DNA of 64,000 nt, taken from NCBI GenBank assembly GCA_964019695.1, contig OZ026525.1:60172253-60236252 (forward strand). Reading direction: 5' to 3'. Shown one piece after another: positions 1 through 64,000 of this stretch. Every line of letters starts with the position of its first letter. Position 1 is the stretch's first letter. The position numbers were made by a program, and so were the translations under genes. This stretch comes from Loripinus fragilis (lineage: Eukaryota; Mollusca; Bivalvia; Lucinida; Lucinidae). The notes under the pieces were generated by a model. The model saw only the letters and a list, made by a program, of their open reading frames with translations, was not told the origin of the DNA and ran no database searches.

Positions 1-166
1 TCTGATGTTTTGAGCAAAGGCTACTTAAGGACATAAGCAGATGAGATTGCAGATGACAAAACTTCTGACTTGTGGGAAAAGGTTTAAAGCACCTTGTATA
101 TTCTTAATGCTTGAAAAGACAATTATCTTTCATCAATGATCCTTTCTAGATGTACCTATATTGCAG

Positions 167-289
167 GTCTGTGACGATAGAGAAGTGTAGGAATACTACT
201 ATCATCCTAGGTCCTGTTGAGACTGTTATCTACATGAGTCACTGTGAATCTGTCACTCTCATATGTTGTGCAAGAACAGTGATGATCAG
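167..289 (+). CDS. TBCCD1: TBCCD1-like gene, penultimate coding exon (TBCC/CAP-type domain)
   Basis: The exon lies between an acceptor (ttgcag) and a donor (AG|gtacct) and encodes about 41 residues reading SVTIEKCRNTTIILGPVETV, then IYMSHCESVTLICCARTVMI. The regular pattern of short beta strands (IEKCRNTTIILGPV, then a second CESVTL turn) is that of the C-CAP/TBCC beta-helix. TBCC-domain-containing protein 1 is known in vertebrates as a centrosome and Golgi-positioning protein related to tubulin cofactor C. The exon starts with one base completing a codon and ends with two bases, which join in frame to the exon at 1519. Upstream exons lie before base 1. The identification rests on this exon together with the next. 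Confidence 0.85.
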
Positions 290-694
290 GTACCTAGTTC
301 TTAACATTTGTTGTAATATTGAAAAAATAAAGTATTCAATACATGTATAAATTTAATATGGTATTTTGTTTTATTTTAATTTGAGAAAACTGAGAGACTT
401 AGTACTGGTTCAAGGACAGATTTATTTTATTCAGTTTAAGATTTGCAACTCAGTCAACACTGTTAGCTCCATGATTTCTGCTGATTTTTTTCTTAAAAAT
501 TAACTCTTAATCAAGCAAATTCAGAGATATTATGTCCCCCGCCATTTAATGTTTGTTTTTTAATATACGAGTTATCATGAAACGAGTAAGTTAAACTGAC
601 TAAGTACACAAGACAGAAAAAAAAAACTTAATCTGAAAATTTCATCCTAAGCACATTTGTATCTTGATAGTAATAAATGCCTAAAAAGCGACTA

Positions 695-1183
695 AACTCA
701 ATTTGTGAGAAATAGTAACAAAAAATAACCTGAGGATTATATCCAAAACATATGCACATGTTCAGACCATGACTAAAACATCTGTAAAGTATCAAAACAA
801 TTGGCATAAAACTGTAGGAGGAGTTGCGCACACAAGATACCTAGTATCTATTCACTTTGGTCGGAAAAATGACTAGTTCAACTTGTGAAAAAATTGACAA
901 AAAATAATCTTAGGATTATATCCAAACAATATACACATCTGCAGACCATGACCTAGATACCTGTAAAGTTTCAAAGGAATCGGATGAAAACTGTAGGAGT
1001 TGCATACACAAGATACATAGTATCTATTCACTTGGGCCGGAAAAATGACTAAGTTCATTTTGTGAAAAAGTGACAAAAAATAATCTGAGGATTATATCCA
1101 AACAATGTGAACATCTTTAGACCATGACCTAAACACCTGTCAAGTTTTAAAGGAATCAGAGTAAAACTGTAGGAGGAGTTCCT
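695..1183. repeat. Intronic tandem repeat, three units of about 178 bp
   Basis: Three diverged direct copies lie in the last TBCCD1 intron. Each contains a 'gaggattatatccaaa' segment, a 'gaccatgacc' segment and a 'aaactgtaggag' segment. The rest of the 290-1518 intron holds only a hairpin-A fragment at 1262-1316. Confidence 0.75.
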
Positions 1184-1518
1184 ACTATTTGAAGGGGGGC
1201 GGAAAGACGGAAAGCCAAATACTATGTCCCCTCCCTTTATGTTGAAAAGGCGGAGACAAAAAATCTTTCAGGAATACCATCAGAGTGTCAAACAGTTTGG
1301 GACTGGATCAGTCCCCACGTCTTGTGAATAAAAGATTAAATCAGTATGAAATTGTTGTAGAAGTAGAATTTTTAACATGTAAATCAGTATTTTTCAATGT
1401 AGTCCTTTAAAACCATAGGAGTCTTTTAGAAGTCTTTGAAAAATCATTGAATTTGAACTTGAACTTAATTTGTATGAACCCTGGTTAATTAAAACCTGTA
1501 ATTTCTTGTACATTTCAG

Positions 1519-2014
1519 CTGTTGTACTCTGTGCACATGTCACCTACTCACACCAAATCCTCCTGTTATACTGAGCGGCAATGACTCCCTAATGCTAGCC
1601 CCGTTCCATACCTACTACCCTAAACTAGAAGACCATATGGCTGAATCCGGTATTGGGGCCGATCGCAACATGTGGGATCAACCACTTTGTGTTGGTCCAG
1701 ATCATCGTGCAGAAACGCCAGTCTGGGAGATAATGTCCGTACAGGATTTCTTCACCTTCAACATACCGTTTGAGATTGAAGGAACCACGCAGAATATCCC
1801 CGGGGGTCTTCCGAGCAAGTATCAGCGTGCAGTGGCGCATAGGCATCGCCAGATTGATAACTGGCAAAGGACTATGAAAGAAGCTGGTTTGTCTAGGGAG
1901 CAGAGAAAAGAGTTTCAGACGATGGTTGAAAGTAGATTTCATGTATGGCTGGCCGAGTCTGGGCAGAAAAGAGAACTTGATAGTCTAGTAGTGCCTAACG
2001 TTACCAAGAAATAA
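1519..2014 (+). CDS. TBCCD1: TBCCD1-like gene, terminal coding exon with stop
   Basis: After the acceptor catttcag the frame continues from exon 167-289 (AG|C) as SCCTLCTCHLLTPNPPVIL, finishing the beta-helix. It then enters the C-terminal tail: LAPFHTYYPKLEDHM, a VWEIMSVQDFFTFNIPFEIEG segment, IPGGLPSKYQ, then a helical REQRKEF...LAESGQKRELDSLVVP stretch, ending at TAA (2012-2014). The phrases 'LAPFHTYYPKLE', 'PFEIEGTTQNIPGGLP' and 'QRKEFQ..VE..F..WL' match what I recall of TBCCD1 C-termini. The two exons give about 205 residues. The last 23 codons and the following sequence are repeated in tandem downstream. A possible poly(A) signal AATAAA is at 4312, beyond the array, but is unproven. Confidence 0.9.
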
Positions 2015-3432
2015 CATGCACCCCTGCAAGCATACAGCGACGAGCAACCATCGGCCTACCAGGGAAACGCCATTTCGCTGGCAGGTTGATGGTGGCCCGT
2101 TTTTATATGTTCATATGTGGCTGGCCGAGTCCGGACAGAAAAGAGAACTGGACAGTCTAGTGGTGCCCAACGTTACCAAAAAATAACATGCACCCCTGCA
2201 AGCATACAGTTACCAGCAACCATCAGCCTGTCGGTGAAACGTTATTTCGCTGGCAGGTTGATGGTGGCCCGTTTTTATATGTTCATATGTGGCTGGCCGA
2301 GTCCGCACAGAAAAGAGAACTGGACAGTCTAGTGGTGCCCAACGTTACCAAAAAATAACATGCACCCCTGCAAGCATACAGTAACCAGCAACCATCAGCC
2401 TGTCGGTGAAACGCCATTTCGCTGGCAGGTTGATGGTGGCCCGTTTTTATATGTTCATATGTGGCTGGCTGAGTCGGGACAGAAAAGAGAACTGGACAGT
2501 CTAGTGGTGCCTAACGTTACCAAAAAGTAGCATGCACCCCTGCAAGCATACAGTGATGGGCCACCATCGGCCCACCAGTGAAAATACAAATGGCATTTCG
2601 CTGACAGGCAGATGGTGGTCCTCTTTTAGATGTTCATGTGTGGCTGGCGGAATCAGGACAGAAAAGAAAACTTGATAATCTAATGGTGCCTAATGTTACC
2701 ATAAAAAATGTACCCCTGCAAGCATACAGTAACGGGCCACCAACGGTCTGCCAGCGAAATGCCATTCAGAGTTTTAGATGTTCATACGGTGCCAAACGTT
2801 ACCTAAAAATAATTTGAACCACAGCAAGCATACAGTGACGAGCCACCATCAGCCTGCCAGCGAAACGCCATTCAAATGGTGTTTTGCTGGCGGGCCGATA
2901 GTTGCCCTCTTATAGATGTTCATGTATGGCTTGCAGAGTCGGGACAGAAAAGAGAACTTGACAGTCTAGTTGTGCCTAACGTTACCAAAAATAACTTGAA
3001 CCACAGCAAGCATTCAGTAATGGGCCACCATCTGCCCGCCAGCAAAACGCCTTTTAAATGTGGCCCGCTTTTAGATGTTCATGTGTGGCTGGTCAAATCG
3101 AAACAAAATACTGGCAAAAGACTATGAAAGAAGCTGGTTTGTCTAGGGAGTAGAGGAAGGAGTTTCAGTAGATTTCATGTTTGACTGGTCGAGTCGAGGC
3201 AGAAAAGAGAAATTAATAATCTAGTGTTGCCTAACGTTACCAAAAAATATCATGCACATCCCAGCAAGCAGTTATGTGCCACCACCGGCCAACCAGCGAA
3301 ACACCATTCAAATCATGTTTCGCTGGCTGACCCATGGTGGCCAGCTTTTAGATGTTCATGTGTGGCTGGGGGATTCGGAACAGAAAAGAGAAGTGGACAG
3401 TCTGGTTGTGCCTAACATTACCAAAAAGTAAC
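1947..3432. repeat. Tandem array of the TBCCD1 last-codon segment plus 3' sequence
   Basis: The unit starts in the coding exon at 'ggctggccgagtc' (1947). It recurs at 2119, 2291 and 2463 (exact 172-bp spacing), then more irregularly near 2642, 2926, 3084, 3187 and 3364. Each unit carries LAESGQKRELDSLVVPNVT, a stop, and an imperfect palindrome ('ccaccatcggcc...ggcagatggtgg'). One unit (about 3110-3200) also includes upstream codons corresponding to 1860-1946. Units beyond the first follow the stop of the real gene, so they are expected to be 3' UTR or noncoding. Confidence 0.9.
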
Positions 3433-3837
3433 ATACACATTGTAGTCAAGTTATAATGCTTTGGATCTATAAGAATGACCTGTTCTAAAGGGGTGGACTT
3501 GATTTCAATGATCCAGTTTCTCATTTTAACCTACATAATCAGGGGATTTCAGTTTTTTATATACAGTAAAACCTGTCTTAAGTGGCCACTGAAAAAGTAG
3601 ACCAAAATTGGTTTGCAAGACTGATTATCGCATAATGCAGGTCAAAAGTATTGCAGAATGCTCCAAGGGGAGCATTTTTACAATTTTACTTTGAAATTTT
3701 TAGAGCATGTCATTCTTGGTGATATTCCTAGAGGTTCCTTGCCAAATTCTAAAGAAACTTTCTTAATAACTCTGTGCATGCTGCATAATTATACATGCTT
3801 ATTGCTGTCTGCTGTTTTTCCCCCCAAAAAAATTGCA

Positions 3838-3962
3838 TTTTCGAAAAACTCTTTCAGGGTTAACATTAAAGTGTTAAACAGTTGGGATCGAGATCAGGCC
3901 TGACATTTTGTCGTACCAGACCTGGGTCCAAACTGTTTTACAGTTTATCAGCAGTTGTCACC
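3838..3962. repeat. Hairpin family A copy, partial
   Basis: Contains 'aacagttgggatcgagatcaggcctgac' type arms facing 'agacctgggtccaaactg', then a 'tatcagcag' tail. This is a truncated member of the commonest hairpin family in the window (see 60462-60691 for a full one). Confidence 0.7.
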
Positions 3963-4045
3963 AACAGGTAAAGGGTAAGTGTGCATGGTAACTGAAGTTG
4001 TTTTTTTCTTTTGGTTTGCGATATCACTGTTTTTATACTGGCCAC

Positions 4046-4277
4046 GAGGTTATAAAAGTTTTTTCATGCTCAACTCAACTTAGTCCGAAATTTCAACCGC
4101 TCATAAAAACTAAAAATACCGACAAATGAAGAAGTTTCTTGCTTTAAATCTCTCAGATGTTGTATTTATCATGCTAATAAATGTTAAAATGCCAACAATT
4201 GTTGGCATTTTAACATTTATGAGCAGGATAAATTTTATGCTTAGATGAGTTGAGCATGAAAAAAGTTTATAACCTCC
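4046..4277. repeat. Inverted-repeat element with GAGGTTATAAAAG ends (family M)
   Basis: The left arm gaggttataaaagtttttt with catgctcaactcaact is mirrored by agttgagcatgaaaaaag...ttataacctcc. A central perfect palindrome is built on gccaacaattgttggc. A related copy is at 53172-53412. Confidence 0.85.
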
Positions 4278-4503
4278 GGGCCTGGACTGAAAGATTGATG
4301 TTTTGAGAATGAATAAAATGTGAAAATCTGTTATTTAGAATTATTCTGTCGGAAGAAGGAACAAAGCCTGGTGGTAGCCAACATCAAAAAATGTAAAAGG
4401 GTCAGCACTTGAGTTTTTGCTTCCATGGGTGAAAATTTTCTGGATTATTCCTGAAATCAAGGTTTTGAGGCGGACTTTCCATACTGAATTAGGTAGATTA
4501 GAA

Positions 4504-4723
4504 TACTGTAAATTCGGAAGATTTCAGAATTTTATTTTCGCAAATAGCCTTAAAAGACATATTTTCAACGTTAAAAAATCGCAATAAGGGCATGATTTAC
4601 CTATATCAGTAACCGACAGAATGATTTTGCCATTTCGCGAGGATTTTATTTTCACGAAACTTTGCATATGCAAAGTTTTGCGAATATGATACCCGAAAAT
4701 TTCCTAATCCACAGTAGCTATTC
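4504..4723. repeat. MITE-like element with TACTGTAAATT ends (family H)
   Basis: Begins atactgtaaattcgg and ends with the complement near cctaatccacagta. The inner palindrome is tttgcatatgcaaag. A second copy is at 19173-19392. Confidence 0.75.
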
Positions 4724-5162
4724 AGATTTATTTTCAGTTTTCTGAGGCGAGTTCAACGATGAGAGCCCGCTCGGTGTAATGATGCTAGGCTTTACACAAA
4801 AGATAGGTACCACAAGGAGCGCCTGCAAATGCTTGCATTGTTGAACTCACCATGAACTTCTGGCCCAAATTCAAAATAATTGCACTCAAATATTCCTCAT
4901 TAGGCCCTCTGCCAAAATTGCCAAAAACAATTCCACTCAGCTGAACAAAATGATAGCTAAAAAATCTTTAAAGGACATCAAAACCTGAACCGCTGGTCCA
5001 TTCAAAATGAATTCACCGAAGTGTTCCTTGGGAGCAGTCTGGTCTGGATCCATATTGTTTGCAATTTTGGCTACCTAAGAACATAAGCAGTTGAGAGAGC
5101 AGAGAATGGAAGTCTTGACTGGCAGTGTAAGGGTTAATTAGATTGATGAAAGGTTGTTTTGT

Positions 5163-5300
5163 TTGGTCGTGCTGATGCTTTCCTTCCCAGTCAACATTTT
5201 TTCAGACATATCGGGACGTTTTCCTGACTTCCTGGGTGGAACCAGTACTAAGCAGAGGATAAAGTGTCTTGCTCAAGGACACAAGACAGTCTTTAGTCAG
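5163..5300 (-). mobile_element. SINE fragment (family E)
   Basis: Contains the SINE body on the minus strand: 'cttcccagtcaacattttttcag', 'ggttgaaccagtactaagc'-type and 'gtcttgctcaaggacacaa' segments. The tRNA-like head is degraded. Confidence 0.7.
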
Positions 5301-5324
5301 GCCTCAAGATAACAGTGCGCTAGG

Positions 5325-5450
5325 GGAAATCATTTTCTTCATTTCTCATCCAAAACATATGTTGTGGGTACTCAAAAGAACCGGTTCAAGTAGATGGGAT
5401 AGAAAATAATCACAATTTTATGCTCATAAAAAATCCTTATCTGGATCTAT
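5325..5450. repeat. Family B element, half copy
   Basis: Carries 'ccaaaacatatgttgtggg' and 'tactcaaaagaacc' but lacks the matching second arm. It retains the flanking 'aatcacaattttatgctc' segment. Confidence 0.65.
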
Positions 5451-5709
5451 GTTCAGGGAGTCTCAAACTAGCAACCCTTCAATCTGAAGTCTAACTCTCT
5501 ACCACTGCATTCCTTAGATGATGAAAGGTTGTAACAATTCATTGTAAAGAAGACAATGATAGAATTGTATAAATTTTTGTGTCTTGAAAAAATGTCTAAG
5601 TTTTGGATTCAAGACTCCTTTATAAACAAGTTTAGGTAATTGGTCAAAATTTTAGTTTAGATTGGGGCAGTAAACACGCCAAGGCTACCAAACAATACAT
5701 GGTAAATGT

Positions 5710-5895
5710 GTCAAGGGAGCTCAGTGGTAGAGTGCTTGACTAGAGTATGAGGGGCTGCTGGTTCGATCCTCACCGGCGTCACTGTGTTGTGCCCTTGAGC
5801 AAGACACATTTATCCTTGCTTAGTACTTGTTCAACCCAGGAAGACATATCCCAACATAACTGATAAACTGTTGACTGGGAAGTAAAGACTCAAAT
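5710..5895 (+). mobile_element. tRNA-derived SINE with recognisable head (family E)
   Basis: The head reads 'gagctcagtggtagagtgc' (A-box like) followed by 'ggttcgatcctc' (B-box like), as in tRNA-derived SINEs. It is followed by the family body 'gcccttgagcaagacac...gtacttgttcaacccagg' and a 'gactgggaagtaaagactca' tail. It is the clearest plus-strand copy. The tRNA part does not continue into a foldable 3' acceptor stem, so it is not a tRNA gene. Confidence 0.85.
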
Positions 5896-6448
5896 CAAAC
5901 ATGGTAAATGTGTGTAAAATATAGACCAAACATCAGAAATTGTGAAAATATATTTTATTTCCAGCAGAATGAGCTCTGTGTTAACAGTGTATATATTTAT
6001 TCTTATACATGAAAATAAATAATTTATAATCTGTACAAAAGATACTTTCAAGGGAGACACTCCCAAGGTAGACCACTCTTACTTCCCATCATGTAGGGAG
6101 GTGCTTTTTGAGAATTCAATCTGTAGCAGGGGACAAAAGTCCACTCGTCCGCTCATAATTACAAGTGAAATCTAGACAGGACGAGTAATTCTTATCAAAG
6201 CACTCGTCCCGTAAGATGAGTACTTTGGGAAGAATTACTCGAGGAAGACATATAACTCCCTTATTCTTTATTGCATACGCTTTTAAAGGACATTTGCATG
6301 TGTTTGCAGGATGAGTGAAAATTGTAAGTCACTCGTCCTCAAGGACAAATGCTATATTGAAATATTTTGTCCCCTGTGTAGGAAGTAGCCCCTAGGTGGA
6401 AAGAGGTGTAGACCCTCATTGAAGAGGGACACTAATAGCAGAAGACCC

Positions 6449-6693
6449 ATGGGTGGAAGTTTTCAAGATTATTCCTGAATTCAGGCTTTTGAGGCTGACT
6501 TTCCACTGAAAGTCAGCCTCAAAATGCTGAATTAAGGAGACCATAATCGATTCTCTGATTTATTTTAAGTCTGTCTAAGGACAATTAACCATTTAAACAT
6601 GAAATTATTCATTTTTGTAGCTATCATTCAAGTTAAAAAAAAATGAATTTCTTAAGTTTAGGATTTTGGAAATTTTGAACTTTCACCCATGAT
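6449..6693. repeat. MITE-like element with CATGGGTGAAAGTT ends (family G)
   Basis: Left end catgggtggaagtttt and right end gaactttcacccatg are inverted. Inside is the hairpin ttgaggctgactttccactgaaagtcagcctcaa. The homologous copy is 31402-31652, with a fragment near 4424-4500. Confidence 0.85.
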
Positions 6694-6717
6694 TTTCTTA
6701 GTCAACTCTTTGTCTGT

Positions 6718-6826
6718 ACTAGCGCCTTCTGTTGATGACCTTTGAAAACAGTTTTGACCCAGGTCAGGCTAGACAAAATATCAGGCCTGATCTGGATCCA
6801 AATTGTTTGACTTTTGTCTTGTAATC
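6718..6826. repeat. Hairpin family A copy, partial
   Basis: Arms 'acagttttgacccaggtcagg' and 'cctgatctggatccaaattg' face each other across about 20 bases. Confidence 0.75.
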
Positions 6827-6896
6827 AACTGAAGGGGGATGAATTAGGTTGCCGGGAAAATGTGTAGGCATTCAAATTCTCGGTACACACTGTATA

Positions 6897-7240
6897 TAGA
6901 GGATCTTACATGAGTGCTCATGTTTTATTGAATTTATTAAACAAGTTGGGGAAAAGAGATAAAATGCAATGCTTGCCAAGCATTTTATCGCTTTTTTGAA
7001 ACAAGTTAAATAAATTCAATAATACAGGAGCATGAATGTTAGATTTTATTTATCACAGGACATTTAAATAACTTAAAAATCACTTTTTTGCATTAAGATT
7101 TCAAGATTTTGCCCTCTTTTACGCAACATTTTAATTGACATCATTATGTAACGTTACTAAATCTGTAGCAATTTTATTGCATGGAGCTATATCACTCCCA
7201 GATGCGACGTCATGTGATAAATGAATTTTGCTGTCTACTG
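6897..7240. repeat. Family D element (GAGGATCTTACATGAG)
   Basis: Starts tagaggatcttacatgagtg. It contains inverted segments 'attgaatttattaaacaag' / 'aaacaagttaaataaattcaat' around a core with gcaatgcttgccaagc, then a shared 3' module with 'cactcccagatgcgacgtcat'. Other copies are at 15937, 24050 and 35300. Confidence 0.75.
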
Positions 7241-7282
7241 TATACATTGTGAAAAGAAATGATCTCCAGCACTGATTTTATA

Positions 7283-7521
7283 TACAGTACAGTCCCTTTG
7301 TAATGCTATGTTTGGGGTCCACAGGGATGGACCGCGTAATAAGTGAATCGCGTTATAAAGGGACAATTTTGCATAGAAGATACAGGAAAATTACCATAAA
7401 ATGGTCATTTCCCTATAATTCCTATGTAAAATTACATGGCAAAAAAATTTGGTAGCAAGATGAATGCGTTATATCCAAATCAGTGTTGTATCAAGGTGTG
7501 TTAAAAAGGGACAGCACTGTA
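7283..7521. repeat. MITE-like element with TACAGTnCAGTCCCTTT ends
   Basis: Left terminus tacagtacagtccctttg is inverted at the right terminus aaagggacagcactgta. There is no coding potential. I saw one copy only. Confidence 0.65.
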
Positions 7522-7669
7522 CCAACAAATTCAAATGGCACAAAAAAAAATGGAATTCAATACAATTACCACATCAAAGTATGGCAATGGAGAAATTTGT
7601 TTTATCACAAACAAATGTGGTCCCTGTGTTTATACTGTCTTAAGCCACAGGTTTAGATAAACAAAACAT

Positions 7670-7830
7670 TTCAGCGTAAAATTTAAATATTTTCTTACCC
7701 ATAATTTTTAGCATATGTTTTGGGTCCACAAAAGAACCATCTGATTGAGATGGTTCTTTTGAGTACCCACAACATATGTTTTGGTTAAGAAATAAGAAAA
7801 AGAATTTTTCTGTTACGCACTCTCAACTCA
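7670..7830. repeat. Family B palindromic element
   Basis: Core hairpin arms 'tgggtccacaaaagaaccat' and 'atggttcttttgagtaccca', flanked by catatgtt motifs on each side. Confidence 0.8.
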
Positions 7831-7906
7831 AGGCTGTTAAGCAGTATGTATTTTCACCAATATGTAACATACAAATGGCAGGCTCTGTCACCCTGGAATG
7901 ACCTGT

Positions 7907-7940
7907 CTACAGCTGGCTCACCCAGGATCTTGGATCTGAT
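7907..7940 (-). CDS. AIFM3: AIFM3-like exon 15, C-terminus and stop
   Basis: After the acceptor tttaacag, one base completes Glu, then [10 protein letters not shown] and stop TAG (7907-7909). The frame is fixed by exon 14, which ends in phase 2. A TTTATT (poly(A) signal on this strand) lies at 7173-7178, within repeat DNA, so it is only a candidate. As a short final exon it is less certain than the others. Confidence 0.75.
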
Positions 7941-10900
7941 CTGTTAAAGGAAAAAAATAGTATCATTTGAAGGGTCTGAAGTTTTTTCTCATTTATCAAG
8001 CAATGCATATGTTATGGTTACTCAAATAGAACCACCTTCAATTAACTCTTATAAACTGAATGAATGAAGCCCAGATTGTTGGTTTAAATTTTGTAGGTCC
8101 TCAATATTTCGAAAGGATCCATTTTATTAGATTACTTGTATAAAATATACCATAAAATATACCATTAAAGCATAAACAAATCTCGCAGCAGATTACCTTC
8201 TCAAATTTTGATGCTTGTTTAAAAACTAACTATTAGGTTTGTTTGTGCATATGAATTGTGGATTCTAAAGTAATATGGTCCCTTATGTTTTACACTGAAG
8301 ATGTCATAAAAATTGTCATCTGCTGCAGGTGTGATTGTCATATTAATTCTTTGCATGTTTGGTCATTTTACATGTTTTTGTTTTTCATTTTCAAATAAAT
8401 CTTTCAGAAATACCATCAGAGTGCCATACAGTTTACGATCCCGATCAAGCCCGACATTTTGTCCGGCCTGATCTTTGTCCAATCTGTTTGCAAAGGTTAT
8501 CAGCAGAAGACACTTGCAGGCGAAGAATTTTCAGTTAAACTCACTCTATCTTCTTCTTCAAAATTTTCTTCCCAGACTGCATCATTTCAGCAGCTTGTGA
8601 AACAATGGGGTCAAAGTTCAAAATAATTTTTTTCCATATTTTTTTTTGTTGTCTGCTGAATTTTTCAAAAATAACCTTTTCAAACAAATCTTCCAGAAAT
8701 ACCATCTGAGTATCATACAGTTTGGATCTGGATCAGGCCCAACATTTTGTTGGGCCTGATCTTGATCCAAACTGTTTGCAAAGGTAATCAGCAGACGACA
8801 CTTGCAGGCTTAACTTACTCTATATCCTTCTTCAAAATTTTCTTCCCAGACTGCATCATCTCAGCAGCTTGTGAAACGATGGGGTCAAAGTTCAAACTGG
8901 CAACAGCCACAACCTCTTCACCTCTGTAACAAAAGAAAAACAATTTTATCAGAAAATTGGCAAACTTTAGCAAATAACTAGTCTGGACCAAATTCAGCTT
9001 TGTCCAGATTTTTATACAGGGTGCAACGTTTTAAATTTTCATTTTCTTAGTTGATGCTTCACGTCACAGTCAACAAATTTTCAGTCATATTGGGATATTT
9101 TCCTAGGTTGAACCAGTACTAAACAGTGAGGCTAAAGTGTTTTGCCCAAAGTGCCCCCATTAAGGCTGCACCCAGGGACCTCTAGATCTCAAGTCAAGCA
9201 CTCAACCACTGAAACCCTCATGGGTGAAGTGTATTGTTTTGTGGGGTTTTTTTCTTCAAATTTTTCATATAAAACTTGCCTGAATGGGAGCTGTCATATA
9301 TCGTCGGTCGGGAGTAAAAGACTTGTTTCTTTGATTTTAACATTTTTCAGGAGAACCAAAAAACTGAATACCTTTTGTTAGGAGTGTCCTATATTGCTGA
9401 AAGTCAGACAGGATTATATATAGTTACGTCCAAATTCACTGTTATTGGCATTTCAAACTTTCCATAAATATTTCACGATCAGTATGTAATGAAGAGTTTC
9501 ACTTGGAGTTACGTCATTTTGACCCTTTTTTCGTAAAAAAACATCCAGTTAAGACATTTTGAGCATCTTTTTCATGGCAAAACCTCGTATCTTGGTAAAA
9601 TGAGCACCAAAATAATGGAATTTTTCATAGATACGATATTTTGAAGCATGATTGATACTTTTTGAGGTGGTTCTTATTGGTCTAGAGCTACGGAGAATTT
9701 GACAGAATGTGCGCCATGTGTTTGGTATTCCAGCGTTGACAAAAAGTCGTTTTGGTAAAAATCAGACTTACGAGGTTTTGACTACTGACCGACGATATGA
9801 TCTAGTGCAGAATGCGGAGACTACATATGGCCTTTACTGACAGCTAACAGCATACGGAAATAACTGGTGAAATATGAGTGATGACAGAAAAAGAACTCCA
9901 AGCTGCCATAACAGCAGGCCTCGAGGTTATAAAACTTGAGTACAATCTCAAACTCAAAATAAAGCGCAATGATTGGCTGCTTGCAGACATGTGTCCGCAA
10001 GCAGCCAATCATTGCGCTTTATTTTGAGTTTGAGAATGAACTCAAGTTTTATAACCTCGACGCCAAGACTAGAGGATTACAGTCAATCTGAATCTCTGCT
10101 AATGAGAACCAAAGTTTTGAGCCTTCACTACTTGATTGGTACCGTTAAACATTTTTAAGCCCTCCAGTGATTGTTTTACTGACTGTTCCAAGGCAGTGCT
10201 TCTTTTGTGGATCTTTTTTGTTTCATGTTTTAGTTTATTATATTGTCTTTTCTGTTCCTTGCAGCCTTGTGATCACCTGCTGGGAAAGAGCTGGCCTGTT
10301 GGCTCTCTTGTGTGCTATGTTTTCTTGAGTGTGATGTTTTCTTGTGTTTTTGTCCCGTATGGTGTCCTGGGCCAGGTTTGGTGCTTGATTGTATAGATTC
10401 CTGATCTTTGCCTTCTTTACAATAAATATGGCCCAGTCACCTCATTTTTTGTTATATGAAGTCTGATCAGCATCTTTGTTATAATATAACAGCTAAACTT
10501 AATACACTCAACATTTCAAAGTTCTAGCTACACCTGTGTGAAACGGCCACACAAAAATAGACAAAACAAAAGTCTTAATGACAACTGGTAGCTTAATGAA
10601 GGTCGAAAGTATTGCAGAATGCTCCCTTTGGAGCATTCTGCAATACTTTTGACCTGCACCAAGCAATACTCGTTCTTGAAAAACATTTTTGGTCTTTTTG
10701 AGAGTGGCCATTTTACACAGGTTTTACTGTATTCTCTTTAGCTGAGCAGGTTGATTTGATCCATATCTGGTAGCAAATTTTCTGGAAAGGAGGCCCAAGT
10801 AAGAACTTACTTTGTGTAGAAAGCTACAAACTTGTATTCTTCTGGCTTACCATGTATCACTACATCATCATACCCTGCCCCGAATCCTACAAAAATACAT

Positions 10901-13900
10901 GTCATATGGTAAACCTTCTAAAATTTCGAAACAAATTCAAACTCTTATTAACTCTTTCCTTGCCAACAGCAGCTTTTGTCGTTTGCTGGTAACCTTTGCA
11001 AACAGTTTGGACCCAGATCAGGAGCAACAGAAAGTCGCTCCTGATCTGGAGAATGTCACTCCTGATCTGGATCCAAACCGTTTGACACTCTGATAGTGTT
11101 CCTCCGAGATTTTTTTTTAATAAAGTTAATTTGAAAAAAAAAGGTTCAGCAGATGAGAACAAAAGCATGAAATATTACCCAGCATGCAAAGAGTTGAATA
11201 TAATGAGAGCTGTCCCAGGACAGTATAGCATGCCTGAGGAGCACTTGCACATTTTTTTAGGTATTTCCTGTGAATAGTATAACAAAAGAATCTACTAATG
11301 TATATTGAGCTTTTATGCTTAGCTTAAGTTGATTGAGAATTTAATTTTCTTTTAGTTTTTGTAGGTATATATTTGGGTCCACAACCTTTAACGTGCAAAT
11401 CATGCATTCAGCATACAACAAAATTTGATTTTAGCTTTCTTGATTTTTAGGAAAATCAGGCTTATTATTTTATGTCAACAGCAAGCAATTCTTTGACACA
11501 ATATATATTTATATGTATATGTACACTAGTATCTGTACACAAAACTAACCAGTGTATCTTACAGATCTTCGGTAAAAGAGATACAGTATTATAATAATCT
11601 ATTTACTAACTGTCTACAGGACTTTAGTTAAGAGTGTGCAACGAAAATTTAATTTTCTTATTTCTCAACCAAAACATATGTTGTGGGTAATCAAAAGAAC
11701 CGTCTCAACGAGACGGTTCTTTTGAGCACCCAAAACATATGTTAAAATTGATGGGTAAGAAAATATTTACAATTTTACGTTGAAAATTTTTGTTAATCTA
11801 AACCTGTGCTGTCTATCTTACACTTTTTCTTTACCTGACAGCTAGAGTACTGTACAACATAAAGCAATGATCTATTGTACTAGCCTCTATTCTAACCTCG
11901 TTTCTAAACTCCTTCCCCACTAGTGCTGAAAACCTTTGCAAACAGTCGGCCCTGATCTGGAACTAAACTGTTTGAAAATTTGATGGTATTACTGAAATGG
12001 TTAATTTTAAAATTACCCAGCATGCCAAGAGTTAACACTAACCTGTGTATCTTACACTTTTTCCATATTGGACAGTCCAGAAGTATGGCACACTCTTAAT
12101 GGCTTGTTTCTTACCAAGAATATTTAATGCTGCATTTCTACCTGAAATATATAATAGACAGAAATAGGTAAATATTACAGGGTTCCCACAGAAATCAATG
12201 ATTTTTCAATGATCAACAATGTAATTTCCATGACTATTTAATGCATGGCCTCCAACCTCCCCTTATAGCACCATCTTCACCACGCTGATCATAAATACGG
12301 AATGCAGCAACAGTAATGTATTTAAATAAGCATGCTTGTAGACCATGCATGCATTTTGAAATAATTAAAACTTGAAACCATCAGTAGTCAGAAAACTAGC
12401 TGTCAGACAAACAAGTTTTGTGTGTCTGACAGCTAGTTTCCTGGCTACTGGTGGTTTTATTGAATCATTTCACAAAATTCCATTTTTCCATGATTATTCA
12501 TTTTTTTTTCAAATTCCATGATTTTTCCATGCATGGAACTTTTTTTGGTGATTTTCCAGGTTTTCCATGATTTCCAGAGCTTGTGGAAACCCTGATATTA
12601 TGAACTTTTTTGCATATGCTGCCTGACAAAATGGCCAAGGGAACCAGTGCAGATCTTGGTGTCTTCTGTGAGCTATAATGAAATGAATTTTGTGAAGAAG
12701 AAAAAACATAAATGTAAATATTCTAAATAAACATGAACATTTTTCACTTTGATTATCAAAGCTATGCGATAAGTACAAAAAACTAAAATGTACTCGCTTA
12801 TCTCTTAAAAGACAAAAACAAATGAGCCTCGACATGAGATTTCCAACAATGTGATTTGTGCGACGACCAGAGCCTCAGATCAGCCTGCGCATGCACGCAG
12901 TCTGATCAGAGCCTTTGCTAGTCCCTTGAATATTTAGCTACTGACAAAACAGCATTTTGAGGGTCTAAGCTTAAAAGGCGGCTACACAGGCTCGTCTGAG
13001 TCTACACATGTCAAAATGCCACATTGTTGGAAATCACATTATAATTTCAAAATTCCAACCTGTGACCCCTTAAAATGTATACTGGGAATAAGAGTGTCCT
13101 TCATATGTATTGTTGTGGCACAAGGAAATCCCACCCGAGGACCCGAATAATTCTTCAGAAACGAGGCTCTGCCGAGTTTCTGACGAAATTATCCGGGTCC
13201 TAGGGTGGGATTTCCTTGTCCCACAAAAATACATCATAATGGATACTTTTTCTTGCCTACTTTGTGATTTTGTAAGGTTTTATATGAATTCTGTCTGTTT
13301 CGCATAAAAATTAAGATTTTTTTGCATTTATTCCAATCGGAAAAATAAGTTCACCAACATATTTTCTAGATGCAAGAACAGATCTGATGTAAACATAATT
13401 TAACAGCTAAAAACGGAAGCGAAATAGCATTTCAAGTGTCAGTTTTGTTTTTGGGGGGGTTGAAAAAAACGTCCATGTCAGTATCTATTGACAAAGACTT
13501 TATTGCACTAAACAGCATCAATAACGTGTGTCATATTGTTGATGCATTTTAGTGACGTCATTTAACAATGTGAAAATGTCTGATGCATTAAAGGTTGCCG
13601 TTTAGATATTTCTACATAATATTTTGACGTAAATTACTCTGTAATCAGCCTAAATTGTTATAATTTGAAGTCACATGGATGGGATAAGTTAGTCATGTGG
13701 ATGGGATAAGCAGGTCATGTGGATAGGATAAGGAAATTCCGCACGGCTTTTTGCATACCTTGCTTGTCTCGAGCAATAAGTGGGTGATAATAGTCTATCC
13801 AAGCATGGGTGCTCGGACATTTCGGCCACGGACATTTCGGCCTAGGACGTTTCGGCCTGGACATTTCGGCCTAGGACGTTTCGGCCACGCAAAATGCCAA

Positions 13901-16900
13901 AGGTGGACGTTTCGGCCATAACCATAAATTTTGGGTTTGGGATGTGGGCATGCATAAATGTGTGACACATTTCATAATCTTTTGAAATCAAATATGCATG
14001 TGAATACTTACAGTTGATTCAAAGATGCATGATAATAAGAGTATGCTATTTTTCATAGAAACAGGTAAATTATGGTGTATATTATACAGAAGTAAATGAT
14101 ATATACCTGTATAAAGTACCCATTACCTGATTTAGTTTATATTTTTTGTTTACAACAATTCTCGTGTACCTTTGAATCTACTGTACATTACAAATGATGA
14201 ATGTTAACTACTTTCATGCTGAACCTGGGTTCATCTTTTTCTTCAAAACACTGCAGATCCAGATCAGCAATCTCCCTACCTGATCAGGATCCACACTGTT
14301 TCCACACTGTTTTCATCTCTGCTTGTAAATACATGCAGTTTAATAACTGATAAAAATTAGGGAGAAATACTATGTAAAGTATATAAGATTATTCAGTCAA
14401 TTATTTCCTAAGAAATGCATCACACATTTATACATGCACACACCCCAACCCGCAATTTATGGTTTTGGCCGAAACGTCCACCTTTGGCATTTTACGTGGC
14501 CGAAACGTCCGTGGCCGAAATGTCCGGGCCGAAACGTCCTAGGCCGAAATGTCCGTGGCCGAAATGTCCTACATTCCTAAGCATGATGTGAATGAATGTA
14601 TCATCCGTATAAACCTACCATGGGCATGAGCCATCTGCCAATGTTGGACATTAGCATTCTTCAATCCCACTGTAAACAACGGAAACTCTACAATGATGCG
14701 TATACATCAGTATAAACCTACCATGGGCATGAGCCATCTGCCAATGTTGGACATTAGCATTCTTCAATCCCACTGTAAACAACTGAAACTCTACAATGAT
14801 GTGTATACATCAGTATAAACCTACCATGGGCATGAGCCATCTGCCAATGTTGGACATTAGCATTCTTCAATCCCACTGTAAACAACGGAAACTCTACAAT
14901 GATGTGTATACATCAGTATAAACTTACCATGGGCATGAGCCATCTGCCAATGTTGGACATAAGCATTCTTCAATCCCACTGTAAACAACGGAAACTCTAC
15001 AATGATGTGTATACATGTGTTGGACATTAGCATTCTTCAATCCCACTGTAAACAACGGAAACTCTACAATGATGCGTATACATCAGTATAAACTTACCAT
15101 GGGCATGAGCCATCTGCCAATGTTGGACATTAGCATTCTTCAATCCCACTGTAAACAACGGAAACTCTACAATGATGTGTATACATCAGTATAAACCTAC
15201 CATGGGCATGAGCCATCTGCCAATGTTGGACATTAGCATTCTTCAATCCCACTGTAAACAACGGAAACTCTACAATGATGTGTATACATCAGTATAAACC
15301 TACCATGGGCATGAGCCATCTGCCAATGTTGGACATTAGCATTCTTCAATCCCACTGTAAACAACGGAAACTCTACAATGATGTGTATACATCAGTATAA
15401 ACCTACCATGGGCATGAGCCATCTGCCAATGTTGGACATTAGCATTCTTCAATCCCACCGTAAATAATGGAAACTCTACAATGTCACCAGCTGCATACAC
15501 ATCCTGTTGATCTGTTGCCATATACTGAAAAAATAATATAAAATTAAAACTTGAAAGCTCTGAAAATTCAATTGGGAAAATATTGGGCTCAATTTTTTTT
15601 AAAGAAAAGAAATATTAACCCTTAAAGCACCAAGAAAAAATGCATCTGAAAATGTTGTCTGAAGTCGTCTGCTGCAAATAATCGCCTAACATTACTGACG
15701 AGTTAAGTATATAGGCAAACAGCTTGGACCCAGAACAGACTGCTCCAATAGGAGCAGTCTGATCTTGGTCTACACTGTTTGCCATAGAGGCTTCTTAAAC
15801 ATTTCAGCAGACGAGAAAAGCAGACGACTTTTGTTGCGATTGGTGCATTTAGGGTTAATGACACCAAAAACAGATTCTGAGATAGAGATATCGTACATTC
15901 CAGATCAATGCCTACCTCTGTAGTATTATGCTTGATAGAGGATCTTACATGAGAGCTCCCCTTGTTGCAGATATAGAGGATCTTACATGAGTGCTCCTCT
16001 TGTTGCAGATATATAGGATCTTATATGAGTGTTCCCCTTGTTGCAGATATAGAGGATCTTACATGAGTGCACTTGTTTATTGATTTATTAAAAGAGTCTT
16101 GAAAAAGAGATAAAATGCGAGGGTTGCCTAGCATTTTATCTCTTTTCCACAGCAAATTTAATAAATTCAATAACAAAAGAGCACGAATGTTAGATTCTAT
16201 TTATCATATGACATTAAGATTACTTTGAAATCCCATTTCTTGCGAAAAAAAGTGATTATTTTGTTATTATGTACCCAACGTTGTTATGGACGCTTTCCGA
16301 AAATCTGTAAACCACTGGTGGTTTATTGATTTTAATGTATGGCGTTATTTCACTCCCAGACGCAACATTATGTGATAAAGCTTCTTTTTTCATAATAACA
16401 TGTATAGTTATAGTATGAAAACATTTTTTGTTTGTTTCAGTTCTTAACATCCCAGTCAACAATATTTCAGTTATGTCAGGACAGGTCTTCCTGTGTTGAA
16501 CCAGTACTAAGCTAGGATTAATGTGTCTTGCTCAAGGACACAATGCAGTGATGCCGATGAGGCTCGAACCCACAACCCCTCGATCTCAAATCAAGCACTC
16601 TACCACTGAGCCAAATCGCTACTCTTGTATGTATACATGATGTTATATAATTATCACAATCACAGACCAAACTTGGGACCATAATTAAATAAAGAATGAA
16701 AAAAGTCAATAAGCAATGCTTATTAGATACCCCCCGCACAGAAAGATTCAGTGAAAAAAACTTGGCAAGTTATAGTTCAAACCAGTAGAACTTAGTTTTG
16801 AAAAGATTTCAGAAGAATCTGTGCAAACAAAAATTATAAAATCCTCCATGCATATGTTCAACGTGTCTACATTGTATCGACAAAGTATCAAATTGCTCCT

Positions 16901-19900
16901 GGACAATTAAAAGCTGTGGTAGGAGTTGATCGGCCCATAAAGGCACTATCCATGCATATACAAAAGCCATATAAGGAAATAATTGTCTAAGTTCTAAAGC
17001 TGTCATTTTGTCAAAAATTATCTTTTTTCAACCAGACTCCTTCATGCATATGTTCAATGTGTCTATATTGTATAGGAAAAGTATCAAATTGCTCCATTAA
17101 AAGCTGTGGTAGGAGTTGATCAGCCCATGAAGGCAACATCTATGCATATACAGGGAAAAATTGTCTAAGTTCTCACAGCTGTCATTTTGTCAAAAATTAT
17201 TTTTTCTGAACCAAACTCCTTCATGCATATGTTCAATGTGTCTACATTGTATAGGCAAAGTATCAAATTGTTCCATCAAAAGCTGTAGTAGGAGTTGATT
17301 GGCCCATGAAGGCACCATCTATGCATATAGAAAAGCCCTATTAGGGAAAAATTGTCTAAGTTCTAAAGCTGTCATTTTGTCAAAAATTATCTTTTTTCAA
17401 CCAGACTCCTTCATGCATATGTTCAATGTGTCTATATTGTATAGGAAAAGTATCAAATTGCTCCATTAAAAGCTGTGGTAGGAGTTGATCGGCCCATGAA
17501 GGCAACATCTATGCATATACAGGGAAAATTGTTTAAGTTCTCACAGCTGTCATTTTGTCAAAAATTATTTTTTCTGAACCAAACTCCTTCATGCATATGT
17601 TCAATGTGTCTACATTGTATAGGCAAAGTATCAAATTGTTCCATCAAAAGCTGTAGTAGGAGTTGATTGGCCCATGAAGGCACCATCTATGCATATAGAA
17701 AAGCCCGATTAGGGAAAAATTGTCTAAGTTCTCATGGCTGTCATTTGGTCAAAAATTATTTTTTCTGAACCAAACTCCTTCATGCACATGTTCAAAGTGT
17801 CTACATTGTATAGGCAAAGTATCAAATTGCTTCATCAAAAGCTGTGGTAGAAGTTGATCCGCACATGAAGGCACCATCTGCATATACAAACACCTTATTA
17901 GGGAAAAATTGTCTAAGTTCTCACAGCTGTCATTTTGTCAAAAAAATTATTTTTTCTGAACCAAACTCCTTCAAGCATATGTTCAATGTGTCTACATTGT
18001 ATAGGAAAAGTATCAAATTGTTCCATCAAAAGCTGTGGTAGGAGTTGATCGGCCCATGTATGGCCTATAATAGCATAAGCATAAAGCCCTATATTAAAAG
18101 CCATTTAGAACTACAAAGGGAAATAACTCTAATAGAATTGGCCCCTAGCCCTTACTTTTTTGTCTAAAGTATTTGTCTTGCATATATGAACATGTTTGCA
18201 AGGTTTGATGAAAATCCGGCCCATGTATGGCCTATAATAGCATAAGCATAAAGCCCTATATTAAAAGCCATTTAGAACTACAAAGGGAAATAACTCTAAT
18301 AGAATTGGCCCCTAGCCCTTACTTTTTTGTCTAAAGTATTTGTCTTGCATATATGAACATGTTTGCAAGGTTTGATGAAAATCCAGCGATGACTTTTCAA
18401 GATATTAAAAAAAACAAAGTGTTACGGACGGACGGACGGACGGACGGACGGACAACGTGAAAACAGTATACCCACCACAAACAAAGTTTGCGGGGGGTAT
18501 AATTACATGTTGTTTAAAAGGTTCTATTTAAAAGTATGTTGTGGGTACAAAAAGAACAGTTCTTTCAAGTATCCATAACATTTTGATTAGAATTGATATG
18601 AGCCCCGACATGATATTTCCATGCGACCAGCAAAGCCTCAGATCAGCCTGCGCATATGCGCAGTCTGATCAGAGCTTTTGCTAGTCACTTGAATATTCTA
18701 TGACTGTTAAGCTACTGACGGAGTATCATTTGGAGATTCTCAGCTTAAAAAGAGGATGACAGGCTCGTATGAGTGTACACTTGCCAAAATGCCACACTGT
18801 TGGAAATCACATGTTGTGGGTCATATTTCTTTCAAATGTGTCTTCTTAACTCTTTAACTTTCTTTGCTAACGATGACTTTTGTTGTCTACAAAAGTCACC
18901 GTCAGCAAAATAAGAGTTAAGTAGAGGAAATGGGAGTCAACTGTTTTTTTCCTGAGATCTTTTGTTTTACAGACTATTTCGGCTGGCACATAAGATTTTG
19001 GTACTTATCGCATATGTGCAAAAGCCTCCTTTGAATGCCCATGATGACGTATCCAGTGGGGCTACAGGTCTTCATCTTCATCCAAACTTTGTGTATGCCA
19101 GCAGCCAAGGTTCTGGCAAGTCTGCACCATTGTGTAGTCTAGCCTGATCCTTCATTGCTCGACAGTGTGATACTGTAAATTAGGAAATTTTGTGAGAATT
19201 TTATTTTCGCAAATAGTGTCAAAAGACATATTGGAGACATTTAAAATGGCAACTAATTAAGATATGATTTACCTACATCAGTAAACTATGGAGTGATTTC
19301 GCCATTTTTCGATGATTTAATATTCACGAAACTTCGCATATGCGAAGTTTTGTGAATATAAAAACCTCACAAAAATTTCAGAATTTACAGTAATTACCAA
19401 ACTTTCATGTACTGGCTGACTTGCTCTGCCTGTTTGTTAGTGTTGATGCTCTACTTCCCAGTCAACATTTTTTCAGTTATATTGGGAAAATTTCAAGTCC
19501 TGTTTGTTCGTGTTGATTCTAATGCTTGATGCTTTACTTCCCAGTCAACCATTTTTCAGTTATGTTGGGACAATTTCAAATCTCCCTAGTTTGAACCAGC
19601 ACTAAGCAACAGATAAAATGTCTCGCTCAAGGACACAACACAGTGACTCTGGTAAGCCTCTAACTAGCAACCCTTAGATCCCCAGTCTATCGCCCTACCA
19701 ACTGAGCCACTCGGTTCCGCTTGCTGGCTCCCTTTTACAAGGTGTACCCAAGAGCTCATGTAAAGAGCAGCCTAATCTCACTATAGGTTTTGTATTTCTG
19801 GTATTTGTGGGTTCTTTTATAGAATTGGTCAAATGATTCAAGCAGCGATTTTCCCTGGTTCATTAACACTACATTTTATGCCACAACACAAACAGGCAAA

Positions 19901-22900
19901 GCTGCAGACCCTGCTGAGAGTTTTATTGCCTACCATGACAGTTAATTTTGTTTGTTTAATTTGATTCTTTACGTCCCATTAACAATCTTTCAGTTATAAA
20001 GGGACGGGTCTTCCTGGGTTGAACCAGTACTAAGCTAGGATTAATGTGTCTTGCTCAAGGACACAACGCAGTGACGCCGGTGAGGCTCGAACCCGCGGCC
20101 CCTCGGTCTCGAGTGAAGCACTGAGCCACTGCGCTCCCACCATGACAGTTAATAGCCATTGTTGTTGTTGTTGTTGTTATTGGCCCTTTGGCCAAAGTAT
20201 CTCTCAGGTATGTTCGATTCTCGGTAGATATAGCTACTCCTAGTAAAATCTCTCAAGTATGTTATTTATAGCTAGTGTGTCGGGTTCAGTTGTTTAGTTA
20301 TATTAATAAATTTCATAGTTTGGGTAATTTATTGTTTGTCAAATCTTTTAGTTTTAGAGAGGAAATCTTCAAATATTAAGTTGATGCTGTCTCTAAAGGG
20401 TTTCAATGGATTGTCTTTGGATACTTCCAAGAATGTTTTTGCACTGAAATCGTTGATTCCACAACTGTAAAACAATCTTGTTCTCAGCCTTTCACGTATA
20501 TCCTCATACAATGCACAGTCTTCTATGAAGTGCTGAACACTCTCCGGATCCCCACATCTACAATTTGGTGAATCTTGCAAACCAGTCTTGTATCTATATT
20601 CATTCAGCCTGCAGTACCCTGTTCTGAGTTCAGATATAATTATACCCGCTTTTTTCTTTAGAAAAAAAGGGTATATTAATTTCGTGTCAAAGTCGGTCCG
20701 TCGTCCGTCCGTCCGTCCGTCCGTGCGTACGTCCGTCCGTCACGTTTCTTGTAAATGTATCTCCTCCTAAACCATTAGAGGTAGCAACTTCAAACTTTGT
20801 AGGTGAATAGGTCATATGATGTAGAGGGTACTGGGCGACATTTCGTGTGACCTTGACCCCAAGGTCAAGGTCAAATATTGTATTTTCTTGTAATTGTTTC
20901 TCCTCCTAAATGGTTAGACGTAGCAACTTCAAACTTTGTAGGTGAATAGGTCACATGATGTAGAGTGTACTGGGCAACATTTTGCGTGACCTTGACCCCA
21001 AGGTCAAGGTCAAAGGTCAAATATTGAATTTTCTTGTAAATGTATCTCCTCCTAAACCGTTAGAGGTAGCAACTTCAAACTTTGTAGGTGAATAGGTCAC
21101 TTCATGTAGAGGGTACTGGGCAACATTTTGCGTGACCTTGACCCCAAGGTCAAGGTCAAAGGTCAAATATTGAATTTTCTTGTAAATACATCTCCTCCTA
21201 AACCGCTAGAGGTAGCAACTTCAAACTTTGTAGGTGAATAGGTCACATGATGTAGAGGGTACTGGGTGACATTTCGTGTGACCCCAAGGTCAAGGTCAAA
21301 GGTCAAATATTGTATTTTCTTGTAAATGTATCTCCTCCTAAACGGTTAGACCTAGCAACTTCAAACTTTGTAGCTGAATAGGTCACATGATGTAGAGGGT
21401 ACTGGGCAACATTTTGTATGACCAGGTCAAAGGTCAAATATTGACTTTTCTTGTAAATGCTTCTCCTAAAGCTTTTGATGTAGTAACTTCAAACTCTGTA
21501 GGTGCATAGGTCACATGATGTAGAGGGCACTGGGCAACATTTAGTGTGACCTTGACCTGAAGGTCAAGGTCAAATAATGTACTTTCTTGTAAATGCATCT
21601 TCTCCTAAACTGTTGGACGTAGCACCTTCAAACTTTGCAGGTGCAAAGGTCATATGATTTGGAGGGCACTAGACAACATTTGGTGTGACCTTGACCCATA
21701 GGTCAAGGTCATTTAGTGTATTTAGTGTATTTTTAGTAAATGCTTCTCCTCCTTAACCATTGGACATAGCAACTTCAAACTTAACAGGTGCATAGGTCAT
21801 ATTATGTTGAAGGTACTGAGCAGCATTTTGTGTGACCTTGACCCCAAGGTAAAGGTTATAGGTCAAAAAGCGGGTATTTGCGATGGTTTACCATCGACTT
21901 CTGCTCTAGTTCTCTGTGTCTTGATGCTTTGCATAGGAACCGTCTGCACATTTACTGAGGGCCGGAGATCAAACAACTGTCTTCCTGTGGCTCCAGCCTC
22001 CCATCTCTTCTGCCATTTTATATTGCAGGATTCTTGAACTGCTGTCTTTATATCCAGTGCTGTAACCGGGTTGGTGACTTCAGGCATTCTTTCGGCCTCT
22101 TCTGCAGCTGTCTTTGCTAATTGATCTGCAATTTCATTACCAGCTATGTCTGCATGTCCCGGTGTCCATTCCGCCAAAATATTTAACTCATTGCATGATA
22201 AGCGCAATTTGTCATCTGCTGATAACCCTTGCAAACAGTTTGGACCCAGATTAGGCCCGACAAATTGTCGGGCCTAATCTGGATCCAAAGTGTTTGACAC
22301 CCTAATGGTATTCATGAAAGAATTTTTCAGAAAAGGTGATTTTGAAAAAAAAAAGACAACAAAAAATCATCAAAATTTACCCAAAATTTACTCAGCCTGC
22401 AAGATAATGGTCCTCGCAGACCTCAGCGCTTTGATAAAATTTGATATGGTTCTAACATAGCCTGGAAAACTGAGCAATCATCTATTACAGACTGTAAAGA
22501 CCAGTGCCTCTAATACATAGCTCTGTCTCATTAGCTACTTGATGTACCTCATTAACTGGTATGAATCCCCTGTCAGTCATGTTGATCCCTGATCCCTTGA
22601 GGAAGTCTGTAGCAGGTGCAACACCTACAATGTAAACAAGACAGTCAAGCTGGCCCTTAACTCTTTCCTTGCTAGCAGTGGCATTTGTCATCTGCCGATA
22701 ACCTTTGCAAACAGTTTGGACCCAGGTCAGGACCGGCAGAATGTCGGTCCTGAGCTGGATCTAAACCATTTGATACTCTGATGGTGTTCCTGAAAGATTT
22801 TTTTTTTTGAAAAAGTTAATTTTGAAAAGAGTCAGTAGACGACAACAGGAGTATTAAAAATTACCCAGCATGCAAAGAGTTAATTGCTTATTTTGTTTGA

Positions 22901-25900
22901 ATTATAGTTTAACCACCAAGTCAACCAGATATGGACAAAAAAGTTCAGTTTCCTGGGTGGCAACCAGAGGCATTTCAACAATGCGAGTGCTTGTTCTGGT
23001 TCCTATCTTTACTCGAATGTGTAAAGCCTGGTATCAGTGCAACGAGCGCCCGCAAGCACTCGCGTTGTTGAACTTACCTCAGTACTTACACTTCTAAACA
23101 ATGAGGAAAAAGTGCCTTGCTGGTGGAAACAACACAATGCCTCCAGTTTGGCTCAAACACATAACCTCTGTATCTAAAGTCCAGCACTGAGCTGCTGTGC
23201 TCTTCCTTTAATTGCTCATCTGAGGTTGACAGTAATTGTAAAAAAAAAGTAAAGAGTTTGTTTCAATAACCCCAGAAAGTATGTTTGTTTTGGATAAAAA
23301 AAATGGTATTCTAATGCTCTTGCTTTAGTAATGTGATGTCTGATTGGATAACCTCAAATATTTGAGACAGTTTAAACTATATTGCAAGATAAATGTCTCA
23401 AATATTTGAGGTTATCCAATCAGACAGTACGTTACATTATTATATTGCCTGAAATAGTTCAACGTCATTAATTACGTCACAATTTGTTTGATTACATGCA
23501 GCTTTATGCGTGTTGCAAGGCTCTAATTTGAGACAAAATATTTTTTTTATGGTGAACAAACTCAGTTAAATGCATTTGGGATAGCCATATTCAAAATGTT
23601 CATTTAGGGAGGTATATCCTTGGATATACGGTTGGAAATCATACATTGCTGTTAAACCAAATTTCTGATTGTATATCCCATGATAAACCTCCCTAAATGA
23701 ACATTTTGAATATGGTTATCCCCCTAAATATTTTCCTTATCTCCCTAAACCTTTGTATTATGTAATAAACAGCATTTAAAGAAGATCTTAAAAAATAAAA
23801 TATTTTTACTGACCGTTCCAAGGCGGTACTTCTTTTGATGGTCATTTGTGTTATTTATGTCTTAAGTTTGCCATGCTTTCGCGTCTGTTCATTGCTGCCT
23901 TGTGGTCACCTTAGGGAAAGGGCTGACCTCTTGGTTCTTGTTTGTGGTGTTTATTGTGATTTTGTTACTTTCCCATTTGGTATCCTGGGACAGTTGTGGT
24001 ACTTGATTGTATCAATTCCTGATGTTTGCTGTCTTTCTTACTTTTACTTATAAGAGTGCTCATGTATTATTGAATTTATTAAGCAAGTTGGGGAAAGGAG
24101 ATAAATTATGAGGCTTGCCAATCATTTTATTGCTTTTTAGAATCAAGTTTATTAAATTCAATAATAATTATAATGATTCAATTTATCAACATAATTGACA
24201 TCATGTGATAGAAACACAATATGAGCAGCAACTTACCAACTCCTAGAATGCATATATCAGCTGGTATCTTCGCTCCGGTGGACAAGACTGCTTCTGTCAC
24301 TTTGCCATTCTCACCAAGAAACTCCTTAATACCCGCTTGGAAGTGGAATTTTACTTTCTTTTCTTCATGCATCTGTGATGAAAACATAAATGACAGAATT
24401 ATTAGTCAGTGTCACAGGCCCCCAGATAAGAGTTCGTAAATGAAAATTATTTTTCTTATTTCTCAACCAAAACATATGTTGTGGGTACTCAAAAGAACCG
24501 TCTCAATGAGACGGTTCTTTTGATCACCCAAAACACATGTTTAAACTGATAGATAAGAAAACTAGAGGACCTGAAGGTCCTGAGGCGCTCACCTGATCTC
24601 CTTAATAATGTTAAAATAGGTCAAGGTCAACTACAGCTTTTAATGGAACAAATTTTGTTTTTATCATATACATTTTGGTCAAGTGACCTAAACAATCTAA
24701 TGAATAATCCATCAAACAGCCCAGTGATTTCTGAGAAAAAAATGTTTAGATAGGTATGTGGCAGTCCAAATGAGTGGCCTTGGATAAAATGTCACAGGTC
24801 AGCTTGACATTTTGTACTTACTAGTGATAAACCAGTGTCGCAATAGGTTTAACTATTATGAATTTGGCTGGCTCAGTTATAGAAATGAACATTTTAAGAT
24901 TTTCTCCATGTAAATGCATTAGGAATCAAATTTGACCGTGCCATAAAGTAGGTCAAGGTCAACCTAGATTCATCATTTGTGCTAACTTGGTAGGGCCCAC
25001 ATCCCCGATCCTACATACCAAGTCCCAAAGCCAATGGCCTTTTGGTTCCAGAGAAGAAGAGATTTAAAGAGTTTTTACCATATATGGGAATGGTGTTCAT
25101 GTTAGTCATGTGACCATAACAATTTGTATAAGTTTTGGCTAACCAGTCATAAGGAGTTGTCAAATGAAATTTGCTTTCAATTGGCCAAGAATTATCTGAG
25201 AAAACTATGTTATTAATATGTTGATGGGACTCCAATATAAGCGACCTTGGCTGAAAGGTCAAAGATCAACCTTGACCTTTAAACTTATCTATAGACACTA
25301 GATTAAACATATCAAGTGAGAATAATGACTTTTGCTTCCACAGTATTCAAAAAATCAACTTTTCAAAAAATTTCCCATTCAAATGCATTAGGAAGCAAAC
25401 TTGACCTTGACGTTAAGTAGGTCAAGGTCACCCTAGGATCATCATTTGTACAAACTTGGTAGGCCCCACATCCCCAATACTACATACCAAGTCTCAAGGT
25501 CACTGGCTTTCTGGTTCTGGAGAAGAAGATTTTTAAAAGGTTTTTACCATATATGGGCGTGGCGGCCATCTTTGTAATGTGACCAAAATATTTTGTATAA
25601 ATTTTGGTTGACTTATCATAAGGAGTCTTCACATAAAATTTGAGCTCAATTGGGCCAATGGTTTGTGAGAAAACTATGTTTTAATATATTGATTGTACCA
25701 CAATATGAGCGACCTTGGCTGAAAGGGCAAAGGTCAACCTTGACCTTTGAAACTTATTTATAGCCATTGTCTCATTAGTTTCAACATATCAAGTGAGAAT
25801 AATCACTTTGGCTTTAACAGTATTCAAAAAATCAACTTTTCAAAAAAAATCCCATTTAAATCCATTAGGAAGCAAATTTGACCTTGACGTTAAGTAGGTC

Positions 25901-28900
25901 AAGGTCAACCTAGGATCATTATTTGAACAAACTTGGTAGGCCCCACATCCCCAATGCTACATACCAAGTCCCAAGGTCATCAACCTTCTGGTTCTGGAGA
26001 AGAAGATTTTTAAAGGGTTTTTACCATATATGGGCATGGCGGCCATCTTGGTCATGTGACCAGGAACATTTGAACAAACTTTCGTTCCCCCATCCTAAGG
26101 AGTCTCCATATGAAATTTGAGTTCAATTGGCCCAGTGGTTTCAGAGGAGAAGATGTTTGAAAATGTTGACGGACGGACGGACGACGGACGACGGACGCCG
26201 GAGTCACTGGTATACTAATAGCTCACCTCGGAGCCTTCGGCTCAGGTGAGCTAATAATCGCAATTTTACGTTAAATATTTTGCTTAACTGGCCCTCATCG
26301 TACTTCAAAACTGAAGTCGAAAGTGTCTTTAACTCTTTACCTACTAGTGTCATCTGCTAATAACCTTTGAAAATAGTTTGGACCCAGATCAGGCCTGACA
26401 AAACATCAATGCCTGATCTGCATCCAAACTGTTTGACACTCTGATTATATTCCGGAAAGAATTTTTAACAAAAAGTTGCTCTTGAAAAAAAAATCAGCAG
26501 ACGACAAAAAAGCATGTAAAGAGTTTAAAACTATAATAGTTGATTTTTTAAAATTTGCAGCAGGCAATATCTTGCCTCTTAGCATGCTGGCTAATTTTTC
26601 ATGCTTTTGTTGTCGTCTGCTGACTGTTTGCAAAGATTATCAGCAGATGACAAAAGTCGCTGCTAGAGAGGAAAGAGTTAAAAGCTTGTCAAATTGATAT
26701 TTTTGTTACAGAGGTGAAGAATTTGATGCCAGTTTGAACTTTGACCCTTGTTGTCGTCTGCTGACTTTTTTCAAAACATTCTCTCAGAAACACTATCAGA
26801 GTGTCAAACAGTTTGGTTTTCGATCAGGACCTATGTTTTGTCGGTCCTGATCTGGGTCCAAACTGTTTGCAAAGGCTATCAGCAGATGGCAAAAAGTTGT
26901 CGCTAGCAAGGAAAGAATTATAGTTCTGCAATCTTTTAACTTTTTTCATTCTGAAGTTGACAGGGGCCTATTTTGTAAATTAAGGGGCCACAGATAGAAA
27001 TTTCTGACATGTTATTTGTTCGTATATTTGCAAACAGTGCAAACCCTGATGAAATGCCACATTATGCGGCATTTCATCTGGGTCTTCACTGTTTGCCAAT
27101 TACATGTTTGCAGGTATCCCGAATGAAGAGGGTTAAAATCTTATATGGCTTGCTATTATATGAATCATCTGCAGAGGGCTCACAAGAAATGCCATGCATT
27201 ATTTTCCCTCAAACATGAAGAAAAACTTTTAAATATGCTGTTCGCAGCAGTTGTGATTGGAGTTCCCCCTTGTATACTGGAAACCCGGAAACCCCAAAAT
27301 AGGTACTTTGACAGACAATGTAGTCTCAGATGAGATGCCCTAGAATAATTAAATCTCATAATGGCCTGAACTGTTTGCAAGGACAAAAATTCTTACCTGT
27401 GATTTGATGAAAGGGGAGGTCTCACCCTATAGAAAATTTACATAGGGTTCTGCCCACGCATGGATTTTTATAATATTATGCATAATGATTGCCTCACATA
27501 TAACTATTCTATTTGTGATATAGTTTCCCACTTACCTATTTAAATGGTCAAAAAATGACATGTTATGTAATCGGGCATCTGCTTATGGGGGTACCTTCAG
27601 TTTAAGCCATCCATAGCTCTTATCGTTTCATATAGTGTGTTCTAATTACTTTTAAAACTATCTAAGATCATCACGGATAAGATATGCATAAAACAAAAAT
27701 CAGTTTCTGTAAAGTTAAATTCAGAAAATATGATTTTGTTTGGAATTGTGCCCAAATTTCAGATTCATAATATTTTTTTAACAATTATGTTTTAAAATTT
27801 AGGCATGTTCCAGTTCTTGTCAACCTATGAATTTACTCTCAAATTAGGCTATACATATATAGATGTAATGCTAAAATTTTCAAGAAAATCGAAGACCGGT
27901 AACATGTTGTCCTAGAACTTTGAATGTTACAAATCCAAGTTCTCAGAAATGTAAAAAAAACTGATTGTAGTTAATGAATTTAAGTGTTTGGTTAGTTTAA
28001 AAGCAAGTTTTTTGTGTTTGCTTTCTTCTATAAGAAAGATGGAATATCTTATATTGTTAAAACTTTATAATAACATAAATACTGATCACTTAGGGAGAAC
28101 TTCACCTTGTCCAACTCCTCATAGAACAGTAAACTTTGATAATCTTCATAATACGGTTTCAATACCAGATTCACTCTAATAGAAAGTCATTCTCCATAAT
28201 TCATTCATTTCATTTGTGTCAGGGAATAGTTTGTTTCATCATTTCTTGATCACCAACATGATAAAATAGATATTAAATAAATATTACAACCTTATATAAT
28301 CATATACCACAGTCTGCAGTTTTTCATACTTTAAAACATGTTGCATTCTTTCCTGCGTGAGCAAGATAGAATCTTTAATGCTTCAAAGCTGTCATTCTTA
28401 ATCCAATACTGACCACATAGAGAGAATTTCACCCTGTCGAACTCCTCTTGAAGTAGTTAATTTTATTAATCACCACAATATGGTTTTACTTTGTTATTCA
28501 CTTTAATATAATGCCAAAATACAGTATTCACCCATTTTATGTAGTTGCGGGATCTATTGCTTTATTATTTTCTACCACAAAATGCTAAATACTTAAAGAA
28601 TACATGTACCAAACCCTACAATCATAGGTGCCTACAATCATATTCCAAATCCTGTAGAAAGTCAAAGAATCAAATGGGATATTAATGTCCACACTATCTT
28701 CTTAAAGATTCATCTAGTACAATCAGATCGCTCAAAGGATAACTGATTCCCTGATTAAATTGCCATTTACTTGATTGAGGAACCAGTTTTGAAAATACAT
28801 CATGGAAACTCCAGATAGTGTGAAGCATAAAACTAGGAATACAGAACTTGTTTGTTTGTTTGATTTGATTCTTTACGTCCCATCAACAATCTTTCAGTTA

Positions 28901-31900
28901 CAAAGGGACGGGTCTTCCTGGGTTGAACCAGTACTAAGCTAGGATTAATGTTCTTGCTCAAGGACACAACGCAGTGAATACAGAACTAATTGAATATATA
29001 AACAAATAAAAATGCAAAAAGGGTCTGACGGTATAAGAAGAAGTTACATTGATCAGGAACTGAGGTAATCTGACCAACGTCTTGCCCTTGCAACGGAATT
29101 GGCAATCAATCAAAACTTGAAGCCAATATTCAACCGGAGACTAAAACTACAAATATATATAATACCAGGAGAACACTAGGAAAGTAGAACCTATGTGCAA
29201 CTCTTTCCAAAAAGTAGTAAAATTGCAAACAGAGTTTAAAATAAAGTTTGTGCTTTCAGTTAATAAGTTTGCATGTGCATCTTGGTATTCAATGAATTGA
29301 CAAAATGATGAATTCAAAACATTCATAACATTTGCCAGATATTAAATGCCTGTGCAACAGTCAGCCAATGGTACATAAAGAATCCCAACAAGTACCTGGT
29401 ATTAAAATAAAAAGCTACACCCTAGGTTATTCCAAACGCATTGACATTTTAGGAGAAAATCATGCATAACAACTTAATATCAGATTAAGCAAGGATAATA
29501 CAAGAATAATTAAAAAGGTTAGAGACACATGCCATTGTAGGTAGAATGAATGTCAGTTACATATATGACATCACATATAAGTTTACAAAGAGACAAAATA
29601 AATGAAATAAGCGATCAAATGCCTTGCCTTGTCTAGCACTATTTGAGACTGAACCGTCAATTAAAACATTGGTATGCAAATACAATCAAAATACATTTAG
29701 ACACATTCGGTGAAGAGATCATAGCACTGAATCCATTAATTGATGTGTTTCAACTTGATTTTGAGAAGTTTGAATGTTGCAGACTTTTTGTGTGTTACTC
29801 TAACTGATTGTTAAAGCTACACAAGTCTCAGATTTGTTTCAATGTCAAATTAAATATGCATTTGTACACGCATAGCTTTTTATTATCGATGTTTATAATA
29901 TTTTTAATAATAAAATTGCGAAATTACATGGTTCCAGAACAAAACTAGCCTCAAACATTAAATTATGATAAATGTCAAAAAATGACCTACATGTATATAA
30001 TGTGTTTTCCTGCACTGTTACCGGTTTCAAAAAATCTCGAAACTTTCTCAGTATACAGAAGACATGTGAGGCAAATTTTATAGGCAGTATCATAGGTTGA
30101 CAAGGACAGGAACATATAGAAATTGTAGACGCAATTTGGCAAACACGTGAAATTCAATTTTATTTTTTGGAAAATTTTTACTTTAAAATTTTGTTAAAAA
30201 ATTGTGTGCATGTTTTTATAGGCCAAAATAGTATCAAAACAATCCATATTGAGTCCTTTCACTATTCCAGCTTAAGCTGGGTGAGATCCGATAAAACTGA
30301 TGTTTACAAATTGACAAAATATTAGACAGGTGTCATTGAAAAAATGGAGTAAAACAAGGTGCTCTCCTGAGACCTAAATGCAAATAAATGCATTTTTATA
30401 GTTGATAGGTCATAGGTATTCACCATGTAAAACTAGATGAAAATCCATGCGTGGGCGCATATGAGACCTCCCCTTTATAATGAACCATATAGTTGACCAA
30501 ATCAGCAAAGGCGTAGGCTTTACCTTTATATATGAATGCCTACTTGGTAATTTTGCATCCTTTTTTGTCTGCTGATTTTTACAAAATGAACTTTTTTGAA
30601 AAATTCTTTCAGTGATACAGTGTCAAACAGTTTTGATCCAGATCAGGCCTGACATTTTGTCAGGCCGGATCTGGGTTCAAAATGTTCGCAAAGGTTAACA
30701 GCAGATGACACAAGAAGGCAAATAGCTTTAACAGAAGGTTAATTAGACAAGAGGGCCATGAGACCTTGATCTCTCACTGGTGTCTTGTTTCATAGGGAGG
30801 TGTTTAACCCTTAAAGCGCCAATCACGAATTAAGCAGACGACAAATTTTGAGACATCTTTCCTAATTATTAAAAGAAATTAGGAATGATATTTCATGAGA
30901 ATCGTCTGCCAGCAGACGATTCTCATGAAATATCATGCCTTATTTGTTATTTTGAAAAAGAGGCAAAATTTGAAATTGTCGTCTGCTGCAAATTTTAGGT
31001 GGCGCTTTAAGGGTTAAAACATATATATTTTCAGCTCTAGCTACAATATTTTTCACTGAGACAGCGAACTAAATGCATCAGAGAGCACAAAGTATGGACG
31101 TAGATGAAGAATCAGACTAAAATTAAGACAACTAGTTTCGCTGGAAAGGTCAGCATGTATGTTTATTAGAGGCATTAATTTTGTGCATATGCAATATGTG
31201 CCAAAATCTTGTGTGCTGGCCCATCCACTGTTTCAAAGCATTATCAATGAGTTGTATGATTGATGCCCTGTTATTCCCCGTGTAGTTATAGTGCACACTT
31301 CACCTTTCAAAGTCTATCATCATGACTTTAGCTCTGAGGGGCTTGTATCCCAATGAGTAGCCAATTGCTAGCTCAGGGTAAAGTTCGTTTACAGCCCTAC
31401 TATGGGTGAAAGTTCAAAATTTCCAAAATCCTAAACTTTAGAAATTCAAATTTTTAAACATGCATGATGCCTACAAAAATTAATCATTCATGTTTAAATG
31501 GTTAAATGTGTTTACACAATCTGAAAATTAATCAGAGAAGCCATTATAATCACCCTAATTCAGCATTTTGAGGCTGACTTTCTATGGATGACTTTCTATG
31601 GAAAGTCAGCCTCAAAATCCTGAATTCAGGATTAATCCTGAAAACTTTCACCCATGTAGTTCTGAGGGCTTGTAGCCTAATCAGTAGCAAATTGCTAGCC
31701 CAGGGGTAAAGAGTTTGTTCCCGGCCCTGCCCCATATTTTGGCGGAGATCTATTATGAAATATTTTTATGATTATTCTCCTCCTTCTACTTATTCAAGAT
31801 CAGGGCTGTTGTCAGATACAAGAGTGCATAAAGTACTGGTTGACTGCATAGTCTAAACTTGCCCCAAAAACTGTGATAGGTTGACTGACCATTTTGACAT

Positions 31901-34900
31901 GACCATAGCTGTTGACTGGGATGTTAAACACAAACCAAACAAAAGCATGACTTTCTTGGGGCTGTGCACGTCTGAAGCATAGATTGGGTAAACAGAAAGA
32001 AAGAAATATCAGGGTTCTCACAGGCTTGAAAAGTACTTGAATTTAGAAGGCTTTCTTGAAAAGTCTTGAAAAATATATATGCCTTGAAAAGTACAGGAAA
32101 ATCACTCAAAGGCCTTGAAAAGTCCTTGAATTCTTCTATTTTCTGTAGGAATAAAAACTGTTGATAGAGATCAAAATAAGTATAAAAGTGTTGTGCCTTT
32201 ATTTGGTGCAGCAAATGCTGCACCAAATAAAGGCACAACAGTTTTATACTAATTTTCTGGTACCGGTACTAATTTCTCCATTAACACTTAAATCAGGATT
32301 TTTCATAAACTTTTAGTCCTTGAAAACTGTAGGATAGTCTTAAGAAGTCTTTGAAAAGTCCTTGAATTTTGCTCACCATTGCCTGTATGAACCCTGAATA
32401 TAAAAGCTGCAAATAGATACAAGCAAATGAATTCATGCATTATGGGAAATATTCTGGAAATCAAAAAATATTTTTAATGTAGTTACACAAAAGCATTCTA
32501 ACAGCAATGCTCAACCATGTAGGAATGCTCTTTAAGACTTAGCACAGCATGCGTAGTTAAATAGGCATGTATGGTGACTAAATAAGGTATATGCATCATA
32601 AATTCAGATAAAATATTGAGCATAAAATGCTGAATATTTTCTTATCAATCAGTTGAAACATATTTTTGCATACTCAAAAACACTGTCTTTTTGTTTGGGT
32701 TGAGAAATAAGAAATTTATATTTCTAATTTATACACACTTTAGATTTATCAAAATTCCTGCATCAGCATGTGCATGTCAATATCAAGGAAGAGACCAAGC
32801 AGCACTGGGAAAAGATATAGTATTACATAATCATAGGTCTGGATAACAAAAAATGCTGAGCGTAATAATGTTAATATCTTCTTATCTATTAGTTTTAACA
32901 AATGTTTTGGGTGCTCAAAAGAACCATCTCATTGAGACGGTTCTTTTGAGTACCCACAATATATGTTTTGGCTGAGAAATAAGAAAACTAATTTTTAATC
33001 ACACACTTTTATCTAATGTCCCACATGATGAACATGATGTCCATATGAAAAGAGACAAAGCAGCGCTAGGAAAAGATATATACATAATATAGCTAGATAC
33101 ATAAGCTCATGCTCTTTACATACAGTGCTCATGCTCACTATATTACCTTCTTAAACACACTACCAACTCTCTTGCCAAACACATTCTCTAATGGACACTC
33201 CCCTCGCACAAGCACATGAATGCTTGAAACATTCTTTCCAGCCATATAGGTGGCCACTTCGAGACCTAAAGTAGGAAAGTACAGTAAAACCTGTGTAAAA
33301 CCACCACTCAAAAATAGACAAAACAAAGATTTTAATGACAAAAGGTAGCTTAATTTAGGTCGAAAGTATTGCTGAATGCTCCCCTTGGAGCATTCTGCAA
33401 TACATTTGACCTGTATTAAGCGATAATAGGTATTGAAAACCAATTTTGGTCTTCTTTTTGAGTGGCCGCTTAAGACAGGTTTTACTGTAATCCAGAAACT
33501 GCTTAGGCCTAAAATGAAAAGCTGTGAATTTCAGGCTACCCGACCATCCCTAAATTTTTACCCCGACCCTAATTTTTAAGCAGTTTTGAAGGATTTCCAA
33601 GGGACTTTCCCAGTCGGTTATTTTGTTTCCCTATCACTCCCATGTAAAAACTTTAATCAAAAAAATTCCTACCTTCCGGCCCTAATTCAAAATTTCATGT
33701 AACCTTAAACACATATTTTTATTGTAGGCCTTTGCCCTTTTAGGACCAATGGAATTTCCCATAAATTTGATACTGTTCAGTCAGAAGGGTCCATTGAATA
33801 AATTAAGGGGTTACATATTAGAATCTCCTAAATATTTAATTTCTTTCTCTGAAAATTGATTCTGATAACCAATATCTTATCTGAGAACAAGTACAGAAAA
33901 GTGTTCAAAACTCAGGGCTTTTTCCAGCAATTTAGGGAAAAGGCCCCAGGCCAAAATTGGGAAAAAATGATGATCGACTTAACAGCAAAATTGGGAGAAA
34001 TTAACGACGTAGAACATAACAAGGGTAGCAAAATATATCCTCAAAATCAAGCTATTTTAGATTGTATAATGCCAACCATACCATTTAAGCACAAGTGTTT
34101 AAGTATCATTCTGATATGGGTCATTGTTTCTCACAAGTAGTAGTGGTTTCTAAAAAAGTAAAAAAAAAAACACTTTTTTTTTTACTAAAAATTACTTAAT
34201 TGAGAAAAACAGACATGGTATTGGGATAAAAGGTCGTTATTTTCGATTGGGAATGGGGCCGAAATTCAGCCCCTAGAGAAGGGCAGAAAATGCCCTGAAA
34301 TTTCAGAACATTTACCATGGATCTCCATTTTCAGGGAACAAGACAGCTAATCAGCTAGAACAAGCAGGCATCTGAGTATGGTAAATGTTCTAAAATTTCG
34401 AATTCTAGATATCTGCCCAATAGGCCTAGACAAACAGTGCAGACCTAGATCAGACTGCTTCTGAAGAAGCAGTCTGATCAGAGTCTTCCCTGTTTGCTAT
34501 TCTGACAAGCTTTTTGTGAATTCCTTCACTGAAAATTTGATTTGAGAACAGAAAAAGAAAAGTGTTTGAAATTTTAAAACATTTATCATTAGAATAAGGA
34601 AAGGATTCCCAACACCATCACCTCTAATAAGGCCAAATAAAAACAAAAGTGTGTTTTAAGTACGAGTCGGAAAATTTTAGGCAGGTTAAGCTCACACATT
34701 TTTTCTGGAAAAATATAGCTTTATGCATTTTGAAAGGCATTTCACCTTTCAAAATGCATAAAATTATATGAGCCGTGGCATGGGATTTCCAACAATGTGG
34801 TATGTGCGACCAGCAAAGCCTCTGATCATCCTGCGCATACATGCAGTCTGATCAGAACCTTTGCTAGTCACTTGAAAATTCTATGAGTGTTAAGCTACTT

Positions 34901-37900
34901 ACTGAACATCATTTGGAGTTTCTAATCTTAAAAGGAGGCTGCACAGGCTCGTCTGAGTCTACACTTGTCAAAATGCCACATTGTTGGAAATCACATGTCG
35001 TGGCTCAATTATATTATTTCCAGTGACCCTGAAAAAATCCTAGGCTTCACCCAAAAATTTAGGTAGGGTCGGGTTACCTTTAACACAGGTATTTTCTTAT
35101 TTGGCCTTATCAGTTATTCATCTTTATCATATGATGCCAAATCAAGTGATTTCACACCACATACCAGAATTGATAAACCACTAGTTTTTGTAACATAATG
35201 AATGATGCCCTTAGCAACACCATATTATCTGAGGCAAAATCTAATCATTTTTAACCCCAAAATATAATTTCCAAGTAGCTTAAGTGTCATATGATAAAAA
35301 GAGGATCTTACATGAGTGTTCATGTTTTATTTAATTTATAAAACAAGTTAGGGGATAAGAGATAAATGCGAGGCTTGCCGAGTATTTTATCTCTTTTTCA
35401 CAATGAGTTTAATAAATTTAATAATACAAGAGCAAGAAAGTTAGATTCTATTTATCATATGACATTAAAATTACTTTGAATCTCATTTCTGCCGTAAAAA
35501 CGCTTTAATTTTGTCATTATGTATGCAACGTTGCTATGGACGTCATAACTTTTTCCGAAAAACTGTATACTACTAGTGGTTTATCGATTTTATTGCATGC
35601 TGTTATTTCACTCCCAGACGTGATGTCATGCGATAAATAAAATTCTAACACTCATGCTCCTGTAATAGTGTATTTATTAAAACTTTCAGGAAAAAGCAAT
35701 AACATGCTCAAAAAGAATCACATTTTATCCCTCTTCCTCTAATTTAAATCACTAAATTCAATACATGAGCACTCATGTAAGATCCTCTATACTATGTAAT
35801 ACACAGATTTTCCCTTTCAAAAATCTAAATATGGTATCAATAGTACCTTTTGAAGAGCTACCCCAACCTTGGCTCCGAGGACAAGTTCAAATGGCACCTT
35901 GATTATGTCAACTACAGACACTGACTTGGCCTTTTCAGCAAGAAATGATGCTACTTCCATACCTGAAATAGGCCAAACTGTGTGTAAGTTTTTGACAATA
36001 ATATTAACCCTTTACCTCATAGAAACACCTTTTGACACTTTTACAAATAGAGCAGACCCAGATCAGGCAGCTCTTGTAAGAGCTGCCTGATCAGGGTCTA
36101 CTCTGCTTATGGAAATATGATTAGATATGATCCTACACTAGTGGACCTGACAATTAAATTCTTTGCTCTATGTACAAATGTAAAAGTTTATTTATAATGA
36201 GGAGCATATATAGCATGAATATTCATGAAGGAAAAGGTTAAGTTGATAAGATTGTCCATAAATGTGCAACCAGCAAAGGCTCAGACATCTGATAAGAGCT
36301 TTGCTAGTCGCTTGAATATTCTATGAGTGTTAAGCTACTGACTGAAAATCATTTGGAGTTTCTAATCTTAAAAGGAGACTGCACAGGCTCGTCTTAGTCT
36401 ATTCATGTCAAATGCCACATTGTTGGAAATCACATGTCATGGCTCATTACTTTCACATGCATTTCCCATACAAAACATCCTTAGGCGTAAGTGGTATTTT
36501 TTTTTAATTACCAAAAGTAATAGTTAATTTTTTTATAGTCACTGAACTAAACTCCAGCTGATAAGTTTTTAGACTTAATTTTTCGCAATAACTTTTTTAT
36601 GTTCAATTTTAGCAAAATGTGTTGGCGATGAAAAGTATTCAGGAACATCTCCGCCAACTTCTCCAAATGTTTCTTACATCCTAGATGCTGCAGGGTCCTC
36701 TGTGCTTAGATGCACTCTTTGAACATTTTAAGCAAAGCGCAAATAAACTAAGTCCAAGATGTCAGTCAAAAAGTTACATTGCACCGCCCTAATTCAATTA
36801 CTAAAGCGACGGATGGCTTGTTCAAATATAATAGAAATCGCGCCTGATTCGCTCGTGCGTTAAACTGGTAGGGTCATCTCAAAATCGTTCATTTCATAGC
36901 ACGTGCATACGAGAAAAAATGCACGTCTAGCGATAACCCAGCCTTTGTCTATACAAAAGCGTGCTTTAAGTTGATTCTGCAAATGCACGGTAATTTCTGA
37001 GTATGATGTTATGCACAGCCTTTGAGGAATATGCACCGGTTCCGAATAATTTTTGAAAACACCCCTTTCTGTCACGCCTATACGAATTATACCTGTCACT
37101 AAAAGACTTAGAAATTAAAGACGAATTCAAATTATTGCAAAATCTTCATCTATATACACAAAAATCTGTTTGCGCCACAAGCACAAGACCTTTTGGAGAA
37201 GTTGGCGGAAATTCTCCTCTACAACTTTCATCGCGAACACATTTTGTTAAAATTGAAGACAAAAAAGTTATTGCGACAAATTAAGTCTAAAAACTTATCA
37301 GCTGGAGTTTAGTTATCAGTGAACAGTTTTGGATATAAACCGGGACTATACCATGCCCTGGTTTCCCGCTTCACTCATAACATGAAGGTGCTTATCAATA
37401 AGAAAACCAAAAGTAATACCAATTGCCAGTCGCTGATGCGGGTACCGTTTGTTTACATCAAGAATGACCGATTTTAGTTTAACCAATTAAACTCCCAATA
37501 ACTTGTTTTCTTGTTAGAACATGAGGAATATTTTGAGACCAAATTAAGCAGATGAGGCTAAATTTTCTGTTCAGCAATACAGAATCTCCATGTAAGTGAC
37601 CCTGCTAAGTATTTAAAAAGTTTGACATCATCAAATGGCTTTGGTTCCAAAAAAGTTTTTCATGCCTGTTATAGGTAAGTCAAACTATTACCCATCAGTG
37701 CTGTGGACGACGTTCGGCAAGGGGTGATAGTACACAGTTATTTCATGCCTATCTGCAGCATAGTCAAGTTACTACCCCTCAATGTTGTCAATGATATGGG
37801 TCACATTTCCCTTCAAAATCAAAATTTGTTCACCCGAGGCAGGTAATATCACCTGTCAAGGGTGAACAAATCATCATAATACAGTAAAACCTGTCTTAAG

Positions 37901-40900
37901 CGGCCACTCAAAAATAGACAAGACATAGACCTTAATGACAAATGGTAGCTTAATGAAGGTCAAAAGTATTGCAGAATGCTCCCCTTGGAGCATTCTGCAA
38001 TACTTTTGACCTGCATTAAGCAATAATTTGCCTTGAATACCAATGTTGGTCTTCTTTTTGAGTGGCCGCTTAAGACAGGTTTTACTGTACCCTCACACAG
38101 TGGCAATAACTGTATAAAATTGCCTCGTAGAGTAATCAGGACAAAAAGTATAAAATATGTTTAAAGCTATAAAGCTCACCTATGAAAGAAGAACCAATAA
38201 TCACTACATTCTTGTCTTTAACATTCTCTGCAATCTTGTTGGCATCATCCGGAGTTCTCAGGGTGAACACATTCTCCAGATCTACTCCAGGAATAGGTAG
38301 TACTCTCGGCCTGTTTCAGATGATAAATTTAACATTAGCAGGGTTCATAAAGGCAAGGCTAAGTAAAATTCAAGGACTTTTCGAGGACCATTTAGTGATT
38401 CTCCTAGTTTTCAAGGACTTCACTTTTATGATAACTACTTGTTCCACATTTACAGTCTTATCTCGGAAATTCTAAGTCATAGGGACTAGAGATTTTATTT
38501 CGAGTTATCAGTATTTTGAATTATAGGGAGGTAGACATCAAATATATACCCCCATAAATTAGCATAACTATCATGTTTTTTTTCTATCAAACATACGTTT
38601 TGGGTGCATAAAAGAAACGTCTCCATGAGAAGTTTCTTTTACTCATCCAAAACATATGTTATAGTAGACAGTTATTTAGATAGATCATGAATAGGTCCTA
38701 TTCTATGAATCCAATGTGTACCAAATTTATTTTGAATTAGGGAGAATTTCAAAAAATCGACTTTTTGAGGTTTTACTGTAGTTTATAATTCAACTTGGCA
38801 AATGCTTGACAACTGATATAAACTGAGAAATCAGTATTAATTTGATTTGACTTTATTTGGTGCACTTTTTTGTCTCAAGTCATTCCGGTATTGAGTTGAA
38901 TTGCTGTTTTCTTGTCAAGAAACAAGGGACTTAGGTTAGTCCATTGTATATATGAAGTGGTTACACGTTAAATTTCCAAAATAAAATTGTATTTCTTTCT
39001 CTGAAGATTTTTTTTGTCTTAGCAAACACATGGAGATGCATCAGCGGAACTACCGGGAAATCGCGTTAACATTAATTTGTTCCCTTGTCACATCCGGGAC
39101 CCACCTTGGTAGTGTCCTCACTATGAAATAGGTGAACAAAGGTAGGAACTCTCGCATGTTTTGATTTTTAGTAGAAGAATGAGCAATTTATGTAGAATTT
39201 CGGCAATGCTATTCCATGTTGATAGGATTTAATTTTCTAAACAGGCCAACAAAAATGTTGAAAAAATGCTTTGCTTTGAGATGACGACCATAACCAATCA
39301 AACTCACAATGGCTTTTCTTCAGTTTCATGTCAACACGACCAAATGCAATGTTGTGCCACTTTTCACTCAGAACAAGAGCCTTTTATGTGTAATAAGCAA
39401 TTTTTTAACTCAACAACTGCTTATTGGTCAGTCTGATTTGATGCTTTACTGTTTTTTTCTGGCATGATGAGACATTTTACTGGGTTGAACAAGTACAGAG
39501 CAATGAGGTCGAGTAGTGTCTTGCTCAAAGACACAACACAGCTTCTAGGGAAGGATTCCAACTTGCAGCCTCTCTATCAAAAATCCATAATTCTACCAAC
39601 AGAGCTACTTAGAACAGCAAACAGTGTCTGTCTGATCATGGTCTGCACTATTTACCAAATATTTTTTTCTCAAAAGCTGGAAAGATTAACTCTTTGCATG
39701 CTGGGTAATTTTTCACTTTTTTGTCGTCTGTTGACAATTTTCACAATTGACCTTTTCAAAAAAAAATTTCAGGAACACAATCAGAGTGTCAAACAGTTTG
39801 GATCTGGGGTCAAAGAGTTACATAGCTCCAGATAAGGATTGGGAGCAATTGGGTATTTACCCACTTCTTTTTGGCTTAATTGGGTATTACAGTGGTCTAA
39901 ATAAGGATTTAGACCAATGGGTATTTTACCCCCTACTTTTTAATTTAATGAGTATTTTACTCCCTACTTAAAAATATCAAATGGCAGAAAATGCAAAGTC
40001 TTGTAAAAAGACCCATTTTATTTGCTTAACATATTTTAAAGAAAAGTTGCTTGTATTAAATACATGTTACATTTTTAGGATAACTTCCAAGATTTATACA
40101 ATTGATGTATATTAGAATTTTTTCTTACCAAGAATAAAAGATTTCACCACATAAATTGAATATCAGCGCTGAAACCTCAAACTGCAAAGGGTATTTTTAC
40201 CCTTCAGTTTAATTTTCAATGCTGATTTCCAAAAAATCAATGCTGAATACCCTTTACTCCCTCTTATCTGGAGCTCTGCTGTATTTCACATTTTAAATTG
40301 GGTATCCATCTGAAAGCAATTAAGCAATGAAACCCGGCCTAGTTTCTCCTGAATTTTTGTTTACTTTCAGTTTCACTTTCAGAGAGCTCACTGACAATAC
40401 TGCTAAGTATATCAGATTCTGAGACCACTATTTCTAACTTTTCAAAATTCCAACGTATTTATCAAGTCACCTATGATTCTTCAAACCTTCAACGCGGTAT
40501 TAAAGTTTAGTTACGAGACAATATTATTTGATTGCTCTGGGGCTTTTTCGCCCACGTTTCGCCATTGTTATCATAAAGTGAGACGAATGTTGTAATTGTG
40601 TAAATATTGGGTATAGCCCCCGGGGTATAGCTAAACAGCGATAAGAATGTTCCTGGACTGGTTTACAATTTAATATACTAGATTTGGCACCACGCTGTAT
40701 ATAAATTTGCACCCAACAATTGCTTGTTGTATGCAAAAACAGCAATAGCAAACTGAATACTATAGCGTCATACACTATGAAAAAGTTCGGAATTGAGTAT
40801 CAAGGATTTTTATTGCGTTTCTGTACTCATAGAAATGAATTAAATTGCATTTTCAGATCCAAGCAATTGCGTAAATAGGCAATATGCAGCCTTATCTGGG

Positions 40901-43900
40901 GCTATGGAGTTAGAATATTGACTGTTATACTCACTTTCCACCAGTAGCCACTACTAAAGTATCATACGTCGCAGTACTTCCATCTACAAATGATACACAC
41001 TTGTTTTTTGGATCAACAGACTTCACCTAAAAGCAAATATTATATATTTCTTAACACTGTAGAACACTAAAACACCAAACCCAGTTAAGCTGAATGAACT
41101 TCCCTACCCTTATCAGTAGCACAAGCCCATTTCTAATTTTAGGGGTGTTTGGTGTTATTTTTCATTTCTATTCAAATTCTAATATAACATTCTGTGAGCA
41201 AACAGTGGAGACCCTGATCAGACGCACCATTCTGCGGCGTCTGATCTGGGTCTGCACTGTTTGCCTTTGTCCCACAAAAAGGACGCTAGGCTTATATGGA
41301 TTAATATTCACTGACATATTTGCTTAGTTTAATTTTGGTGGTTTCTCAACTTAATTCCCTTTAACTTGGTGCTTTAACTCAACAGAGTGTTGGTCCTGAT
41401 CTGGATCCAAACTCTTTGACACTCTGATATTGTTCCTGAATTTTTTTTGAAAAAAGTAATTTTGAAGAAAAAAAATCAGAAGACGACAACAGAGTACATA
41501 AAGAGTTTAAGGAGGTTTTTGCACATTTGGGCTTAGCCCATTATATGGTTGCCTGTCTGTATCATTATAAATGTATGGTATCTGACTACGACAAATGTTC
41601 TAAAATTTTGAACACTAGTTGCCTTCCAAACAGGGCAGACCCAGATCTGAAGAAGCAGTCTTTTTGACAAGCATTTTGTGAATTCCAGCCCTGAATGCCG
41701 AACATTATACTTTATAACAGAAAGAGAAAAGTGTTCAAAATTTTAGAACATTTATCGTAGTATACAATTTCAACCTACCTCCAGGCCCCCAGATAAGAGT
41801 GTATATTGGAAAACTATTTTCTTTATTCCTCGACCAAAGCATATCTTGTGGGAACTCAAATGAACCGTCTCAATGAGACGATTCTTTTGAGCACCCAAAA
41901 CACATGTTTAAAATGATAAGTAATAAAATAATCACAATTTTACCCTCATAAAATTTCCTTATCTGGATCTATGCCTACCTCTTTATCTGTAGTGACAGTA
42001 ATATCATGTGACTTGTAGAATTCAGCTGGCCTCAATGCAATGGCATCTGGCTTTACATCCATGGCCTGAAAAAATGACAAATGACAGGTAATGTTTAGTG
42101 AAATTCTTGTGTTTTCTGAGCAAAAATGTACAGTAAAACCTGCATAAAATGGCCAATCAAAAAAAGACACAACAACGATCTTAATGACAAACGGTAGCTT
42201 AATGAAGGTCAAAATATGAAAGTATTGCAGAATGAGCATTTTGCAATACTTTTGACCTGCATTAAGCGCTAATTGGTCTTGAAAACCAATTTTTGGTCTC
42301 TTTTAGAGTGGCCGTTTTACACAAGTTTTACTGTATTCACCAATTAGGAGAAATCATTCAGTAGCACAACCTCCAACAGCTCCCACAATTCAATTCATGT
42401 CAATTTCTGTCAACACATGACTAAAAGTAAACGCAATTTTATTGGACAGGAGATTTAAATTTCAAGTTTTAATATGTTCAAGCATAAATGACATCTATGT
42501 TTTTCATTTTTTGTCTTAAATCGGCAATTGTACATGGTATTTTTCCCAAAATCATCAGCCATTGGAGGTCCCAGTAAACTCCTTGATGTCACCCATGCGC
42601 CTGATAAGTCTGATCTGGGTCTATATTGTTTGCAACATAGGCTACTTAAGAACATAAGCAGATGAGAGGAGCAGATGACAAAAGTTGTGACTGGCGGGAA
42701 GAGGATTAAAAGAAGATCAACAATACCTTGCTTAGTTTGATTCTGTCATAAGGTATATATTTGTCCTTGGTTACTATGGTAACATCACCTTGATAACCCT
42801 CTTGCCTCAATGTCTCAGCACAAGCTACTGAAGCAGGACCGCCGCCAATAATGAGAACTTTTTTGTTGTTATCAGCTGCCTTCTTGCACATTCCTTTCTG
42901 TCTCTTCTTGTTCTCAAGGGCTGTTTTATCAGCAATGACCTTGACCTTTCCATCCTTGACCTCAACCTAGATTCAATGTAAGACAATCTTAATGCAAGAT
43001 GTCCACCTCCTAAAGCAGCTATACATTGCTATCAAAGCATTTACAGGAAAAAAACGATAAATTTATTTGTTATAGACAGCTTGCTTAAAACCCTTTTCAG
43101 AGGAGTGGCTGAGTGTTAGACTTGGGATCAAAGGGTTGCTTGGTCGAGACTCCCAGGAGGCACTATGGTGTGTTCTTGAACAAGGCACTTGCCTCATTAT
43201 CCTCTGTTCAACCCAGGAAGAAAGGAAAATGTCCAGACATGACTGAATTTTTTTTGACTGGGACATAAAGCATCAACACAAACATACAAACAAAAACCCT
43301 TCTTGATTAAGTGAATCTCCCATCCTGTTTGATGCCAAAATGTCTGGAAGCCCCATTTGACAATTAAGGGGTTACATGTTAGAATTTCTTAATAATACAT
43401 GTATAACAAGACAAATTCGACGAATTTATATCCCCCGACGAAGGGTTAATCGAGAGAGAGAAACATGTAAATCACAAAACATAAATCCCATTTATCTAAA
43501 CCTTAGTTCACCTTCAGTATCATTCAGATCATAACTATGTTTTAGTGCTTAGTTTAATAAAAATAAACTTACACCAGCACAATTTCAATATCTGACCTTT
43601 AAACCCAACCCCAGAGGTCAAGGGTGTGTGTAAATTCAAAGTGTTACCTTGCATGTAGGTCTACACTTCTTCCACTTTAATTTGATATGCAACATGACCA
43701 CTTTTAGAAAAGAAAAAAAATACCTTTTTGACCCCATCCCAGGGGTTGTGGTGTGTGTAATGACTGCATATTTGCTTTCATGGTGCTCTGTGCTCAATTC
43801 CCTTTAATTTGATATGCAAAATGACTACTTTCAGAAAAAAAATATAGTTTGACCTTTTGACCCCACCCTCTGGGTCGAGGGTAAGTCTGTGGGCAAAATG

Positions 43901-46900
43901 TTTGGTACCATGTTGCTGCCAGCGTCGTCAGATTTAATTTGAAATGCAACCGGACTACTTTCAGAAAAAGATATAGTTTGACCTTTTGACCCCACCCCCT
44001 GGGTCGAGGGTGTGGCTGTAGGCAAAATATTTGCTACCACATTGCTGCCAGCATCGTCAGCTTTAATTTGATATAACATGACCATATTCTGAAAAAGTTT
44101 AATTTTGGCCTCGGCCCCACCCCCTAAGTCGACCCAACGGGCTCGGACCCAGGCCTTCAAACTAAAATCCCATTTGATATGTTTCATATCTATTGCTGTT
44201 CTGCCTGCATGCAAAATTTCAGCAAAAAATATTAACAATCGCCTTAGTTATTGCAAAATTTAAATATTTGACCTTTGACCCCTTAGGTGGGGTCAAAGGG
44301 GGTGAGGTAAAACTTTGACACTGCCATGCTTATCTACAGGCACTTGGCAATCATGGTCTATAGTGAGAAGTTGTTAAATATAATAGCTTTGATGAAATGT
44401 GAAGATCATCACACAAGAAAGCTAAGGCCATAATATTTTTATCAGTTGATTTACAAACCCTCCTACTGTAATTTTCCGGAAAGTAGAAAAAAAAAAATTT
44501 AATTTCTAAAAAATTTCTTTTATTTTATCGGCCTACTCTAAATATTATTTGTTCTGTTGAAAAAAATGATATATTTTTGAGGTTCTGTCTGTGTATTTTT
44601 GAGAGTGACACTGTTAAAAGTGATTGCCCTGTCCATTTTATTTAAAGATTTAACACAGACTGTTGGTTTACCTATTATCTGGAGATATTAAAAAAAAAAA
44701 AAAAAAAGCTCTGAAAATTAAAAAAAAAATAAAAAAGCTCTGAAAATGACCAGTTAACAGGTCATTTTCAGAGCTTTTTTATTATTTTTTTTCGTCCCCA
44801 CGACCCTAAATCTGAAAAAAAAATCCCGTAAATCAACTAATAAAAAAATTCTGGCCTAATACAGGTTTTGCCTTGTAATTGCCTATACTAAAACAAGGGC
44901 AATAACTCAAGTGTTAAGGGGTCGATTTTAACCAAACTTATCGGATATCAAGATTCCATGGTACTAATCATTTGTACCAAGAATGAATCAAATCTGACCA
45001 ATAGGTACTGAATTATGGTTCCGGACAGACAAAAAGTGCGGACAAACGGACTGACGGAAGGACGGACAGAATGGACGCACGGACAACGCCAAAATTATAT
45101 CCCTCCGACTTTGTCCGGGGATAATCATTTTGTTGCTTAACATTTATTCCACAGCACATCAGGTCATCTGGGACTATAATTATAATGTTTGTTGCGGGTT
45201 TTCCATTTATTTCCCCAAGATGCTTCTTTTAATCACCCAAAACATGTTTTGACAGGAAATCATTAAAATAGTTCACTAATACATGCATGTATGCCATATC
45301 CTCTGATTCCACAAAATGGATCAATGTATCCAAATTTAATTCAAAATACATGTAGTGGGTACTTCAAACTATCCGAGTTTAAACTATCAAAGCTATAGCT
45401 AATTTCATACCGAGTTTTCCCGACATGTTCCGATTTGCTCCGAGCCCTCCCGAATAGAAAAATATCAAGCCAATCAAAAAAACTTCCCAACAACGTGACG
45501 TATATTTAAATAAGCATTGTAGATACCCAATTTGACCAGTGAAAACGTGCGAATGTATGTAGTTTTCGGTTATTTTAGGAATTTCTATAGCCAGATTGAC
45601 TTAATAGCTCAATGCCACATTACCAATGATGCTTTTGACGAGATTTTGAGTCATTCTTCAAATGGTGAAATGTTTACATAAACACCGACTCAGTCAGTGA
45701 CACCGGTGCTGTGACTTACTCAATAATGACGTCAGAGGGGTAAACAACCAATGGTACTGTTTGAAAAACATAAAATGGTTTTCGAGGTAACAATAAACAT
45801 ACAGAGCGGCGCTAAGTGGCCCCTTACAACTAATCCCCACTTCGTATGCAATATATACAAGCCTGTTTGCTTACAAAACAGAATTTCTTTTGGTGTTTTG
45901 ATGCTGGCCTCGAGCACATGGCTGCTCGGTCTCGTGGTAATGGAACAAATTTTGGTTGGCTGAGGAAGTCATGTGATAGTAGTACATGTGACTTGAGTCC
46001 CGATGGAAATCCGGAAAAATACGGAAGGCCTATGAAATCAGCTATACTGTACCTTGAATGTCTGGATGCTGTCCAGCCCTGGGTAGTCTTCAATATCTCC
46101 TGTCTTGATGTTGAAACAGGCACCATGCCAAGGGCAGCGAACTCTTCCATTACAGTATGCTCCTGAACAAACAATATACAGTAAAACCTGTCTAAAACGG
46201 CCACTCTCAAAAAGACCATAAATTGTTTTTCAAGACTAATTATCTCTTAATGCAGGTCAAAAGTATTGCAGAATGCTCCCCTTGGAGCATTCTGCAATAC
46301 TTTTGACCTTCATTAAACTACCATTAAGATCTTTATTTTGTCTATTTTTGAGTGGCTGTTTTACACAGGTTTTACTGTAATGAAAATCAGGAAACGATTA
46401 TAAAAAATTACATGCTTGCACCTTAAGATAAGTGCCTCGTTGCCAGAAAACCTGACTTTATTGTCTGAAACAACAATGGTGCAGACCAGCCTGCGCTTCC
46501 GCGCAGTCTGATCAGCACCTTTGTTATTCGCTACCTGTAAAATATAATATCTAAACATGCATCATCAGGGGTGTAAAATTCCACTTGCCCGCTCGCATTT
46601 GTGAGTAAAATGTTATACAGGGCGAGTAAAAGTTTTGACAATTTGTGTTGTACTTTTATAATATACAGCATCTCGGAGAAAAATTGGGGACATGAAGGGT
46701 GATTAACTTATCTGGAAATTTTACACCCCTGATCACGCAAAATTTCAACATTTAAGCTAGTCTCTGTAGCTAAGCAAGCTGGTTTTAATCTTACCTGATT
46801 GCAAACCCTAAAGACAGGTTTTTTCGCCACCATGCCCATATATGGCTGCTAGAAATGAACAAACTATGAAACCTGTGCAATTTTGCACAGGTTGCACATT

Positions 46901-49900
46901 CTGCATATTTCCTGTGTCACAGCAAAAATGGACTATCACATGTATTTAAATTCTTTGCATGCTGGGTAATTTTTCATGCTTGTCTTGTCTGCCGACTATT
47001 TTCAAAATTAACCTTTTCTAAAAATTCTTTCAGGGTCAAACAGTTTGGATCCAGATCAGGACAGATATGATGTCGGTCCTGATCTAGGTGCAAACTGTTT
47101 GCAAAGGTTATCAGCAGACGACAAAAAGAAATTTTAAGTCGTTGCTAGCAAAGAAAGAGTTAACAAGATTAGTGCTTGTACGTGTTGTCAGCTCAATCTA
47201 GAAAGTATTTGTAAAGTGGACCTGGAGTGTATAGTAGAGCAAATCTACGGTTACTAGCAATAAGACAATTTTGAACATTGTATTTTTTTCTGAAGATAAA
47301 TAGCAAAGGATCATTGAAGGTTTGGGCCTTATACGCCTATTTTTCTGCTTCCCAAAACGCTGCTTTTGAGCTTCTAGTGTGGTGCATGTAGTATCAGTGC
47401 AATAGGTGAATCTAATGGCAAGAGCCAGCTAGCAAAATATTTTCAAAATTCTTCCGCACTCGAGAGTTATTGCGGGTAGAAAGGAGAGGGGGTCTGAAAT
47501 TTCATGAAAATAAAAAGTGCTTTAAAAAGTGATTTATGCACGTTTTCTTGATTTATTTGGTAGGCATGGTGATATCTATTGAACATATCATATGCAGAGT
47601 ATTGACGAATCACGATAATTGATGAAATTGTTTTAAAAACCAAAATATGTTTTATAATAAAATGATTTTGGGGAGATAATTTAGAAGTTACCTGTACATT
47701 TTTGACTACATGTACGGTAAATAATACAAAACTGAAAACTCAACAAAATAAATAAATATTTTTGAAGGAATGAAAGTGTCCCATTTAGCATTGGAAAGTA
47801 AAACTGATTCTAACTAGATCCTTTGAATATTACTTTTGCTTTGTTTAAAGGGCATAGCATGTTGAATGTATTTAAAGTGTCCGAATATTTATGGTATACA
47901 TATGCATGTATATCCCTATATGAGACAATATATTGAACAGTAAAGTATTTACCTGTTATAACTCTTTGCATGCCAGTGGATAATTTTGTCGTCTGCCAAT
48001 AGCCTTTTGCAAACAGTTTGAACCCAGATGAAGACCAACAGAATGTCGGTCTTGATCTCGATCCAAACTGTTTGACACTCTGATGGTGATCCTGGGTGGT
48101 TTATTTTTAAAAACTTAATTTTGAAGAAAGTCAGCAGACGAAAATAAAAAACATAAACAGTTCCATAGCATGCAAAATAGATAAGTACAAGACGTTTGCA
48201 AAATAATGTGTCATTTAATAACAGTGAGATTTTTTCTTATGAAAAAATGCATAAAACCTTGCTAATTCTACTTTTAATCTTTAAGTACTTCATATTAAAC
48301 TAGCACAGAATACAAAGCAATTTAGGAGATTGGTTCTAGAGAACTTGTTACTGTCATTAATTTCTTATTCAGAAGAAAAGGCATTTTATGGGCTTAGGCC
48401 CTGGGTTTTTGGGCTGCTGAATATCTTACCCCCCCCCCACCCCTTGTGCCAGCAAGCCACTTCCATACAATGTGTAAAATATGGTTACACATATACATGC
48501 GAAAGCTTTTGCTGGCACACAGGGGGGAATGATATTTTAAAAAAATGTTTTCGGATTTCTATATATCTTAATGTAAAACTGATTGTTCTACCCAAAATTT
48601 TACATCTTTGAAGCATTTAATATCGAAAACAGATTTCACAGCCATAAACTTCTCAGGTCAGGGTAGCTTCAAGGTGAAGAAAGGGACGATTGACAAACTT
48701 TTATTTTTACTGAAAACCATAGGCATTTACCCATAGCAAGTGTCAATGATCCTTTGGTGAGACACATGTGATTTGAATCTTTTCAACATTATTCTTAGCA
48801 GATGACAAAGCAGGCCATGATTTGCTCTTTAGAATCAAAATCTGAAACAGGCAACTGAATCTAGAGGGTATCCAGCTGATACAGCTCTACACTTTATGCA
48901 CCAGTCATTTGTATCCACGCCTATGGGGATAGCGCTGGAATAGCCGGGCTATGGTGCAGGGCAAGTACTTTTTGATTGTCCCCGCGGTACCGGGGAAGTG
49001 CGGCCGGGTTATAACATTGTGACACCTGCTCCAGTGAGATTTTCTGTAGTGTAGGGTGGGGCTATGAGTAGGGTTGTTACCATCAGCTTGTCCCCACTGG
49101 ATGGAGCCTATATCAGGGCTCTGAAAAATGAAGGGTCACTATCCCCGCCCATCCCCGTAGGTGGGGGAGCAGTGGATACAAATGACTGGTGCATTACAGC
49201 TTTATAATTTATTTTGTAAAATACAAGATGTGACCTATATGTACCCAACCATAATCAAAATCATATGACTGTGACTTAGGTTAGCTGATGTGAATTACAA
49301 TAATGGAGTGGATGTTTGTCAGCAATCTTTAAATTAAATGGGCCCATACACGCGATTTTGGTAGTTATCACATAGCATGCGCAAAAGCTTCTCTTAACAT
49401 TTTTGCAAACAGAGCAGAGCCAGATCAGGCAGCTCTTGTAAGAGCTGCCTGATCAGGGTCTACTCTGTTTGCTTATGGAAATATGACTAGATATGATCCT
49501 ACACTAGTGGACCTGACAAGTAATTTTTGTTCTATGTACCTTTAACCCTTTTGCTAACAGAGCAGACCCAGATCAGGCAGCTCTTGAAAGAGCTGCCTGA
49601 TCAGGGTCGACTCTGTTTGCTAATGGAAATATTACATATCTGATCCTACACTAGTGGACCTGACAAGTAATTTTTTGTTCTATGTACCTTTTAACCCTTT
49701 TGCAAACAGCGCAAACCCAGATTAGGCCTGATCAGGGTCTACTCTGTTTGCTAATGGAAATATGATATATCTGATCCTACACCAGTGGACCTGACAAGTA
49801 TTTTTTTGTTCTATGTACCTTTTAACCCTTTTGCAAACAGCGCAAACCCAGATTAGGCCTGATCAGGGTCTACTCTGTTTGCTTATGGAAATATTACATA

Positions 49901-51233
49901 TCTGATCCTACATCAGTGGACCTGACAAGTAAATTTTTTGTTCTATGTACCTTTTAACCCTTTTGCAAACAGAGCAGAAACAGATCAGAGTCTACTCTAT
50001 TTGCTTATGGAAAATATGACATATCTGATCCTACACTAGTAGACCTGACAAGTAATTTATTTGTTCTATGTATAGTGCGACCAGGTAACGGACGTTGGGC
50101 GTGTCAGACAGAACACTGTCATTCACTGTCAATTTAGATCGATCTACAGTAAATTGGGTAAAACAGCACAGGTACGCTTTAAACCTTAAACGCCAAGAAA
50201 AAATCATCCGGAAATTCCATCTCCATTTTTCGTCTGCTGCTATTTTTTCAATAACATTATTTAACAAAGCTAAGTAAAGAGACAAACAGTGTGCACCCAG
50301 ATCAGACTGCTCGTCTGATCTGAGCCTACACTGTTTGTTGGAAAGGCTTCTAAAACATTTCAAAAGACGACAAAAGCTGTCTACTTTTGTTGTGATTGGC
50401 GCTTTAAGGGTTAATCGTGCAAAACAACTGAACCGCAGACGACAAAGGACGGTTAGTATGCCCGGTAAACGTTCGCAGAAAACTTAAGTCTTACTTGTTT
50501 ACAGACACATTGGTTATATTCTATTGCTCACTTGCTATTACCCCCTAGAACCTATGTAGATTTTAGTCAAAATCAGCAAGGCAGACTGGTCTATGTTAGA
50601 ACGGCTGTTGCTGCTACATGTATACAGATATATGGAGTCAGGGTGCACAGCGTAATGAAGATATAATTGCATATAGCGTGCTTTTATCTGTAATTTCCTT
50701 TGGTAGTGTATTTACTATACAGCAATGTCTCAAGTAACCATCTAAAACGCAAAGCTGCGTACACTGGTACCGAGGTCGAAATGTTTTACACATGAAATAC
50801 GGATATAAACGGCATACATATAATATAGGTTTAGTGATCACACATTATTGAACCAACCCAACAAACAGGCTGCCATGAATGGCGCCTTCTAAAACTGTAG
50901 TTATTAATCGGCTTTTGGTTCACTGTCTAGACATGCCCACAACTGGTTCCTATCTCTGTTAGCTTTACATTAGTACGGGACATCGCATACCACGTGGCGA
51001 TACAGTGACCAAATAGCTGACGTGTATAATAACCTGTAGAGAAACCACTGGTAGAGTGTTTGACTTGAGATTAAGGGGCCGTTGGTTTGAGTCTCTCTGG
51101 AGGCACCATATTGTTTCCTTGTGCAAGACACGTTATACTCTGTTTTGTACTGGTTCAACCCAGTAAACGTCCCGGCATGGCTGAAAATTTCTTGGATGGC
51201 ATTGGCAGATCCAGAGGGGGAACAGTGGTCTGG

Positions 51234-51277
<44 letters not shown>

Positions 51278-54200
51278 AAAGATCACAAAAAATAGGTTTT
51301 CATCGCAATACTGGTCCTGATTCCCTGAAAAATTGCATAACTACTAGGCCAGAATTCAATGTTAGGCCATCATCGGCACGCCAGCAAAACGCCATTTAAA
51401 TGGCGTTTTGCTGGCGTGCCGATGATGGCCGGCTTTTAGTGGTATTTTGATCATCTCTATACTCATCAACTAAAAAACAACAACAACAAAAACGTTGTCA
51501 AAGTTGGACCCCATCTGACAAAAGTTTCTGGATCCGCGCATGACTGGGATGTAAAGTATCAACTCATATAATCGATGTCCACAGTTGCTCAGTGCTAGTG
51601 TGTTAGACCTGTGATTAAAGAATCGCTATTTTGGGAAGGTTCAATAAAAGCACTTCGAAAAGTCCTAAGCAAGAGACTTTATTTTCTGCTAAGTACTGGG
51701 TTAACCTAGGTGGACAGGAAACGTCGCGTCATGGCTGCAAAAATGTTGGCAGCGACGCAAAACATCAATACAAACACACAAAATCAACTCAAAATAACAA
51801 AATAGACACTCATCTCTAATTTTTGCTGCAGTTGTGTGCGTCTTCTGGTACACAGGTCCTATGTGAAAATATTCGCGCGTTAAAAATGTTGTCGATGAAA
51901 ATATTCTTCCAAATTCTGTTTGTTTGGCAAGAAAATGATTTGGTGTTTAACTCTGAATTTGAAAAATAGCATTAAATCAACAACATAAAAATAGCCCCCC
52001 CCCCCCCATACACACACACATTAAAATTCAGCATGCTAAGGGTTCAATAAATAGATCACCGGGAAAGGATACACATATCTTTTATTAAACAATAAGACTT
52101 GACTGAGTGAATGTAGATATCATTGTCGAAGATTGATGGTTTGGTTGTATAGTTTAAGATACACGTACGTTTTAAGATACAGTACATATTTCAAACAAGG
52201 TATCTGGGCTGATCAGATTCATCTTCAATATTTCGAAACGCTTATTTTCCACGATACCGCAACTATAAGACTACAGGTATATTCTTTTGGTGTGGAGAGT
52301 TTCACAGATGGGTGAATACGCGAACAATGCAACCTGACTAGCCGATTTCAAAATGTATTTGTCCAGGGGTTGAACTTAGCTAAGAACCGCCCAACGTCTC
52401 TTAACTGGACGGAGTATACCAACATGAAAGTTTATTTATAATTATTCATAGTGGGTGGAGCCTAGCATGAATATTCATGAAGGAAAGGGTTAAATTCCAA
52501 GTTGTTATATCCAGCAGGGCTAGAGGTCTAAATTTTAGTACGAGTCTTCCTCTACAGCCATACTTTATGTATGCAAGCAGCGAAGGCAGGCCATCATCCG
52601 TGCAGGCTTGCCAGAGCCTTCACACCAAAATCTCGTGCTGGCTCCTTGAGGAGCAGTCTGATCTAGATTTAAACGGTTTTCTCAGGTTTATCTGCTCCAA
52701 TAGTTTGCATAAAACACTGAACAGTTGACATGAAAAACCAACATTTGGCCTCGAGCATTTAAAACTTTTTGCATGTTTTAACTCTGGGTAAAACACTGAA
52801 CAGTTGACATGCAAAACCAACAGTTGGCCTCGAGCATTTAAAACTTTTTGCATGTTTATCTCTGGGTAAAACACTGAACAGTTGACATGCAAAACCAACA
52901 TTTGGCCTCGAGCATTTAAAACTTTTTGCATGTTTATCTCTGGGTAAAACACTGAACAGTTGACATGCAAAACCAACAGTTGGCCTCGAGCATTTAAAAC
53001 TTTTTGCATGTTTTAACTCTGGGTAAAACACTGAACAGTTGACATGCAAAACCAACATTTGGCCTTGAGCATTTAAAACTTTTTGCCTGTTTTAACTCTG
53101 GGTAAAACACTGAACAGTTGACATGCAAAACCAACAGTTGGCCTAGAGCATTTAAAACTTTTTGCATGTTTAACTCAACTAGCCATGAAATTTTTCAAGC
53201 TCATATTATAAAATTGTTGAAATTTATCATGCTCATAAATGTTAAAATGCCATCAATTGTTGGCATCTTAATATTTATGAGCATGATAACTATAATATCT
53301 GAGAGTTTTAAATCAAGAAAAGTCTTTATTTTTTAGCATTTCAGTTTTAATGAGCCATTAATTTCATGCTCAGTTGAGTTGAGCATGAAAGAGAGAAATT
53401 ACCTCAGGGCCTGGTCTTCCACTTACCCTTCTCGAGTGGAGCACCGTAATGGGAACATTTGGGTCCAACAGCATAGAATGAGGAGCCATCTCTCACCAGC
53501 AATGCCTGACCGACACCTCCCACATCCACCTCCTTCATTCTAAACAATAACAGTGAAGAAACTAGAATTTGCTTGTAAAACCCTATATGATATTTCCAAG
53601 GAATTTTACTAGGCCAAATGCCATCCCAATTCAAAAAGTAGCAAAAGCTTCACAAAATGGTGTTTATTATTCCCAATTTCTAAGCTCTACATTTTGGTGA
53701 AAACTTCATGAAAATCTGAACAAAAATACCAAAGTTACAGATGCGAAAATTTTCATTCACATATTCATGCAAATTTTCATGAGTTTCTATGATGGGCAAT
53801 TTAAGCTACAAATATGTTACAGCTTTACATTGCTTATTTCTTAAAAAGGTTTTTAATCCATTTAAAATGGCGGTCCAGTTCTTTTTATAGACTACTTCAA
53901 ATTTTCTAATTTTGATGGTCCAAATGCTTTTTTCCCCAATTTCAACAGGCCCCTGGTCCCAACTTCAGAAAGGTCGTAAAATCCCTGTCTCCAAGACCGT
54001 ACATTAACTCTTTCTGTACTGGAAAAATTTGCATGTTTTTCTCGTCTGCTGATTTTTTACAATTAGAGTGTCCAACAGCTTGGATCCAGATCAGGCAGGA
54101 CATTTTGTCGAGCCTGATCTGGGTCCAAATGGTTTGCATAGGTCATCAGCAGATGACACTATTAGATAAAGAGTTAATTTTTCAATTATCCTGCTTTTAG

Positions 54201-57200
54201 TTTTTCAGGTATCAGTGAGGACAAGTTGTCAAAACTTTCATAAAAAGTGGGGCAGACTCGATTTAGCTGTTCTGGAGCACTTGAGAGCACTCTGGCATAC
54301 TCTGTCTTCTGAGGTGGTGTAAACAGAACAGTCACATGACCTGTTCCAAAAAAAGATGGCGGAGCACTGCTAGCTAGGCGGCTAAGAGCCAAATTTTGGC
54401 CTGATTGTGCTATTCCGGATACAAGCATGAAATTTGGCACAGTTGTAGACCATGACTGACTAAGCAGAACGAGATATAGAACCGCATTGGGAAACGCTTA
54501 CTGCTCATGCGCAAAGCATTTTCTGATTTTAGGCTGTTATCATAGAGTTTTCATACAGTTTGACTTTAAAGAAGGGGTCATGTTGGCTGTAGAATAATAA
54601 AATATGGCAAAACTGATGTTAATTGTTTGTAGTTTAGTCCTCTTTATTCTTTAATTGATGCGCATGCGCATAAATTTGAATTTTGTACAAAGATGGTATT
54701 CTGTTTCTCTTTTATTGTAAACTATGCAAAACCCCTACGCCCCAATCAAAGGACCAAAGCATGTCTTCAATACATGATATAGGGACCTACAGACCTGTTT
54801 AGATGCGCATGCGCAGTTGGTTTCTTTTAACTGGATTTTTTATTTACAAGTATAAGCTTTCACAAAAAAAACTCTGTCTACGCTAAACATATATAAAATT
54901 GTTATTAGACTTAAAAGTCAAGTTTTAAGAAAAGAGGATAGTAGGCTTGTGGCAGACAGACAGGCAGACATGCAATCAGTTTTTTTTAAATTTTGCTCAA
55001 GCTCAAGCCCTTGGAACACTGGACAGATGCGCTCACCACCTGAGCTACCAGGGTGGTCCAAAGACACCACCACATATTTTCATTGTGTTGACCAATTTGG
55101 ATTGTTTTGACTTTGGGACGTCTCTGAAAAAGTTATGTTTTAAGCCAAGGCAGTGACGTAGCATATATAGGTCACTGGCCAAGGGCAATATACCCTTTTG
55201 ATAGACAAACAGAAAGACAGACAAACAGGTAGGCAGACATATATATTCTAATACTCTAGAGAGAGCCCTGCACTTTAGGGGAGAAAAAACTCGGTCTAAG
55301 TGTGTCCCGCTTGTGATATGCCTTCATCATAGCTCCAGATAAGGATTGGAGGCAATTGGGTATTTACCCACCTCTTTTTGGCTTAATTGGGTATTTCAAA
55401 TTTTAAATTGGGTATTTCAAGTTTTTGTATTGGGTATCCATCTGAAAGCAAATAAGCAATGAAAGCGGGCCTTGTTTCTCCTGATTTTTTTGTTTACTTT
55501 CGGTTTCACTTTCAGAAAGCACACTGGCAATATTAGTATATCTGAGATCGCTATTTGCAACTTATTTGGAAAATCCAACGTATTTATCAAGTCACCTTTG
55601 ATTCTTCGAACCCCCAACGCGGTATTAGAGTTAGTTACGATATGATATTATTCAATTCCTCTGGGGCATTTTCGCCCACGATACGCCATTGTTATTGTAA
55701 AGCGAGACAAATGTCGTAATCTTGTAAATATTGGGTATTGCTAAACAGAGATAAGAAACCTCCTGGACTGGTTTACAATTTATTTAACTAGATTCGGCGC
55801 CACGCCGTGTATAAATTTGTACCGAACAACAGCTTGTGATGCGAAAAACGCCAAGCGCAAACTGAATACTAAAGCGTCATACGCTACAAAAAAGTTCGGA
55901 TTTGAGTATCGAGGATTTTTATTGCGTTTATGTACGCACAGAAATGAATTTAATTGCGTTTTCAGGTCCAAGAAATTGCGTAAATACGCAATACGCAGCC
56001 TTATCTGGAGCTATGCTTCATTTGCGCCTTGTTCGCATGAGGAGGCAGATACAAGAATATTTGCTTGTGCTACGGAAGCAGCTAAAAGGCCTAGCAAGAA
56101 AATAAGCAGTTGCGCTGTTGATACTGATGTAGTAGTTCTGGTCATACCTGTGGTGCAACAGTTGCAAGTGAGTGGATGAACTGCGGGGTTGGCAAAAATC
56201 ACCGACTATCCTTGCTGTAAAATCAATTTTTTTTTTGCTTTATTCATTCACTCACAGGTTGCAATAAAACACCCTTTCTCCTTGTTCGTGGAAACGGTGG
56301 ATAAGCTTTCCAGCTGCAACTGGGTATTTTGTAAAAAATGAACTCTCTCCCTGAAAAGCGACCTTCACATTACCTCTGCACCATTGAACGATTCATCAAA
56401 GTACTGTATGATAGAACACGCAAGCACCTGCATGAACATAGAAATGGCTAGAGAACATTTGTTTACCAAAAAGTTTTGTTCAATGAAATGATAGCCCTTA
56501 CGAGAGGTGGCTTTGTACCAGCACATTTTAATCAGCAAATCAAGGCTCATGTGTTAGAGTCAGTATAAGAACAGGGAAAATGAATAACAAGTCCAGCAAA
56601 CTGTGATGGATAGAACTAGACACTGAAATGTACAGTCCACTGTGGATAACCATACCACAAGTATCAATATCTTCTCTTGATCTTGTGAAATATGGCTGTC
56701 TTTAAGGTTGCAGAAGTAGCAAATACAGCTCTCCAATGTCTGTGGTGGCAACTTTGAACACTGCATGTCTGTAAATTGATGATTGTTTTTAAAATTTGTA
56801 CTGAAAATCCTTTGAGAAGGCTGTGTCATATCAGCTTACATACAGAATATGGCACATATTGCCAGCTATCTTGGTTAAATGTCTCTTTGAAAATGTATAC
56901 GTTTGTATATAAGATCAACGTGATCTTGTCATCTTGGCCTTTATGCCATGTAACCAAAAATAAACGCATAACAATGCACGGACATAAGTTCAAAAGACAG
57001 TCAAACACTCTTCAGTAAACTCCATAACATGAGTTACAGTCGAAGTTACATTACGGTATGTAGTCATTCAAGAACATGATGGATAACCATGCATGTTCCC
57101 AGCATAACAAGAGAAATTCATTCATGTCAAATTTTGTCATTATTTACTTTTGAATATAGTCTGTGCTTATTATTGTCACTTATATATATCCAGCTGTGTA

Positions 57201-59306: not shown

Positions 59307-59336
59307 CTGAAAAAATGTTGTACCTATTAATAAACT

Positions 59337-59571
59337 ACAGTAAATGTTCTAAAATTTTGAACACTAGTTGCCTTCCAAAAATGCCATAGATGCTTCTGAA
59401 GAACAGGGAAGACTCAGATCAGACTGTTTCTGAAGAAGCAGTCTGATCAGGGTCTTCCCTGTTGGCTATTCTGACACACATTTTGTGAATTCCAGTCCTT
59501 CATGATAACCATATATCTTATTTTAGAACAGAGAGAGGAAAATGTTAGAAATTTTTGAACATTTACTGTAA
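59337..59571. repeat. Family J MITE, full copy
   Basis: 'cagtaaatgttctaaaattt' / 'aatttttgaacatttactgt' ends. The core 'cagatcagactgtttctgaag' / 'cttctgaagaagcagtctgatc'-type stem. Starts 30 bases from exon 1. Confidence 0.9.
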
Positions 59572-60121
59572 CTAGAGTTTAAATCAAGTTTGTGAAACTC
59601 CGTGTCCCCAACATTACACTTGTCCAAAAGCAGGGCTGTTTGGTTCCAATGTCGGATTTGTCCAACAATCGTTTTTTTAATAGTATTCTTATTTGTGCAA
59701 AGGAGTAGATAATCCTTTGCACAAATAAGTATACTATTAAAGTTTCTAGTCTCTAGCTTCAATACTTTTTGAGATACATGTATCCAGGGCCTTTCTATAC
59801 ATAGAGAGTCCCTGATTTATCTCACTAGCAAGATCTCTATCTTATTTCAATCAAAGAGACATAACTCAATAATGGGAGATAATTCAAGATGAAAAAAAAT
59901 ATGGAGGAAATTGTGTATGAAATTTCAAGACCTTTGCATGCACATTTCCAAAGATCTAAGATGGTGGATGTGTAAAAAGTGATGGAAGGATGGGCAGATA
60001 GACGAGCTAAAAGCATGAATATGCCTAACTTTTTCAAAGTTGGGGGCAAAAAGGTTTTTAATATAGCTACTTAACCCATTTATGCCTAATTAACAGACTT
60101 TCCCACTCTATAAATTGGACA

Positions 60122-60240
60122 TGTTCATTTTATTCAAATTCTAATAGAACATTCTATAAGTAAACAGTGGAGACCCTGATCAGATGCTGTGCAGCATCTG
60201 ATCTGGGTCTGCACTGTTTGCCTCTGTCCCTAAAAAATTA
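60122..60240. repeat. Family K hairpin
   Basis: 'aacagtggagaccctgatca' / 'tgatctgggtctgcactgtt' with a gatgctgtgcagcatc stem-loop. Confidence 0.88.
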
Positions 60241-60461
60241 AGAAGATTAGTAATCATGCAGCTCACCTTTTCTATGTTTACTTCCTTTTAATCCCATGAT
60301 GTATCCAATTTTAACTAGTTTCAGGGCAATTTTAAAATGAATTCTTCCTCAAGTTTTAGTTCAAACCACTGATGGCAAACAATTTAACTTTATCTTTTCC
60401 CACAAGTTTGGCACAAAATCTCATATTATCCCATGATTCAATGCAGTGACTGAGTCTGCTG

Positions 60462-60691
60462 TTTAACTCTTTCCTGGGTAGTGGCAACTTTTGTCATTTC
60501 TTGATAACCTTTGCAAACAGTTTGGAACCAGATCAGGACCGACAAAATGTCGGTCCTGATCTGGATCCAAACTGTTTGACACTCTTGACAGTGTGTCTGA
60601 AATAAGTTTTGAAAAAAGTCAACTTTGACACACAAAAAAGCCAGCATACGACAACAAAAGCATGAAAATCACCAAGCATGCGAAGAGTTAA
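60462..60691. repeat. Hairpin family A, full copy (reference copy)
   Basis: Outer ends tttaactctttcctgg and gcatgcgaagagttaa. Arms 'aacagtttggaaccagatca' and 'tgatctggatccaaactgtt' bracket the perfect ggaccgacaaaatgtcggtcc stem. A right-hand module 'cagcatacgacaacaaaagc' pairs with 'gcaacttttgtcatttcttg' on the left. Its TTAA ends and two-level palindrome define the family. Confidence 0.92.
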
Positions 60692-61309
60692 CCAAACAGA
60701 CTTTAAAATTCCTTCAGCTCCAACTTAGGTATGTTACAAGGCCATCTAACCCTCAACCCTTAAACTGCCGCTGCCAATCAAGGAAATTAGTGGTATACAG
60801 ATCTTATTTAACTTAAACATTTCATGTGATATTTTGTCTGCCAAAAAAGCAGACAAAACATCACAAGAAAAATTTAAGTTAAAAAGTCTATTTACATCAA
60901 ATAATGAAGCTAAGAACTTAAATATTGAACAAAAACTGTTGTTCATTGCAATTTTAAAGGTGCCCTAACAGTTAAATTTAATCCAACCATAGCTACAAAT
61001 GTATCAAATGACTTTGCAATAGTAATGTTATTATTTATTTTCATTTAAGAATCTTGTCATGATTATATTACTTTTAAAATATCTTTCCAAAATTAGAACA
61101 TAACTATAAGCTTGAGAGATTTTCTTCACGATTTCATCAAAACCTTTACCTCGATAAGTATAGTCATTATCAAAATTACTCAACCAGATTAACATACATA
61201 ACCCCTATAAGAGCACATTAGTATCATCTTTATGATTGGGTTGCAGTTTCTGCTAACTATAAAAGAGGGCTAAGTGGCCCTGGATCACTAACCTGAGTTC
61301 TGTTTAAGC

Positions 61310-62000
61310 TTCTTAATATAAAGGTATCAATTGGAAACTGACCATGTCCCTGGTGATCCCTGGGGCGAGGGTTTGTTTGATTTGATTCTTTACGTCCCAT
61401 CAAAAATCTTTCAGTTATAAAGAGATGGGTCTTCCTGGGTTGAACCAGTACTAAGCAAGGATAAATATGTCTTGCTCAAGGACACAATGCAGTGACACCA
61501 GTGAGGCTCGAACCCGCGGCCCCTCGGTCTCGAGTCAAGCACAGATCCCTGGGGTGAGGATTGGAACAAATTTAAAAGAGGACCACTAGATGATGCTACA
61601 TACCAAGGCCTAGACTAGTGGTTTCAAAGAGGATTATATGCTATCACCATACGAGTCAACATAAAACATGTGATCTCCGGGGTGGGGCAAATTTTAGACA
61701 CAAAACCATTATTTGAATAAACTTGGTAAAGTACCACTTGGTAATGCTTCATACCAAATATCAAGGCTCTAGGCCTTGTGGTTTCAAACAAGAAGATTTT
61801 TTATGTTTTCCCTATATAAACTTATAAAAAAACAGATCACCCCAGGAGGAGAGCCAATTTTTGCCCTGGGCCATTACTTGAACAAACTTGGTAGAGGTCC
61901 ACCTGGTGATTTTACATACCAAATATCAAGGCTCTAGGCTTTATAAGTTTAGACAAGAAGGAGTGGGGTGATAATATAACTGACCATCATGATTTGACTG
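61310..62000. repeat. Two to three tandem units related to the 24562-26253 element
   Basis: 'aacaaacttggtagaggtcc', 'catgtgatctccggggtggg' and 'taccaaatatcaaggctcta' recur at about 130-180-bp spacing. 'aaacttggtag' and 'ataccaag' are shared with the 24562-26253 units. No termini seen. Confidence 0.7.
61371..61543 (-). mobile_element. SINE with about 16-bp target duplication
   Basis: gatccctggggcgagg (61355-61370) and gatccctggggtgagg (61544-61559) flank it, with one change. Minus-strand element from the (caaa)n tail to a tRNA-like head 'cgaacccgcggcccctcggt'. The 5' end is slightly truncated compared with 19947-20138. Confidence 0.92.
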
Positions 62001-62464
62001 AAAGATTGATAAAGACATGTAAAACAACAAGACAAACATAAATAAAATAAGTCAGCTCTTGAGATTTTGGTACCCATATGTGTAAAGTTACTTATAAGTT
62101 TGCATGGACAGATATCTAGTGGACTTTTAAAGAGGCCTAACTTCTGGTCTGAGCCTTCCCTGTAGACACAAAAAGTGAAGAAAATATTGTATCAACGTTG
62201 TTATGATATTGTTTAGACATCATGTGTTTGCTGGGTTCAACTACTTCTATTCATTGTTTTAGCAAGCAGCAAGACTCTAAGGAGGCTGCTCAGGCTTGAA
62301 TGAGCCTTCTAAGGTCACATATTGGCCCTCGATACAAGAAAATCTGCCTAATCCCAGTTTGCAACCATGTAAGGCTCAATCCAGCCTGCTAAGCTACAAA
62401 GACAAGCTAGAATTTGAAAGTCTTGCATGTAGCAAGTTTAGCAGATATATTTTCAAACAAGAGA

Positions 62465-62650
62465 ATAACAAACATAGGTTTTAGATAAACAAAAATTTTA
62501 GCGTAAAATTGTAAATAATTTCTTTCCCATCAGTTTAAACACATGTTTTGGGTGCTCTAAAGAACCATCTCATTGAGACGGTTCTTTTGAGTACCCAAAA
62601 CATATGTTTTGGTTGAGAAATAAGAGAATTAATTTTAAGGTGCACATTCT
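62465..62650. repeat. Family B palindromic element
   Basis: 'aagaaccatctcattgagac' core, 'acacatgttttgggtgctc' and 'gtacccaaaacatatgtttt' flanks. Confidence 0.85.
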
Positions 62651-63014
62651 AACTTAAGTCCTGAACAAATGCACTGATCAGACTGCCCAAATGAGCAGGC
62701 TGTGTGCACCTTTGTTGTTTACAACAAGGTCAGGTTTTCTCAAGTCAAGTCACATGTGTAATACATACAAAAAAATCTAGTGCTGATTTTTTTTTGTTGA
62801 ATTAAGCTAGCCAAAGACAACTTACTGAAGATAACCTTGGTCCTAAGTGGAATGTTTACAGTCCAGTTACTAATCAAACACTAAAGTTGAGATAAAAATG
62901 ACTTTTACCAGTCAAAATATCTTAAGAATCATATGAAGATAATTTCATATCATAATCTCTATTTATGTATTTACTGCAAAAAGACGGACAGACAGGCTTA
63001 TGCATAGGGCCAGT

Positions 63015-63195
63015 TAAGCAAAAAAAAATTCAGCATAAAATTGTGATTATTTTCTTATTCATCAGTTTTAACATGTGTTATGGGTGCTCAAAAGAACCGT
63101 CTCACCGAGACGGTTCTTTTGAGTACCAACAACAAATGTTTTGGTTGAGAAATATGAAATATAATTTTCAGTTACGCACTCTTATCTAGAGGCCT
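63015..63195. repeat. Family B palindromic element
   Basis: Perfect core aagaaccgtctcaccgagac(ggttctt). Ends with 'gttacgcactcttatctaga', the family's right end. Confidence 0.88.
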
Positions 63196-63210
63196 GGCTT
63201 ATGAGAAGTC

Positions 63211-63423
63211 TTAACTCTTTGCCTACTACTGTTGTTTGCTGAAAACTGTTGCAAAACAGTTTGGACCAAGATCAGGACCGACAAAAAGTCGGACCTGATC
63301 AGGATCCATGCTGTTTGCACTCTGATGGTATTCCTGAAAGAATTTTTCTAAAAAGTTTATTTTGAAAATATCAGCAGACTACAAAACCGCATGCAAAATT
63401 ATCCAGTAGGCAAAGAGTTAATT
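63211..63423. repeat. Hairpin family A, full copy
   Basis: cttaactctttgcctacta to gtaggcaaagagttaatt. Arms 'tttggaccaagatcaggacc' / 'ggacctgatcaggatccatg'. Confidence 0.88.
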
Positions 63424-63474
63424 GCTTCCTATAATCAGGTAATATATGTAAGAAACACTTGTCAAGGTAATCAA

Positions 63475-63630
63475 AATATTTGCACATAAAATTGTCATTA
63501 TTTTATTACTCATCAGTATAAGCATGTGTTTTGGGTGCTCAAAAGAACCGTCTCATTGAGACGGTTCTTTTGAGAACCCACAACATATATTTGTTTGATT
63601 AATAAGAAAAATAATTTCAATCACACAATT
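63475..63630. repeat. Family B palindromic element
   Basis: 'aagaaccgtctcattgagac' core, 'agcatgtgttttgggtgctc' left flank. It runs directly into the next family I element. Confidence 0.85.
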
Positions 63631-63826
63631 AACCCTTAAAGTGCCAATCACGACTGCAGCAGATGACAAATTTTGAGACATCTTTCATAATTTTCCAAAA
63701 AAAGAAGATATGATATTTCAGCAGACTATTCACATGAAATAACTTGCCTTATTTGTTATTTTTGAAAAAGCCGCAAAATTTGAAATTGTCGTCTGCTGTA
63801 AATTATAGGTGGCGCTTTATGGGTTA
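63629..63826. repeat. Family I MITE
   Basis: ttaacccttaaagtgccaat to ggcgctttatgggttaa. The inner 'gatatgatatttca' / 'tgaaataacttgcc' arms have a deletion compared with 30806-31017. Confidence 0.85.
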
Positions 63827-63909
63827 ACAGGAAGCCTGAGAAAGCAACAATTAGTCCCTTTATCATAAAGCCATGATTGGGCACAGTACAAGAAATCACC
63901 TGGGCTTCA

Positions 63910-64000
63910 GGTTAACCCATAGAGCGTTTGCAGCAAACATCAATTTCAAATTATGCAGCATTTTCAAAAATAAGCATTAAGGCATGATATTTCATGAGAA
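63910..64000. repeat. Family I MITE, cut by window end
   Basis: 'gttaacccatagagcgtttg', 'gcagcaaacatcaatttcaa', and then 'ggcatgatatttcatgagaa' at the edge. Confidence 0.65.

Follow-up and report, generated by a model that had tools for sequence, protein, structure and literature searches.

An AIFM3-like gene of the clam Loripinus fragilis with a conserved pair of alternative exons predicted to exchange the coenzyme loop

Results

An AIFM3-like gene with two versions of exon 8

The window, that is the whole 64-kb stretch of Loripinus fragilis DNA that we analysed, carries on its minus strand an intact gene for a Rieske domain joined to a flavoprotein (Table 1). With either exon 8a or exon 8b, the predicted product matched the Pfam families Rieske, Pyr_redox_2, Pyr_redox and Reductase_C, and the order Rieske, Pyr_redox_2, Reductase_C fits an AIFM3-type protein. 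The fold is that of the ferredoxin-reductase/AIF family, and relatives are annotated as apoptosis-inducing factor 3-like. Judged by these sequence features, this bivalve gene codes for a Rieske flavoprotein reductase of AIFM3-like type. A terminal exon beyond exon 14, which is expected from relatives, was not found in a motif search of the window.

Table 1. Exons of the AIFM3-like gene, in window coordinates.
Feature	Position	Strand
Exon 1 (first one located; upstream exons without location)	59168..59306	-
Exon 2, Rieske domain	53427..53539	-
Exon 3, Rieske domain	46053..46162	-
Exon 4, start of FAD-binding part	42727..42966	-
Exon 5	41979..42065	-
Exon 6	40935..41026	-
Exon 7, ends on first base of split Gly codon; donor common to 8a and 8b	38180..38310	-
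Exon 8a, 116 nt, starts within last Gly codon of GSSFIG; coenzyme loop D-I-I	35847..35962	-
Exon 8b, 119 nt, homologous to 8a and its alternative; V-R-G at the coenzyme loop	33147..33265	-
Exon 9 (MHEEKK...), acceptor common to 8a and 8b	24237..24372	-
Exon 10	22548..22624	-
Exon 11	15407..15524	-
Exon 12	12043..12141	-
Exon 13	10811..10886	-
Exon 14, Reductase_C domain	8819..8923	-

A sequence-only reading of this DNA had proposed that 8a and 8b are mutually exclusive, and the coordinates, lengths, phases, split Gly codon and splice dinucleotides that it gave for them all proved correct. The 13 shared exons code for 545 aa when joined to 8a and for 546 aa when joined to 8b, in both cases without a stop. 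The predicted frame effects held as well: inclusion of both exons shifts the frame, so that translation of 8b meets a TAG at its codon 26, while skipping of both breaks the frame, with a stop two residues on. Homology of the two peptides follows from their BLOSUM62 global score of 59, given that the maximum among 2000 shuffles of 8a was 24. Because 8b of L. fragilis has one extra residue, placement of the gap relies on the Mytilus exons, which are equal in length; aligning the window peptides directly with each other sets it at another position. A sensitive tblastn search of the whole window with both peptides gave matches of E<1e-20 at the 8a and 8b loci only and, since the next-best matches were weak (E 6.1 for the 8a query, 0.12 for the 8b query), no third copy (8c) was seen in the window.

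Splice sites were scored with a matrix built from the other 13 exons of the same gene. The donors of 8a and 8b scored 4.3 and 5.3 (other exons 2.7-10.0) and the acceptors 6.6 and 5.0 (other exons 1.1-11.1). Among the 711 GT sites in 38179-24373, 13% scored at least as high as the 8a donor and 8% at least as high as the 8b donor; for the 756 AG sites in the same interval, the corresponding values were 4% and 11%. The sites, which the earlier reading had called good, are thus intact and inside the range of the other exons, but ordinary rather than strong. Both donors being moderate would fit an 8b that is an unused leftover in this clam, as would a repeat with many genomic copies that ends ~14 nt ahead of the 8b acceptor. 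Such a leftover is nevertheless very unlikely: the 8b frame is open, its splice sites are intact and its identity to Mercenaria 8b, at 80%, falls within the 61-84% of constitutive exons 2-14, although identity to 8b of Mactra (65%) and Mya (70%) lies below that of most constitutive exons in those species. The pair shows the properties of mutually exclusive exons, being adjacent, homologous, of the same phase and of similar length, with usable splice sites.

Both exon types recur in other molluscs

Sequences of the 8a type and of the 8b type both recur in bivalves and gastropods. An 8b missing or broken in close relatives would have spoken against the original proposal, but many bivalves have intact sequence of both types, and the splicing half of the original proposal is well supported by two Mytilus species, each of which has two proteins that differ only inside exon 8. 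In Mytilus californianus, isoforms X1 (P0028) and X2 (P0019) differ at 20 of 915 residues, all located at 666-697 and hence inside the span encoded by exon 8 (residues 660-698). The M. coruscus proteins P0018 and P0027, which are not named as isoforms, differ at 21 of 903 residues, all at 654-685. Two unnamed clusters, P0021 (8b) and P0031 (8a), of 903 aa each, differ from each other at 20 residues in exon 8 and at 6 elsewhere; with contigs of only 3167 and 3257 nt, they have the appearance of spliced transcripts. Both isoforms are therefore seen as annotated or transcript-like proteins in Mytilus.

Most species show one form only, because the protein collection was clustered at 90%. Together with the M. 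coruscus pair and its lack of isoform naming, this pattern could be read as two separate genes in the relatives and an accidental pair in the clam. We regard that reading as extremely improbable, given that the M. californianus proteins are identical at all other residues and named as isoforms of each other, and that the window shows a single copy each of exons 7 and 9, with both versions of exon 8 between them. Exons 8a and 8b are almost certainly conserved mutually exclusive exons, and we infer from the sequence that L. fragilis produces both isoforms.

The exon duplication appears to be old

In a tree of exon 8, the 8a sequences grouped across molluscs, with all 22 8a rows on one side of a branch (support 84/94, not starred; present in 90% of 200 bootstrap trees). 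Recent separate duplications were rejected both for L. fragilis, by holding the 8a and 8b of the window together (p-AU 0.0019), and for Mytilus, by holding the Mytilus 8a and 8b together (p-AU 0.0042). In a tree of the gene body, that is the gene minus exon 8, owners of 8a and 8b were interleaved by lineage: the 8a/8b labels require 14 changes, at least 11 of them forced, and a single 8a clade was rejected at 7e-56. Because 8a sequences group across molluscs in the one tree, yet their owners interleave in the other, the trees indicate that the duplication is old and not peculiar to this clam.

How the choice between 8a and 8b could be made exclusive

At a minimum, exclusivity would be enforced by the reading frame, as transcripts with both exons or with neither would run into an early stop. 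Steric exclusion through a very short intron between 8a and 8b is ruled out by the intron length of 2581 nt. We also considered a palindromic repeat of which one copy lies just after exon 7 (37880-38090) and another just before 8b (33279-33489), and which might loop out 8a by pairing. The joint fold of the two copies (-235.8 kcal/mol) hardly exceeds the separate hairpins (-133.3 and -93.6 kcal/mol), so that looping-out is a weak idea.

Exon 8 encodes the loop at the end of strand 2

According to models of orthologs, exon 8 would code for the greater part of helices A and B of the NAD(P) domain, together with strand 2 and the loop after it. In AlphaFold models, strand 358-363 of the Mercenaria 8b protein ends with Cys363, and strand 365-370 of the Ruditapes 8a protein with Asp370. 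This first loop position is Asp in 21 of 21 named 8a proteins, which thus carry a loop of the NADH type, where strand 2 ends with an acid. The 8b exon of the clam has the NADPH-type loop (no acid at this position, Arg next), and the bivalve 8b loop reads [V/C/A]-R-G in all 10 named proteins and in the window; C-R-G occurs naturally in Mercenaria, Mactra and Mya and A-R-G in Potamilus and Saccostrea. Gastropod 8b proteins have Gly first (G-R, G-Q, G-T or G-N), and since Arg comes next in only 2 of 7, with the other 5 falling outside the NADPH type, not every 8b carries the basic residue. Across 279 homologs, an acid was present in 48 and a basic next residue in 64, the two never occurring together. 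The second Arg of glutathione reductase, six residues past the first, is absent in 8b, which has Glu there.

Enzymes of related fold vary at the same residues, which set the NADPH enzymes glutathione reductase and P. horikoshii CoA disulfide reductase apart from the NADH-only A. fulgidus Npsr. E. coli glutathione reductase (1ger) has V-R-K at the loop (VRKHAPLR) and its variant 1ges, which we take to be the NAD-directed redesign, has E-M-F, according to the PDB sequences. Glu175 of BphA4 falls in the same column as loop position 1 and forms a hydrogen bond to the adenosine ribose. The titles and sequences of PDB entries 4h4v-4h4y give the mutants E175C/T176R/Q177G and E175A/T176R/Q177G, with CRG or ARG at the loop; these count only as designs, because published kinetics were not found. 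The CoA disulfide reductase of P. horikoshii (PhCoADR), with VRG, has a Km of <9 uM for NADPH versus 73 uM for NADH, and A. fulgidus Npsr, with E183-M184-M185, uses NADH only (PMC6026696, PMC7969121). For rice MDHAR, removal of the key Glu is reported to have given a 16-fold gain in NADP affinity, but with the 2'-phosphate not in the expected place; its Glu196 was ruled out as an equivalent site, as it sits two residues further on.

A predicted switch between NADH and NADPH

Because 8a and 8b encode the same structural piece, the splice choice would swap the loop contacting the adenosine ribose and leave the rest of the enzyme unchanged. The 8a isoform, with an acidic Asp and two hydrophobic residues, should prefer NADH, since in relatives an acid at this position forms hydrogen bonds to the hydroxyls of the ribose and, it has been proposed, repels the 2'-phosphate. 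The 8b isoform, in which Arg and Gly follow a small neutral residue, would be expected to accept NADPH or even to favour it, as NADPH-preferring relatives carry such a loop. The coenzyme half of the earlier proposal is supported by the position at the end of strand 2 and by the precedents at the same residues, but is weakened by the Arg missing from most gastropod 8b. BphA4, glutathione reductase and CoA disulfide reductase offer closer parallels than the thioredoxin-reductase-like loops that the proposal had named. By analogy with these enzymes, we consider it moderately likely that splicing switches between an NADH-type and an NADPH-type isoform.

AIF behaves as an NADH-gated dimer. The two exons might accordingly be exclusive and conserved while 8b merely relaxes or weakens dinucleotide binding, altering NADH sensing, the life of the charge-transfer complex or dimerisation rather than the choice of coenzyme. 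Gly at the first loop position, found in 173 of 279 homologs, would agree with such relaxation, as would the variable second residue of gastropod 8b. The invariant Arg-Gly of bivalve 8b is, however, hard to explain by mere relaxation, and the nicotinamide-side Glu (GMEV/GLEV) is retained in both forms; we judge relaxed binding to be possible but rather unlikely. The whole explanation that we favour as fairly likely is a conserved mutually exclusive pair that swaps the coenzyme loop and, with it, the predicted preference.

Discussion

The loop carries Glu in AIFM3 from lungfish, amphibians, birds and a lizard, and Gly-Arg or Gly-Lys in a further group of AIFM3-like proteins from amphibians. An evenly balanced proposition, to our mind, is that molluscs hold a one-gene NADH/NADPH splice switch that is older than the split between the sampled bivalves and gastropods and whose natural triplets are those that engineers placed at this loop, and that vertebrates may divide the two loop types between gene copies. 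Our literature search, which covered mostly papers outside subscription, turned up no account of alternative exon 8 forms in AIFM3 or of splicing that switches an enzyme between NADH and NADPH, and no paper on the coenzyme of AIFM3. If true, the proposal would describe a natural coenzyme switch by splicing that draws electrons from either pool in an animal meeting hypoxia and air exposure. It would also provide a functional handle on AIFM3 and, beside coq-2 and alternative oxidase, another case in molluscs of a redox enzyme that exon duplication has remodelled.

The V-R-K and E-M-F loops of 1ger and 1ges resemble 8b and 8a, but unlike in splicing, the change in 1ges was made by mutagenesis and came with other substitutions. 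BphA4 belongs to a close fold family and its mutants have the C-R-G and A-R-G found in natural bivalve 8b; unlike the clam gene product, it is an engineered bacterial NADH ferredoxin reductase. PhCoADR and AfNpsr are natural homologs in which V-R-G goes with a preference for NADPH and E-M-M with the use of NADH alone, but they are encoded by two genes in two archaea and not by one spliced gene (PMC6026696, PMC7969121). Among exon duplications, a close likeness is with coq-2 exons 6a/6e of helminths, annelids and molluscs, a homologous pair that also remodels an enzyme core; coq-2 is a quinone-synthesis enzyme, its two exons are of equal length, and C. elegans lost nearly all of its rhodoquinone synthesis when one of them was removed, whereas the effect of the AIFM3-like pair is a prediction (PMC7434440). 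The duplicated exon 10 of oyster alternative oxidase likewise gives a bivalve redox enzyme two isoforms; its authors found this duplication in two oysters but in none of four other molluscs, and it differs from the AIFM3-like pair in using a terminal exon and an alternative 3' splice site, with no coenzyme swap (PMC5589949).

Two alternative exons in an AIFM3-like gene

The AIFM3-like gene lies on the minus strand of the window, which comes from a 1.99 Gb genome, with 15 exons placed and 14 per transcript. Its introns are GT-AG and its frame is open across the placed exons; the first and the last exon were not found within the window. The incomplete Gly codon of exon 7 can be finished by exon 8a or by exon 8b, and both exons close on a whole codon, giving 545 open codons in the transcript with 8a and 546 in that with 8b. 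Inclusion of both leads to a TAG at the 26th codon of 8b, and omission of both to a stop two residues on. Between the two exons lie 2581 nt, and the outer introns measure 2217 nt (exon 7 side) and 8774 nt (exon 9 side). The exons' splice-site scores fall inside the range of the gene's other exons, and their peptides are homologous (alignment score 59; maximum of 24 in 2000 shuffles). No third exon-8 copy was seen within the window. Rieske, Pyr_redox_2, Pyr_redox and Reductase_C domains were found in both isoforms (Pfam). The sequence-only reading had proposed mutually exclusive exons that may alter coenzyme preference, and we consider it fairly probable that 8a and 8b yield such isoforms, of putative NADH and NADPH type, respectively.

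Positions of the gene, its alternative exons and nearby repeats in the window
Feature	Position	Strand	Length or unit
AIFM3-like gene, placed exons	59306-8819	-	
Exon 8a	35962-35847	-	116 nt
Exon 8b	33265-33147	-	119 nt
Exon 11-derived tandem array	14597-15483		103 bp, ~8 units
Partial exon 14 copy	8544-8702		
Palindromic repeat, just after exon 7	37880-38090		
Palindromic repeat, just before exon 8b	33279-33489		
Tandem array	690-1175		~80-480 bp
Tandem array	1938-2766		~80-480 bp
Tandem array	16838-18384		~80-480 bp
Tandem array	20745-21867		~80-480 bp
Tandem array	24906-26146		~80-480 bp
Tandem array	52710-53176		~80-480 bp

Tandem arrays are numerous, within introns and beyond, and their units range from about 80 to 480 bp. 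One, an intronic exon-born minisatellite, arose by amplification of the 3' end of exon 11 together with the donor site there, and seven further copies beside exon 11 still read as coding. The partial copy directly downstream of exon 14 carries its own donor-like site and has 24 of its last 25 residues alike. The palindromic repeat is present as two complementary copies; its end has at least 40 other genomic matches (best 40 of 425 candidates scored), and, by eye, the exon 3 and exon 5 acceptors have similar ends close by.

Both forms in relatives

Homologs were collected with residues 270-400 of the 8b isoform (best 120 of 641 proteins), residues 290-360 of the 8a isoform (best 120 of 132) and a seven-row alignment of four named gastropods, two unnamed proteins and one chiton (best 120 of at least 3176). 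The exon-8 segment was located in all 279 pooled proteins. Clustering of the collection at 90% identity generally leaves a single form visible in each species; both types recur among the matches listed. The 8a type was found in bivalves (Ruditapes, Dreissena, Crassostrea virginica, Ostrea, Mytilus, Tegillarca, scallops, Solemya) and in Haliotis rufescens, Littorina, Lottia, freshwater and land snails and a chiton. The 8b type appeared as small residue-Arg-Gly (Mercenaria, Mactra, Mya, Potamilus, Pinctada, Crassostrea gigas, Saccostrea, Mytilus), Gly-Arg (Haliotis asinina, Aplysia) or Gly-neutral (Lymnaea, Pomacea, Babylonia, Patella, Elysia). Identity of the window's 8b falls to 65-70% against Mactra and Mya, which counts against the two-isoform reading.

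Annotators had already named AIFM3-like isoforms X1 and X2 of Mytilus californianus (915 residues each), whose 20 differences all lie at 666-697, within the exon-8-coded part (660-698). A M. coruscus pair of 903 residues, without isoform naming, differs at 21 positions, all at 654-685. Two unnamed clusters, one per type, have 2709 nt of coding sequence on contigs of 3167 and 3257 nt; we read them as spliced transcripts because the contigs barely exceed the coding sequence. This pair also has six differences outside exon 8.

Loop residues and age of the duplication

We read three loop positions, from the end of strand 2 of the NAD(P) fold, off an alignment with structures. Among the matches listed, the 8a loop is Asp-[ILM]-[IV] in 21 of 21 named proteins; the 8b loop of the window is V-R-G, and all 10 named bivalves have R-G preceded by V, C or A. 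Gastropod 8b has Gly first in 7/7 and Arg second in 2/7, and this frequent absence of Arg counts against the NADPH assignment, as does the absence from 8b of the second Arg of glutathione reductase. The first loop position is acidic in 48 of the 279 proteins listed; a base after a non-acid occurs in 64 and an acid followed by a base in none. In the wider family, including fungi and bacteria, most of the matches listed start with Gly, followed by Met or some other residue. Among animals, 8b seems to be ancestral and 8a derived, because the 13 non-mollusc animal rows picked for the tree are mostly G-R (8) or Gly plus another residue (4), with Glu in one.

A tree of exon 8 (59 rows, 38 columns; 57 hand-chosen proteins plus the window's 8a and 8b) set all 22 8a rows apart from the rest by a single branch (84/94, not starred); 8b and the outgroups did not resolve, and Babylonia, labelled 8b, was placed among the latter. 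Constraints uniting 8a with 8b were rejected for the window (p-AU 0.0019) and for Mytilus (p-AU 0.0042). A gene-body tree lacking exon 8 (45 rows, 535 columns, quick method) placed the window gene among bivalves, nearest to Ruditapes (77% identity) and then to Mactra, Mercenaria and Mya. On it the type labels require 14 changes, at least 11 of them forced, sisters can be of opposite type (e.g. Haliotis 8b/8a, Mya 8b/Dreissena 8a), and a single clade of 8a owners was rejected. The labels were assigned by us from exon sequence; the contribution of the trees is the exon-versus-gene contrast. Taken together, the two trees suggest that the exon duplication predates the split of the sampled bivalve and gastropod lines and that both copies were retained.

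Vertebrates may offer a parallel by gene duplication. Among the matches listed (vertebrate rows P0052-P0055, P0237-P0279), Glu occupies the coenzyme position in the AIFM3 of lungfish, amphibians, one lizard and birds, fish AIFM3 rows have Gly there and a sturgeon Ser, a second amphibian set, AIFM3 or AIFM3-like by name, shows G-R or G-K, and the sole protein named AIFM4, from a shark, has G-T.

Comparison with known enzymes

By analogy, the loop swap should matter for coenzyme choice. The E. coli glutathione reductase loop is V-R-K, and that of its variant 1ges, reportedly the NAD-directed redesign, is E-M-F. BphA4 Glu175 is reported to form hydrogen bonds with the two hydroxyls of the adenosine ribose, and repulsion between its charge and the phosphate of NADP has been proposed; FdR9, which carries Glu as BphA4 does, reaches 104 U/mg with NADH versus 1.2 with NADPH. 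Mutant BphA4 structures on record are E175C/T176R/Q177G, whose C-R-G is the natural 8b triplet of Mercenaria, Mactra and Mya, and E175A/T176R/Q177G, whose A-R-G is that of Potamilus and Saccostrea; no kinetics of these triple mutants were found in the literature searched. In the alignment, V-R-G-E of P. horikoshii CoA disulfide reductase matches clam 8b. This enzyme is reported to favour NADPH (Km <9 versus 73 uM for NADH), and A. fulgidus Npsr, with loop E-M-M, is reported to be inactive with NADPH (PMC6026696, PMC7969121). For rice MDHAR, removal of an acid two residues further on reportedly raised NADP affinity 16-fold, with the phosphate not in the expected place.

No description of the AIFM3-like 8a/8b pair or of a splice-made NADH/NADPH switch was found in the literature searched. 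Mutually exclusive exons that retune redox-pathway enzymes are already known, molluscs included, as reported for coq-2 (PMC7434440), and oyster alternative oxidase is described as a redox enzyme retuned by an alternative terminal exon (PMC5589949).
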